Assembly: GCA_964035545.1 (NCBI GenBank)
Contig: OZ037772.1
Location: forward strand, 1,699,001-1,763,000
DNA: 64,000 nt
Source of the DNA: Bugula neritina
Taxonomy: Eukaryota > Bryozoa > Gymnolaemata > Cheilostomatida > Bugulidae
Direction of reading: 5' to 3'
Positions 1 to 64,000 of the stretch are shown here, one piece after another; the stretch's first letter is position 1, and the number at the start of each line of letters is the position of its first letter. The notes beneath the pieces are model-generated. The model had not been told where the DNA came from. It did not search any database and saw only the letters and a list, made by a program, of their open reading frames with translations. The position numbers and the translations under genes are program-made.

Positions 1-1060
1 CTTCCAGTTCGCATCCTCCTAATGCTCGGGTGATAGAACCATCAAACTGCTTTAGTCTTGTCTGGTTGTTGTCAAGCTTTGGCTTACCGAGATCAACAAA
101 ATCTTTGTGATTGAGAATGTTACAGGATGCTCCTGTGTCAATCTGAAACTGTGTCGGTTTGTGACTATCATTCACACTGGCTCTTATAGTTGTCATCAAC
201 TTTTTGTTCTTTCTGACTACCTGTATGCTCAACAACGATTCACTTGAGCCATCACTGTCTTCTTCTACCATGTTTACTTGCTTCTTTGAGCGACATTGAG
301 ATCTCCAATGGTTATACTTTTTGCAGTTATGACACTGGTGACCGTATGCAGGACACTTTCTGGGAGGGTGAGACTGCCCACAGTTGCCACAACTTCCTTT
401 TGAGAAGTTTCCTGTTCGAGTGGACCTTACTGCATTATCATCATCATCTTTGCTTGGCTTATTAGGCTTCTTTCTGGAACCGATGAACTGCACTGATTCT
501 TCAGATTGGATCGCAGCCATGTCATTCCTTGAATTCTCAGCAATACGACATTTCTTTATAGCTTCTTCTAGTCCTAAGCCAGTATCCCCGCTGGCATCAT
601 CAAATAGCTTCCTTCTTAGTTGGGCATCGTTGATGCCCAGGAGTAAAGCTTGAAGCATGAAATCGTCATACATTGTGTCCAGTTGACACTCTCGAGCGAT
701 TTTGTGAAGCGAGGTGACATATTCATCAATGTTCATGGTATTCTGCTTGGTTGATAACAGTTGATGTCTTTTTACTACTTTATTAGTGCCTCGTTGACAA
801 AAAGCATCAAACTTCTCCACAACATCAGCATAGACTTCTTTTGATTTACCATCTGAGAAAGTGAATGTTTTGAATATGTCGTTGCCTCTGGGGCCTATGC
901 ATCTTAACATAATGGCTACTTTGACTTTATCATCAGAATTTGCTTTCTCAGCTGCTGTGAGGAATAGCTCAAATTCTTCTTTAAATCTCATCCACTGGTT
1001 GGACAAGTCAGAGCCATCTTGAATAGGCTTGGGGGCTAAAAAGTCAACACTGATACTCAT
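1..1060 (-). CDS. Gag-protease polyprotein of an LTR retrotransposon, 5' part (runs off the left edge)
   Basis: Read on the minus strand from an ATG at 1060, the frame is open to the window edge (about 353 codons). The N-terminal two-thirds reads like a retrotransposon Gag capsid: an MSISVDFLAPKP start, a 'W.RFKEEF' helix, and a helical stretch with 'YVTSLHKIARECQ'. Two tandem CCHC zinc knuckles follow (CGNCGQSHPPRKC and CHNCKKYNHWRSQC), as in nucleocapsids. The frame then enters an aspartic protease with the active-site motif IDTGASCNIL. Gag and protease are in one frame. It is presumably the start of a Ty3/Gypsy-like element whose pol lies beyond the left edge. The LTR and primer site lie just upstream (1161-1531), supporting the start chosen. 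No stop is seen in the visible part. Confidence 0.85.
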   Translation of the reverse strand, partial: MSISVDFLAPKPIQDGSDLSNQWMRFKEEFELFLTAAEKANSDDKVKVAIMLRCIGPRGNDIFKTFTFSDGKSKEVYADVVEKFDAFCQRGTNKVVKRHQLLSTKQNTMNIDEYVTSLHKIARECQLDTMYDDFMLQALLLGINDAQLRRKLFDDASGDTGLGLEEAIKKCRIAENSRNDMAAIQSEESVQFIGSRKKPNKPSKDDDDNAVRSTRTGNFSKGSCGNCGQSHPPRKCPAYGHQCHNCKKYNHWRSQCRSKKQVNMVEEDSDGSSESLLSIQVVRKNKKLMTTIRASVNDSHKPTQFQIDTGASCNILNHKDFVDLGKPKLDNNQTRLKQFDGSITRALGGCELE

Positions 1061-1151
1061 CTTGATATTGTGATTTTTTGTTGTTTTTGATTTAGTTGTA
1101 TTGTTTGTTGTCTCTCTTTCCAGCAAACACTTTACTTTTAAATTCTTTAAG

Positions 1152-1169
1152 TCCTCACTCGGGGCACCA
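1152..1169 (-). promoter_or_regulatory. Primer binding site of the left-edge LTR element
   Basis: The minus strand reads TGGTGCCCCGAGTGAGGA immediately after the LTR end. The TGG start and the position match tRNA-primed reverse transcription. The tRNA was not identified. Confidence 0.5.
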
Positions 1170-1531
1170 TGTTTATGTTATGTTTGCTTTATAGATTCAG
1201 AGACCGGTCAAAGAGTTTAAGATAGTTTATTGCTCAAGATATTAAAGGTCCACTCTGGATAGATCTAAAAGCACAAACTGACTATTATTAATAACACGAA
1301 TAACATAGTATAAAGTATAAACTTTTACAAACAAAGACAAAGCTTATTCAGCATATCATCAACACAATGCATAGTCACTGTAGTGATCACTGTATCAGTA
1401 TGTGATACATTGTTATGCCCTGCGCATTTCAATGCACTGCCCTTCTGTATTCATTGTGCATAGCATAATTGTTTGGCTTATAGTATTTTACAAACAAACT
1501 GCAGTATACTGCTCCGATTTATGTAACAACA
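1170..1531 (-). mobile_element. 5' LTR of the left-edge retrotransposon
   Basis: In plus orientation this 362-bp stretch begins TGTTTATG and ends TAACAACA, so on the element's own strand it starts TGTTGTTAC and ends in CA, as LTRs do. It abuts a primer-binding-site-like sequence and lies directly upstream of the Gag frame. The partner LTR is outside the window, so the boundaries are inferred from the terminal dinucleotides and the primer site only. Confidence 0.55.
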
Positions 1532-2430
1532 CTTGCTGCTATCTTTACCTCTCAATTTCTGTCATTTAAAAACTGAAGTATTTACATGAAAGGTGGTGAA
1601 GTTAATGGTACGTAATTGGAATTCGACTACTCCATAAATTACTGAGAATATATGGTTAGCCACATTTATATGACGTACCATTGTTGTAGACAAAAAATAT
1701 GGAGTTAGTGTTAACAAATCATTTGCTAGGTAAGAGTGTAGAATAAATAATTGGCTAGAGATGAGTGTAGAAGCTGCCAACTCATGAAACAACTACACCT
1801 GACCTAACAGAAGTACAAACATGTTAAATTAGTTTGTTTCACACCTCCATAGTTTCTATTAGATGATTAGAATAGCAAACTAGCAGTTAATGGCATGTTT
1901 CCTGACAGATGGAAGGAAGACTCTAAGTAACATATTGAATCATGCATCACCAACACTGCAGAAATGTTGAAATGAGTTTTTTCATGTAGATTATTGAGAA
2001 AACAAAGAATTTTTAACACCCAGCACAAACTATTTCATGAAACTATGTTTTCTCACACTGCTATGTTCTCCCTGTTTAGTGTCTTACGCATGTTATACAC
2101 TCCTTGCTACGGAATAGTTCAAAGTACACCCTGGGAAGGAACAAAGTCTATCCTATGCTCAGGTGTAGACTCTGTCCCAGTAATGTGTCAAAATACTCAG
2201 TTAGAAACACATTATTTATGGGAGTTCATGAAATATCCAGCTTATATATGAGCAGCTGAGCCCAATTGCGCTGTTTGTTCATAAAAGTAATACATAACTC
2301 ACTGGTATTCATGTTTCACTTCTACTCTACATATTGATGGTCTGGTTATAGGCCAGTCCTTGGTTGGGAAGGTGAAGGACAAACCTTCACAGATGTAGTG
2401 TAAAATATTATGCTAAGAGTATGTGTATCT
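1532..2430. other. Intergenic, no gene seen
   Basis: AT-rich unique sequence between the LTR and the TRIM-like gene. Short open frames here have no recognisable motif. It may contain the promoter and a 5' non-coding exon of the downstream gene, but I cannot place either. Confidence 0.5.
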
Positions 2431-2460
2431 TTTACAGGATTTCCTTATTATATAACCAAG

Positions 2461-5400
2461 ATGGCAGAATCCAGAGTTGTGAAAAAAAGACTAAACAATT
2501 CGTATCGCTGTGGGTACTGCTCGCAGTATTTCAACAAACTTGAAGATCCCAGAACTCTGCCCTGTCTCCATGTGTACTGCATGAGATGTTTGAAGACTGA
2601 CATCGGTGGTAGGAAGGATCATATCAGATGTGCTTATTGTAGGTGAGTTACAGTACATAACACAATATATCATGTCATAGGCTTGCGTATGATTTTCTCA
2701 CTATCATCTAGGAGTTGTCTGATCTGTGTCTATGAAAAGCAAACAATACTCTATATTCTATGTGAACTCTGGTTACTAACTTGTGGAGTGTGTGGATATC
2801 TTTTCATTAGGTAGAGAAAATAACTGTTATGTAGATTACATCATCAGCTGTCCTTTCTTGTTGAATTGTGGTGTCTAATATAGTCTGTGAATTGAGTGTG
2901 TCCTTTAGCTTTGATGAGTTGATTACTTCTTCTACCATCAGTCAGTTGTATTGAGTGTTACTTTGTACTGAGTCATGAATAGTGTTGAGGATTTGGGCCT
3001 ATATTATGCCAACCCCCCCCCCCCTCTGACTTAGACTGTGACCCAACCTGCTGCACATACATAGCAGTACTACACTGAAGATAGTTAACATGTGTATGTG
3101 TCATCCTACTAGTAATGGATTACTAACTACAACTTATCATACGACTCACTCTTCCTATGATAGCTGCACAAGATAGGCAACACTCACATGTGACAGCACT
3201 CACAGTGCACTAGCTCTTGACACATTGCCAAGGATGATGAAATGACAGTTTCGCGCCACTCTTAGCAGTTAGAGTGGCATGGCATAGTTGTAGTATGTTG
3301 TAGTTTTGGCTCCTCAGAATTCACTCCTCAGTAATTAGTTGCATTGCACAAAGCTGCAACAATAGTGAATAATTATTGACAATATGGCCTCCACTCAGCA
3401 GTTAACTAGTAATTTATCTTGTAATTTTATAATACAAGTTACAGTTGGAGTCTATTTGTTGAGTAGCAGTTCTTTGTCATGAGTGACTATTTTCCAGCAT
3501 ATTAGGTACATAATATAGTCAAGTGTGTTTGTGTGGTAGCCTGTGGTTTATATAATGAATGTGTGTTGATGAGTGGTGAGTATTTATTTGAGTATTTGTC
3601 AAGGACATAGCTGTGTGTGTGGATGGAGTATTTCATTACTTGAGATATACTAAACACAGCTAACACAGGTAACATACTGATTGCTATATATTGTAGGAAA
3701 GATCACTATGACATCACAGATCCCACTACACTACCAGTAGCTCAGCATGGAGACCCCTTAGAATACAAGTCTCCACCCAAACCTGCACCCATTCACTGCG
3801 ATGTGTGTAAAGGTGGAACAGAAGCTGCTGTGTTTTGTATGGAGATTCAAAAGAAATTGTGTCAGCAGCATCAAGAAGTGAGTCTTTCTTATGTCATTTC
3901 TCAAAATTAGTTACTAAACCAGTTCTGGGTTGTGGAATATTATTGAAAAGAAATGTTGAGTCTGTGTGACTTTTTATACTAAACACACAGTTTCACAATG
4001 CAGTGAGTCAACTATGACAGACTTGTTGGTGAAAATACAACCAACTAAACTGTTGACCTTTATTATACAGAATCACAGAGAGCTGATGGGAGATAGACAT
4101 CAGTTTATTGACATTGAGGTCTACAGAGCTTCTCCCCAAAGATATACTGTAACTGAATGTGAACATCATAAACAGGAACAGCTGACAGAAGTGTGTTCCA
4201 AGTGTCACCAAATATTCTGTATGAGATGTGATATGAGGACTGGCTGTAAGGGTAAGACAGGTATTTACTTGCTGTTTCTATTTCTGTAGAAAGAAGCTGA
4301 GAAATGTTACAAGAACCTGTTATTTATTATTTTATTATTAAAGTGAGTTATGCAACAGTAAAAGAGGAAGTCAGTTTGTCAGCATTAAGGTTTGTGTGAG
4401 ACAGAAGTGGATAGTGCAGGGGTTTATATTCTCACTGTTATGTTGAATATTTAGTATTTCATCCTCAAGTGTCTGTTTCCTTGATAAGATGGTATAGGCA
4501 TAGCTTTAACTCAGTGGTGTCCCACCTTCTTCATACCATCCCTCTTTTTATAAATGTTTTCTATTAAGTTTCCCCTCTTTTGAGAAACACTGTAACTATT
4601 CATAAAGAAAATCACGGTACAGATTTTTTCCAGAAAAGGCCAGTGTGTTTGACATGGACCAGTGTCTGCCACAACTTCAGTTCAGCTTTGAAAGCATTGA
4701 TGCTGCTATTGAAAGCAATGAGTTGATGATTATACTCATTCATTTTAGGTTCAGAGTTTTTAGTACAGCAAATATAACTACTAGGTATGCAATAAATAGC
4801 TTATGGAGATCAGTTTGACTCACTGCAAAAACTTGCTGTTGGTTTTTACTTTCAATAAACCTTTTAGCCTCCATTCGTAGTAGGAGGGGTAGCAGCTAGA
4901 GTAGAGTGAATATTAGACACATGGATGTACAAGTAAACTTAGATTGTAGAGTGTAATGTGGATAAATAAATGAACTACATAAAATGAAGGAGTTATAATT
5001 ATACATATTCATGTAACCTGGAACACAAGTCAAGAGCTCAAAAAGCTGGTAACAAACTCTGTAAAATTTTAGAAATGAAAACCCCTAAAAAACTCAAATT
5101 TCCTGTGAAGGGGAAATTCCCCAAGGTTGAGAGCTACTGCTTTAATTTTTTCAACTATTTCATTCCAAGTGCAGTGAATATAAATGACATCTTTCTAGTC
5201 CAAGTCCAACTGACTTTAGTTATTACATAGTATGTGTGTAGTGATACATCATCTACCTGTAGGTACAGGTAGTAGGTGTAGAATAAGTACAATGTCATAT
5301 CTATAATAATGCTTTTATGAATAGTGTGATTTTATGTATACAGAGGAGACAGTAGCATCCCATGACTTGGCATCTTTGAGTGATTTGTCTTGTGAGTTAC

Positions 5401-8357
5401 GAGAAAGTCTGACTGGTGGAATAGAGACTCTGTCTGAGAAAGTTGCAGAGTTGAATGACATCTCAAAGGATGCCTGGAAAGAACTGAGTAAAATAGAAGA
5501 TGAAGTGAAGAAGATGGTTGCCAGAGTAAACGCTGTAGCTGACGCTCAGGTATGCTGACATGGTGATGTCCTCTAATGTATTTCTGTGTATTTCAGTGCA
5601 GAGGAACCTGTCAATACAGATGACTCACTCATCCTTCTGCAATTGTAAATCACTCACACAGAAAGGTTGGCTGTCTGAGTGATTGACAGGTGTCAGGAGG
5701 AGGAGACTAGTCACGTGATGTACTAGCTCTCTGCTGTGTATAGAGTGTCACGTGACTGAGTCATTGTCCACTCAGTGGGCAATTTGTCACTTTCATTTCA
5801 AGTGCAGAGGTTGTGAGGTGCAGATGTGGTTACACTGTGTTACTATTTATTAGATAGAAGAGATTAGAAAGAGAGCTACAAACTTGAGGCTAGAAATATA
5901 TGGATATTTGAAGAGCTGCACACAGATAGTGGATAATTATAGAATAGAGCTGGCCTTGAGTAAGACAATGGGCAGACAGTCTCTGCTGGACACAGTACAA
6001 CATGCAGTTGATAAGTTCAATGATGCAGGGATTGTGAGAGACTACAAAGAGATGAGTGAGAAGGTGGAAAAGGCAACAGATATTGGTGTAATAGAGAAGT
6101 GTGTACTTCCAGACAGCATCTTGGTACCAACATGTAGGTGGAGTCTATAAATAGTAACACTAACTATAAATAACTTTCTGCTTGTAATCAGTTGAATTGC
6201 TTTCACTGAATATTTTAATAGTAGAATAAGTAGATAGAGTTTATTTATCAGAGATTGAGTTTTGTTCTACTCTCACATTATGAGACATTTCTGCAGTGTT
6301 TCAGAGTTTATGATGTATAAGTGAGCTGCTAAACTGTGTTATGCTGACTACCTGCTGTCAGTATTAACAAGATATTCTCGCTTAAACCTGTGCATCACGT
6401 AGCAACTTGTAGTAACTACAGACTGTTTGTATTTAAAACATATTTTTATTTCAAGTTTGAAATTCTGTTCCCACCTCCTCAGGTGATGAGATTCTCAAGT
6501 TATAGAATTGTTATTTTGTTGTTGCAGACAGTGAAGACAGTCTGGGACTGAAGCTGCTGCAGCCACCATCTTCTCTACAGTCTGATGGACTTCCTGTACG
6601 TGACTGGTGTGCCACAATAAACATCTCAGCTGATGGACATCTCATGTGTCGGACACAGGAAGGTGTAAAAGTAATAAATAGAGACACTCTGGATACTATC
6701 AGCTCAATGAAGGACACCAACACTACATGGTGGAGGGAGATAATCCAACCTGAAGGGGTGGTGGTTGGCAGCTGGTATAACAAGAAGGAGGAAACAGTTG
6801 AAGTCTCACTTCTTGATCCGAACTCCTTTGAGAAGACTCGCTCTCTCTACAAGCATTCAGTAGATGTACCCTACGCTTACTATAGAACAGCTCAGCACGA
6901 CTCACTGCTCTATATTGTAGACTGGAGAGAGAAACAGCTGGTAGTCTGTAATCTAGTTGACAATAAAATACAGAAGTTCCCACTTCCTGAGATGGAGATC
7001 CCTTTCCCTGTATGCATCCTCCCAGACTCAACTCTCCTCATAGGAGACTGCACTGTAGATGGTAAAGTGAGAAGATATAAAGTGGAGAACACAACTCTCA
7101 CTCTAATGTGGGAGTTTCTTCACATCTCACTACTATCTGGTATTTCCTTTGATCCAACATCTGAACTGATTCACATATGTACAGGGGAAGGACCTCTCCT
7201 CATCCTCTCACTTGAAGGTAAATACTCTGTTTATTATAGTAAGTTTAGTTATTTTATATATAATTATGTTGCAGTAAATAATGTATTTTAATAATTACCA
7301 GTAAACAACTTCCACTCATAAGATATATTATGATATTGTTAGTATTTATCAAGTCACTGATGTTATTTTTAGCTAAAAGTTATGTAATAAAGACTGTAAC
7401 ATGCTGATAGTAGATGTTATATTCTTCATCACATGACTTGTAGCTAATAATAATATTAGTGAATAATACTGCCTCCCTACAATAAGTTTATTTCCACCTG
7501 CAGTAACATGCAGGATGTAAGCACAGGTAAAAGTGTATATTATATTGTATAGGTTTAAGGTGTACTCTGTGTAGTGTGCAGTGAGCTCTTAGTAAACTCT
7601 CTATTCAGTCTTCCTTTCCAAGGGTTCACCTGGTAGTGTAGAGGATAGGGACTCCACACTGTTGAGTGAGTTGGTGCTGCAAGGGGTTCAAACCCACCTA
7701 TCAGCATGTCTAGTTAGTATACTATGCAAGTGTTTTACAGTAATTTTAGAGGTGCTCAGTCCAACAACTGTACATACTGCCAGCTACATATGAGTTAGGA
7801 GTTGTAGTTTGACTTCAGTCTAGTGCTGCTATTGTTTTGGTCATCAGATAATTTAAATGTAAATAATTTGATACTTTTGACTGCCATTACTGAGATTATT
7901 GTAAGTTGATGATGGCTTGTAGAGCAGTGTTTGCTGGTGGGACTCAGGTGGCTGTGGTTGGTTCTTGTCAAGTATTTAATATGTGATAATGTTGGAGTAG
8001 CTGCAGTAACAGTAGTATTAGAAGTAGACATGTGGGTGTGTTAATGGTAAGAGCCACAGGCTAAGTTTGTGGGTCAAGGTCAATACAGTTGTATAAGGAG
8101 ACACTATTTTCTGTTAGAATATTTACTTCATGCATACAACCTGCTTAGTTCCATCTTTAAAGGCAGTCTGTCTGTTTTTCTCAATACACACCAACTGATA
8201 CAATATGATGCTATTATTTACAGGTCAACTGGTGCTTACTGTTCCCAGAGAAAGTCTTGGTGTGAGTGGCTGGGTGAGGGACATTGCTGTGTATAACAGA
8301 GACACAGTGTTTCTAGCATGTGGAGATGGTCTGAGGAGATACACAATAAAATACTAA
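2461..8357 (+). CDS. TRIM-like RING/B-box/coiled-coil protein, seven coding exons
   Basis: Exons: 2461-2642, 3697-3877, 4071-4251, 5344-5549, 5854-6133, 6528-7217 and 8224-8357. All junctions are GT-AG and phases agree, giving 617 residues. Exon 1 encodes a C3HC4 RING finger (C17, C20, C35, H37, C40, C43, C57, C60), typical of E3 ubiquitin ligases. Exon 2 has a B-box-1-like CDVC...C segment. Exon 3 has a B-box-2-like segment beginning CEHHKQEQLTEVCSKC. Exons 4-5 encode Leu/Glu/Lys-rich helices that look coiled-coil. Exon 6 (230 codons) and the last exon have repeated beta-strand-like segments (ADGHLMCRT, DSLLYIVDW, GDCTVDGKVRRY, CGDGLRRYTIKY) suggesting a beta-propeller such as NHL. The start ATG follows a good acceptor (TTTTACAG), so an upstream 5' non-coding exon is likely. 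An AATAAA lies near 8533. The substrate is unknown. Exon boundaries are inferred. Confidence 0.82.
7617..7705 (+). repeat. tRNA-derived SINE-like sequence
   Basis: It contains an A-box-like CCTGGTAGTGTAGAGG and, about 40 nt on, a B-box-like GGGGTTCAAACCCAC, the spacing of an RNA polymerase III internal promoter. No full cloverleaf is apparent. It lies in the last intron of the TRIM-like gene. Confidence 0.4.
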
Positions 8358-8532
8358 ACTTATCAGCTACAGTTAACTAATAATCAGCTCAGTGAGGTAC
8401 TGAGAGATAAACTAGATAATATTTGTCATCAACATAGTTGGATTCATTACAATTCATCATTACACACACTCTGTATTTATAGTTAGATATGAGATGTTTT
8501 ACTGTATCAAATATATGTTGCCATTTTACTAT

Positions 8533-8538
8533 GTAATA
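8533..8538 (+). terminator. Polyadenylation signal of the TRIM-like gene
   Basis: An AATAAA hexamer about 175 nt past the stop, within TATGTAATAAAGTTTATTTG. Another AATAAA overlaps the last codons. This one is better placed. Confidence 0.45.
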
Positions 8539-8559
8539 AAGTTTATTTGTTAGTGAAAA

Positions 8560-9940
8560 TATAGTCTGTTTTCATGCCTCTTTAGCTTTAGTTCAAGTTG
8601 AGTTCACTTACTAAAAACTAATCTTTACTGGAGCAGTAACTGTAAATGACTTGTTAGTGAGAGAATTTATTCACTGAATTGACATGCAGGTGCAAGTAAC
8701 TCCAACATGACTAAGTAAATTTATTCCAACCAATCACAATGTTATACATTCCATTGCTGTGCAAACAATAGCATTGAGTAGCCAATCAAATTGTTTCTTG
8801 TCATGCAATCAGGAATCTGATAAATAATATATAAGGCAATCAACTAGATATAAACACTGTTTTACTCTACACATGAGCTGTCTGTGATACAGCTGCTTTG
8901 TGAAATGTGTGTAATTTGATGAGTTTAGTTCAATTGGTTGCAGTTTAATTATGACATGTTCACCATTATGTAATATATTAGAGGACAACTCCTCTCCAGT
9001 GTGCAGTGGTAGTATACTATTGGTCAAAGGGAGTTCTCAGTATAATATAAATAGCTGACCTCTCCTACACCAACACTCCTGAACACGGCCAGCCAGATGA
9101 CAAGAACTCTTGAACACCACTCAGGTTAAGGGACTCCACCCACCCAGGCACCCCTGAACAACATCCAAGGCAGACGTGTTCTGGATCACAGTCTTAACTC
9201 CTCACAGACTAAGACAGGAGCTGGAGTCATCCTCACAGCCAAGCAACCCATGCCAATATACCAACCCTAGCTAACCTGAATACTACAACTTATATATAGT
9301 ATTCGGAATAACTCCAAAGTAGCATATTTCTGTTAAAATAGCATTAATAATAAACAGATAAATTATATATTTATTGATTCAATCACTATTTGAGTTTTCA
9401 AATTGAAATTCAATAAGAGACATCAGCAAGTAATAATTATATGTTATGTAATAATACATGCCACAAAAAAGCATCCTTATAAAATTTAACAAAATGTATT
9501 AGCAGTTATCTATACTGAGATTATAATGTAATACTAATGTTGTGTAAAGTATTAAACTATCAACCACTCCCTCATATTATTATTTAACCTTTGACCTACA
9601 AACAATGATTAAATCATTTTCTTGTTGCTATACTGTCTTTTTTTAGTTGGCTCATAGAAACAGTTTCAATCTAACAATGTAGTGTTGATACAAATCAGAG
9701 AATATAAGCTCAACAATAAAACATAAGAAATAAATATCCTCAATATCCTAAGGAATATTCCAGAGAACACTGCAGGCTAAGCTAAGATATTTTACAACTA
9801 CATGCAGTTGACATATCTTCATGAATTGTGGACCATTTTGGTGTTTCTGGGGGCACAGACAAGTTGCAATGACTCCAACAGAATTTTTTTTAGTAGGTTT
9901 CAGTTCATCTTGGATAAATTACAGCTTGTTGTCTTTTGGT
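8560..9940. other. Intergenic, no gene seen
   Basis: AT-rich unique sequence. Around 9060-9260 it is richer in C and A (ACACCACTCAGG-like words) but has no coding signal I can support. Confidence 0.4.
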
Positions 9941-10085
9941 GGAATAGTATTGATGATACACTACCTTGTTTGACCTCAATAGTGTTGATGGTACACTACC
10001 TTGTTTGGCCTCAACGGTGTTGATGGCACACTACCTTGTTTGACCTCAACAGCTTTAATGGTACACTACCTTGTTTGGCCTCATT
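9940..10085 (+). repeat. Minisatellite, about four copies of a ~33-bp unit
   Basis: Repeated ACACTACCTTGTTTGRCCTCAA blocks separated by TGTTGATGG-like words. Copies differ at a few positions. Confidence 0.75.
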
Positions 10086-11690
10086 AGTCTCGCTAATATA
10101 ATATTAACAGCACAACTTGCAAAATTTTCCTAATTTAACTTGGTTCATATTATGATGTTAATATGTTGACATTTATAACCTCTGATATATTTCTATGTTT
10201 ATAACCTATCAATATGCTCTGATCTACAGTCTTTATTGCCATTCAAGGTGTTGCTCACTGCTGGTCAAACCCATTAACCCCCAACTTACTGTCTACATAG
10301 AAAACTGTCTGCTCTCCCTCCATGGTACATAGCTCATACAATAATGTGTATATTTGCTTTTGCACATTCATTACATAAAACACCAGCCATTGTGCTAAAA
10401 GTAGAGTTTTGTTGTAGTCTCACATATTATAACATGGCCAGTTCAAACTTAAAGGATTGCTCAATCTTAGTTTATTACAATCACATTATAATTATGAACT
10501 ATAATTTAATGTGTATGCAAACAATTGTGACTTTGCAAAGGGATATGTGCCTAGAAAACAGCTTTTCAAAATTCCAATTATGAGGGCGGTAAAATTTTCA
10601 GCCATGAAAAAGAATAGCCTAATACGTGACGTGTGAACGCCAGTAACTATGCTGCACGTGCTAACTATAACGCTAGTATTCAGGGTTGCTGAGCACAATA
10701 TCAACCAATAACGCTCAAGCAGTTACAGTGCGCTATATAGGTCAGCTTTGGTGCGCCCGTAATATTGCACAAACTGACCTAGTTTAGATCGATCGCAGGC
10801 ATTCATCCTAAAGAATGCATGCTTTTGCAATGCTTTTTTCTAATGGTTACAAGCAAAATATAGCCTAATGATATTACATACATGTTATTTAAAATGTCAA
10901 AAAACTATAGATTAAGATAATTCACATTTGCACTTCTATAAATATACAAATTACGAGCTGAAAGATCACATCTCACAGTCATATTTCCATAGTTATTCAT
11001 TTGTATAGTCACGTGACCAGCAGGAATGCTGGCGCTGTTACGTCACAGTTCCCAGCTCATTTCAAAATCGGCGTTTTGGCTGTTACCAATCTACACCCTC
11101 AACTTCAACTAACTTTTTCTACCTTTGGTCAAATGCTTTTTGTCAATACATGCTTAGAAAAACACAATATTATGTGTGTTTGACCTAAATGGCCATTTAT
11201 TAGACAAGATAGAGCAATCCTTTAAGGTTTGTAGTTTCTGAGGCTTTTATTAAGCTGTTGCTGGAGAAAATTGCTAAGAATTTACTGCAGTGAATCTTGT
11301 TATACACATTACTTATGGAATGCATATCTGTGGAATATTTGATCTACTCTGTATCATGTAAACTAACTTACACACAAGTTACATACAGCTACTACTTGAT
11401 AGGGAAGTAATAGACTCACACTAACAGAGTTATTGACATGAAAAAGTAAATAATATTTAAATTGTGATGACTAAGTAAGTAGATGAGTCATAAAACCAGT
11501 CAAAAAATAATTTCTACAAACAAACTTTATTGAGTAAATGTGACTACAGAGTCTTGACAACATAGCAGAGTAAATATGTTACATAATAATTACTAATCAA
11601 CATCAAATCTGCATATAAACAGTGTAAGTCCTGTGGAATATATGATATTATACTGTGAGTAGAACACAATATATTAAATTTGACATGTAC
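10086..11690. other. Intergenic, no gene seen
   Basis: Unique AT-rich sequence without a convincing open frame. A slightly GC-richer part at 10600-10800 and 11010-11110 shows no motif. Confidence 0.4.
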
Positions 11691-12450
11691 TATTGATGAC
11701 CTCACTGAGCTGATTATTAGTAGACTGTAGCTGATAAGTATAGTATTTTATTGTGTATCTCCTCAGTCCATCTCCACATGCTAGAAACACTGTGTCTCTG
11801 TTATACACAGCAATGTCCCACACCAAGTCACTAACACCAAGACTTTCTTTGGGAATTGTTACCATCAGTTCACCTTTAAAAAATATAATGTCAGATTGAA
11901 TCAGTTTGAGACAAACAAACAGACTACAGTGACATCACAACAGCAAGTTTCTACTTTCTAATATAATATAGTAACTGAAATATATTCGATAATAATACAA
12001 TAAATTTCAAATATATTTCTCACTCAGAAAGACTTCCTTTAAAGATGCAACTAAGCAGATTATGTTGAAGATAGTAAAGTTCTACCAGTCAGTATTGAAT
12101 AATTCACTAAGCTGCTCTACTGTTTACTTCATAATAAATGACAACATGGAGAGACTCAACATAGAAATTTACCCCCTCAGCAAATATGATTATACAGGAG
12201 AGAAGATATATAATATAAGTATTACATACATGAAGTAAATATTCTAACAGAAAATAGTGTCTCATTATACAACTGTATTGACATTGACCCACAAACTTAG
12301 CCTGTGGCTCTTATATAGAACACACCCACATGTCTACTTCTAATAATACTGCTACTACAGCTACTCCAACATTATCACATATTAAATACTTAACAAGAAC
12401 CAACCACAGCAACCTCAGTCCCACTAGCAAACACTGCGCTACCAGCCACC
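11690..12450 (-). pseudogene. Inverted, decayed duplicate of the TRIM-like gene's last intron and exon
   Basis: The minus strand near 11870-11740 repeats the last exon of the gene at 8224-8357 (compare SLGVSDLVWDIAVYNRDTVF with SLGVSGWVRDIAVYNRDTVF). The homology continues through the preceding intron to about 12450, matching 7900-8220. The acceptor CAG of the original is replaced by AAAG, and the original TAA stop is TAT, so the frame runs on into former 3' UTR. No other exons of the gene lie on this strand nearby, so it is a partial segmental copy and not an expressed paralogue. Confidence 0.8.
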
Positions 12451-12477
12451 ATCAAATTACACTAGTCTCAGCAATAA

Positions 12478-12980
12478 TTACATAACATAAGTTATATTAC
12501 ATAATATAAGATATATTACATAATATAATATATATTACATAATATAAGATATATTACATGATATAAGATCTATTACATAATATAAGTTATATTACATAAT
12601 ATAAGATATATTACATAATATAAGATATATTACATAATATAAGATATATTACATATTATAAGATAGATTACATAATATAAGATATATTACATGATATAAG
12701 ATATATTACATGATATAAGATATATTACATAATATAAGATATATTACATAATATAAGATATATTACATAATATAAGATATATTACATGATATAAGATATA
12801 TTACATGATATAAGATATATTACATGATATAAGATATATTACATGATATAAGATATATTACATAATATAAGATATATTACATAATATAAGATATATTACA
12901 TGATATAAGATATATTACATAATATAAGATATATTACATGATATAAGATATATTACATGATATAAGATATATTACATAAT
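12478..12980 (+). repeat. Minisatellite, 19-bp unit
   Basis: About 26 copies of ACATAATATAAGATATATT with mostly A/G exchanges (ACATGATATAAG variant). The unit is almost purely A/T, with internal near-palindromes. Confidence 0.95.
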
Positions 12981-13212
12981 AATTATATACTCTTTCTATA
13001 ATGTATAATCTTGCATACACATACAGCCATTAAAACCTCTTGCTATTTAGTTTAAGTTTATCAATTTAGACACAGAATGCATTTGATCTTCAGTCCCATG
13101 ACTGTCAAAACAACACATTTCACATTCATTGGTTATACAAGAGATTGTTTCTCCAATAATAGCAGCGTTACTCTAAATTGAAAAAAGAAACTACTATAAA
13201 GTTATCAGTTAA

Positions 13213-13464
13213 TTGAATAGAATCATCTAAAGGGTATAGATATAGAATAAGTATATTGAATAGAGTCATCTAAAGGGTATAGATATAGAATAAGTATATT
13301 GAATAGAGTCATCTAAAGGGTATAGATATAGAATAAGTATATTGAATAGAGTCATCTAAAGGGTATAGATATAGAATGAGTATATTGAATAGAGTCATCT
13401 AAAGGGTATAGATATAGAATAAGTATATTGAATAGAGTCATCTAAAGGGTATAGATATAGAATG
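13213..13464 (+). repeat. Minisatellite, 43-bp unit
   Basis: Nearly six near-identical copies of a unit containing GAATAGAGTCATCTAAAGGG followed by TATAGATATAGAATAAG. It lies immediately beyond the last recognisable exon of the valyl-tRNA synthetase relic, where its remaining 3' exons should be. Confidence 0.95.
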
Positions 13465-13894
13465 GTAACCACAGACATCAGAAGAAGCAGAAGACACTTT
13501 CTACCACCAGACGTACCTCTTTGAAGGGAAGCTCCCCGAGTAGGAATTGTCCCATCATGACCATGCGGGCCACCCAGAAGAAGAGGATATCCAGTCCAGT
13601 CTCTAGCAGAGTACCCGGGTAGTAGGCTTGCAGGTCGGGGGTGTTATCTGGCCACCCCATAGTCTAGAAAGGAAATATTCCAGAACTAAACCAAGTGTCC
13701 AGCACATCCTCATCTGTATAACAGGCAGGAAATGGAACAATGTTCAGAGTTGTCTTCTCTGACAAACTGAAACTGGGGTTAATTTACTCAAAGGAAATGT
13801 CTACTCCGTGAACAAAAGAAAAAAAAAATATCAATAAGTAGTTAGAGAAATGTAGCTCGCTGCTTTACTATAAAGGAGAAGAGAAAGTTGGAGG

Positions 13895-14215
13895 TGTGTA
13901 CATACTCAATACACACTCAATACATACTCAATACATACTCAATATATACTCAATACATACTCAATACATACTCAATATATATTCAATACATACTCAATAC
14001 ATACTCAATATATACTCAATACATACTCAATATATACTCAGTATATAATCAATATATACTCAATATATGCTCAATATATACTCAATATATACTCAATATA
14101 TGCTCAATATATACTCAATATATACTCAATACATACTCAATACATACTCAATACATACTCAATACATACTCAGTACATACTCAATATATACTCAATATAT
14201 ACCCAACATACACTT
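13895..14215 (+). repeat. Microsatellite-like array, 10-bp unit
   Basis: About 32 copies of ATACTCAATA/ATACTCAATAC variants in an intron of the valyl-tRNA synthetase relic. It creates spurious reading frames of repeated Tyr-Ile-Leu-Asn-type peptides. Confidence 0.95.
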
Positions 14216-14386
14216 GAGCTGTCAGATGAAAGAGAATTACCCTGGTTAAGACTGATGACATTTGGATGTACGTTAAACTTCATTGCTGCCTTTGACAGCG
14301 CTTCATGATAGGATCTGCCAGTCACCCAGTAGTTGTTGTCACTAAACTATGTAAAATATATAGAGGTCAAGAGGTCACTGAACTAT

Positions 14387-14818
14387 CACAGGCTTTCCAT
14401 GTATCGATCTCACTGAGATTGATCTAAGAAATCTGCTCAGAGTGTCAGATAGATCTCACGGAGTTACCTCCTCTCAAGTGAAAGATGCTTTAATAGTATG
14501 ATTTGCTCACCAATCTGACTGATTAAAGCTACTGCTGTCAAAAACAAGATTGTTGCAGTCTAAATTTAATGCCAGCTATAAACTATACTATAATTTTATA
14601 TAATCGAGTTTTCTTAATCATCGTACTGAAAGTCAAAGTTTGGCATCTGAAAATATGACTATCATAATTAATAAGTAATTTGCTTAGTAATTATCAATAA
14701 CTTATCATTTTTATTAGCAGACAGCATTTTAGCGAACATTTATTTTTCTACTTCTTAGATCGATCTTTCGTCTTTCCATGGTCTTATTGCCTTGAGGTCG
14801 ATCCACGGAAAGCCGGTG
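14387..14818. mobile_element. MITE-like element with ~25-bp terminal inverted repeats
   Basis: The left end CACAGGCTTTCCATGTATCG and the inverted right end CACCGGCTTTCCGTGGATCG match with few differences, and both continue into ATCTCA/ACCTCA. The inside is non-coding AT-rich DNA. Target duplication is unclear (possibly TAT), so the transposon class is not assigned. Confidence 0.5.
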
Positions 14819-14943
14819 TATGTACAAGATGTAGAGGTAAAGAGGTCACCAGACTATGTTCAAAATATAAGGGTCAAGAGACTATGTAAAATATACAGAT
14901 GTCAAGAGGTCACTGAGCTATGATGAACAATGTACAATATAAT

Positions 14944-15043
14944 CACAGGCTTTCCATGGACGACTGAGATCGATCTTTGATGTCTTTTCATGGAGCGATC
15001 TCACCAATATAGATTTGAGATCGATCCATGGAAAGCCAGTGAA
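14944..15043. mobile_element. Short MITE-like copy of the same terminal-repeat family
   Basis: About 100 bp with ends CACAGGCTTTCCATGGA and (inverted) CACTGGCTTTCCATGGATCG, the termini seen at 14387-14818. Several GATCGATCT words lie inside, so it is almost entirely fold-back. Confidence 0.5.
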
Positions 15044-15045
15044 AG

Positions 15046-15175
15046 GGTCACACCCACTCCAGAAATGGCCACACCCACTCCGGAAAGAGCCACACCCACT
15101 CTAGAAAGGCCACACCTACTCCAGAAAGGGCCGCACCCACTCTAGAAAGGCCACACCTACTCCAGAAAGGGCCAC
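15046..15175 (+). repeat. Minisatellite, ~20-23-bp unit
   Basis: About six copies of CCACACCCACTCCAGAAAGGG variants (CTCT/CTCC changes) in an intron of the valyl-tRNA synthetase relic. Confidence 0.85.
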
Positions 15176-15444
15176 ATTAAAGGGAATTCATAGTTTATCA
15201 ACATACACATAGTCTGTGGTAAATATTAGGTCTGTGCTAAATCCACTTGCTTTCTGTAAATAACACAAGACAAGATGAAGAATGAGTCATACCTCAGCCT
15301 TAGGTTGCCCCTGTATCTGCACAAAGTAGGTTGGTATTCTGTGCCCCCACCAGTTATCTTCACCGCCCCTATCAACAATTAGATGGGAAATGAGAAGCGC
15401 TGAGGCTATGAATATTACAAACAGTACTCATTGCTTGTTTCTTC

Positions 15445-15579
15445 GAGGTAGCACAACTCCTAATTGTGTGACATATTTCTAAGTTGAAATGGTTTTTCCT
15501 TGCATTATATATTATATAATGCAAGGAAAAACCATATCAACTTAGAAATATGTCACACAATTAGGAGTTATGCCACCTC
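15445..15579. repeat. Near-perfect 135-nt palindrome (hairpin)
   Basis: Two ~65-nt arms centred at 15512 pair with about four mismatches. For example CTAATTGTGTGACATATTTC (left) mirrors GAAATATGTCACACAATTAG (right). The centre is AT-only. It lies in a valyl-tRNA synthetase intron. It could be a fold-back transposon end pair or a small-RNA hairpin precursor; neither is shown by sequence alone. Confidence 0.9.
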
Positions 15580-15782
15580 TTTGTCAAAAACACGGAATAC
15601 TAGATTCACACACCAAACAGTACTCGTTGCTATACAAATAGACTCCAATTTAGTTCTCCCTCCGTATCTCAGTAAGCTGAGGGACCTGAAACCTCAATTC
15701 ATGACATAATAGAATTCTTACCATAGCAGAATACCATATTTAACACACGGATCTGTTAAATTATTTTGTTCCTACACACAAA

Positions 15783-16445
15783 AGGCTTTGAAAATACAGG
15801 ACAACAGGCTATGAATATACAGGACAACAGGCTATGAATATACAGGACAACAGGCTATGGATATACAGGACAACAGGCTATGAATATACAGGACAACAGG
15901 CTATGAATATACAGGACAACAGGCTATGAATATACAGGACAACAGGCTATGAATATACAGGACAACAGGCTATGAATATACAGGACAACAGGCTATGAAT
16001 ATACAGGACAACAGGCTATGAATATACAGGACAACAGGCTATGGATATACAGGACAACAGGCTATGAATATACAGGACAACGGGCTATGAATATACAGGA
16101 CAACGGGCTATGAATATACAGGACAACGGGCTATGAATATACAGGACAACAGGCTATGAATATACAGGACAACAGGCTATGAATATACAGGACAACGGGC
16201 TATGAATATACAGGACAACAGGCTATGAATATACAGGACAACGCGCTATGAATATACAGGACAACAGGCTATGAATATACAGGACAACAGGCTATGAATA
16301 TACAGGACAACAGGCCATGAATATACAGGACAACAGGCTATGAATATACAGGACAACAGGCTATGAATATACAGGACAACAGGCTATGAATATACAGGAC
16401 AACAGGCTATGAATATACAGGACAATAGGCTATGAATATACAGGA
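15783..16445 (+). repeat. Minisatellite, 23-bp unit
   Basis: About 28 copies of GAATATACAGGACAACAGGC+TAT, with scattered A/G variants (AACGGGC). It occupies the intron between the exons at 16590-16456 and 15368-15293, close to where coding sequence has been lost. There are no spacers of varied sequence, so it is not a CRISPR array. Confidence 0.97.
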
Positions 16446-18067
16446 AACAGAGCACCTGTCCCAAACTCCATCTCCACAAAGTCGTCAGCCACAATAGGTA
16501 TTCTCCTGTCAGCAAAAAGATGTCTCACAAATTTCCCGTGTAAGTGTTTGTATCGGCCGTCTTCAGGGTGGACAGCCACGGCAGTGTCACCTGCAATAGT
16601 TACCAGACTTTATAGTCTCTCACAGTATTGAGTATTGATATACAATTATATATTTACTGAGTGTTTACCAGATACAACTTCACATGCGTCACTCTACTCA
16701 GAGTACACAACTCCCAGTAAGTTAGTATCAAGCTAATTAACCACTAACCCCCTATTCACACTTACCCTATCGTACGCCGTAACAGCAAATATCAGCCATT
16801 TTTACAAATGTCTGAGCTTCCTGTACGGTGTTGCGGTACGGTAGGGTCAAGCACTGCTTGATTCAAATAAGTTGCGGCGGACTCCTATTGGACAGAAAAA
16901 CTTTTGCGTAAAATTCATTGGATATAAATGGCCAATGTAGCGTCATAGATCGTACCTAATAGCGGACTTTGAAAACTTCAACCCGCACCTTAAACCAAAA
17001 TGCGTTATTAAAATTAAAGAACTTAGGCTATCTAAAGTTCTCCACTACTGCTCCTAAGTGAGAAATTAGAAAGTAGAGAAATCTACTGGAGTTATTTCAA
17101 TTGGCAGCAAGAGTCAGCCATTATTACGTTGCTCAGCAACAAAGCTATCAGTGACATTGATGTCTACTAACTCAACATAGTTTCTAATCTAGTTGTGGTT
17201 ACAATGATCTCTTCGTCAGAGCCTTCCACCTTATATGCAAAGGAAAGGAGAACTGCAAACTCCACCTTCTCCTTGTAGCCCGGCACAGAGAGCAACAGAA
17301 CTGACCCCTGCAGACACCTGACAACACAAGCATATCAGACACCTGTAGATATTCTGGAAAGGTGCTGAGAGAAATATCTGTGGTTGAAACAACATCAATA
17401 TAATAGATGAATGACTTATGCCAACCGGTACTTAACACAAATTTTAGCAGCATTCAAAAAAGAATTAACAGGGGGATGTTCATAGCCTGTCTGTGGAATA
17501 TGTCAAAGTGACTTGGCAAGATGCCGAAATGCCATGTAGTCACCACCAGAGGAATGGTGTCTACTGTTACATGCTATAAGCTACATACACAACCAGTTTA
17601 GTGACTAGGTAAGTACGGAGTTGTCTCATCTATATGAATGAACATCTCACCACCGAACTATCGCATCCTCAACCGCCCCCGTGAGGGCGTGTCCTAGGTG
17701 AAGAGTCCCGGTCACATTAGGGGGAGGGATCATGATGATAAACTTCTCTTCAGGTGTGAGTTTCAGCACATCTCTACCTGTTACAAAGCAACCAATCACA
17801 TCTCTCTCGGTTACAAAGTAAAAAGCAACCAATCACAGTACCTGTTACAACAGAGTAACGAATCACACCTCTACGTGTTAGAAGTAACCAATCACACATT
17901 ATAGACTTTACTATGATGTGAAGTGTACCTTTGAGATTATACTCAGGTTTAAAGAATCCTTCCTTCTCCCACCAAGAGTACCAGGCAGCTTCCACATAGG
18001 ACGGAGAGTAAGAATCAGGCATGGGACACTTCGCGTCTAGAATAACAGAAAACTATAAAGTATAGGG

Positions 18068-18178
18068 GAGCAGCTGTGGTCTAGGGGTTAGAGCGTTTGT
18101 CTAGTGAACACGAAGTCATTGTTTGACAAAGGCCATTGGTGACGTTAGGAAGAGCATCCAGTCATAATTGCTCCTCTG
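18068..18178 (+). repeat. tRNA-derived SINE copy
   Basis: It begins GGGAGCAGCTGTGGTCTAGG and continues GGTTAGAGCG, a tRNA-like A box. The 3' half (GGAAGAGCATCCAGTCATAA) matches the inverted copy at 56411-56522. The B box is degenerate here. The two copies define one SINE family. Confidence 0.6.
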
Positions 18179-19515
18179 CCACATCTAAATAAGTCCTTGG
18201 CCCTTTCTAACAAAATCCCTTTCCACCAGGAGTCTCTCACAAGGTTGGTGACTATACACTGATATATAAATATACTAAGTTGAGACTTGCCTTCTACCGG
18301 TCCATATAGTTCAAATGTGATAAACACATGTATAAATACAATAATCTATTCATAGCCCAAAGTCTAACCACCAACAAGGACGAATAAATAAGACGGTGGC
18401 CTGACACTACTACTACAACTTATATAACTTATACACAGCAGACGGTTAGGAGTATTTGAATCTGAGGCTATCCAATGTATGAGTAGGGCAGCCCTAAATG
18501 TAGGATGTTGGAATACCATGTCTTATTACTTCAGTCTAAAGCAGTGTTTATACTTTCACGATTTTCAGTCAGAAATTCAATTTTGATGAGTTGCATTTCA
18601 TTGTAAAAGCCAATCATCAAAATTTTTGCTTTGTGCATGCTTAATCAAATAATTTTAGAGTAACAATCAAAGGGAATGATAACTCCTTTAGATATGGGGT
18701 ATTCATGTTTATAATTACATCGGCTGTCTTTTTCAATTATCACTTTTATGCTGTCAACTTAATTTATTACGTTTTCAAAGGGCATCAAATAGTGATTAAG
18801 CGAGTTATATTTGAGTATTACAGAGTGAGCTTCCTTATTAATATGATTTCAACAATTTTAAGTAAGACTATAGAGGGGCGGGAAACACTGAACTACTTTT
18901 AGTAAAGATAGAAACGCAACTTCAGTTCAAACTGCTTACACACATAACTGTGTGTTCACTACCGAGCAGTGTACACTGATAAATCAGTGCTTCAACTGAA
19001 ACTTGTAAGTAAAGGAATGAAGAGCTCAATTGAGTATAAAATGTAGAGAATAATTGAACTGAACCTTTCTTATGGCTAACTGGTGTGTCCACGTTATACG
19101 TTACTACAGCCTTCTCCTTTTTCTCTTTCACTTTTTTCTAGAAAAAAAAAAATCAAGTTTGAAGAAAATAAAATGGAAATTGTTAGCTGCAGATACAGAC
19201 AACTTCCAGGTAAAAGTACAGCCAAACAGTCCCAATACGAATATGTAATTCAAGTAACACTTTCATGTAGAAGTACAACCATAAATATGGATAGAAAGTA
19301 ACACAAATATATACATTTAAGAGCTTAGTATATATAGAACCTGTAACTAACTAAACAGACACCTCAGTAGTCGTGGCAGACTCTGCCTTCTGTTTAGCCT
19401 GCTTAGCTTGAAACTTGGCTAGTTTAGCAGCTTTAGCAGCTTCTTTTTTCAACTCTTTCTCAGATTTTATCTTGACCTCGCCAGTTGGCGCATCACCAGA
19501 GTTAACTTCCGACAT

Positions 19516-20870
19516 GTTCGATTATTGTGAAACTTCCCTTAAAACACAGTCAGCCGTCATGGAACTAATAGATATCTCAATACTAAACATACAAACTACT
19601 GACCCAGTATAGTTATGTACAGATATCTTAATACTAATAATATAAACTAATGGCTCAGTATTGCCTTAGTTATGCGTGGGAGTTCAGTGATAAAACTCCT
19701 ATAAACTACACAGTTCAATAATGAAAGACTGTGACTTTTCACAAACAGACATCTCATCTCTGATTCTGAAGAGGAAGCTACAGCTGTTAACAACATATTG
19801 TCTATACCTCACATCGAGTCAAAATAAAGAAATCGAGGAGGTAACTCCCAAATAGGAAGATATGTAAAATCAAGATCGATATGTAAATGTAGGAGTTGTA
19901 CTACTATGTGCCATTAAAAGAAAACTTGCCTTCTCATGATAAAAAGTCAAGAAAAATAAGAACCGCTGCTTGAACAAGTCAGTTGTTGGAGTGGTTTTGA
20001 GACTGATAGATATAATTGTTGTTTTTGGCGCTATCGCCATCTTTCGGATTTCTAAGATTATTGTATTTTGCAATTAGCCCTTAGCCGTTATAATATTATA
20101 CTTACTAAAGGAAAGTTCTACATTTTTAATTACTGTTAGTTTTATCGTTCTGTCTTTTTGTCTGAATCAACTGCGCAGTTATTTTTTGGTGTTACAATAA
20201 TATTATATTAATATACTAATACTTATAGTGAATATTATTCAATTTGTTCATATTCTATTGTATATTATTATTAAAGGCCGTAAGCATCCAGGTTATTTAT
20301 TACATTTGAGCAAAAGTTTGCATGCTTTTCAACTGTTTTATCAGCAGTTTATCTAATTTCTTATACGAAAACACTACAAAAATGCAAGTAAAAGTGGTCA
20401 TATTAGGTGTCTTAGACTTGCCCAGACTTGCCCGTGAGCTTGCCCTCCGTGTCCTATTCTGACGTGGGGATGGCAAAATAGCCCTATTGTAGCGTGAGTT
20501 TATACCGCGTAAAGTTATTAGGAAGCGGGTTTGTCACAGATTCTCGTTATTCGTAGCTCAAATCACATGAATGTTACTCTTCGGGCGGCTACTAATAATT
20601 AACGTTAGCTACGCAACACCAAGAAAGGTAACTAATTTGACTGTTTTCAAATGGACTATTCCATTTCGCTAGTTTGTAACTTGCTGTAAATCACGAAATA
20701 ATTATTTTCCCTATTTTAATTTCAATTATCATGTCGACCACACTACCAGGAAATTACTCTTAAATATGCAGTAAATGATGATTTTTAACCGTTTTGTGAT
20801 GAAGTATAGGTTAGTAAATGTCTACGTAAAACCAAGTTTTAAAATTTGTAATTGAATCACTATCAGTGAA
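19516..20870. other. Intergenic upstream of the valyl-tRNA synthetase relic
   Basis: No coding region seen. This would hold the former promoter of the synthetase gene. A GC-richer stretch at 20400-20620 has no motif I recognise. Confidence 0.4.
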
Positions 20871-21476
20871 TCACAGTGTGAGTATCACTATGACTATCAC
20901 TATCAGTATGAGTATCACTAGTCTATGTCTATGACTCTCACTCTAACTCTAAGTCTATGACTATCGCCTATTAGTATTGGTGAACTATTATTAATAATAT
21001 TCAATGGTTATATTTATTAATACCATTATTAATATTAGTCATAATGATAATCATATGATAGTATCAGTATGTTAATGTTACGGAGCAGGATCAGTTTCGA
21101 AACTAATACAGTAATACTAATAGTAATACTTGTAATATTAGTTATAACTATAAGTATAAGTTATACCGATAGCTATATTAACATAAATATTTATATTCAT
21201 AGTAATACTAATAGCAAATCTAATATTATTATGTTAATAGTTATACTTGTAAGTTATAATTATAATATAAAGCAAACGACACAAGTATTAATTTGAACTG
21301 TTGGTCTTAAAATAAAAAGTAAAATAAATATAAATAATAAAATATAAATTATAATAATTTAATTATACTAATACTAATAGCAATACTTATACAGTAATAT
21401 AATTATAATAAATGTATAAAACTTAGACAACTTTAGATTTAAGGAACAACTTTAAATACTAACATAAAGATAATAT
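20870..21476. repeat. AT-rich low-complexity tract beside element A
   Basis: Degenerate runs of ACTATCACTATGAGTATCAC and AGTAATACTAATAG-type words. Similar tracts flank elements B and C, so this sequence type recurs as a target environment. Confidence 0.6.
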
Positions 21477-21748
21477 TGTAGTAAATTTGTGTAACTACTA
21501 CGCGTGGGTTCCTAGCTTGTAATTATGTCTATTTATCTACACCAATAAAGTATTTAGGTAAAAGTTTCCAAGTTTATTTACTACTAATTATACAAAAGAT
21601 ACAGCTTATACACAGATTAGAGATTACATCCTCGCTTAGTTAGCACGCTCTCTCTACTGCAAAACTACTACTAACTAAGGCCTATCACGGGACGCACTTG
21701 GATAGGCTGAAGGAATGCGGGGGACGCGCGTATTACGTCCTCACTACA
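21477..21748 (-). repeat. 3' LTR of element A
   Basis: 272 bp, TGTAGTAAATTTGTG...CTCACTACA in plus orientation; it pairs with 28778-29049. Confidence 0.95.
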
Positions 21749-21785
21749 CCGCCCCCTCCAGCAGAAAGCCCTACTTTCTGATAAC
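21749..21785 (-). promoter_or_regulatory. Polypurine tract and preceding hairpin of element A
   Basis: On the minus strand CAGAAAG-TAGGG-CTTTCTG (21780-21762) forms a 7-bp stem with a 5-nt loop, followed by CTGGAGGGGGCGG next to the 3' LTR. The purine-rich tract would prime plus-strand DNA synthesis. The hairpin is identical in elements B and C. Confidence 0.7.
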
Positions 21786-22103
21786 ACAGATTAGATAATT
21801 CGAACATAAAATGTTATAAACTATATATATAAAAAAACTGAGAGAGCGTGTGGCACATAAAGAAAAACATGGCTATGTACAGTAGTAAGAAACATATACA
21901 TATATAAAAAATATAACAGTAAATATACAATGGCACCGGCGGGAGGCACTATAAGGGAATAGTTTGTAGAGGTAGAGCTGTATACTGGTAGGTTACTATA
22001 TTGTTACACTGAGTAATTGTCTGTGAGCACTGGCGTGAGAAGGGTCTGTAATGGGGCACCACCTGCTGTACCATCACGGATAGGGAAAGGAGGGACATCA
22101 TTT

Positions 22104-23248
22104 TCAAGCACTTCCTTTCATTCGGGCTACAGAGGCAGAGAGGGCCCGGAGTTCTGATGCAGCGGCGGAGATTCTCGGTGTCAGTCTTTGCACCTCTTTC
22201 TCTAATTCTCGTATCCGCTCTTCTGCCTCGCCTAGATTTCTGGCGGGGGCAGAGTGTCGATTGGGGGATGAAGATGGCCAACGCCGTTTATGAGACGGCC
22301 TTGGGGAGACAGGGGGGGAGGGACGCCATCGCTGTGGTATATCGATGCGTCGTAACACGACTCTTGGTATGGAGTCGGGGCGAGGCACTGTGCGTGCGGG
22401 GGGTGAGGAATGGGATATGCGTGGTTTCCTATATCCGGGTGGTTTAGGGCAGGGTCCCTGTGTGATGGTCCTGGGTGCGGGGAACTCCTGGCGCAGCCGT
22501 TCATATCGAACTGGGTCTGATATGAACGGTCGGATGAGATTAAGGAATTGTGGAAAGGAGGGTTCGTCGACTTCGAATAGGTGTCCAACATGGCATCCCA
22601 TGGTTCGTTGGTGACGGAGGATGTAGTCCCTGTGGTAACTATATTCACCACAGGGACAAAAGGTGGTGAAATAATGTTGGGGAATATGAACTCGGAGTCT
22701 TCGTGGGGTAGTGAAGTGAAGCTGGCATAAACGGCAGGTGGTGCATTGGTCGTCTCCTTTGTGCTCTCGTATCAGTGTTTCCGTATCTGTTGTAACCCAG
22801 CATGATTGTTGTAGGAGTGCCTCCGGAAGAGTAGTGGGAACGGGTTCCTCGTTCCAAGCCATTTCTAGTGACGGCATGTCACCAGATAGAGGAGAGAGAG
22901 CGGTATCTAAAAAAGCAGAATTACTGTTAGATCGGATATGATCTTTACACCATAATTCTGATGACAACCGACTGTTACTAGTCTGGGAGTCATACATCTT
23001 TTCAGATAGCACTCGAGGGACTGAGTCGTGTCGTGTAGACTGACAGAGAGACATAGTGTCAAGCTCCAGATCTAGTAGATCGTCGGCCATCTTTATGTTC
23101 TCGTCACCTTTCACGTAGGACTCAGTCCCCAGTAGTTGTGATTCAATCAAGGCGATTAAATCAGAACTGACTGATGGTAGACTGGTTTCCATGAGTGGAA
23201 ATGTTAGCTCAGAGCAAGCTTACCTGAGAACCCGGTATTTGTAATCAT
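22104..23248 (-). CDS. ORF3 of element A: zinc-finger/coiled-coil protein downstream of pol
   Basis: The main frame is 23192-22104 (362 codons from METSLPSV). An acidic N-terminal third is followed by a classical C2H2 finger (CRLCQLHFTTPRRLRVHIPQH) and a second Cys/His cluster (FCPCGEYSYHRDYILRHQR). Next come DEPSFPQFLNLIRPFI, a Pro/Arg-rich linker and a C-terminal coiled coil (EAEERIRELEKEVQRL). B and C encode proteins of the same architecture. A 25-nt exon, 23248-23224, begins with ATG and ends at GTAAGC; joining it to an AG at 23172-23171 keeps phase and would give an alternative, spliced start. The ORF sits where envelope genes sit but has no signal peptide or membrane segment. A nucleic-acid-binding or regulatory role is an inference only. 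Confidence 0.75.
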
Positions 23249-23257
23249 ACTCAGCGT

Positions 23258-23719
23258 TCAAGCTTGGATGTCCGTGGATTGAGTTTGAATGCGTCTTCCC
23301 TTGACAACGTCAGCGTACGAAAAGACTGGGCAGCGTGGTTGTTGCGCACGGCTGGAACTATTTGCCTCGGGCGTAGTAGTTTTGTTTACTACTCCGCCTT
23401 CGCAAAAGTTGAGATTTCCGTGGTGTTCACAACTCCCACGCTTTGTTGCCAGTCTTTCCGTACGGCGCCCAGCTAGACTTTCATAACTGCCGTTTGTAAC
23501 ACGGTCACATATGAAATCTTTAAGGTATGCTGGGGGTTGTCTAGTACGTTGTCCCCGTTCCAGGGGAGGTGACGCATCAGCTGGAGAGGGAGTTGTAGCT
23601 GTTGGTTGGGGCGGCGTACTCACTGGTGGGCTATTTTGCTCCACCTGTGGTGTTTCTGGCCCGCCGTTGGTGGTGGTGTTCCCCTCTCTGCTGTTGTCTC
23701 CAGATGGAGCCCCTCCCAC
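23258..23719 (-). CDS. C-terminal Cys/His domain of Pol in element A, out of frame with pol
   Basis: This frame carries a Pro/Thr-rich linker, then RGSCEHHGNLNFCEGG and QPRCPVFSYADVVKGRR. In B and C the equivalent segment is continuous with the Pol frame. Here a run reading CAAAACTCCCCG (minus strand, 23731-23720) is one base shorter than the CAAAAACCCCCCG of the others, so Pol ends early and this segment is stranded. The domain has invariant Cys, His-His and Cys residues in three copies, suggesting metal binding; its function is unknown. The apparent start is not a real initiation site. Confidence 0.7.
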   Translation of the reverse strand: MGGAPSGDNSREGNTTTNGGPETPQVEQNSPPVSTPPQPTATTPSPADASPPLERGQRTRQPPAYLKDFICDRVTNGSYESLAGRRTERLATKRGSCEHHGNLNFCEGGVVNKTTTPEANSSSRAQQPRCPVFSYADVVKGRRIQTQSTDIQA

Positions 23720-26700
23720 GGGGAGTTTTGCACTTCCGGACGCGGATGCGGAACTGGAAGTGGTGGGGGTAGACTTGGTACTGGGGGCGGTGGGCGCACT
23801 TCCGTTGGTGGGAGTGGCGTCTCCTGCCTCACCAAGTCCTCTCCCCGCGGCACAACCACTTCGTATTCTGGTCCATGCCGTTGCCGCCCACGCGTTACTG
23901 TCTGCCTCCTGGGCTCCAACAACGGGGGGGCTGCTCCTGCTGCTCCTGGGCTAGCCCAATACGGTTTCAAGCGGGCTTCGTTCTGGACAGAGACCTGTCC
24001 AGATCGCTCCAACTTGTACGTATGATTGGGCATAGCCTCAACTACTACGTAGGGTCCCACAAACTTAGGCTGGAGCTTAGCCGCTTGTCCTCGACGCCTA
24101 CGGTAGTTGATCATCCACACCCAGTCCCCAGTTTGATAGAGGGGTGGTTCCTGAGAGTCCTCTCGCCGTACCTGCCACTGCTTCGCCCGCAGTATTTCGT
24201 GTGCGGCCCTCAGGTCCTCTATCAATTTACTGGCATACTCGTGGATGGTATAGTCCTGCTCTGGGATGTGGTATGTGAGGTGGTCAGGCACTCGCGTCTC
24301 TCGACCGAGCATCAGGAGGTTAGGGGTTTCCCCCGTACTGGTGTGTGGTGTACTACGGTAGGCCCGCATGACTTGCGGTAGTACCGTATCCCACTCCTCC
24401 TGACCCCGGCCGAGGAGCAGGCTGCGCAGTGCATCGCCCAACATGCGATTGTTGCGTTCCACCACCCCGTTGCCCTGAGGATGGTACGGGGTGGTCCTGC
24501 TTTGGTTTACTCCCCAGAGGCGGCAGAGGTCGCTCAACAGTTGGGACTGGAATTGAGCCCCCTGGTCCGAATGTATTTGCTCAGGTAGTCCAAGATAGCA
24601 GAATACATTTTGGTCCAGCACCCTGGCCACCGTGGGGGCGGACGCATCTGGAATAGCCAGGGCATCCGCCCACCGTGTAAAGTGGTCGGTTAATACTAGG
24701 ATCCAACTGTTTCCCCTGGGGGTGACGGGCATGGGTCCGACTAGGTCGATAGCTACCACCTGCCATGGCCTTCCAGCATATAGCCGACGCCGTCCCGCTT
24801 CACCAGGGAGACGGCCATGCTTGCTGGCCTGGCAGATTTCGCATTGTTTGACTCTACGCCGCACCTCACGCTCCATGCCGGGCCAGTACCACCGGAGTTG
24901 TAACTTGGAGAGAACCCTGCTCACCCCGGCGTGGGCTTGCTTGTGGGTGTCCCATACTAACTCCCGGCGTATGGCGGCTGGGCAGATCACCCTTTTCCTG
25001 CCGTATTGGTTGTTGTGAGCAGCCACTGTGATGGTCAGCAGACCATCTGGCCCGATCCGCAGGGAATCCCAACGTTGGCAGTACAACCGTAACTCGGTGC
25101 ATCCCTGCCGCAGTTGTTCTTCACTGGGTCGTCGCCCCTCCTTTTTGGCACGATATACGTCGGCTACCACTCCAGGGAGGTCCTCCTGGAGTCTTCGTAG
25201 CTCTCTAACGTTATCAGCCAAGACAGGATTGGCACGGAGGCGTTGGATAGCCTCCGGGGGCGTAGAGGCCTTCTGTAGGAGTTGACCCTGGTCCCAGTCA
25301 TACTCCGTTTCAGAGTGGTTCAGTGCTCTCAACTCGGATTTTGGAGGACCTCCGTCCCTCTTCTCGATGTTGAAGCACTGTTTACACCCCTCGTCCGGTC
25401 GCCGGCTCAGTCCATCAGCATTGCCGTGTTTCTTACCGGGTCGGTGTTCGATCCGGTAAGAGAACTCGGCCAGGACCTCGAGCCATCGGGCGACTTGGCT
25501 GGACGGTTCTGCTCTCTTACATAACCAAATCAAGGAGGCGTGGTCGGTCCACAAGCGGAACTTCCTGCCGTATAGATAAGGTCTGAAATGCTTCACCGAC
25601 TTGATTACTGCCAGCAATTCCTTTCGGGTAGTGCAGTAATTTCGTTCAGTGGGCGAGAGAGACTTACTGTAGTAGGCCACGACTACTTCGCGGCCCTCCT
25701 GCACCTGGGACAGCACAGCGCCGACATTTTGGTCACTGGCGTCAGTATCGAGGATGTACTCCAGGGCAGGGTCTGGATAGGCCAGGATAGGGGCCTCCAG
25801 CAGGCGGCCTTTGAGGCAGTCGAACGCTCTCTGTTCGACGGGAGTCCACTGCCAGGTCACCCCCTTTGCGGTGAGCCGGTTTAACGGCTGCGCTACCCAC
25901 GCAAAGTCTGGTATGTATTGCCTGTAATACCCTACCAGCCCCAGGAAAGCCCGTAGCCCGGTCAAATCCTGGGGGGTTACCCAATCTTCTATAGCTCGTA
26001 CCTTTTCGAGATCCGTCGCCACGCCGTGGCGGCCGACGATGTGCCCCAGGTACTTCACCTCTGGCTGCAAGAGAGCGCACTTGGAGGGTTTGAGCTTCAG
26101 ATTGGCGCCTCGGAGTCGATCGAAGACCTCCCGCAGACGGCTGACGTGCGTCTGAAAGTCTGGGGAGATCACGATGACGTCGTCGAGGTATACTAGCAGT
26201 GTCTTCCAGTGGAGTCCACTGAGGACCTGTTCCATGAGCCGCTGGAACGTGGCGGGGGCGGAAGTCAGTCCGAAGGGGAGGACTTTCCACTTCCATAAGC
26301 CATCCCGCGTGATGAACGCCGCCTTCTCCTGGGCGTCTGGGCTGAGGGGGACCTGCCAATAGCCGCTCAACAAGTCTAGCGTACTGAAGTACTTGCTGCC
26401 GGCTAAGGCGTCCAGAGATTCGTCGATCCTGGGTAAGGGGTAGGCGTCCTGTATGGTCACGCTATTGACCTTGCGATAATCCACACAGAACCGCCAACTG
26501 CCGTCTTTCTTTCGGACCAGAACAACCGGTGAACTCCACGCACTATGTGCTGGCTCGATGAGGCCGCGGTCCAAAAGATCCCGGACTTGTTGGCTTACCT
26601 CCTTTTCCTTCTCGGGTCCCAGCCTCCTGGTGGGCTGCCGAATAGGGGTAGTCCCTGCAGCCAGCGGTATCTCATGACGGACGGCCGTGGTCAGGCCGAC

Positions 26701-27693
26701 GTCATGGTCCCCACTGCTGAACACGTCGCTATAATCACGCAGCAACTGAGCCATAGTCTGGCGTTCCACATTGCCCGTGCAGCCGTTACACGCTGCCTGG
26801 TATAGCTCTTTGACGTGTGATGGGACGGTCCCCCGCCTAACTGACGGGCTCTGTTGGGGACCTTCCGTTGCAGCTCCCAGCGACGGCCCTATATCCTCCT
26901 CCTGGATGGAGTGGAAGCGACCCAGCATGGATCCTGGCGGTAATTGTACCGCTTCGGAGAAGGGGTTGACACACTGCACCAAGATCTCTCCTCGGTCAGT
27001 CAGCCGGTTAAGACTGCTGGCGAGTTGGATTCTAGAGTGCGCACCTTCGACAACTCCTAGCCCCGAGAGTTGGCTATTGTTCACCCTGCAGTGAACGGTA
27101 GTCCGGGAGCGGCCGGGTATAGTACAGTTGCGTACTACCTGCACACCTCCCGCTAGAGGACGACCGAACTTGTCGACACAGGTGAGCTCTTTGCCGCCCA
27201 TTAGCATGGCTGACTTGCTAAAGTCAATATGGCACCCGTGTCTCTTCAAGAACGGCATCCCTAGTATGGCATCTTCCTCCAGTGGGCTGATGACGAAGGT
27301 TTCCTGAATGGCTTGGTCGCGGACGCGCCCAGCCAATTCTATGATACCGTAGAAAGGAATCCGTGACCCGTCAGCTAGGGTGCCCGGTCCCCCGGTATAG
27401 GGAGCTAAGGCTCCCCTCTCCTTGAGAGGGAGGGTGTCGAAGACCCGACGGCTGAGGAGATTAGTGGTACACCCGGAGTCTAACAGGAAGGTGACAGCTT
27501 TACCGGCCACCTTCCCTGGCAAGAAGTAGCTGCCTCCGTGAGGTTGTACCCGTACTCCCCCAGCGTGCTCGGTCTCGGCCGAACGGGGCTGTGCTCGTTT
27601 GTTCCGCGGTTTGCGGGGCCGGTGAGAGTTTCCTTGCGGGGAAGTGTTCTGATCCTCCCCGATGCCCGGAGGGGCCTCGCTGGTCTGTTCCAT
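23620..27693 (-). CDS. pol: Pol polyprotein of element A (protease, RT, RNase H, integrase)
   Basis: 1357 residues from the first Met; the same frame is open upstream to the gag stop. Retropepsin: FLLDSGCTTNLL (Asp72) and ILGMPFLKRHG. Reverse transcriptase: SSPVVLVRKKDGSWRFCVDY, TLDLLSGYWQVPL, FGLTSAPATFQ and the catalytic YLDD near residue 501. RNase H: ILDTDASDQNVGAVL and TDHASLIWL. Integrase: HHCC zinc domain (H..H....CEICQASKHG), then a core with D near 983 (VVAIDLVGP), D in IHSDQGAQF and E near 1078 (NGVVERNN). A GPY/SH3-like region follows (GDWVWMINY, KLQPKFVGPYVV), then a Pro-rich tail. The domain order is that of Ty3/Gypsy. All catalytic motifs look intact, so enzymatic competence is plausible. 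The frame breaks near 23725 relative to B and C. Confidence 0.95.
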   Translation of the reverse strand: MEQTSEAPPGIGEDQNTSPQGNSHRPRKPRNKRAQPRSAETEHAGGVRVQPHGGSYFLPGKVAGKAVTFLLDSGCTTNLLSRRVFDTLPLKERGALAPYTGGPGTLADGSRIPFYGIIELAGRVRDQAIQETFVISPLEEDAILGMPFLKRHGCHIDFSKSAMLMGGKELTCVDKFGRPLAGGVQVVRNCTIPGRSRTTVHCRVNNSQLSGLGVVEGAHSRIQLASSLNRLTDRGEILVQCVNPFSEAVQLPPGSMLGRFHSIQEEDIGPSLGAATEGPQQSPSVRRGTVPSHVKELYQAACNGCTGNVERQTMAQLLRDYSDVFSSGDHDVGLTTAVRHEIPLAAGTTPIRQPTRRLGPEKEKEVSQQVRDLLDRGLIEPAHSAWSSPVVLVRKKDGSWRFCVDYRKVNSVTIQDAYPLPRIDESLDALAGSKYFSTLDLLSGYWQVPLSPDAQEKAAFITRDGLWKWKVLPFGLTSAPATFQRLMEQVLSGLHWKTLLVYLDDVIVISPDFQTHVSRLREVFDRLRGANLKLKPSKCALLQPEVKYLGHIVGRHGVATDLEKVRAIEDWVTPQDLTGLRAFLGLVGYYRQYIPDFAWVAQPLNRLTAKGVTWQWTPVEQRAFDCLKGRLLEAPILAYPDPALEYILDTDASDQNVGAVLSQVQEGREVVVAYYSKSLSPTERNYCTTRKELLAVIKSVKHFRPYLYGRKFRLWTDHASLIWLCKRAEPSSQVARWLEVLAEFSYRIEHRPGKKHGNADGLSRRPDEGCKQCFNIEKRDGGPPKSELRALNHSETEYDWDQGQLLQKASTPPEAIQRLRANPVLADNVRELRRLQEDLPGVVADVYRAKKEGRRPSEEQLRQGCTELRLYCQRWDSLRIGPDGLLTITVAAHNNQYGRKRVICPAAIRRELVWDTHKQAHAGVSRVLSKLQLRWYWPGMEREVRRRVKQCEICQASKHGRLPGEAGRRRLYAGRPWQVVAIDLVGPMPVTPRGNSWILVLTDHFTRWADALAIPDASAPTVARVLDQNVFCYLGLPEQIHSDQGAQFQSQLLSDLCRLWGVNQSRTTPYHPQGNGVVERNNRMLGDALRSLLLGRGQEEWDTVLPQVMRAYRSTPHTSTGETPNLLMLGRETRVPDHLTYHIPEQDYTIHEYASKLIEDLRAAHEILRAKQWQVRREDSQEPPLYQTGDWVWMINYRRRRGQAAKLQPKFVGPYVVVEAMPNHTYKLERSGQVSVQNEARLKPYWASPGAAGAAPPLLEPRRQTVTRGRQRHGPEYEVVVPRGEDLVRQETPLPPTEVRPPPPVPSLPPPLPVPHPRPEVQNSPWEGLHLETTAERGTPPPTAGQKHHRWSKIAHQ

Positions 27694-27819
27694 TACTGGT
27701 AACGGACTGAAGCGGTTGGTGAGAGGCAGAGAGAAGGGGTCTCGTGGTCGACCTGGTTGGCTGGTACGGCGAGGTGTTTGCCATTGACGGGGGTTGTGTC
27801 GCTGGGCCCGTACGGGCTC

Positions 27820-28695
27820 CTAGCGACATCCACCCCGTTTTTCTCTCTGTGTGTGTCCGCGGAGCTCTGGAGGTCTCCGGGGAGGTTGTGGTTTCTGCTG
27901 CCGTTTGAATCGTGGGTCGCTCAGGTGACGGTGTCCCTGATTGCCGCTTTCCCAGCGTCGCATCATAGGTCTGGTGGGTTTTGCTGCCGTCCTCTTACTC
28001 TTCCTCGAGTGGTTGTATGTTATCGTCGCCACCAATTGTCCCAGTCTAGTCATCAAGCGGCTTATCTCTCTCTCTATGGGGGTTTTAGTGGTCGCGGCAG
28101 CTATGCAGACCGGATGGTCTGGTTCCCTAGAGGGCTGGGGCGTGGTCTCTTCCGTCTTATAGAGTCGCTCGGCTCCAGCGTAGGCCTTGTTCTCTTGGAT
28201 TGCAGCCTCGATGGTGGTCACTCCCTTGGCTTGTAACTGGTGGTGGAAGTCCAAAGAATTGAGAGACTGTACAAAGGCTTCGAATGTGTAGTGCCGTCTG
28301 TGTGTTTCTGGCAGATCGCTATACGCGGTCCGTGCCAGTCTCTGCACCAGAGTGGCGTGGTCAGAAAGCGGTGTACCTGTCCTGCGGAGTAATCCTCGCA
28401 GTCTGGACTTGGCGACGGCAACGGGCATGCCAAAACGGGCCCGTAGTGTAGCAATGATCCCGTTTATGCTAGGCTTCCACCCGTACGGCTTGGCTTCTCC
28501 CGTCAGTGCCATCCGCAATTTTGTAAGGGTTACTCTCGGCGGCCATCTTGTAATGGCTGCAGCTTCACGGAACTCTTGAACGAATTGTTCAATATCCTCG
28601 CGGCCTGTGAACACGGGAACCTCTAACGTGTTCCTATATACCTCCTCTCCATCTCCGAGAGGGCCTATAATAATGTTCTGCTCACCTCCTTCCAT
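27820..28695 (-). CDS. gag: Gag of element A
   Basis: 291 residues starting MEGGEQNIIIG. It contains the Gag capsid signature of Gypsy elements: VPVFTGREDIEQFVQEFREA, then KLRMALTGEAKPYGW, ARFGMP, and YTFEAFVQSLNSLDFHHQLQ. The same segments recur in element B's Gag. The C-terminus is basic and Pro-rich. The place where B has a CCHC knuckle (CWECGRPGH....C) reads RWESGNQGHRHLSD here, so three of the four zinc ligands are missing. The frame ends at TAG (27822-27820), and the same frame stays open into pol. It would assemble the particle and package RNA; without a knuckle, packaging may rest on the Arg/Lys-rich tail. Confidence 0.88.
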   Translation of the reverse strand: MEGGEQNIIIGPLGDGEEVYRNTLEVPVFTGREDIEQFVQEFREAAAITRWPPRVTLTKLRMALTGEAKPYGWKPSINGIIATLRARFGMPVAVAKSRLRGLLRRTGTPLSDHATLVQRLARTAYSDLPETHRRHYTFEAFVQSLNSLDFHHQLQAKGVTTIEAAIQENKAYAGAERLYKTEETTPQPSREPDHPVCIAAATTKTPIEREISRLMTRLGQLVATITYNHSRKSKRTAAKPTRPMMRRWESGNQGHRHLSDPRFKRQQKPQPPRRPPELRGHTQREKRGGCR

Positions 28696-28757
28696 TGAAG
28701 TTACTCCCTCGTCTATGATGTTCTAATACTTCTCATTGTTCTTATACAGTAGCTAGA

Positions 28758-28776
28758 AATCCCACCGCTGCCACCA
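28758..28776 (-). promoter_or_regulatory. Primer binding site of element A, tRNA-Leu type
   Basis: The minus strand reads TGGTGGCAGCGGTGGGATT one base after the LTR. It is the exact complement of the 3' end of metazoan tRNA-Leu (AATCCCACCGCTGCCACCA) as I recall that tRNA. Elements B and C share 18 of these 19 bases. Confidence 0.8.
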
Positions 28777-28777
28777 C

Positions 28778-29049
28778 TGTAGTAAATTTGTGTAACTACT
28801 ATGCGTGGGTTCCTAGCTTGTAATTATGTCTATTTATCTACACCAATAAAGTATTTAGGTAAAAGTTTCCAAGTTTATTTACTACTAATTATACAAAAGA
28901 TACAGCTTATACACAGATTAGAGATTACATCCTCGCTTAGTTAGCACGCTCTCTCTACTGCAAAACTACTACTAACTAAGGCCTATCACGTGACGCACTT
29001 GGATAGGCTGAAGGAATGCGGGGGACGCGCGTATTACGTCCTCACTACA
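28778..29049 (-). repeat. 5' LTR of element A
   Basis: 272 bp, differing from the other LTR at only a couple of sites (ACTATGCG versus ACTACGCG; CACGTGACG versus CACGGGACG). Confidence 0.95.
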
Positions 29050-32000
29050 ATATTAAATAATTATAATCATAATGATCATAACAATAAATATAATTATGAT
29101 TCCAATAATTATCAATATATTATATAATATTTAAATTATTTTAATTTATAATTATAATCATAATTTTTTTAGTTATAGTGAATAAATTCAATTTGACATG
29201 ATAACTATAATATTATAAAGCAGTCAGTCTATCTCTAATGCTGATTGATATTCAAATTGTTATGACTGTATCATCATTCACTAACTCTAAGAGTAAGTGA
29301 CTACAATTATTAGTATCAATGTTGTGTTAGAGTACTATACCCATTGGAATTTTGATATATCCATTATATTTACAACTCTGCCTGTTACAGCTATAAATAA
29401 ATTGAACCAAAATACCAACAGTGCCTAATCATCGCCTTATTTATAAAATAATCACAATCATAATGCTCAAGTTAATAGATTGGAAATTATTGAAAATTAT
29501 GTTGATACCAATATAAATATGGCATTGTATGCATCCAAGTAGTGATGTTGTAATATATATTGGAAGATAATTACATTATAATAAGAGTTAAATTCCTCTA
29601 AGTAACTTTTTTTGCAATTATTCCTTAGAATAACTATAACTATAACTTATACTCCTAACATTAGATTTAGATTGAGCTACTAATTGTATTTATTGCATGT
29701 GAAGGTTAATTATTTTCCATCAGCTGCATGAATGCGACTGGTAAATTTTGTAACCTTGGGCAGTAATAACTTTGTAGCATAAATTAGACACATTTTATAA
29801 AAATACATAATTTTAATGCTATAGCTGCTAGGAACTCTAATGGGTGTAATAATATTACTTTCACCAGCATTAATTTTTACTTTGTTTATGCTTCATAAAG
29901 CATTTTCTAAATTATTTTTTGAATAAATTTCTACAATACATATAATGTGCTGAATAGATTACATATGTTGGGGTTCTTCCTATACTGCAGCTCAGCCTAC
30001 ACTCCCCGCCACAAATGTTCCTAAATTACTAGCTTCATCGGGATACAGATTGATGGAGCTGTATTGATAAAAACTACTCTTTTTAGCAGTAGAGGCATCA
30101 TGAAAAAAGGCAAGTATTTTACTCAATAAGAATGCGGTTTTTTACTTCTACAAATTTGATAGCCTACACTACTCTATTTAACTGGAGACTGGTCTGACAT
30201 AATGTGTTTGCAATTTATTAGTTATAATATAGTAAATACTATGCGGGCCTATAGATCAAATGGCTCAAAAAAAAATTAAATAAAACATTACACAACGCTG
30301 TATTTATTAGCAATGTGATACTAAGCAACTAATTTCACATTATTATTGTTTGCAAAGTTTTATATATCTACATTTGTTTGTTCAATTCAGTGTTCTGAAG
30401 TAGAAGGTTCCAACAGCAGGGAAAAGCCTTGAACAAGATATTATGTTCTACATCTCCAACTCATTTTAACTTTGCTGGTCAGTTCATTGTGTATCTGGAG
30501 CATAGTTTTGTATTTTCAAGTAGTCCATCAGATACCTTTGTAGGTAGTAAAGATTAAAATGTTTGTGCAATGATGTCCATAATGTTGAACTGATTTATTG
30601 AAACTAAAACTGTTCTTAATTATAACAAAACTTGACAATCTTTACATAAAGAATAATGTCCCATAATCTATCTTCATTGTAAACAAAATTAGAAAGTTCC
30701 ACATCAGCAAATTGTTTATCATCATTTGTAGGTGGAAGAAGCTTGCACTCAGTTATAAAGGCAAGCTGACGGTGGTTTTCTTTGCCTTCTATGAAGATTT
30801 GGAAAGAGCCAGAAAATTAATACTCTATAACTGCAAAACCATGTTGTAGTGTCTTGTGTTATTGATTGAATCATCTAAAAGAAAAATTGTTGTATCATTA
30901 TAATTTTACTGTTAATGAATTAGCAAATTATCTACTTATCTTGGTAAATATATTCAAGAACAAATACTATAGTGTAACTCAGTTTTGGTTATGTGTATGC
31001 TCCTTAAGCGAATTTACAGCAGATATCAAACTATATATTAGAGACTGATAAAGGAATTAAATTTAAGCTAACCATGATGATGTAAATAGCTGTTGAATGT
31101 GACTTCGAGAACTCTGCTGACCATGTCAGTTCAAATACACCAGGGTGATATGTTACGAATGTCATGTCATTATTGAAATTCAGCTTTTTTAAGTGCCTTT
31201 TCACAGCTCTGGCAGCATTCTGACTGCTCCTTAGCTTTCTGCGCCTGAAATTTCTTCTACTTGCACCATTCTTCTATTGGTGGAATGTTAGCCTATAACA
31301 AACAGGTGTACCAAAGCTAAAAAATATCTAATTCACTGCACTAGGATATTATTCAACTCATTTAAATTTAATATATAGCAGTAAAACAATCACATACTTG
31401 TATTTATTTTATCAGCTTTACTTTACAAAGCTGAACCATATGATTTAGTAACTTGTCACCATAATAAACTTTGTACAACATACAAATTGAAAACCTGATG
31501 TGATTGCTTTTTTAATAGAATATACATTACAAACATGTTACTTTGATAAGCGTGTTCATAATAAAAGTATTAAACCAGTTTGAAAAAAATTATTTTGTTA
31601 TGTAATGGATCACAAAACTACAAAATTTTGGACCTGTAGCTCGATGTTCTTCAAGCAACGGGCTGCTATGACTAATTTTCTATCATTGCATTTGATTTTT
31701 TTACTCATAGTGTATTGGCGAGTTAAAATTATTGGTAATTTAATGTATATTTTAGCTACCTCTGTACAATAAATGTCATAGTAATATCAATTAGGTTTTA
31801 AATTTCACTGAGTTTATAGTAAATTATTGCAACTGTTACATAACATTTGGCTAGTTCTCTAGTTCATTAAATAACCATACGAACTTAATTTTATAACATG
31901 ACAAAACACACAAAGCAAAATTAAAATAAGCATATTATGAACCAATGTAATTGATAAGTGATAATACTGTTGTAAAACATAAATTATCAAATTTAAATAG

Positions 32001-32406
32001 TTATTATTACTATTAGTATCACTATCATTATAACAACTATAATCATTATTACTATTACTATTAGTATTAGCATTAGTAGTAAAAAATGAGTAGAGTTCAA
32101 CATATACAATCTAGCGTACTATAAAAGTAGAAGTAGAACTTCTAAAATTATCATCTGCATCATTAACAGAACTATGAGTAATACTAGTAGTTGTACTAAT
32201 AGTAATACCAATTATTAATACTAATAAACAATAGTAATAGTATCGCTATGAGTATGAGACTTGGGCTGGCAGTGATTATCACAATCAGCATCGTCATAGT
32301 CAAAAGTTACAAGAATTAGAAGCCATATTCATATTGATATTCTCATTGAGTTATGCATAGTCATATTCACAGTATTAGTCAATCACTGATTGAGTTAATG
32401 TCATAG
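29050..32406. other. AT-rich stretch between elements A and B, no gene seen
   Basis: About 3.3 kb of roughly 28% GC DNA with frequent stops in all frames. The first 120 bp and the last 400 bp are low-complexity ATTATAATCATAAT / ACTATTAGTATCACTATC words. No exon-like segment or RNA gene was recognised. Confidence 0.5.
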
Positions 32407-32758
32407 CGTAGTAATTTGTGCAATTACTGAGCGTGAGTTATTTACTTGCGTATAGTTAGCTGGTTATTCTGTTATCAATTACTAAGGTAGCTGTCGAGTA
32501 ATTATATTTATTATCCACAATAAAGCATCAACCAAACATCACATCAAATTATCCTATACAAGAGTCAACTACTAACACATGTTACTACTACAAGCCTCCG
32601 CTTACAACAACGTGATATAATGTTAATAACCCGGGAAGTGTCACGTGACTCGGAAGCATATCTTCCGGAGCTGCTAATTGGTTGCTACATAAGAGTCTAA
32701 GTATTCCAAGAGTAGGGAGAGGGCGATTCCTGTATTTGTACTTGCACTACTCACTACA
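32407..32758 (-). repeat. 3' LTR of element B
   Basis: 352 bp. The terminal TGTAG is CGTAG at this end, a point change that would impair the terminal dinucleotide. Otherwise it is almost identical to 37320-37671. Confidence 0.93.
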
Positions 32759-32790
32759 CCGTCCCCCCCAGCAGAAAGCCCTACTTTCTG
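32759..32790 (-). promoter_or_regulatory. Hairpin and polypurine tract of element B
   Basis: CAGAAAG-TAGGG-CTTTCTG (32790-32772, minus) is followed by CTGGGGGGGACGG next to the LTR, as in element A. Confidence 0.7.
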
Positions 32791-33050
32791 ATAACACAAA
32801 AAAAAAAACATAATGAAAAACCATACAATAATCCAAAAAGGAAAACATATATAAGTAAACCCACAAAGAGTAAGAAAAGAAATAGTTAAACACGACAACG
32901 TTTACATTAGAAGACAACAGGGTGATCGATCACACACATCTAGTCAGCTATTAAGAGAGAGGGTGCTTACCAGCACGCGGGCCAATGTCGGAGCGCTCGT
33001 CACATTCCAAACGAGCTATAGCTCAACGAAGGTGCCTACCCCAGGCATTC

Positions 33051-34103
33051 TCATTGGTTGGACTCTGCTTCTTGTAGCGACCGTGCTCTGTGTCGAGCCT
33101 GTCGGGCCCGTAGCCGCCTCTTCAGTCGCCCTACTGAGTCTTTCAACTGGTATAGACCTGTCGTCGTATCCAGCAAGTCAGGGGCAAGTTGTGTGAACTC
33201 GGCTTGTAGTCTTAGAAGCCGCTCTTCTACGTTAGCCAGCTGGCTAGGCCTTGGTGGGGTTGTAGGGGTCTCCGTTAGACGGGATATGGTTGTTTCTTCT
33301 ACTTCTGGGGTGTTGCTAGGGTTGACGGGGGTAGGAGGTGGGCCCTGAACCATAGGGGACTTATGGCGGGCAGATAGTAGCAGTACGTGAAACCCTGACG
33401 TTAGTGCGGCCAGGGTGATAGCCTTCCTGATGACTGGCTTGATGGCATCCAGGTATAGGGGGAAACTGTCTTCATCAACAGTGTGGTTCTCTTCGGCGAA
33501 GCAGCTTATCTTATGTACTGTCACGGGATACGGGTAGACGTCGTGGAACCCGCAGGGACAGAAGTGGAGTAGGAAATGGGCGTCTACATGTAAACGCAGG
33601 GAGCGGTGCGACGGGCACTCCTCAAAGCAGACCTGGCAGGTTCGGTGTGGTCCACTGGGTCCCCAGGCTTCTTCAATTCTCCTCTCTGTCGTGGGTGACA
33701 CCCAACGGTGTCGTCGGCGGAGTACTACTGGTATGCCATTCTCCATTACAGGCTCTTCTTCCATAGACAGAGAGGTTGGCTGGTCCCGTGACCGGGAGGT
33801 GGTCACTCGAGTGTGATCTGAAAGAGTAGCAGTGTTAAAGATTATACACTGAGACACCGTCGGCTTGTACAGCCTGACCGGTACTCTGTTCAGTTACACT
33901 CGTGAGATTCAGGCTAATGAATAGTTGATGGAGAACACACTCGCTATGACAGATTATTTAAAATCAAAGTCGACGTGTATTCCCACCACTGTTTATCATT
34001 ATCGAATCTCCAGCTAGCTAGTGTAGCTAAGCTGACTGATGCAGTCTAGTTATCGTACCAAAAACATAATTAACTCACCCTTCGATCCAGAATAGTAAGA
34101 CAT
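33051..34103 (-). CDS. ORF3 of element B: zinc-finger/coiled-coil protein, two exons
   Basis: Exon 1 is 34103-34079 (25 nt, starting ATGTCTTACTATTCTGG). Its donor is GTGAGT at 34078, the acceptor is CTACTCTTTCAG ending at 33818, and exon 2 is 33817-33051; phase is kept. Exon 2 alone is open from 33857, but its upstream start would lie inside the pyrimidine-rich intron end. The protein has a C2H2 finger (CQVCFEECPSHRSLRLHVDAH), a second Cys/His cluster (FCPCGFHDVYPYPVTVHKISC) and a helix DEDSFPLYLDAIKPVI. A Pro/Thr linker and a C-terminal coiled coil with an Arg-rich end (LKRRLRARQARHRARS) follow. It is about 93% identical by eye to element C's ORF3 and shares architecture with A's. Its role is unknown; DNA/RNA binding is plausible. 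Confidence 0.82.
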
Positions 34104-34126
34104 TTTGGAATGAGAGTGGTAAATGA

Positions 34127-36487
34127 TTACTGTTTACTGGCACGTCTACTCTCGACTGCATCAACATAGGAAAAGACCGGACAGCGTGGTTGTGAAACAT
34201 GGCTAGGGCTTTTCACTTCCAGCGGATGAATCTCGTGTGAGATTCCGCCGAGGCAAAAGTTGAGATTCTCGTGGTGATCACAACTCCCACGGCTCTTTGC
34301 CTGTTTTCCCATGCGAGGCTTCTCTAGACTTTTGTTACTGCCGCTTATACCGCGGTCACGTACACAGTCTCTGAGACACGCTGGAAGTTGCCTAGTGTGT
34401 GGTCCTGGTCCTATGTTGGTATCTCCTTGCGGAGCCCCTCCCACGGGGGGTTTTTGCACTTCCGGACCTGTTTCTGGTTCCGGAAGTGGTGATGGTGGCA
34501 GGCTTGACGTTGGGGGCGGTGAGCGCACTTTCAAGGACGGAAGTGGCCTTTCTCGCCTCGCCAAGTCTTCCTGACGTGTCATGGAGGTGTTTCCGGCCAG
34601 GTTGACAGTCTCCGCCTGCCGAGACCTTCTTGCACAATGCGTCTGCCGCCCCACTTCACCAGGGAGACGGCTATGCTTGTTGGTCTGGCAGACTTTGCAC
34701 CGTCTCACTCTGCGTCGGATATCCCGTTCCATGTTAGGCCAGTACCACCGGAGTTGTAGCTTGGTGACCACCCCTTGGACTCCTCCGTGAGTCTCCTCGT
34801 GGGTGTCTTGTATCAACTTCCGGCGGATGGCAACTGGGCAGACAACCCTCTTCCTGGCTGGCTGTCTGCTGTTGGCGGCCAAGGTCATGGTTAGCAGACC
34901 ATCTGGCCTGACCCGCAGAGAGCTCCAACGTTGACAGTACAGCCGTAACTCGGCGCATCCCTGTCGCCGTTGTGTACTACTGGGTCGTCGCCCCTCCTGT
35001 TTCGCTCGGTACACGTCGGCTACCACCCCAGGAAGGCATTCCTGGAGCTTCGGCAGCTCCCTAACGTTACCAGCCCATACAGGTTTGGCGCGGAGGCTCT
35101 GGGCAGCCTCCGGGGGCGTGTCAGCCCTCTGTTGGAGTGGCTGAGCAGGGGCGGTCCTCGCCGCCCGTGGTACCTCACGGCAGCCTGCTCTATTTAGGCG
35201 GGCTCCGTGGTCTGTGTGGCTGAACGCCTCACTGTACCCATGTGGCAACCTAGCCATAGCCTGGCGCTTCCCGTTGCCTGTGCAGCCACGCGTCCCTGGA
35301 GGAGGGGAGGCGTGGGTTGGGACGGTCCTCCGCCCTCGAGACGGGCTCTGCTGAGGACCTTCCGTCGTAGCTCCCGACGACGGCCCAATGGCTTCCTCCT
35401 GGACAGGATGGAAGCGACCCAGCATGGATCTGGGTGGTAGGTCTACTGTCTCTGAGAAGGGGTTGACACACTGCACTGAGATCTCTCCTTGCCTCGTGAG
35501 CCGGCTAAAACTACGGGCAAGTTGGACTCTCGAGTGCGTACTTTCGACAACTCCCAACTTAGAGGTTTGGCCACCGTCTACCTTGCAGCGGACGGTAGCC
35601 CGGGAGTGGCCTGGTATAGTACAGCTCCGTACTACCTGCACTGCTCCCGCTAGAGGACGACCAAACTTATCGACACAAGCGAGCTCCTTGTCGCCCATGA
35701 TTATCGCAGATTTACTGAAATCGATGCGACAACCGTGTCGTTGTAAGAATGGCATCCCGAGGATAGCATCCTCGTTGAGCTGCCCGACGATAAACGTCTC
35801 TTGGATGGCCTGGTTACGGACGTAACCAGTTAGCTCAATAATGCCGTAGAAGGGAATGCATGACCCGTCTGCCAGGGTGCCATGATCCCCCTCATACGGT
35901 GCCAACCCGTCCTTGACCTTAGCGCTGAGGGTGTCAAAGAACTGACGGCTAAGGAGGTTGGTGGTGCAGCCGGAGTCCAGGAGGAAGTTGGCAGGCTTGC
36001 CGGCTAACTTCCCTGGTAGGAAGTAGCTACTTCCGTGCGGCTGCAATTGAGTGTGCCGTGGTTGCACCTCCCTCGCTGTGGGTCGAGGGGTCCACGGTTG
36101 GCGGCGACTATTGACCAGCTGCCGAGGTTGGGGCGGTACGCCTTGCGGCGCTTGTACCGTTTCCCTCGCAGGCTCTGTGGTCAACCGTCTGCCGGCTCCG
36201 TGTTGGTGCCGGAGTGGCGTAGAGGACCCAGGCGGCGAGTGGCTTGAGCCTACTTGCCGCGGGGGTCGCCACTTCACAGCATCTCCGCGCGGCGCCCAGC
36301 GGGGCGACAGACGCGCGGGCCTTCCTGGGTGATTCACAGACGGCCCGCAGGAGGTGGGAACATCTGCGGGCCGGGGTAGTTTAACCCTGGTGGGAGCTGA
36401 GGGCAGTTTCTCTGGAAATGTCCTGGCCTTCCGCATTCCCAGCAGAAGTGGTGCCCCATGCCTGGTGATTGTACCTGCGGCCCGCAA
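34127..36487 (-). CDS. pol: Pol remnant of element B: protease fused to integrase zinc domain and C-terminal domain
   Basis: This 786-codon open frame would be entered by -1 frameshift near 36379. Retropepsin: NFLLDSGCTTNLLSRQFF and AILGMPFLQRHGCRIDF. After the protease the sequence degenerates, then resumes at the tail of the RNase H/integrase linker (PGVVADVYRAKQEGRRPS) and an HHCC-like integrase zinc segment (CKVCQTNKHSRLPGE). It then goes directly to the Pro-rich tail and the Cys/His domain (RGSCDHHENLNFCLGG; QPRCPVFSYVDAVESRR). RT, RNase H and the integrase catalytic core are gone, but the deletions leave the frame open. That pattern suggests either selection for the rest or very recent loss. 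Confidence 0.85.
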   Translation of the reverse strand: MRAAGTITRHGAPLLLGMRKARTFPEKLPSAPTRVKLPRPADVPTSCGPSVNHPGRPARLSPRWAPRGDAVKWRPPRQVGSSHSPPGSSTPLRHQHGAGRRLTTEPARETVQAPQGVPPQPRQLVNSRRQPWTPRPTAREVQPRHTQLQPHGSSYFLPGKLAGKPANFLLDSGCTTNLLSRQFFDTLSAKVKDGLAPYEGDHGTLADGSCIPFYGIIELTGYVRNQAIQETFIVGQLNEDAILGMPFLQRHGCRIDFSKSAIIMGDKELACVDKFGRPLAGAVQVVRSCTIPGHSRATVRCKVDGGQTSKLGVVESTHSRVQLARSFSRLTRQGEISVQCVNPFSETVDLPPRSMLGRFHPVQEEAIGPSSGATTEGPQQSPSRGRRTVPTHASPPPGTRGCTGNGKRQAMARLPHGYSEAFSHTDHGARLNRAGCREVPRAARTAPAQPLQQRADTPPEAAQSLRAKPVWAGNVRELPKLQECLPGVVADVYRAKQEGRRPSSTQRRQGCAELRLYCQRWSSLRVRPDGLLTMTLAANSRQPARKRVVCPVAIRRKLIQDTHEETHGGVQGVVTKLQLRWYWPNMERDIRRRVRRCKVCQTNKHSRLPGEVGRQTHCARRSRQAETVNLAGNTSMTRQEDLARRERPLPSLKVRSPPPTSSLPPSPLPEPETGPEVQKPPVGGAPQGDTNIGPGPHTRQLPACLRDCVRDRGISGSNKSLEKPRMGKQAKSRGSCDHHENLNFCLGGISHEIHPLEVKSPSHVSQPRCPVFSYVDAVESRRASKQ

Positions 36488-37284
36488 GGCTCACGGGCAG
36501 TATCTACCTGGCTTGGGGAGGCTAATGTGGTGACCAGTTTATCTAGCATGTCAGTCATCTGTGAGATTTTTGACGCTAGTGACATCTGGTTCACATTAGC
36601 CACCGCGGAGGGTTCCGCATTTAATTCGGTGTGAGCAGTAGAGTGCTCCGTGGTCACCTGGCGGGAGGCCACGCGGTTGCGGTGCATATGAGTCGCCAAG
36701 AGGTAGGCTTCTCCCACCGCAAGTGCATCTTCGACTGTGGTGACTCTCCTCGCTTGGAGTTGATGGTGGAGCCCCAAGTCGTTGATGGACTGCACGAAGG
36801 CATCATAGGTATACCTCTCACGGTGTACCGGAGGCAGATCGCGGAATGCGATCTGCGCTAATGGGTACACCGTGGCAGCGTGCTCTTCTAGTGACGTGTG
36901 AGGATCACGCCGCATCCTCTGTAGACGGGCCCGCGCATCTATGGGAGAGATGCCAAAACGGGCCCGCAGGGAAGCAAAGATTCCGTCTATGTCAGGTCCA
37001 GCTCCGTACGGCTTAGCTTTGCCCGTCAGCGCCATCCTGAGCTTTAGCAACGCCACCCTTGGCGGCCATTCTGCAATCTCCATCACATCCTGGAATTCTT
37101 GGATGAACTGCTCCACTGCTTCTTCGCCGGTGAAGTTGGGCGCCTTCAGCCGGTATCTATCTTCACCATGCTCTCTAAGAATTCTCACTTCTTCATCTAA
37201 CACCACTGGTTCCACAGGTATATCAACATTATCTCTCTCACCTTCATTCAGTGGAATGGGTAGCTCCGTGCCGTCTTCTGCCAT
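36334..37284 (-). CDS. gag: Gag of element B with CCHC zinc knuckle
   Basis: The ATG at 37284 (GTCATGGCAGAAG) is the likely start, giving about 316 residues; a longer frame upstream begins only at a TTG. Capsid region: APNFTGEEAVEQFIQEFQDV, KLRMALTGKAKPYG, ARFGISP, RYTYDAFVQSINDLGLHHQ. A CCHC knuckle, CWECGRPGHFQRNC, lies near the C-terminus. The frame overlaps the pol remnant by about 150 nt in the -1 relation and carries the slippery heptamer at 36385-36379. It would form the particle shell and bind RNA. The intact frame with near-identical LTRs suggests it was recently functional. Confidence 0.9.
   Translation of the reverse strand: MAEDGTELPIPLNEGERDNVDIPVEPVVLDEEVRILREHGEDRYRLKAPNFTGEEAVEQFIQEFQDVMEIAEWPPRVALLKLRMALTGKAKPYGAGPDIDGIFASLRARFGISPIDARARLQRMRRDPHTSLEEHAATVYPLAQIAFRDLPPVHRERYTYDAFVQSINDLGLHHQLQARRVTTVEDALAVGEAYLLATHMHRNRVASRQVTTEHSTAHTELNAEPSAVANVNQMSLASKISQMTDMLDKLVTTLASPSQVDTAREPCGPQVQSPGMGHHFCWECGRPGHFQRNCPQLPPGLNYPGPQMFPPPAGRL
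36341..36385 (-). promoter_or_regulatory. -1 ribosomal frameshift signal, gag to pol, element B
   Basis: On the minus strand GTTAAAC (36385-36379) is in the correct gag phase (G TTA AAC). A 5-nt spacer TACCC follows, then a perfect 10-bp GC-rich stem, CGGCCCGCAG (36373-36364) with CTGCGGGCCG (36350-36341), around a 13-nt loop. The pol remnant is open in the -1 frame across this point. GUUAAAC followed by a structured RNA is an established frameshift arrangement (equine arteritis virus uses that heptamer). Confidence 0.8.
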
Positions 37285-37301
37285 GACTGCTATACGCAAG
37301 A

Positions 37302-37318
37302 TCCCACCGCTGCCACCA
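37302..37318 (-). promoter_or_regulatory. Primer binding site of element B, tRNA-Leu type
   Basis: TGGTGGCAGCGGTGGGA on the minus strand, one base from the LTR, as in elements A and C. Confidence 0.75.
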
Positions 37319-37319
37319 C

Positions 37320-37671
37320 TGTAGTAATTTGTGCAATTACTGAGCGTGAGTTATTTACTTGCGTATAGTTAGCTGGTTATTCTGTTATCAATTACTAAGG
37401 TAGCTGTCGAGTAATTATATTTATTATCCACAATAAAGCATAAACCAAACATCACATCAAATTATCCTATACAAGAGTCAACTACTAACACATGTTACTA
37501 CTACAAGCCTCCGCTTACAAGAACGTGATATAATGTTAATAACCCGGGAAGTGTCACGTGACTCGGAAGCATATCTTCCGGAGCTGCTAATTGGTTGCTA
37601 CATAAGAGTCTAAGTATTCCAAGAGTAGGGAGAGGGCGATTCCTGTATTTGTACTTGCACTACTCACTACA
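37320..37671 (-). repeat. 5' LTR of element B
   Basis: 352 bp, TGTAGTAATTTGTGC...CTCACTACA in plus orientation. It is the same LTR type as element C and the solo LTR at 45371. Confidence 0.93.
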
Positions 37672-39648
37672 ATAGTGATACTCATACTCATAATTAATTT
37701 ATACGATTACGACACTCATAGTGATAGTCATAGTCATACTGATACTCATAGTGATACTTCTTCGTGAATTTAATAATAATTTAATATTATTATCATTGTT
37801 GCTAATATTATGTCTCACTCTTAGTCTAACAGCAGCTCTATGAAGAAGTTAAAGATAACTGATAAAACAAATTTAAAAAATAATACTGCAACAATCAATA
37901 TAATGTATATCAATATGCTAGCAACCTAATTTTCAGCTCACTTCATTAACTTTCCGTGCAGTATTGTGATAAAATAAATTTATTAATGGTGACCTTGACA
38001 TCTTCGTCTAAATGCCTTTCACATCAAGCCCCGAACCAATTTGTAAAAATTTTGGATTTTTTACTTTTAAATATTTTTTACGAAAAGAGCTTCAAAATAA
38101 ATTTAAAAAAAAGTGAGCTGTTGTCCACATGAAAGGAAATATATGAGCCAATTTTCTAAATTCTGGAAGTTACCAGAGGGTCACAATATTTTTTTTTAAA
38201 ATCTTTATTTTCACGACAAGCTCTATATATAATAATATAGAAAAAAAGAAGACAACTCTTCTTTAAGATTTTTCATTTGCCACGGTCACGTCAATATCAG
38301 TGCTATTAACACATATATTTTAATTCATTTTTTCTGGTATATTGAGTTGAGATTTTTTTTATATATTTTGTGAATGTAACTAAAAAAGTATGATCTTTCA
38401 ATTAACAGTAATTGATTTTATCAAAATAACCTGGATGCCTACGATGTTTAACTTCTCTCTTTGTTTGTGATTGCATCAATCTGTGTACAAAACGTAATCA
38501 ATTCTAGTATCTCAATTGTTCGTAGAAAGTAAGTCGTATATTTGTCTCAAAGTTATTAAAAAGTAATTCCTGTGTTGATACCCATCTGATCTTAAAATAG
38601 TAATAGTTTTAGATAACATAAAAATCTGACATTTACATTCGCATAACCACAGCTGAGCAGTAGTAGACCATAATATTTTTAGTCTCACTGAACACGTTCC
38701 TTTATCATACTCCGACATAATAGTTATAGTAGATATTAATATAGAGATTTGAACTATACTACTCAGTTCTACTACCCGATCCAACACCGCGGCTACAAAC
38801 AAACATCTTAACCTTGGCTTTGCTTTGCGCTACTCTACATCAGCACGTCATACATTACATCTAAACAAACATTAAAATAATTGAGTGGGCCTAAGTGACA
38901 ACTATAACAAAAATTGACTCTTCAATTCTAATGAAAAATCACGAAATTTTCAGACAAACTATACTGCATTTCAACTTTGTGACTATCACATAATAATAAT
39001 CATTGTCATTTGAAAGATTCTGCTAAAATCGAAATGCCAATGTTAATCACAAGGTCAACCATAAATGACTCAGTCTGATGACTGACGGTTATGCTTAATG
39101 ATTAATTAGTAATATGAATAGATTGCAAGTGATCAGCATGATGATGGTGATGATTGCTTTTCACCATCAAAGGTCAAACTTTGTAATTGCAGCTTGAAAT
39201 GTAATATTAAATAATATTACTTTTATTTAATTATACAAGTATAACTTACCATCATAACAACATTCAACTTTATGTAGTCATTATGAACATGATAACGGTT
39301 TACCTTTTACTTTAGGTGATAATTATACTATTCACGATTATCATTATGTCTACCATTATGATTATCTCAACTTTAACTTATCAATTACGATAATTAACCA
39401 TATGTTTTCAATGATAAAAACTTAAATCATTGAATGAACATTAAAAATGATTTAATTTCACACTTTTATTATCATAACTATGAAATTAATATTAATAGGC
39501 ATATTTGATTTTTAGATTACAATAATAATTATCAAATCATGGTATAAAATTAAATATTATAGTTAAAATTACAAATATAATTAATATAATTGTATATATT
39601 GAAAGTAAAATAGTAAGGTAAACTAAATGAATTATCGACATGAGTATG
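37672..39648. other. AT-rich stretch, no gene seen
   Basis: It starts with ~130 bp of low-complexity GTGATAGTCATAGTC words beside element B. The rest is unique AT-rich DNA with stops throughout. The open frame near 38512-38802 (minus) has no recognisable motif. Confidence 0.45.
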
Positions 39649-40056
39649 AGTATGAGTAGGCCACAACTAGAAGGTGCAGCAGCAATTTGAGATCCCCGTT
39701 TGCAATACCTCATCAAGGATATAGAACAGGTGCAAAATAATGCAATCAGATTCATTGCTAAATTGAAAGGCAGAGACAGTATCACTGTGGCACGTGACAA
39801 ACTAAACCTAGAATCTCTCCCCGACAGACGCTTCAAGCTGAGGCACAAGTTACTGTTGCGACTTCTATCTAATGAGGGAAATCAGGCATTTCTAACCAAC
39901 TCCTATGAACTGATGAACAGTAAAACCTAAAATACTAGGTTTACTAAGGCATCAAGCAGGGACGATCCCCCAACCATTTTTGTAAAATCAGCAGCCTACT
40001 ACAGCAGCTTCTTTCCAAAAACGGCCCGGGAGCTTAAGTCTATGCTAAATAATTAG
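39649..40056 (+). pseudogene. LINE fragment: C-terminal end of a non-LTR reverse transcriptase ORF
   Basis: One frame reads the conserved C-terminal tail of jockey/CR1-type ORF2 proteins: DPRLQYLIKDIEQVQNNAIR, an 'L..LPDRR.KLRHKLLLRLL' segment, and the terminal 'SSFFPKTARELKSMLNN' before a stop at 40054-40056. Two in-frame stops interrupt it: TGA where Trp of a WDP motif is expected (near 39690) and TAA after NSKT (near 39928). It is a 5'-truncated dead copy, as is usual for LINEs. Confidence 0.8.
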
Positions 40057-40754
40057 TCAATACACCAGAGTTGTATATGTGCAACATACTGAAAATACTT
40101 GCTAGCCTGTAATCGGCAACTGTAGAGGTGTGCCTCTTGCTACATGCTCTAATGCGTGTAAGAGGTAAGAGGACTATCAATATTAGTAGGAGTACCCAAG
40201 TACCAGTAGACATAGTAGCTGTAGAAAGTCTATCCCAATCAGTAACTGTAAGCCGTAAGGGCTAAGACTATCACTAGGAATATAAAAAACTATAACTTGA
40301 GTATAACTAATTGAAGGTGAGTTAACATAAATTAAAAAATAATAAATATAGTTACTACAAAATCAAAATGAAATATGCATTATAAATATTTATATTTTTA
40401 TTTTATAATAATTTTTAAATTTATTTATATAATTTTATTTAGGTTCATCACCTTTCATTATGATTAATGAAAGTCATAAATCATATTCATAACGATAATG
40501 ATAATCACTTAAAAAAATGAAAAGTGATAAACCCATAATCATAATGATTATTATTATCATTTATCGCTTATCAGTGATACTCATAATCATAATGATAATC
40601 TTGATCATAATCAATATGAATATCAATATAATGTTATACTTATTCAATAATTATAATTGATCGATTCTTATTCATATTAAATATTAATAATGAATAAAAA
40701 ATTATATTAACAGTAACACGACAACTTACTTAATTAGAGTATTAGTATTAGTAT
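40057..40754. repeat. LINE tail and AT-rich low-complexity tract beside element C
   Basis: About 230 bp of unique sequence may be the LINE 3' UTR. The rest is ATAATGATAATC/ATTAGTATTAG-type low-complexity DNA leading into element C. No gene seen. Confidence 0.45.
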
Positions 40755-41106
40755 TGTAGTGAGTAGTGCAAAGTACAAATACGGGAATCGCCCCTTCCCT
40801 ACTCTTGGAATACTTAGCCCTTATGTAGCAACCAATTAGCAGCTCCGGAAGACATGCTTCCGATTCACGTGACACTTCCCGGGCTATTAACATTATATCA
40901 CGTTGTTGTAAGCGGAGGCTTGAAGTAGTAACATGTGTTAGTAGTTGACTCTTGTATAGGATAATTTGATGTGATGTTTGTTTTATGCTTTATTGTGGAT
41001 AATAAATATAATTACTGGACAGCTACCCTAGTAATTACTAGCAGAATAACCAGCTAACTATACGCAAGTAAATAACTCACGCTCAGTAATTGCACAAATT
41101 ACTACA
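40755..41106 (+). repeat. 5' LTR of element C
   Basis: 352 bp, TGTAGTGAGTAGTGC...AAATTACTACA. Same LTR family as element B. Confidence 0.95.
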
Positions 41107-41107
41107 G

Positions 41108-41124
41108 TGGTGGCAGCGGTGGGA
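41108..41124 (+). promoter_or_regulatory. Primer binding site of element C, tRNA-Leu type
   Basis: TGGTGGCAGCGGTGGGA one base after the 5' LTR. Confidence 0.75.
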
Positions 41125-41141
41125 TCTTGCGTATAGCAGTC

Positions 41142-42278
41142 ATGGCAGAAGACGGCACGGAGCTACCCATTCCACTGAATGAAGGTGAGAGAGATAACAT
41201 TGCTATACCTATAGAACCAGAAGTGGCACAGGACCCCCACGCCGAACCTGTCTCAACCGATGGCGTCAAGGAGCTAGGACACCTTCAGGAAATTATTCCA
41301 GGGGTGGTAGCCGACGTCTATCGAATGAAACGGGAAGGGAGACGACCCAGTGACAGACAGTGGAAGCTGGGCTGCCCTGAGTGGCAGCTGTACTGCCGAA
41401 GTTGGAACGCACTGCAGATCGGGCCGGATGGTCTACTGTCCATATCCTTGGCCGATAACCACCACCAGCTAGACCAGGAGAGGACCCTCTGTTCTGCCGC
41501 CATCCGCCAAGAGTTGATAGAAGAGGTACACCAACAGGCTCATGGGGGAGCCCAACAGGTGTTCACCGAACTACAACTCTGGTGGTATTGGCCTCACATG
41601 GAGCGTGATGTACGACACAGCGTTGGGCAGTGCGGAGTCTGCCGGGTCAGTAAGCACGGCCCCCCTACTGAGGAGGTAGGGCGGCGAAGGCAAAGTGCAG
41701 AAAGACCCGGGCAGACGGAGACTGCTAACCTGGTCGACAAACCGCCTAGTATGCAACCCAAAGCAGTGGCGAGGCAGGAAAAGCCACACCCGTTCAGGGA
41801 AGTGCGCTTACCGTCGTTAGCGTGCAAGCTGCCACCGCCACTCCCTAGGTCAGGAACCGACCTGGAAGTGCAAAAACCCCCCAAGGGAGGGGCTCCGTGC
41901 GGAGGTACTGGGAAAGCTCCATTTGTCACAAACTGGCTGAAGGCACCACCCAAGCGACGTGACCGTCCACGGGTGCGTAAACCGCCTTGGTTAGTGACGA
42001 CACCTGGGAAACGGTGTTCTAAGCCAGGCCCCGCGTATCGCAAGGACTTACCACGTTCCGTTAAGGGCGCGGTCAAACGTCCTACGAGACGCCGTGAGGG
42101 GAAGGGAGCAGAGCGTGGGAGTTGTGAGCACCACGACAATATTGACTTTTGCCTCGGCGGAATCTCACACGAGATTCATCCGCTGGAAGTGAAAAGCCCT
42201 AGTCACGTTTCACAACCACGCTGTCCGGTCTTTTCCTATGTTGATGCAGTCGAGAGTAGACGTGCCAGTAAACAGTAA
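41142..42278 (+). CDS. Fused Gag N-terminus / integrase zinc segment / C-terminal Cys-His domain of element C
   Basis: From the ATG at 41142 (GTCATGGCAGAAG, the gag start of B) the frame gives about 378 residues. The first ~25 match B's Gag (AEDGTELPIPLNEGERDN). It then joins the segment before integrase (PGVVADVYRMKREGRRPSDR), a zinc-domain-like stretch (CGVCRVSKHG) and a Pro/Arg-rich tail. It ends with RGSCEHHDNIDFCLGG and QPRCPVFSYVDAVESRR. The open frame across two large deletions is notable. No enzymatic domain remains. It could act only as an RNA/DNA-binding accessory, or not at all. Confidence 0.82.
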   Translation: MAEDGTELPIPLNEGERDNIAIPIEPEVAQDPHAEPVSTDGVKELGHLQEIIPGVVADVYRMKREGRRPSDRQWKLGCPEWQLYCRSWNALQIGPDGLLSISLADNHHQLDQERTLCSAAIRQELIEEVHQQAHGGAQQVFTELQLWWYWPHMERDVRHSVGQCGVCRVSKHGPPTEEVGRRRQSAERPGQTETANLVDKPPSMQPKAVARQEKPHPFREVRLPSLACKLPPPLPRSGTDLEVQKPPKGGAPCGGTGKAPFVTNWLKAPPKRRDRPRVRKPPWLVTTPGKRCSKPGPAYRKDLPRSVKGAVKRPTRRREGKGAERGSCEHHDNIDFCLGGISHEIHPLEVKSPSHVSQPRCPVFSYVDAVESRRASKQ

Positions 42279-42301
42279 TCATTTACCACTCTCATTCCAA
42301 A

Positions 42302-43359
42302 ATGTCTTACTATTCTGGATCGAAGGGTGAGTTAATTATGTTTTTGGTACGATAACTAGACTGCATCAGTCAGCTTTAGCTACACTAGCTAGCGAGCTGG
42401 AGATTCGATAATGATGAACAGTGGTGGGGATACACGTCGACTTTGATTTTAAATAATCTGTCATAGCAAGTGTGTTCTCCATCAACTATTCATTAGCCTG
42501 AATCTCACGAGTGTAACTGAACAGAGTACCGGTCAGGCTGTACACGCCGACGGTGCCTCAGTGTATAATCTTTAACACTGCTACTCTTTCAGATCACACT
42601 CGAGTGACCACCTCCCGGTCACAGGACCAGCCAACCTCTCTACCTATGGAAGAAGAGCCTGTAATGGAGAATGGCATACCCGTGGTGCTCCGCCGACGAC
42701 ACCGTTGGGTGTCACCCACGACAGAGAGGAGAATTGAAGAAGCCTGGGGACCCAGTGGACCACACCGAACCTGCCAGGTCTGCTTTGAAGAGTGCCCGTC
42801 ACACCGCTCCCTGCGTTTACATGTAGACGCCCATTTCCTGCTCCACTTCTGTCCCTGCGGGTTCCACGACGTCTACCCGTATCCCGTGACAGTACATAAG
42901 CTAAGCTGCTTCGCCGGAGAGAACCACACTGTTGATGAAGACAGTTTCCCCCTATACCTGGATGCCATCAAACCAGTCATCAGGAAGGCTATCACCCTGG
43001 CCGCGCTAGCGTCAGGGTTTCACGTACTGCTATTATCCGCCCGCCATAAGTCTCCTATGGTTCAGGGCCCACCTCCTACCCCCGTCAACCCTAGCAACAC
43101 CCCAGAAGTAGAAGAAACAACAATATCCCCTCTATCGGAGACCACTACAACCCCACCAAGGCCTAGCCAGCTGGCTAACGTAGAAGAGTGGCTTGTAAGA
43201 CTACAAGCCAAGTTCACACAACTTGCCCCTGACCTGCTGGATACGACGACAGGTCTATACCAGTTGAAGGACTCAGTAGGGCGACTGAAGAGGCGGCTAC
43301 GTGCCCGACAGGCTCGACACAGAGCACGATCGCTACAAGAATCAGAATCCAACCAATGA
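42302..43359 (+). CDS. ORF3 of element C: zinc-finger/coiled-coil protein, two exons
   Basis: Exon 1 is 42302-42326 (25 nt) with donor GTGAGT. The intron, 42327-42592, ends CTACTCTTTCAG, and exon 2 is 42593-43359; phases agree. The sequence closely matches element B's ORF3, with the same C2H2 finger (CQVCFEECPSHRSLRLHVDAH), CPCG cluster, DEDSFPLYLDAIKPVI helix and basic coiled-coil tail. The differences seen are mostly single-residue substitutions without stops, so the frame has stayed open in a derivative that lost nearly everything else. Confidence 0.82.
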
Positions 43360-43621
43360 GAATGCCTGGGGTAGGCACCTTCGTTGAGCTATAACTCGTT
43401 TGGAATGTGACGAGCGCTCCGACATTGGCCCGCGTGCTGGTAAGCACCCTCTCTCTTAATAGCTGACTAGATGTGTGTGATCGATCACCCTGTTGTCTTC
43501 TATTGTAAATGTTGTCGTGCTCAACTATTTCTTTTCTTACTCTTTGTGGGTTTACTTATGTATGTTTTTCTTTTTGGATTATTGTATAGTTTTTCATTAT
43601 GTGTTTTTTTTATTGTGTTAT

Positions 43622-43656
43622 CAGAAAGTAGGGCTTTCTGCTGGGGGGGGGGTCGG
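43622..43656 (+). promoter_or_regulatory. Hairpin and polypurine tract of element C
   Basis: CAGAAAG-TAGGG-CTTTCTG (43622-43640) then CTGGGGGGGGGGTCGG up to the 3' LTR. Confidence 0.7.
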
Positions 43657-44008
43657 TGTAGTGAGTAGTGCAAAGTACAAATACGGGAATCGCCCTCTCC
43701 CTACTCTTGGAATACTTAGCCCTTATGTAGCAACCAATTAGCAGCTCCGGAATATATGCTTCCGATTCACGTGACACTTCCCGGGCTATTAACATTATAT
43801 CACGTTGTTGTAAGCGGAGGCTTGAAGTAGTAACATGTGTTAGTAGTTGACTCTTGTATAGGATAATTTGATGTGATGTTTGTTTTATGCTTTATTGTGG
43901 ATAATAAATATAATTACTGGACAGCTACCCTAGTAATTACTGGCAGAATAACCAGCTAACTATACGCAAGTAAATAACTCACGCTCAGTAATTGCACAAA
44001 TTACTACA
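43657..44008 (+). repeat. 3' LTR of element C
   Basis: 352 bp, nearly identical to the 5' copy. Confidence 0.95.
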
Positions 44009-44012
44009 GTAT

Positions 44013-45224
44013 TACTAATACTATTAGTATTACTTACAACTGTCTTATGCAAGAGAATTAAATCTTTAAAGCGTAGCATCCTTTTCAAGCAAAATAAGGA
44101 TAATAAGTTTCGTCAAATTGAGTTAAAAACTACAACTTATAAGTCACAAGTATAAAGCAACTTATGCTCAGTCATCACTAATCCTAGTGGGTACGGCAAG
44201 CATATAGCATAATTTATTTCACAATGCGACAAGATTATCTAGACGGTGCGATTACGCCTCTCATTGTACTTAAGCAATATCCAATTGTACGGTTCTCATG
44301 ACTTTAAAATCCGTTTTTGAGAAGCAAGGCTAGATAGAAGTTAATGATCAATATTGACTCGCTAAGAGTACTCATGTAAACCCGCAAACTACAACTTTTA
44401 ACTTGACCGCAAAGCTGGAAGTACGATAAGCGTCGCCGTATTGATTTCAGGCGAATTTTAGTTGATTTCTTTCAAACTGCTGAGAAGTAATATTTGCTTC
44501 CATTTTATGTCTGTATCAGCCATCAGGGCTATCGCGATACACTTATAAATGTTCTTAATTCAATCAATATTATGAAATAATTAATGTAGGAAATTCAATT
44601 TTGACTATATAGAATAATCTCAATATGAATAAGTATTTTTTATTTATTGTAACACTTGCACTTCGTCTTACTCTTACTCTTAGTCAGATAACATAGTACA
44701 TACTCATACTGATAGTTGAAGACCATGCGTTAAAATTAACTGTTTCTCTCTTTTCTAAGTTACATTTCAAGTTGCACACTAATAGACACATATGCTTTCA
44801 ATTTTTTTGATCTATCTGCAAGTTGTGAAACTTGACCAGTATGACTACGACTAACTGTAACTAGAATAAAATATTGGATGATAGAGAAGTTCCATACCGT
44901 TACACCTCCGTTGACTTGTGCTACCGTCGGTAGTGCTAAAAGAGTGGAGCCAAAGAAAAGCATAATCACAGAATTCACAACTTGCTGGTTTGAGATTTTT
45001 GTGGTCTAGAGATTGTACTGGGTTACAGAGATCTTTTTCCCCGTCTGTGAATTTTTGATCCCTGCGGTTGTTTCTGACTGTGGGTAGTTGGAGGTGTTGA
45101 GGGAGTGGGCTCACTGGGTAGGCTATATTATTGTAATCATATTAACCAACTTGACAGTTTACTAATTCATTGTCTAACTCTGTCTGTCTTAGTCTAGTAA
45201 CACTATTTATTTATTTATTTACTT
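44013..45224. other. Intergenic, no gene seen
   Basis: Unique sequence between element C and the 26-bp satellite. No exon, RNA gene or repeat was recognised. Confidence 0.4.
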
Positions 45225-45370
45225 ATTAATTTAATTAAATTACTAGTTTATATTACCAAGTTATATTACTAGTTTATATTACCAAGTTATACTACCAGTT
45301 TATATTACCAAGTTATATTACTAGTTTATATTACCAAGTTATATTACTAGTTTATGTTACCAAGTTATAT
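45225..45370 (+). repeat. 26-bp satellite, first block
   Basis: Monomer TATTACCAAGTTATATTACT+AGTTTA. The array continues at 45701-45840, 47250-47522 and 55240-55420, having been split by three insertions. Confidence 0.95.
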
Positions 45371-45700
45371 TGTAGTGAGTAGTGCAAAGTACAAATACGG
45401 GAATCGCCCTCTCTCTACTCTTGGAATACTTAGACCCTTATGTAGCAACCAATTAGCAGCTCCGGAAGATATGCTTCCGATTCACGTGACACTTCCCGGG
45501 TTATTAACAATTTATCACGTTGTTGTAAGCGGAGGCTTGAAGGAGAAACATGTATTAGTAGTTGACTGATGTATAGGATAATTTGATGTGATGTTTGTTT
45601 TATGCTTTATTGTGGATAATAATTATAATTACTAGCAGAATAACCAACTAACTATACGCAAGTAGATAACTCACGCACAGTAATCGCACGAATTACTACA
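45371..45700 (+). mobile_element. Solo LTR of the element B/C family
   Basis: 330 bp beginning TGTAGTGAGTAGTGC and ending AATTACTACA. It matches the 352-bp LTRs of element C with small deletions and is flanked by ATAT duplications (45367-45370, 45701-45704). It is probably what remains after recombination between the two LTRs of a full element. Confidence 0.93.
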
Positions 45701-45840
45701 ATATTACTAGTTTATATTACCAAGTTATACTACCAAGTTATATTACTAGTTTATATTACCAAGTTATATTACTAGTTTATATTACCAAGTTATATTACTA
45801 ATTTATGTTACCAAGTTATATTACTAGTTTATGTTACTGA
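45701..45840 (+). repeat. 26-bp satellite, second block
   Basis: Same TATTACCAAGTTATATTACT+AGTTTA monomer, resuming directly after the solo LTR. Confidence 0.93.
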
Positions 45841-46002
45841 AGTAAATTTGTGTCTGACACCAGGTGTCACTATTGACGGTAAGTAATCTCACTTAACAAT
45901 GAGGGTCGGAATAGAATTCCCTTGTGCGGAAAACTAATTAAACTATCTAATACTGTTTGTTGCCAAATTATTTGCTAATGTGATTTTAATATTTTCCAGT
46001 GA

Positions 46003-46345
46003 CTATTGATTTCTGGTGTTTGGTAACAGTGCTGAAGTGTGATAGGGACACGGCTATGGTTCGCCGATTTATATCACAGCAACTGTAGTCAGAGACAGTG
46101 ACAGAAAATCTGATTCCTGATGTTCGAATCGCAGAGACTCGACAGGAATTCCGCAACGCAAGAGAGTCACTACAGTGGAAAAATGATTTCTGGTGTTCGG
46201 TAACAGTGCTGGAGCGTGACAGGGACACGGCTATGGTTCGCCGATTTATATCACAGCAGCTGTAGTCAGAGACAGTGACAGAAATCAGATTCCTGGGATT
46301 TGAATCACCGAGATTCAACAGGAATTGCAGCGCAAGTAATCACCA
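46003..46345 (+). repeat. ~185-bp tandem duplication
   Basis: TGATTTCTGGTGTTYGGTAA through CAACAGGAATTSC occurs twice (46003-46165 and 46185-46345) with about 10% divergence. Each copy includes GACACGGCTATGGTTCGCCG. Confidence 0.85.
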
Positions 46346-46655
46346 TTGACAAACCTATAGAAACTAACTACCACTGTTGCCAACTCAATAGCAACCTAAT
46401 CAAAGAGCAGAGTATTTCGCAAAGAATAAAATTTATTATATTTATAAGAGTCAATTATAAACATTACAACAGGCAACAGTCGACTGACTGCTACTAAAAA
46501 TTACAACTCTATTTATATCCATATTACGGACGTCTTGGAGCACAAAACGGACGTCTTGGGGTACAACCAATTATTTACATACAAAAATTTTATAAAACTC
46601 AACAAATTTAATATAAAATTAGCATTACAACTTGTATCAACCAATCACAATATAT

Positions 46656-47018
46656 TGTTGTAGATTCGCACAAATATACCATGTCCTTGTTTTATTTTAG
46701 AGTTATATTCCCTCGCGCACGTTTCTTTTTTTTGTTATTATTATTATATGTAAGCCGAGACTCGTGCGAAGTCGGAGCCCGAAGACGCGATATCGGAGGG
46801 GCCTGCCCGAGATCGGGCAGGTCTTCCTCCGATGTCGGTCGGCGGAACTCCGACGTTCGCACGAGTTTCGGTCCCTCATTAAGTGGCGGGAATTTCCCCC
46901 TATATAAGTACGAAGTTTTTCCAAAGCAATTCATTCTTATACTGGAGCTCGGAACAGTCAGAAGAAATAAATACTCATATATTCATTTGAATCAAGACTC
47001 TTTATTTCTATAACAACA
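46656..47018 (+). mobile_element. Possible solo LTR with TATA box
   Basis: TGTTGTAG...TAACAACA ends are inverted-repeat-like. Inside, a GC-rich palindrome precedes a TATA-like CTATATAAGT (about 46901), and an AATAAA lies about 65 bp later. That is the layout of an LTR U3-R region. No target duplication or partner was found, so this is tentative. Confidence 0.4.
46760..46866. repeat. GC-rich 107-nt palindrome
   Basis: The outer arms ACTCGTGCGAAGTCGGAG and CTCCGACGTTCGCACGAGT pair with a 1-nt bulge. Inner arms include CCTGCCCGA/TCGGGCAGG (46802-46821) and ATCGGAGG/CCTCCGAT. It stands out in AT-rich surroundings, in the position of an upstream regulatory region relative to the TATA box. Confidence 0.85.
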
Positions 47019-47249
47019 ACTGGCATGCAGACTACTAGTCTATTCTGATAATCCACAAAATCACAACAATATCAAAATTAGTTGACCTAGCTTTGAGTTA
47101 GTTAAATTATATTGCCAGAATGATTTAACTTGCAAGTCCGATAAAAATCACCTTGACCTAGTCTCTATATTCACAATATTGTTATTCAGGGCCGTCAACT
47201 TGACGCAACGTGTACTGCTCGATGGCTCTAGTAATATGTTTTACTACAT

Positions 47250-47522
47250 TACCAAATCAAATTACTAGTTTATATTACCAAGTTATATTACTAGTTTATG
47301 TTACCAAGTTATATTACTAGTTTATATTACCAAGTTATATTACTAGTTTATGTTACCAAGTTATATTACCAGTTTATATCACCAAGCTATATTACTAGTT
47401 TATATTACCGTGTTATATTACTAGTTTATATTACCAAGTTATATTACTAGTTCATGTTACCAAGTTAAATTACTAGTTTATATTACCAAGTTATATTACC
47501 AGTTTATATTACCAAGTTATAT
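47250..47522 (+). repeat. 26-bp satellite, third block
   Basis: About ten monomers of TATTACCAAGTTATATTACT+AGTTTA, ending where element E begins. Confidence 0.95.
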
Positions 47523-48209
47523 TGCTATAGATGTATTCAAGTATTATTTCATACTTGACATTTTGTATGCTATACCACTACAATATAATATACTACAGAT
47601 ATAGCATCCTGCTTCCCTGCAACCTTAGTTAGGGCTTAATATTGTTTTGTATTGAATACTTCCATGTATTCTATCTTTTCCCCATTTATAATATCTCTTT
47701 TCTTCCATACATAGTGTATGCCTAATATATAGAATAACAGTAACATTAAATAGACACACACTTACAAGGTTATACACCATGATACAGGACATACAACTAG
47801 TTATTGGAGATGGTACAACATTAGCCCTAAAATTATACTTCCACATATATGATGTTTCGCAACAGGACTTCTAGCCTAAGGATTATAGCACTTCGCTCTT
47901 TAGCTATAAGGTACTTATCACTTTCGTACCCTTACCTTTTATGTTGAGTGACGGAGCTCTGGCTACAAGAAGTAAGCAATGAGAGAACCTTCTGTCTAAA
48001 CGTGGCAGCTTTGGTACAGGATTCCAGATCTCTTGTACACTAGAGTCCGTCGTAAGCAGATGTGACTGAAGAGAAGAATAATACCGGTAAGTGTGATACC
48101 AACTATCAACGCGTTATAGTTATACACATGTAGAATATTCTAATTGTATGCATACCCTGTGTTATATTAGGTACTTAGTAGTTGAAAACCCCCAGTACTC
48201 AATATAACA
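47523..48209 (+). repeat. 5' LTR of element E
   Basis: 687 bp, TG...CA; pairs with 54553-55239 at about 99% identity by eye. Confidence 0.95.
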
Positions 48210-49328
48210 TTTTGGAGGAGGCACTGGCTTTTGCCCAAGGTTGCCCTTGTTAAATATTGTGTCCAGCTTTGAATTAATAGCTCTTGACACTTGGTTAACC
48301 ACCCCGTGCGCCAGGGGATAAAATTATATTAATACTTTAGATAGTGTTGATCAGGCCTCATTTGGCTGTTCACTAATATTTTCCTGTAGGTTTTCTATTC
48401 GCTGAGCTTATATTTTGCTCGTGGGTAGACCGTAGAAGTGCTAGGCCGCACTGAGAAAATATTAATTGAAGCCAAAAAGGATCAACTTTTACATATTACC
48501 CCAAAACAATATACATCCATAGACTAATAGTAATAGAGCGAGAATTCCTATATGTTTAATTTTTCTCTGCTGCTTAAAAGGTGAAAACAAGCCAGTTTTA
48601 ATTTTTTTAGCCTAGAGATAATTAATTGTAGAAGTGAATTACCTCCCTTTGCTAATAGGCTAATTTAGTTGTATAATTGGGTGAGCTGCAGATAAGGTTA
48701 ACACGCTCCTTATTTAGCAGTTAATAAATTCCAAACAGATTCAGTCTACGACTGTCTGTTGAGGTATAGGCGCTGACAAGTACTATAATTAATAGTCTTG
48801 TCCTAAACATAATTTCTTATAATTATCTACAATTTACTTTGCAGTGCATTGCCAATCAGAGCATCACTGAATTGTATATTATATATTTACACAGTATATG
48901 AATATTACATTGCAGTACTAAGTATTGCAACACCTGCAGTGCAGTCAGAGTATTATAGTACAAAGCATTGTCCTATTACGTATTATAGTACCTAAGTACA
49001 ACAACCGCCTTACTACATAGTACGAATATCAAACTAATTAATTACTGTGGTTGACTAAATTTAGAGTTTAGACTAGGCTTGAATAGCAGAAATAACTGAA
49101 TAATTTGTAGTGTACAGAGGTCATAATAAAAGACTTCCACTAACTTAAAGTATTTAACTGCAAGCCACACCTTGTCATATATACAGGATAGTACATGCAC
49201 ACATATCGTTGAGTAAGAAATAGACACATAATTGTACATTAGCACAAAGTATAAACATTAATAACATTGCAAACAAGTACTGCTGAACTCACTTATTAAT
49301 TGAGAATTATAAGTCACGCACCAACAAT
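48210..49328 (+). other. Leader of element E
   Basis: 1.1 kb without a coding frame. A possible primer site, TGGAGGAGGCACTGGC, begins 4 nt after the LTR (48213); the tRNA was not identified. Packaging and splice-donor signals would lie here, but I cannot point to them. Confidence 0.55.
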
Positions 49329-52300
49329 ATGAGTACCGGAATCGTGACCACCGCCACAACTACAGTCACCACTAGTGTTAGTACTATTGCGACACCAGGT
49401 AGTGCCACAAATGTAGCCACGGGCTTAGACACTCCTACTCTCTCACAAGACTCGACAAGAGAAGGAGCTCACGCATTGGTTGAGTTGTCCGCAAGACGAC
49501 TCCCAATGAACCCGCATGAAATTGCAAGGTTCTACGAGTTAGAATACAAGAAACTTGTAGAGGAGCAGGAAAAGCAAAAGGATGTATGGAGATATGAGCA
49601 AGAACAATGGCGACAGTATCAACAAACGAAAGAGCATGAACTGGCGGAACAGTTTCAGCGCCTCGAGGTAGAAAGACAAGAGCAAGCAAGAAGACGGTAC
49701 GAGATGGAGGAACGTTTTGAAATCCAACGGAGAAAGTTCTATGAGGAACAGAGCGCTGTTCAAGAACAACAGCAAAATGAGTTCCTGGAAAAAGAGCATC
49801 GGCTCACAATCCAGCAACAAAAGTTACAACAACAACTTGAAGATTTTCGGAATCTCACCTTGGGTCAAAGATCTACCAATGATGCAAATGTCATGCCGGA
49901 ACCAACTCCGCCACCTCGAACTCGCCTACCTCCACCAGTTACGCCACGGAAAACAAGTAGAAGACAACTTCATGAACAACCAGCACCTACAAATACTACC
50001 TTGGAATTCACATCAAGTTATCCCCACATTGCTAATCAACGATCACCAAAACCTCATAACTCACCAATTCAAAGCTTAGCTGAAACACCATCTGAACCCA
50101 GCATTGGAGTAGCTGATGCGGGAAAATTTCACAACTCACCTATTATTCTGAGAGAGCCTCCACAGAACATCAAATTTAAAGGAACTCCTGGTTTCAGCTG
50201 GGAGTTATTTCTTGAAAAATGGGAAAAGAACATAAAAAAACTGCAGCTTAGTGATTATCAGATGGCACAAAACCTTCCATATGCCCTGGAAGGTGGTGCC
50301 TATCAGGTTTTCAAGGCAGTAGTTGCAAAGGAGCCCACGCTAGCGATTAGTTACAAAAGTCTTCGAGAGAGGTTATGCAAAGAGTTTGTCGACTCAAGCA
50401 AATTAGTGTGGAACATAAAGATGAGGAAGAAAAGCGTATTAGAATATTATGGCGAATTTATGGAAGCTGCCAACACCCAATGGCCTGACCTCTCCCTTGA
50501 ACATAAAGATAGCGAACTAGTATCTGCTTTTATTACTGGTCTACGACCAGGATTGAAGAGGCACATCCTCTCTAAAAACCCCACAACTGTAGAAAGTGCT
50601 AGGAAACTTGCACTTAAGCAAGAAAATGTAGAACATCAGATGGGAGATGACACCCAGAGAATAGTGGCAACGGTAAACTCATCGGACTCAGTTCAAAAGC
50701 TAGAAAAAGAGGTAGAATGGTTGAAAACTTTAGTGCACAACCAAGCTAAAGAGCAACGGCAGCCCCAATACCAACAGCACCAACAACAGAGTCAAGGGTT
50801 TGGAATGAGAAATGACAGAGGTAGAGGTGGTGGATGGAGAGGAACAACAAACCGAGGAAGAGGACGAGGTAGATACTTCAACCAGGGGAAGCCTCAACCC
50901 TACTACCAATCTTCTCCCCGGTACCCTCATCCACCAGCACAACTTCCTTCCTGCCCACCTCAACCACCCTCTCACCAGCAACCACAACGTAATCAGTGCT
51001 CTGGTCAACAGAGAAAAACCAAAGATTACAGTGGGACGCGACACATCAATGCTATTGAGAGCCTGGAAGGTGATGAATTTGCCGAGGCCCTTCTGACTCA
51101 GCCTCCTCAAGATGAGATAGCTGAGGAATCAGTGAATTCAATTCAAACCTCCCCAAATGAATTCATCTCTGACAGAAAACCCAAAAGAAAAAGAAGCAGA
51201 GGACGGGGGACTGGTTTGTCAACAATGCAAACCTACATGTTGGCACTAGTGGCAATGTGTATGCTAATCAGTGTAGCCGCAGCCACTGCACCAGTAAAAG
51301 GCACAGCTCTCCTGGGGCCAGCTTTGGCCAGTCAGACTCTCACCAGCATACTATCTGTGTTAGTGTTGACAGCAGTAGTGAATGCATTGTCTAACACGAC
51401 TGTTTTTAACACTACACAGAAGGCACAGCCGCAGTATGCCAGGTATCCTTTGGTGTGTAGTTCCAGTGAAGTGAGGCGACCATCTATTCATCAATTGAAT
51501 CATGACTTCCAATGTGATCCGACTCCAAGACCCAATAGTACTCATGCGCCAACCCCTGTGAAGGCTACGGTTTACAGAAAAAATGTAGTGGAATGGCGTA
51601 CAGCAGCCTATCAATGCACTAAAATGCTGTACACCATCTCCACACAGATATCACTTTTTACGGACGTGAAAACTAAGAAGGAATCTCACCGGTCACTGCC
51701 AGTTAGCCGCAGCGAATGCGAAAATATGGTACTAGAGAAGAGATGCAATGAAGGTGCCCTATCTGGAAGTGATGGTGCATACACTACAAAAAACAAAGCT
51801 GTAGGATTAGCTTATGTTTGGTGCTGCAAGTGGCATCACTTTGAAGTGAAACAATGCAGTTATATTTCAGCTTCGGTATACAAGACATTTGGGAAAAGTT
51901 CTTTTGAAAGCACCGCAGGTGACGTTTCCCATTGCAACTCATACTCTGATGGCTACTGCAAACTCAGAGATCAATCTATGCTAATATGGGAAACAGAACG
52001 AGAAGCTAATTGTCCATACGAGGAGTGGTATGAAGTTGAAGGAAGTTTCCTTGATGGCTATTTTGTTAGTGATCAAGAAGACTTGGCTTTAACTTTCCGC
52101 AAGAACCCCTTTGAGAATATTACCACTTGTGACGGCAAGTCAGGCACAATGTCGGACCAAGGTTTGCTTGTTGTTTTTAATACTTCAGACCTGTTCAACA
52201 CCACTCTAACGCAACACGTTGAAAAAGCTCCTGGACTAGAATGGGACCGCAGGAGTCGTTTGAGTCCAGCATATGCTGTCATGGACGCTATAGCTCAGTC

Positions 52301-53336
52301 CCTAGAAGTACAGATCCTCGGAATCGAATCAAAACTGTATTGGACATCTTATCAATATACCTGTAAAAACATAGTTCAAGTCCTCAAAACCGTAGCTCTC
52401 CTCGCAGAGCAACATGCGACGAGTACAGCCAGATACTTACTAGGGGTAAGCAATATCCGAGCTGAGTCTGGTCCTGGTTTTCTAAAGATTTACCCATGTA
52501 CGGAAATAAAAAGCTACAAAATGCTCCCTATGCCAGAGAATAATTGCACCATGTTTATTCCAGTGGAATTGGAACTCAGTGGGGAAACGCACACTGGTTT
52601 CATGGATCCAATGGATAACATTATTCACACACAAAGTGCACAAGCACCGTGCACATCCAAATCAGCAATTGCATTCCGGATGAACGATGAATTGTTTTGG
52701 TATAACCAAGATGGTACCGTAGAAAAGGTTAATCTTGGAGAAGAGCTGAGTTTACCTGGAATTTCTCTAGGTGCACACCCTCTTAAAATCCATGAAACAA
52801 TCTACAGCCGTGCCCATCACTTAAGTTGGCCTGACCTGTCAGCACACTCTGACTTGAATGAATTGCTAGCTACTTTGTCAAGACAGAAACAAGTTTTAGA
52901 AGCAATGGGAATTCAATCCAACAGACATGTTTCCTTTAAAAACAATGTCATTGAGTCGAAAGAAAACTTGATAGGGAACTCTTGGTTTGCTTTCCTGTTT
53001 GGAGGGCATGTGGCGAGTGCATTCGAATTGTGGACTTTGATATCCAACTGTTTAGTCACCATATTGTCAATTGCATTGCTAGGTATTTTCCTATATAATC
53101 GTTGTTGCCAGCGAAGGAGAAATATTGTAGCAGCTATCGACATTGAGGACACAGAGAACACATCTGACAATGATGTTGAGGCAGGAGAACAGGATGGGTT
53201 CCTGGACGCTTCCGATCAGACTAGCTTCACAGAATTCGTAGATATGGTAGAGGTGGACACTAGACCAACCCCTAGTGCTCCTTCGCCTGCATCCTCAATT
53301 CAGCAATATCGCCCCCTCTATCCGAAACTGCAATGA
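49329..53336 (+). CDS. Gag-envelope-like fusion protein of element E
   Basis: 1335 residues in one frame from ATG at 49329. Residues ~70-180 form a Glu/Gln-rich coiled coil. Residues ~280-450 are a retrotransposon Gag capsid (FKGTPGFSWELFLEKWEKNI, then LREYGEF-like 'VLEYYGEFMEAANTQW' and FITGLRPGLKRHIL). Residues ~490-525 are an RGG/GR-rich RNA-binding box in place of a zinc knuckle. A polybasic, furin-like segment (KPKRKRSRGRG) precedes a signal-peptide-like hydrophobic stretch at 633-655 (MQTYMLALVAMCMLISVAAA). A ~570-residue Cys-rich ectodomain follows, with about seven Asn-X-Ser/Thr sites. A transmembrane helix lies near 1233-1258 (LVTILSIALLGIFLYNRCC), with an acidic cytoplasmic tail. 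The ectodomain looks like an enveloped-virus surface glycoprotein. Class III-type proteins of negative-strand or chu-like viruses are my tentative guess, not established. A spliced message could express the glycoprotein alone. Confidence 0.82.
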   Translation: MSTGIVTTATTTVTTSVSTIATPGSATNVATGLDTPTLSQDSTREGAHALVELSARRLPMNPHEIARFYELEYKKLVEEQEKQKDVWRYEQEQWRQYQQTKEHELAEQFQRLEVERQEQARRRYEMEERFEIQRRKFYEEQSAVQEQQQNEFLEKEHRLTIQQQKLQQQLEDFRNLTLGQRSTNDANVMPEPTPPPRTRLPPPVTPRKTSRRQLHEQPAPTNTTLEFTSSYPHIANQRSPKPHNSPIQSLAETPSEPSIGVADAGKFHNSPIILREPPQNIKFKGTPGFSWELFLEKWEKNIKKLQLSDYQMAQNLPYALEGGAYQVFKAVVAKEPTLAISYKSLRERLCKEFVDSSKLVWNIKMRKKSVLEYYGEFMEAANTQWPDLSLEHKDSELVSAFITGLRPGLKRHILSKNPTTVESARKLALKQENVEHQMGDDTQRIVATVNSSDSVQKLEKEVEWLKTLVHNQAKEQRQPQYQQHQQQSQGFGMRNDRGRGGGWRGTTNRGRGRGRYFNQGKPQPYYQSSPRYPHPPAQLPSCPPQPPSHQQPQRNQCSGQQRKTKDYSGTRHINAIESLEGDEFAEALLTQPPQDEIAEESVNSIQTSPNEFISDRKPKRKRSRGRGTGLSTMQTYMLALVAMCMLISVAAATAPVKGTALLGPALASQTLTSILSVLVLTAVVNALSNTTVFNTTQKAQPQYARYPLVCSSSEVRRPSIHQLNHDFQCDPTPRPNSTHAPTPVKATVYRKNVVEWRTAAYQCTKMLYTISTQISLFTDVKTKKESHRSLPVSRSECENMVLEKRCNEGALSGSDGAYTTKNKAVGLAYVWCCKWHHFEVKQCSYISASVYKTFGKSSFESTAGDVSHCNSYSDGYCKLRDQSMLIWETEREANCPYEEWYEVEGSFLDGYFVSDQEDLALTFRKNPFENITTCDGKSGTMSDQGLLVVFNTSDLFNTTLTQHVEKAPGLEWDRRSRLSPAYAVMDAIAQSLEVQILGIESKLYWTSYQYTCKNIVQVLKTVALLAEQHATSTARYLLGVSNIRAESGPGFLKIYPCTEIKSYKMLPMPENNCTMFIPVELELSGETHTGFMDPMDNIIHTQSAQAPCTSKSAIAFRMNDELFWYNQDGTVEKVNLGEELSLPGISLGAHPLKIHETIYSRAHHLSWPDLSAHSDLNELLATLSRQKQVLEAMGIQSNRHVSFKNNVIESKENLIGNSWFAFLFGGHVASAFELWTLISNCLVTILSIALLGIFLYNRCCQRRRNIVAAIDIEDTENTSDNDVEAGEQDGFLDASDQTSFTEFVDMVEVDTRPTPSAPSPASSIQQYRPLYPKLQ

Positions 53337-53340
53337 CTAG
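53334..53340 (+). promoter_or_regulatory. Stop-codon readthrough context UGA-CUAG
   Basis: The Gag-Env frame ends in TGA followed directly by CTAG. The same frame then stays open through the protease to about 53846. UGA CUAG is the established leaky-stop context of readthrough in several animal genes and, as UGA CUA, in some RNA viruses. Confidence 0.75.
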
Positions 53341-53846
53341 AAGCCGACACACCCAGTACTAGTAGCCGCATTGAAATAGTAGCAGGAATAAATGGTAGTC
53401 AATGTAGGAGTGCGTTAATTGATGTCAAAATAGCAGGAAAACCGTATCAAGCATTAGCTGATGCCGGGGCTACGGTGACATTGATGCGCTCTGACATTGC
53501 TAAAAGATTGAGTCTACCATTATATTCAGGTACCTTGACTGCAAAAGGGGTTAACAGCTCTAAACTTCATATAATAGGACGCACGGCCGCTGAGATTACA
53601 ATTGGATCGAAAGTGTTTAAGCAGTGTTTTCATGTAGCTGATGATATTGGCCATGAGGTACTGCTTGGAACTGATTTTCTTAGCAAACTGGGTGATGTCA
53701 CCTACAATTTTGCAAAAGGAGAGTTTCGTTTCTCTGGCGAAACTTTACCCATGGGAGAAACCAACGCACTAACTACTTTTAAAATAAGAACTGTGAATGC
53801 AGTACACATACCACCATATTCTCACCCGATTCATTACTCTACATAA
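53337..53846 (+). CDS. Retropepsin of element E, reached by stop readthrough
   Basis: It is open in the Gag-Env frame immediately after the UGA, about 169 codons. The aspartic protease fold is recognisable: an N-terminal strand (GKPYQALADAGATVTLMRSD) with DAG at the active-site position, and a C-terminal 'HEVLLGTDFLSKLGDVTYNF' motif. The active-site triplet is Asp-Ala-Gly where Asp-Thr/Ser-Gly is usual, so activity may be reduced. No ATG lies before the active site, so independent initiation is unlikely. The frame ends just where RT would normally begin. Confidence 0.8.
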   Translation, partial: LEADTPSTSSRIEIVAGINGSQCRSALIDVKIAGKPYQALADAGATVTLMRSDIAKRLSLPLYSGTLTAKGVNSSKLHIIGRTAAEITIGSKVFKQCFHVADDIGHEVLLGTDFLSKLGDVTYNFAKGEFRFSGETLPMGETNALTTFKIRTVNAVHIPPYSHPIHYST

Positions 53847-54552
53847 CCATGCAGATATACCAGATATACTAATATTTACTACCATATTAATAATCAAGTT
53901 TTTCAACGGAACACAGGAGTTTTCCTGTTGTTCACAGGGGGAGTACTTTAACATTTTTTTCAGCATTACAGGTTAACATCTCCTACAGTTTTGGCTTCTT
54001 ATAAAACAAACTTACTAAAAATTGCAGAAATCAAATTGACTTTTGATTAAAATAAAATTAAGTAAGCTCTGTATTGGGAAAATTGAATCAAATCAAGCGG
54101 AATTTTTAAATATTCAAAGTTGGATAAAATGCGGAGTCGATTGTTATCACCACCTCCTGTGACTTATGTTTATAATATTCATAATTAGTGTATTTTTAGT
54201 AAATGTTTACTTATGGCTAAAGTCTTGTTTTTTTATTTTATCAACAGATATAGTTCATCAAAAAAAAAATAATAATGAAAATATGGTTACAAAAAAAAGG
54301 AACAATGTAAGAAATGAGTGAAAAAAAAATATGTGACCAGAACAAAAAAAAATACTCACTCTAATCGATGAACTCACTAGTACTAATAGAATACATATAT
54401 ACAACAGCTAGTATACATAATTTTCAAATTTTACTCATTCTATTGTGAAAGGTTTTTCTTCCTTTTTTTTATTTCAGAGTAGTAATGCTTAATTGTTTAT
54501 GCTTTCAACAAGCATAAGCCACCGGAGGTGTCTTTCTCTAAATTGGGGAGGA
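53847..54552 (+). other. Non-coding 3' region and polypurine tract of element E
   Basis: About 700 nt, stop-rich and with long A runs; no pol remnant is recognisable. It ends in TTGGGGAGGA (54543-54552), a polypurine tract abutting the 3' LTR. Confidence 0.7.
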
Positions 54553-55239
54553 TGCTATAGATGTATTCAAGTATTATTTCATACTTGACATTTTGTATGC
54601 TATACCACTACAATATAATATACTACAGATATAGCATCCTGCTTCCCTGCAACCTTAGTTAGGGCTTAATATTGTTTTGTATTGAATACTTCCATGTATT
54701 CTATCTTTTCCCCATTTATAATATCTCTTTTCTTCCATACATAGTGTATGCCTACTATATAGAATAGCAGTAACATTAAATAGACACACACTTACAAGGT
54801 TATACACCATGATACAGGACATACAACTAATTATTGGAGATGGTACAACATTAGCCCTAAAAGTATACTTCCACATATATGATGTTTCGCAACAGGACTT
54901 CTAGCCTAAGGATTATAGCACTTCGCTCTTTAGCTATAAGATACTTATCACTTTCGTACCCTTACCTTTTATGTTGAGTGACGGAGCTCTGGCTACAAGA
55001 AGTAAGCAATGAGAGAACCTTCTGTCTAAACGTGGCAGCTTTGGTACAGGATTCCAGATCTCTTGTACACTAGAGTCCGTCGTAAGCAGATGTGACTGAA
55101 GAGAAGAATAATACCGGTAAGTGTGATACCAACTATCAACGCGTTATAGTTATACACATGTAGAATATTCTAATTGTATGCATACCCTGTGTTATATTAG
55201 GTGCTTAGTAGTTGAAAACCCCCAGTACTCAATATAACA
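54553..55239 (+). repeat. 3' LTR of element E
   Basis: 687 bp. It has the same length as the 5' LTR with about six substitutions, for example GGTGCTTAGTAG versus GGTACTTAGTAG. Confidence 0.95.
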
Positions 55240-55420
55240 ATATTACCAGTTTATGTTACCAAGTTATCTGACTAGTTTATATTACCAAGTTATATTGTCA
55301 GTTTATATTACCAAGTTATCTTACTAGTTTATATTACCAAGTTATATTACTAGTTTATGCTACCAAGTTATATTACTAGTTTATATCACCAAGTTATCTT
55401 ACTAGTTTATACTGCTAGTA
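55240..55420 (+). repeat. 26-bp satellite, fourth block
   Basis: The array resumes after element E with more variable monomers (TTATCTTACTAG, TTATATTGTCAG). Confidence 0.9.
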
Positions 55421-55495
55421 TTCAACAACTATTCTCCATCACATCTCAACTCTGACGCAACTACACTGACTAATCATCCGTATAGTTTATAGTTT

Positions 55496-57303
55496 ATGTT
55501 GAACTCTTCAGACCCTGAAAACTGTGCGTGTGGCTTCACCTGCGAGTGTGGTGCCTGTGTTGGGGTATGTGACATTGACAGAGACTGTGGGAAGCTGCAG
55601 ATCTGTTTGGAGAAAAGATGTTATCAGCAGGCCTCACCAGATGACAGAACAGTTGTCTGGGATCTTTATCACTCTGAACTAGTAGAATGTTCTTCAGGTA
55701 TGACCTTTGCTCCATTGGAGTTTAAAAGTGTTGCTTTCTGTTGTACTTATATCTGTGCTGGCCAGGATTTTTGAATGATTTTTGTAATGTATTTACGTAA
55801 CAGAGTGTAAAATTAAAGCTGAATTTGCTTTATTTTCTATATATTTTGTTTGTGATTATCAGCATTTTTATTTGTAGAGATAAAATTTATCAAAAGAGTT
55901 TCATACACTTGTATTTACTTAGACTCGGACTGTGTTGGTGTGTGTGTGGGGGGACTTTGCTCAGACACCTGCAAGTACGAGCTGTCATGCACACTTGGCA
56001 GGACGTGTCAAGGTGGCAAGTGCTTCTATCCGTGTACTGACAACACAGCCTGTCCTAGTGATGGACAGATCTGTCACCATGGTGACTGTAAAGAGGGCTG
56101 TCAGGTGAGTAGTCACTATGACTTATACTGCGAGTATCGATGATTTTCATACTATGAGTTATGACTACCTACTATAATTTATACTGTGAGACCAAGTAGC
56201 TGCTGTAACTTATGCTGTAAATCATGACTAACTAATATCACTACTACTGTGAGTCATGACTAACTAATATCACTAATACTGTGAGTCATGACTAACTGAT
56301 ATCACTTATACTGTGAGACCAAGTAGCTGCTGTAACTTATACTGTGAGTCAATTATCAAAAATAGCAAAGAAGTAGAGATATACTGTGTATTAAATTTAG
56401 TAAAGTTACCTAATTATGACTGGATGCTCTTCCTTGCATCACCAAAGGTTTTTACTGGGGCTTAAACCCATTACTTTAAGTTTACTAAGCAAACACTCTA
56501 ACCCCTAGATCACTGCTGCACTTGCTAATGATCACACTTTATGTATGATTGGTACCCAAATAGGACAGAGCAAAGATAACTAAAGCGAAGATAGAATATA
56601 TTTTGACACTGCTGAAAAGAATTAAGCATAGAGCGTGTTATCTCATAAAGCCTTAATATAATTAAGTATAGTTACTCTGTTAGTATAGTTACTCTGCTAG
56701 TATAGTTACTCTGTTAGTATAGTTACTCTGTTAGTATAGTTACTCTGTTAGTATAGTTACTCTGTTAGTACAGTTACTCTGTTAGTACAGTTACTCTGTT
56801 AGTATAGTTACTCTGTTAGTATAGTTACTCTGTTAGTATAGTTACTCTGTTAGTATAGTTACTCTGTTAGTATAGTTACTCTGTTAGTATAGTTACTCTG
56901 TTAGTATAGTTGCTCTGTTAGTATAGTTGCTCTGTTAGTATAGTTGCTCTGTTAGTATAGTTACAGTAACAGTTTGCTAGTCATAATAACTTGCACTGTT
57001 AGTTGCTTAACAAGTTATTCTACATCTCTTGTAGCCACAACCAAAGTGGTGTCTATATATCCTGCTAGTGACTTGAGTAATGACTCATATGTCTCCTACA
57101 GTACGAGTGGTCAGCTTGCGGCAGTGTTGGAAGAGAGTGGAGACAACTTGGATCAGAGGTATAGGTATTGCTTAGTATAAGTTATACCATTACCATATAT
57201 TAGCAGAATGACAGATGAACTGACTGACAGACTGACTGATTGACTGACAAACTGACTGACTGACTGACAAACTGACTGACTGACTGACTGACTGACTGAC
57301 TGA

Positions 57304-57336
<33 letters not shown>

Positions 57337-57678
57337 TTGCTGACTGACTGACTGACTGACTGACTGACTGACTGACTGACTGACTGACTGACTGACTGAC
57401 TGACTGACTGGACAGACAGACAGACAGATAAACAGGTAGGTAAATATCGATCAGATATATAGTGAAGCTACCAACTGAGACCCAGACTGTGTTTTGATAC
57501 TGGTATATGATATCTTTCTACAATGTGTTTACAGTTCACTCTACAAAGTATAGTTTCATCAGATGGACTCACTCTACTCATGTGTAAGACTCATCAAGAA
57601 TGTCTACCCAATCTGATCTGTGTTTGCGAGGTGTGCACACTGACGTGTAAAAGTGACTCCGAGTGTGCATCTAACCAG
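55496..57678 (+). CDS. Cysteine-rich, EGF/WAP-like secreted-type protein, partial exon set
   Basis: In-phase exons: 55496 (or a nearby acceptor)-55697, 55923-56104, 57102-57158 and 57535-57678, with GT-AG junctions. They encode Cys-rich modules: CACGFTCECGACVGVCDIDR; CVGVCVGGLCSDTC...CSDGQICHHGDCKEGC-like spacing; a short YEWSACGSVGREWRQLG with a thrombospondin-repeat flavour; and CKTHQECLPNLICVCEVC. Dense, evenly spaced Cys with Asp/Gly suggests an extracellular, disulphide-bonded protein. The true start and signal peptide are not found; the frame begins right after the satellite, so 5' exons may be further upstream or destroyed by insertions. The family is not identified. Exon boundaries are inferred. 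Confidence 0.6.
56411..56522 (-). repeat. tRNA-derived SINE copy, inverted
   Basis: The minus strand reads GCAGCAGTGATCTAGGGGTT (A box), later GGGTTTAAGCCCC (B box) and GGAAGAGCATCCAGTCATAA. It matches the SINE at 18068-18178. Confidence 0.65.
56672..56965 (+). repeat. Minisatellite, 17-bp unit
   Basis: About 17 copies of TAGTATAGTTACTCTGT in an intron of the cysteine-rich gene. Confidence 0.97.
57205..57432 (+). repeat. (GACT)n microsatellite with a GGCT block
   Basis: Uninterrupted tetranucleotide runs GACTGACTGACT with an internal GGCTGGCTGGCT segment and a terminal GACA run. Confidence 0.98.
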
Positions 57679-57884
57679 GTTAGATACTGCATACATGTCT
57701 CTATCCTAGCAGGTATTTCACAAACTATTCTGAAACCCATACTTTTATTGTTCATTGTCTATGTATTCTCCACCATATTTTTACTAGAAGTAAACTTTAT
57801 TTCAGTAATGAGTTTAAAATAAATTATTGTTTCGCATTGTACAGTTTATTATTGCCTGAATCTTGTAATAAGAATATTGACAAT

Positions 57885-58135
57885 ATTAGAGCAGCAATGT
57901 GATTGGCTTAACAATACCAGAGCAGGGATTTGATTGGCTTAACAATATCAGTGCAGCGATGTGATTAGCCTAACAATATCAGTGCAGCGATGTGATTAGC
58001 TTTACAATATCAGCGCAGCGATGTGATTAGCTTTACAATATCAGTGCAGCGATGTGATTAGTTTTAGAATATCAGAGTAGGGATGTTATTAGCTTTACAA
58101 TATCAGAGCAGGGATGTTATTGGTTACTCTGTTCT
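57885..58135 (+). repeat. Minisatellite, ~31-bp unit
   Basis: Copies of GCAGCGATGTGATTAGCTTT+ACAATATCAGT. Further copies at 58903-58985 also lead into CTCTGTTCTGTTCTGCAGGG, so a repeat-plus-acceptor block was duplicated. Confidence 0.93.
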
Positions 58136-58144
58136 GTTCTGCAG

Positions 58145-59613
58145 GGCTTCAGAGGAAATTGAGGGGAAATGGGATTGCCCTGTGCTGTAGGGGATTGCCC
58201 TGGAAAACCCATACATCAATGTCCAATGGGAGAGAGCCGGTCGACTGGGCTCAAGAGATTCCTCGGACCAGTCGGTGCTCCTGGTTATCCTGACCTGCAA
58301 GAACCGAGGTTGGTGAATAGTATCTTTGTGGGGCTCACTGCTTGTGTGGAAGTTGTCTCCTCTGAAATATTTGGAAGTATAGCTTGAGTTCCTTGCCCTG
58401 TATTCTCAGTTAGCCACACCTAGGTGTTTCACAGTTTATTACAGGGTTGGGGTAATTGTAATTTGTAATTGTAATTAGTTGTATTTAATTACATTTTTTC
58501 AAGTAATTGAATGTAATTTGTAATTGATGTATAGACATGTAATTGTAATTGTAATTAATTACATATCTAATGTAATTGATTTTTACAATTACATCTCAAT
58601 TACTTCAAACTTTTAAATCTTAAAAAATTCATTCTTTTTTAACATGCCTACTGTTAAATAACAAGTTCAGGTTAAGTCAATGTAGTATAGTATCAGTGTT
58701 GAGAACAAAGGAGGTTCACCACTGTCAAAATTGCCCCTGCTAGTTGGATCCTAGAAAGGAAATTGTATAACTTCTATTTGTCCTTTGTGAGAACAAAAGT
58801 AATTGTAATTGTACTTAATTGCTTTACAATGTAATTTTGTAATGTAATTAATTACATTTATTTCAACTGTAATTATAATACAATACAATACAATACAATA
58901 CCACTGCAGCGATGTGATTGGTTTGACAATATCAATGCAGTGATGTGATTGGCTTGACAGTATCAGAGTAGTGATGTGATTGGCTACTCTGTTCTGTTCT
59001 GCAGGGCAATGCCTACTTGTATTACGTGTTAATCTTGTTTTGCAGTGAACAGAAAGGGAGAATGGGTCATAAAAGACACCCAGGATTTTACAGAACTGAT
59101 GGAGAGGGAGGGTTCACCCGATGTTGATGGCCTGCCTGGTATATCCGGCAATCCTGGGATGCAGGAGAAAGGAGACCACCTTGTTTCCCAGGAGATACCG
59201 AACTTTTTGGAGAACCAGGTAATGTGCAGAACCTAAAGCACTTTTTTAGTCGTTTATGCAAAATTGTTCTTTCAGTCCAATATATGAAAGTTATAAAACA
59301 CGCACTAACTGAAAGCCAATTTTTTTTCAATAAAGTATATCATAGACCTGCATACTTTGTTCAGGAAAGAAGAGAGAGCCACGCCTACCATGTGTCCAAT
59401 GAAAACAGATCTGTCATACTAAGTAGCTACAGACCTGCTATACCAGATAAAAACAAACCTGCCATATTGCACAAAACTGAACCTGCAGTACTGAGCAAAG
59501 AGCAACCAATCAAATATTCCAAGCAAAGAGAAAACAATTCAGCATGCTTACCTTGTTCTGGTAACCACTACACAACTGTGAAGAGAAAGGGCTGGAAAGC
59601 TACACAACTTTGA
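58145..59613 (+). pseudogene. Degenerate collagen-like exons
   Basis: Exon-like blocks after CTGCAG or TTCAG acceptors (58145-58309, 59046-59218, 59365-59613) read interrupted Gly-X-Y: GLPCAVGDCPGKP, FLGPVGAPGYPDLQEP, GLPGISGNPGM, GDTELFGEPG and GKKREPRLPC. Many expected glycines are Arg, Cys, Asp or Glu. A TGA interrupts the first block (58160-58162), and the second needs two frame changes to stay collagenous. The last block has a weak PAI/PAVL-K-x-E-P repeat and is open to a stop at 59611-59613. It lies downstream of, and could once have been joined to, the cysteine-rich exons. A collagen-related protein with loose Gly periodicity is possible, but stops and shifts favour decay. Confidence 0.55.
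58445..58880. repeat. TAATTGTAATTACA-rich repetitive element
   Basis: Both halves are dense in TAATTGTAATT and its complement, with unique sequence between, so it folds back on itself. This is probably a MITE or simple-repeat-derived element. Confidence 0.5.
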
Positions 59614-60525
59614 GAGATTTCTCATACAGACAGCTGTTCTATAGGAAGTGTTACATAAGAGTTGTGACTATTGACTATTATATACAGGGTTGTAAGAATG
59701 TGGACACAGTTTTAGGATTTATTATTTTAGGAATCCAATACGTTAGTTATGTTATGATAGCATTAACTTAGCAGAAGCTTTGGTGGAATTTGATATAATG
59801 CTTGATTACTACTCAAAGCAGGAAAGTTCAGTATTTTTTTAAAAAAATTATAATATTATATTTGTATTTTCGTATAAATATATGTTCATTATACACGCCG
59901 GTCATAAAAGTCAATTCATTATATGGTATACAAAATTACATCTGCAAATAAACATGTGCATGCTGCAGCTGAAGAATTACAAATAAAATGAAAAGGAAAC
60001 AAAACATATTCAACTGGATGAGTCATCAAATGACATTGCTGTATAAAATGACGAATTAGGAAAGAGAAAGCCTGTGGAAACAAAGCAACACTGAACTACA
60101 ATGTGGCTAACAAATACCAGGTCAACAGAAATAATATCAAAACTAATGAATAAAATACCAAGAGGTGTAAAATGTCAATATAAGTACACATAGAAAAAAT
60201 AGGTGATATACAGAATAAAAAGTAACAGTTTAATATTGATAAAGCTTTTCATTTTCACACAAACATAATATCTTTACAAGGCATTATTGTATATATATAT
60301 ATATATTTTGATATATTGATGCACCGCCTTGTCTGTGTTTCTCAGCAGTGCCTGCAAACAAATATGGAGATATTACTCAGGAAATGAGCAGAATTCTTTT
60401 TATTTTAGATATTTTACATATTCTTACATTAACAAAGGCATAAACTTTAAACATCTACATAAAATATTGGAGATATTTTAACTTTTTCTGCAACATCTGT
60501 AAGTTAAACAGTAAAAAACAAGTTT
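59614..60525. other. Intergenic, no gene seen
   Basis: AT-rich; an (AT)n run lies near 60290. It would contain the 3' ends of the two convergent genes. Confidence 0.4.
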
Positions 60526-62728
60526 CTACCCAACATAAAATGTCAACCATAGGACAATAACTTGCATGAATTGAATGATGAGCCTGGATATCTTATTGCT
60601 GAGCTGTGACATCCTCTGCACAGTGTCTGCCAGGTGCTCTGAGTCAATATCATCACACACACTAGAGCACAGCTGGCACTGTTCCAACAACACCTCCGAT
60701 GAGGTCACCAGTTGCAGACAACACGCCCCTGTAGCTTCTTGACACTGGGAATCTTCTGGCTCTATAAGTTTGTATCATGAGGATATATTTAATACGATGT
60801 TACGTGATTATATGGAGTTGTCATCACAATACAAAATAGTGATAGTTTTGAGCAACAAATCTTATATTATTATATGAACTTATTGAGAAATAGCATCTTG
60901 GGAACATAGGCTTTACACTACTACATTAAAATACACACACATGTATAACAGAAGTTGAACAAAATATTTTTATATTCCCATCCTAAAAATTTCAATATTT
61001 TTGAAGTCAGTTGGGTTCTACCTTTTATATGTACACTGTTCAGTGGAATGCTATTCTAAACAAAGAAAGTGTTATTTACACTCATTAATTTTAGTTGCTA
61101 AGAGAGCTAAAGTTGCAGATAATTCTTTTCCTTTCAGATAAAACGTGTTACATATGCATATGAATATGTTCAACTGATGATAGCAATTAAAATACAAATA
61201 CCTTGCAACATAAAATAACACAACACTTGCAAAAAACTGCTTACAATAGAATTTGCAGTTCTAACTGTAATATTGAGTCTACCCTGTGGTACTGTAGTGT
61301 AATGGTAGCACGCCAGCGGGTGGAAAAGTTTTTAATCAAGTTTTGGGTTTGAAAAGAAATTAGGACTCACCTGCTGACGCTGCCTTAATGTAGCTCTTCA
61401 AAATGCTGCCAGCAGAGATTCTACACAACTCACACTGCTGCAGTATGCAGTCAAACACCTTCCTGCTCCCTGCATTGGTTGCTATAAACAGTACAGAGCT
61501 ACACGTATGAGATAAGAGTGGACTAACAGAGTAGTCTCTGAGAATTTATACAAGGTATATGATCAGAGAGGAGATTATTCCAAAACAGCCGAAACTAGGT
61601 TGGTGCGAAAATAATCCGACTTAATTATTGACTTTAGTAGTAATGACTTCATTAGCAATGACTCAATTAGCAATGACTCAATTAGCAATGACTCGATTAG
61701 CAATGACTCAATTAGTAATGACTTAAATATAGTAATGACTTAATTAGTGACGACTGCAACTTATATAGTAATGGCAGTATTAGCAATGATTTAATTAGTA
61801 ACAGCAGTAATAGCAATGACTTCTGCTTTAGTAATTGAAATTTTTGTAAAACAATTGACAAACAATTGAGTGAAGACAAAAAGCAGAAAAAATAACCGAA
61901 TACCTTTTTTTTTGTAGACTGTAGGAGACGAAATCCTTGCACATGGAGAACATGGTACTGGAAGACATGAGCTTTGACCTTGACCTGCCTCTGACCTTCA
62001 TAGATGGTGACTGTTGATTGGCTGAAGCAGAGTTGAAGGCGAACTCCATAGAGGTGAGTTTATTCTCAGAGCTAAGGATCTCGCTCAGACTGTCAATAGA
62101 GAAACACAGAGATAGAGCTGCTCTACTCATACGTGGTGGAAGTTGATAAATGTCAAATAAATACCAAAAATATTTCACTCATTTGTATTGGAAATTGAAT
62201 GAAATCAGTAGAAAGTAAACGAAATATTAGAATTATCAAATAGCAAAGACGTTATGTTGTTGGCAATTTAATTAACTATTTTCTCAAATCAATGTTATAA
62301 AGTATAAAACATAGTCCCAGAAAAACTCCACTGACAGAAATTGAACTTAAATTGGTGAACGAGCCAGTCCTAACATGTAAACACTAGATTTATCCCAGTG
62401 ATTAGGCCAACAAAACTAAACTATAAGATTCTTAGGCAGATGCGAGGAGTAGTTAGTGGAACTGTTATAGTGCAGACCATACTTAGCCTTAGTAGCTAGA
62501 TTACCTGGTAACCTGCTGATTGAGGGGGGTCAAGGAACTCTTCCAACTGTCACCTGGGTTGGAGAAGACAGCCAGACACTCCGCATGAGGTGTGTTGCTG
62601 TGAAGTAACTCTCGCATGTCTGCTAGTCTCTCCTCAAACTTGGACACAGTGAGGTGTGTGTATCTATTGAGTTGTTTATCCGTTACCTTGACAACCATAA
62701 CATTGTCCACTTCTTCCTGTTCAAATAT
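60526..62728 (-). CDS. 3' exons of an unrecognised gene with a hydrophobic C-terminus
   Basis: Minus-strand exons 62728-62505, 62089-61904, 61462-61371 and 60761-60526 have consistent GT-AG phases and give about 245 residues. Content: a charged helical segment (VDNVMVVKVTDKQLNRYTHL, then TVSKFEERLADMREL), a Ser-rich basic stretch (MKVRGRSRSKLMSSSTMF), then two Cys-containing helical pieces (CILQQCELCRIS; LLEQCQLCSSVCDDID). The final residues are LIIQFMQVIVLWLTFYVG before TAG, a possible tail anchor. The paired C..C motifs recur. Upstream exons would lie right of 62728, in or beyond the window. I do not recognise the family. Confidence 0.6.
61283..61368 (+). repeat. tRNA-derived SINE-like sequence
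   Basis: A-box-like AGTGTAATGGTAGCACGCC and, ~40 nt on, a weak B-box-like TTTTGGGTTTGAAAA. No intact cloverleaf. It lies in an intron of the minus-strand gene. Confidence 0.35.
61627..61760 (+). repeat. Minisatellite, ~15-bp unit
   Basis: Copies of AATTAGCAATGACTC with variants, degenerating to about 61830. Confidence 0.85.
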
Positions 62729-64000
62729 CTAGAACAGACAGACGCATGGTGTAACATATTTACACGAATATTTATAAATGTATATATATAAATAAACAAG
62801 TGTATGTGAGTGTATGTGTGTGTGTGGTGCGTGTGTGGTCTGTGTGTGCGTGCATGTATCTGTGTGTATTATTGACACAATCAAAGGCAAAATTCAACCT
62901 AAACAATTTTATCAATAGCTGGGTAGAAAGTACGGATCACATAATTTTTGTGAAAAAAAAACTTTTACACATGATAATTGAAAAACTAAAATAAAAATGC
63001 ATATTTTTAATATCATCTGGTACATGCTTTAATTATGGCAGACACAAGGCATGCACAGAGAAAGATAATTTCTTTAGTACATACTGTGGGTAATGCTGAT
63101 GTGGACACTATGAACAATGCAAGTATTATACAGGAGTTGTCTACTCTTTGAAAACAGATAACTTGCTGTAGGCATTGACTTTAATTGAATCAGTTTATTG
63201 CCTTCCCTTATAAGAAGAGCGACCTTATAAAGGTCAGTTTTACCCGACTCTACAATAAATAGGAGTAACTCAGACTAACATTATAGGCCCTCCTGGGTTA
63301 TTTTATCATGTAGTTTTCTCATCATACGTTACAACTCATTAGGATCTGGTAGTAGGAAAATATAAAAAAGATATTTTAATTTAGGAGGAAAAACTGAAAA
63401 GTTACCAAAATCGAAGATGAGGTCTAGCGGAATATTAAGAAACTTCTCACAACAAAGTAATTAGCAATGAAGGGTCAGAGGTCAAGCATACACCAAATCT
63501 AGCAAATTTATTATCTTTAACAGCCTCTCAATGAAACCATGCCATGCCTAGTTCATGTCATAGCAACATACAACTGAGGGGGTGGGGGGGAGCATGACTA
63601 GGTTAGGAGAACATAACTCTGAAAAGAAAACAATGAGCTGTGTAATTATGTATGTTGATTTTCCAGGTACAGCAGGTGTAGAGCTCAAAGGATTACCAAA
63701 TTTTAATATTGATATAGAATGCAATATTGAGTTTTAAAGGCAGTCATAAAAATGAAAAAGAAATAAAAGTAATGGCGCTGTGATGAATACAGATAATTAA
63801 AGCTGAAACTTCTGAACTTTCTAAAACCACACTATGAGAGACTACGCCGCCGTTGCAATCAACAATTGCAAATAAATGTTGTAAAAACTCATATTTCTTT
63901 TTTATTTGCTTCCACAACAATGCTGAAGGAGATGAAGACTATGAGTGAAAACAACACAACCCTTTCTCTCTTACAGATCTAGATTGAGTATAGATTCACC
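62729..64000. other. Right end of window, no exon assigned
   Basis: A GT-rich stretch lies at 62800-62870. The rest is AT-rich with scattered stops. It may be the next intron of the minus-strand gene. Confidence 0.4.

What the first reader, a model, noticed from the sequence alone, without database searches (positions are those of the whole stretch)
47523..55239. Recently inserted retroelement with the order Gag-Env-stop-Protease and no Pol
Seen: 687-bp LTRs differing at about six sites, a 4-bp ATAT target duplication, one 1335-codon frame (Gag then membrane glycoprotein), an in-frame retropepsin after a single UGA, and no RT/RNase H/integrase motif. Known: retroviruses and env-bearing Gypsy/BEL elements run gag-pro-pol-env. 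Inference: a non-autonomous lineage that keeps particle, envelope and protease genes and borrows Pol, or a fresh pol deletion. The envelope lying between Gag and protease is not explained by a simple pol deletion.
Basis: partly seen in the sequence, partly recalled or inferred. Interest (0 to 1): 0.88.

Follow-up and report, generated by a model that had tools for sequence, protein, structure and literature searches.

The report
Retroelement with envelope inside Gag polyprotein
This is a virus-like jumping element whose envelope (cell-fusion) protein is fused directly behind its capsid protein and in front of its enzymes, an order different from the usual retrovirus plan; the copy in this window has lost its copying enzymes, but relatives in the same genome keep them in the same unusual order.

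Summary
47523-55239 is an LTR element: 687-bp LTRs with 6 mismatches, ATAT duplication, one 1335-codon Gag-Env frame, UGA, in-frame protease, no RT or integrase. It is not unique or misassembled: seven internal regions of this family lie in the 216-Mb host assembly, all too short for pol. A pol-bearing relative (C1, decayed, 94% identical) and a second clade (C7, 12.3 kb, identical LTRs, Env 42% identical) read gag-env-UGA-pro-RT-RNaseH-integrase. So the envelope position is older than this family, which arose by pol deletion. By relatives and predicted fold the envelope is a class III fusion glycoprotein (Monjiviricetes/gB type). Gag-Env fusion recurs in 13 public proteins of 1134-1374 aa. 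The UGA sits in CAA-UGA-CUA at 10 of 10 loci (two clades), a known readthrough context. Seventeen of 17 complete envelope tails carry ESCRT-type late motifs. Best reading: a Gag-signal peptide-Env-anchor polyprotein, with Pro-Pol added on the cytosolic side by stop readthrough. Expression, processing and particles are inferred. I saw no description of this gene order in the searches made, but the closest survey (Chary & Hayashi 2025) was not held.

The parts
47519..47522 (.). 4-bp target-site duplication, left copy (ATAT)
47523..48209 (+). 5' LTR, 687 bp, TG...CA
48213..48227 (+). putative primer-binding site (TGGAGGAGGCACTGG); tRNA not identified
   Evidence: position and TGG start; inference
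49329..51173 (+). Gag part of the 1335-codon Gag-Env frame; capsid match (PF03732) about 50280-50549
   Evidence: related frames
51174..51206 (+). basic block before the internal signal-like segment (RKPKRKRSRGR)
   Evidence: comparable basic stretches in relatives
51240..51296 (+). internal hydrophobic segment read as Env signal peptide (a second one at about 51324-51380)
   Evidence: hydropathy; inference as to function
51300..53015 (+). Env ectodomain, class III fusion glycoprotein (Monjiviricetes/gB type)
53016..53093 (+). membrane anchor of Env (approximate)
   Evidence: hydropathy
53271..53282 (+). PSAP late-domain-type motif in Env tail
53316..53330 (+). LYPKL late-domain-type motif in Env tail
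53331..53340 (+). CAA-UGA-CUAG stop context, type II readthrough motif
   Evidence: 10 of 10 loci share CAA TGA CTA; motif in print:
53337..53843 (+). in-frame retropepsin (PRO), PF13975 about 53418-53684, plus the start of the PRO-RT linker; stop TAA 53844-53846
53847..54539 (+). 3' non-coding region; pol deleted about here (L059 matches again from 54289)
54540..54552 (+). polypurine-type tract AAATTGGGGAGGA
54553..55239 (+). 3' LTR
55240..55243 (.). target-site duplication, right copy (ATAT)

Best explanation
The window holds a pol-deleted, multiplied member of a lineage of Ty3/Gypsy-type elements whose gene order is gag-env-(UGA)-pro-pol. SHOWN by sequence: the order, in two clades of this genome; the single Gag-Env frame; an envelope related to class III fusogens; the conserved CAA-UGA-CUA context; late-type motifs in the Env tail; a pol-less family with several near-identical copies. 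INFERRED: Gag-Env is translated as one polyprotein from the full-length RNA. An internal signal sequence takes the Env part into the ER while Gag stays cytosolic; after the membrane anchor the Env tail is again cytosolic. Most ribosomes stop at the UGA, giving Gag-Env; a minority read through and add Pro(-Pol), which therefore also lies on the cytosolic side next to Gag. Protease and signal peptidase separate the parts, and late motifs in the Env tail recruit ESCRT for budding, a job usually done by Gag. The window family keeps Gag-Env and Pro under constraint and would need RT and integrase in trans.
Against: No RNA, ribosome or protein data. Readthrough, signal cleavage, topology and budding are deduced from motifs. 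The stem-loop that often accompanies UGA-CUA readthrough is absent in the window (z +0.75); L043, L045 and L047 have one (z -4.75, -3.68, -2.58), but two other L043 stretches fold as strongly or nearly so (z -5.92, -3.77), so it is not specific. Window Env has no Pfam match of its own. Foldseek TM-scores are low (0.2-0.4). Whether pro-pol follows the public Gag-Env proteins could not be seen. P0007, P0011 and P0012 do not end in Q; P0007 and P0008 lack YPxL. Single pairs go up to dN/dS 0.86 (env, 4 changes) and 0.61 (pro); one copy lost PRO. Loci sharing the stop context are related copies, not independent.
Confidence: 0.72

Rival explanations
1. Env is a spliced cassette: Gag-Pro-Pol is made from an RNA with env spliced out, or Env from an RNA spliced near its own start, as in many retroviruses (recalled); the UGA then simply ends Env.
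For: A Met lies close before the signal-like segment in 5 of 11 proteins scored (window, L043, P0012, P0013, P0016), and in P0006 and P0009 one lies early inside it, which would permit separate initiation.
Against: The UGA and its flanks CAA...CUA are kept at 10 of 10 loci, unexpected for an ordinary stop; P0001 has no Met anywhere in that segment; Gag and Env stay in one frame in 13 public proteins. Splicing was not tested.
Confidence: 0.17
2. A one-off rearrangement or misassembly placed env between gag and protease in this copy.
For: Env-bearing elements seen in print here carry env as an addition, in Dingle downstream of integrase.
Against: Same family at seven internal regions, the order in decayed L051 and in the 42%-identical L043 clade, and Gag-Env fusions in public proteins.
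Confidence: 0.02
3. The glycoprotein is not a working envelope: it was captured long ago, is kept only as a membrane anchor for Gag, and the element spreads inside cells only.
For: Derivatives L049 and L050 lost the C-terminal part of Env and all of pro-pol yet have identical LTR pairs, so intact Env in cis is not needed for one round of movement.
Against: Ectodomain cysteines conserved over the alignment and a fusogen fold; env looks constrained between pol-less copies; late-type motifs suggest particle release.
Confidence: 0.15

Closest known systems
Ty3/Gypsy (Metaviridae) LTR retrotransposons
   Same: Retrotrans_gag capsid, CCHC knuckles in relatives, pro-RT-RNaseH-integrase order inside pol, TG...CA LTRs, 4-bp duplications
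   Different: env lies between gag and pro, fused in frame to Gag
Env-carrying gypsy elements (errantiviruses; Dingle of an annelid with a gB-like env)
   Same: LTR element with a captured glycoprotein, in Dingle of gB type (PMC7854359, passages)
   Different: The Dingle passages place the env-like protein downstream of the integrase; here it is upstream of protease
Anakin (BEL/Pao plus chuvirus glycoprotein)
   Same: Captured chuvirus-type glycoprotein (PMC7642597, passages)
   Different: Elements of the Pao family; the window lineage has Pfam domains of the Ty3 kind, though no BEL-Pao reference was compared
Gammaretrovirus and alphavirus stop readthrough
   Same: Polymerase part behind a leaky stop; UGA-CUA is listed for alphaviruses (PMC3542737, passages)
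   Different: Here the candidate stop follows the envelope tail, not gag or part of a replicase
Alphavirus/flavivirus structural polyproteins (recalled, not tested)
   Same: Capsid followed by internal signal and glycoproteins in one chain
   Different: Positive-strand RNA viruses; no reverse transcription, no pol behind the glycoprotein

Membership tests
Ty3/Gypsy (Metaviridae) | pol order protease-RT-RNase H-integrase | tested here: met
   L043 pol: PF13975, PF00078, PF17917/17919, PF17921, PF00665 in order; the window copy itself lacks pol
Ty3/Gypsy (Metaviridae) | Retrotrans_gag capsid | tested here: met
   PF03732 E 1.2e-6 in the window
Ty3/Gypsy (Metaviridae) | TG...CA LTRs, 4-6 bp duplication | tested here: met
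   ATAT; TAGC for L043; CAGT, GTAC for L049, L050
Ty3/Gypsy (Metaviridae) | RT clade membership by tree with named references | not tested
   no named reference RTs were at hand; within the genome the L051 RT piece is 65-66% like the L043 clade, the other RTs scored 42-46%
Errantivirus and other env-bearing gypsy elements | env downstream of pol | tested here: not met
   env lies between gag and pro in the window, L043, L045, L047, L051
Retroviridae | gag-pro-pol-env order | tested here: not met
   same loci
Troyka | CG...CG ends, 3-bp duplication, no env | tested here: not met
   TG...CA, 4 bp, env present (definition PMC12440569, abstract and section 12)
Anakin / BEL-Pao | BEL-Pao type pol | tested here: inconclusive
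   no BEL-Pao reference compared; Pfam hits only
Class III viral fusion glycoproteins | gB/G-type fold with long central helix | tested here: met
   PF24664 in relatives; model of moderate confidence
Class III viral fusion glycoproteins | membrane fusion activity | not testable with these tools
   -
Programmed UGA readthrough (type II) | UGA-CUA context, conserved | tested here: met
   10 of 10 loci
Programmed UGA readthrough (type II) | stimulatory 3' stem-loop | tested here: inconclusive
   absent in window; present but not specific in L043

The most novel reading that the evidence does not exclude
A separate, widespread lineage of enveloped reverse-transcribing elements builds its particle from a Gag-Env polyprotein, capsid and fusion protein made one-to-one, with Pro-Pol attached behind the envelope's cytosolic tail by stop readthrough and budding driven by late motifs in the Env tail; and a satellite family that encodes the whole particle but no polymerase parasitises it.
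Probability: 0.5. Interest if true: 0.92.

Novelty: new variant of a known kind. Interest (0 to 1): 0.86.

Why it matters
Env-bearing retroelements are usually described with env as an extra gene behind pol. Here env sits inside the structural gene and upstream of the enzymes, in two clades with pol and, as Gag-Env fusions, in 13 public proteins. This would be another way to turn a retrotransposon into an enveloped virus, would fix Gag:Env stoichiometry genetically, and would move the budding signal from Gag to Env. It makes testable predictions (readthrough, junction peptides, topology) and offers a natural satellite that keeps particle genes but not polymerase.

Tried and rejected
Misassembly or single rearrangement: rejected by recurrence. 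Fresh unique pol deletion: rejected, seven internal regions are pol-less. 3' RNA structure as readthrough stimulator: not specific. Viral contig collection: no relative for three queries (Env alignment, P0006, P0016). PDB by sequence for Env: no match at E<=1. PHROGs: none. A second protein search with an Env alignment found the same five proteins. The first fold model was poor (pLDDT 45.8), though it already matched gB, and was replaced. L055/L056, distant Gag plus Env N-terminal fragments in one frame, are only weakly alike and not counted. P0004, P0005 and P0010, truncated before the tail, were dropped before the tail count. In the signal-segment count P0007, P0010, P0014 and P0015 gave no segment at the threshold, and P0002-P0005 and P0018 are short proteins outside it. 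My pooled dN/dS sums use L025, L026, L028, L029 (gag, env N part) and L011-L013 (env C part, pro); L010 and L024 (0-3 changes) and decayed L030 and L051 were left out; L014 and L027 were not analysed. Gene order in print: searches; no title, abstract start or passage that I saw describes gag-env-pro-pol (one search listed no paper). Chary & Hayashi 2025 (eLife) is known to me only from a passage and reference in PMC12859917 and was not held.
Full report
WHAT IS THERE. The element spans 47523-55239. Its LTRs are 687 bp with 6 mismatches, the ends are TG...CA, and ATAT is duplicated. It lies inside a 26-bp satellite that continues on the far side. A single frame, 49329-53336, begins with Gag (PF03732) and ends with a membrane glycoprotein. 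After one TGA the same frame continues as a retropepsin (53337-53843; PF13975), ending in the first residues of the protease-RT linker. No RT, RNase H or integrase follows.

IT IS A FAMILY. The host assembly (G000, 216 Mb, 295 contigs; window = C8:1699001-1763000) was searched. The LTR search returned 47 matches; 18 cover the whole LTR at 95% identity or more, and 13 of these bound seven internal regions (four on C8, two of them a tandem pair; one each on C1, C2, C9), leaving five unpaired LTRs. Gag is present in 7 of 7 internal regions and PRO in 6 of 7; the C1 copy lacks about 438 bp including most of PRO. The C2 copy has a shortened Gag-Env frame (852 aa), and the C9 copy a stop in Gag and one in PRO. 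From PRO to the 3' LTR there are about 690-730 bp in the six copies with PRO, no room for pol; the C1 copy is shorter still.

ITS RELATIVES HAVE POL, IN THE SAME ORDER. [quoted passage not shown] Its Env is 41.8% identical to the window's over 584 alignment columns. Its LTRs, 639 bp, are identical and flanked by TAGC, so it inserted recently. L045 is a decayed relative, 96% alike. L051 (C1) matches the window at about 94% over gag, env and most of pro and then runs into RT, RNase H and integrase; it is broken in several places. About 8 kb beyond its integrase match, L059 carries the window family's 3' end (93%) and an internally deleted LTR; that the two belong to one element is likely but the stretch between was not all read. 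L051's RT piece is 65-66% like the L043 clade, while the other RTs scored are at 42-46% (150 of 1167 candidates scored). So env between gag and pro predates the split of the two clades, and pol was lost later in the window family. L049 and L050 are separate deletion derivatives of the L043 clade, each with an identical LTR pair.

HOW IT PROBABLY WORKS. Between Gag and Env lie a basic stretch and a hydrophobic segment like a signal peptide. Of 11 proteins scored, 6 have no Met from 16 residues before this segment to its third residue, but only P0001 has none inside it either; this favours translation as one chain without proving it. The stop is embedded in CAA TGA CTA at 10 of 10 loci, seven in the window's clade and three in the L043 clade, including decayed copies. 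UGA-CUAG gives efficient readthrough in mammalian genes (PMC4132726, abstract and passages), and UGA-CUA is a listed viral type II context (PMC3542737, passages). Complete Env tails end in Q in 14 of 17 cases, against 1.1 expected from shuffling. Tails carry P[ST]AP, PPxY or [LIVM]YPxL in 17 of 17, against 1.0 expected; these are ESCRT-recruiting late motifs (names and role recalled). The topology is coherent: Gag cytosolic, Env ectodomain lumenal, tail and readthrough Pro-Pol cytosolic again. Pairs of pol-less copies show fewer amino-acid than silent changes per site: pooled ratios about 0.26 in gag, 0.21 and 0.14 in two env parts, 0.36 in pro, single pairs used from 0.05 to 0.86. So these parts seem to have been kept working after pol was lost; the comparisons all share the window copy and the changes are few.

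LIMITS. No expression data exist here. The stem-loop expected for type II readthrough is missing in the window and not specific in L043. The genomic surroundings of the public Gag-Env proteins are unseen, and so are their hosts. The genome-wide Env search did not complete, so copies with another order could exist.

KNOWN AND NEW. By pol domains, Gag and LTRs this is a Ty3/Gypsy-type element; no tree with named references was made. It fails the feature that marks env-bearing gypsy elements and retroviruses, env after pol. Captured class III envelopes in LTR elements are known: Dingle, with a gB-like env downstream of integrase (PMC7854359, passages), and Anakin, a BEL/Pao element with a chuvirus glycoprotein (PMC7642597, passages). 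I saw no gag-env-pro-pol element described in the searches. The survey most likely to hold one (Chary & Hayashi, eLife 2025) could not be read. I therefore score this as a new variant of a known kind, of high interest.

Noticed in passing
window 21477-29049: Another LTR element on the minus strand (272-bp LTRs, 99.3% alike) with gag 27823-28722, pol 23623-27819 and a further 371-aa frame 22107-23219 downstream of pol without Pfam match; its GC content (53-59%) stands out from the roughly 30-38% of most of the window. The 300-aa frame is called gag by position only.
   Followed up: partly
window 32408-37671 and 40755-44010: Two LTR elements of one family in opposite orientation (351-354 bp LTRs, 98.6-99.4% alike within each), plus LTR-like remnants near 45371-45709.
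   Followed up: no
window 45235-45371, 45701-45843, 47248-47527, 55243-55411: The same 26-bp satellite flanks the element and recurs nearby.
   Followed up: no
G000:C8:2512534-2527328: Three LTRs with two internal regions in tandem, perhaps formed by LTR recombination.
   Followed up: no
L049 (C3), L050 (C6): A second pol-less form: deletion derivatives of the L043 clade lacking Env C-terminus, pro and pol, each with identical LTR pairs.
   Followed up: partly
L055 (C1), L056 (C5): Single frames with distant Gag, zinc knuckle-like motif, a hydrophobic segment and an Env N-terminal fragment: perhaps a third, very divergent Gag-Env lineage.
   Followed up: partly
L048 (C1:34014000-34023900): LTR element with Gag and CCHC knuckle only, LTRs 98.9% alike, primer-binding site resembling that of L043.
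   Followed up: no
window Gag-Env junction and relatives: A recurring pair of VNxV/INxI-type motifs flanks a short spacer (DEFA..L..QP-like) before the signal segment; candidate protease sites, seen by eye.
   Followed up: no
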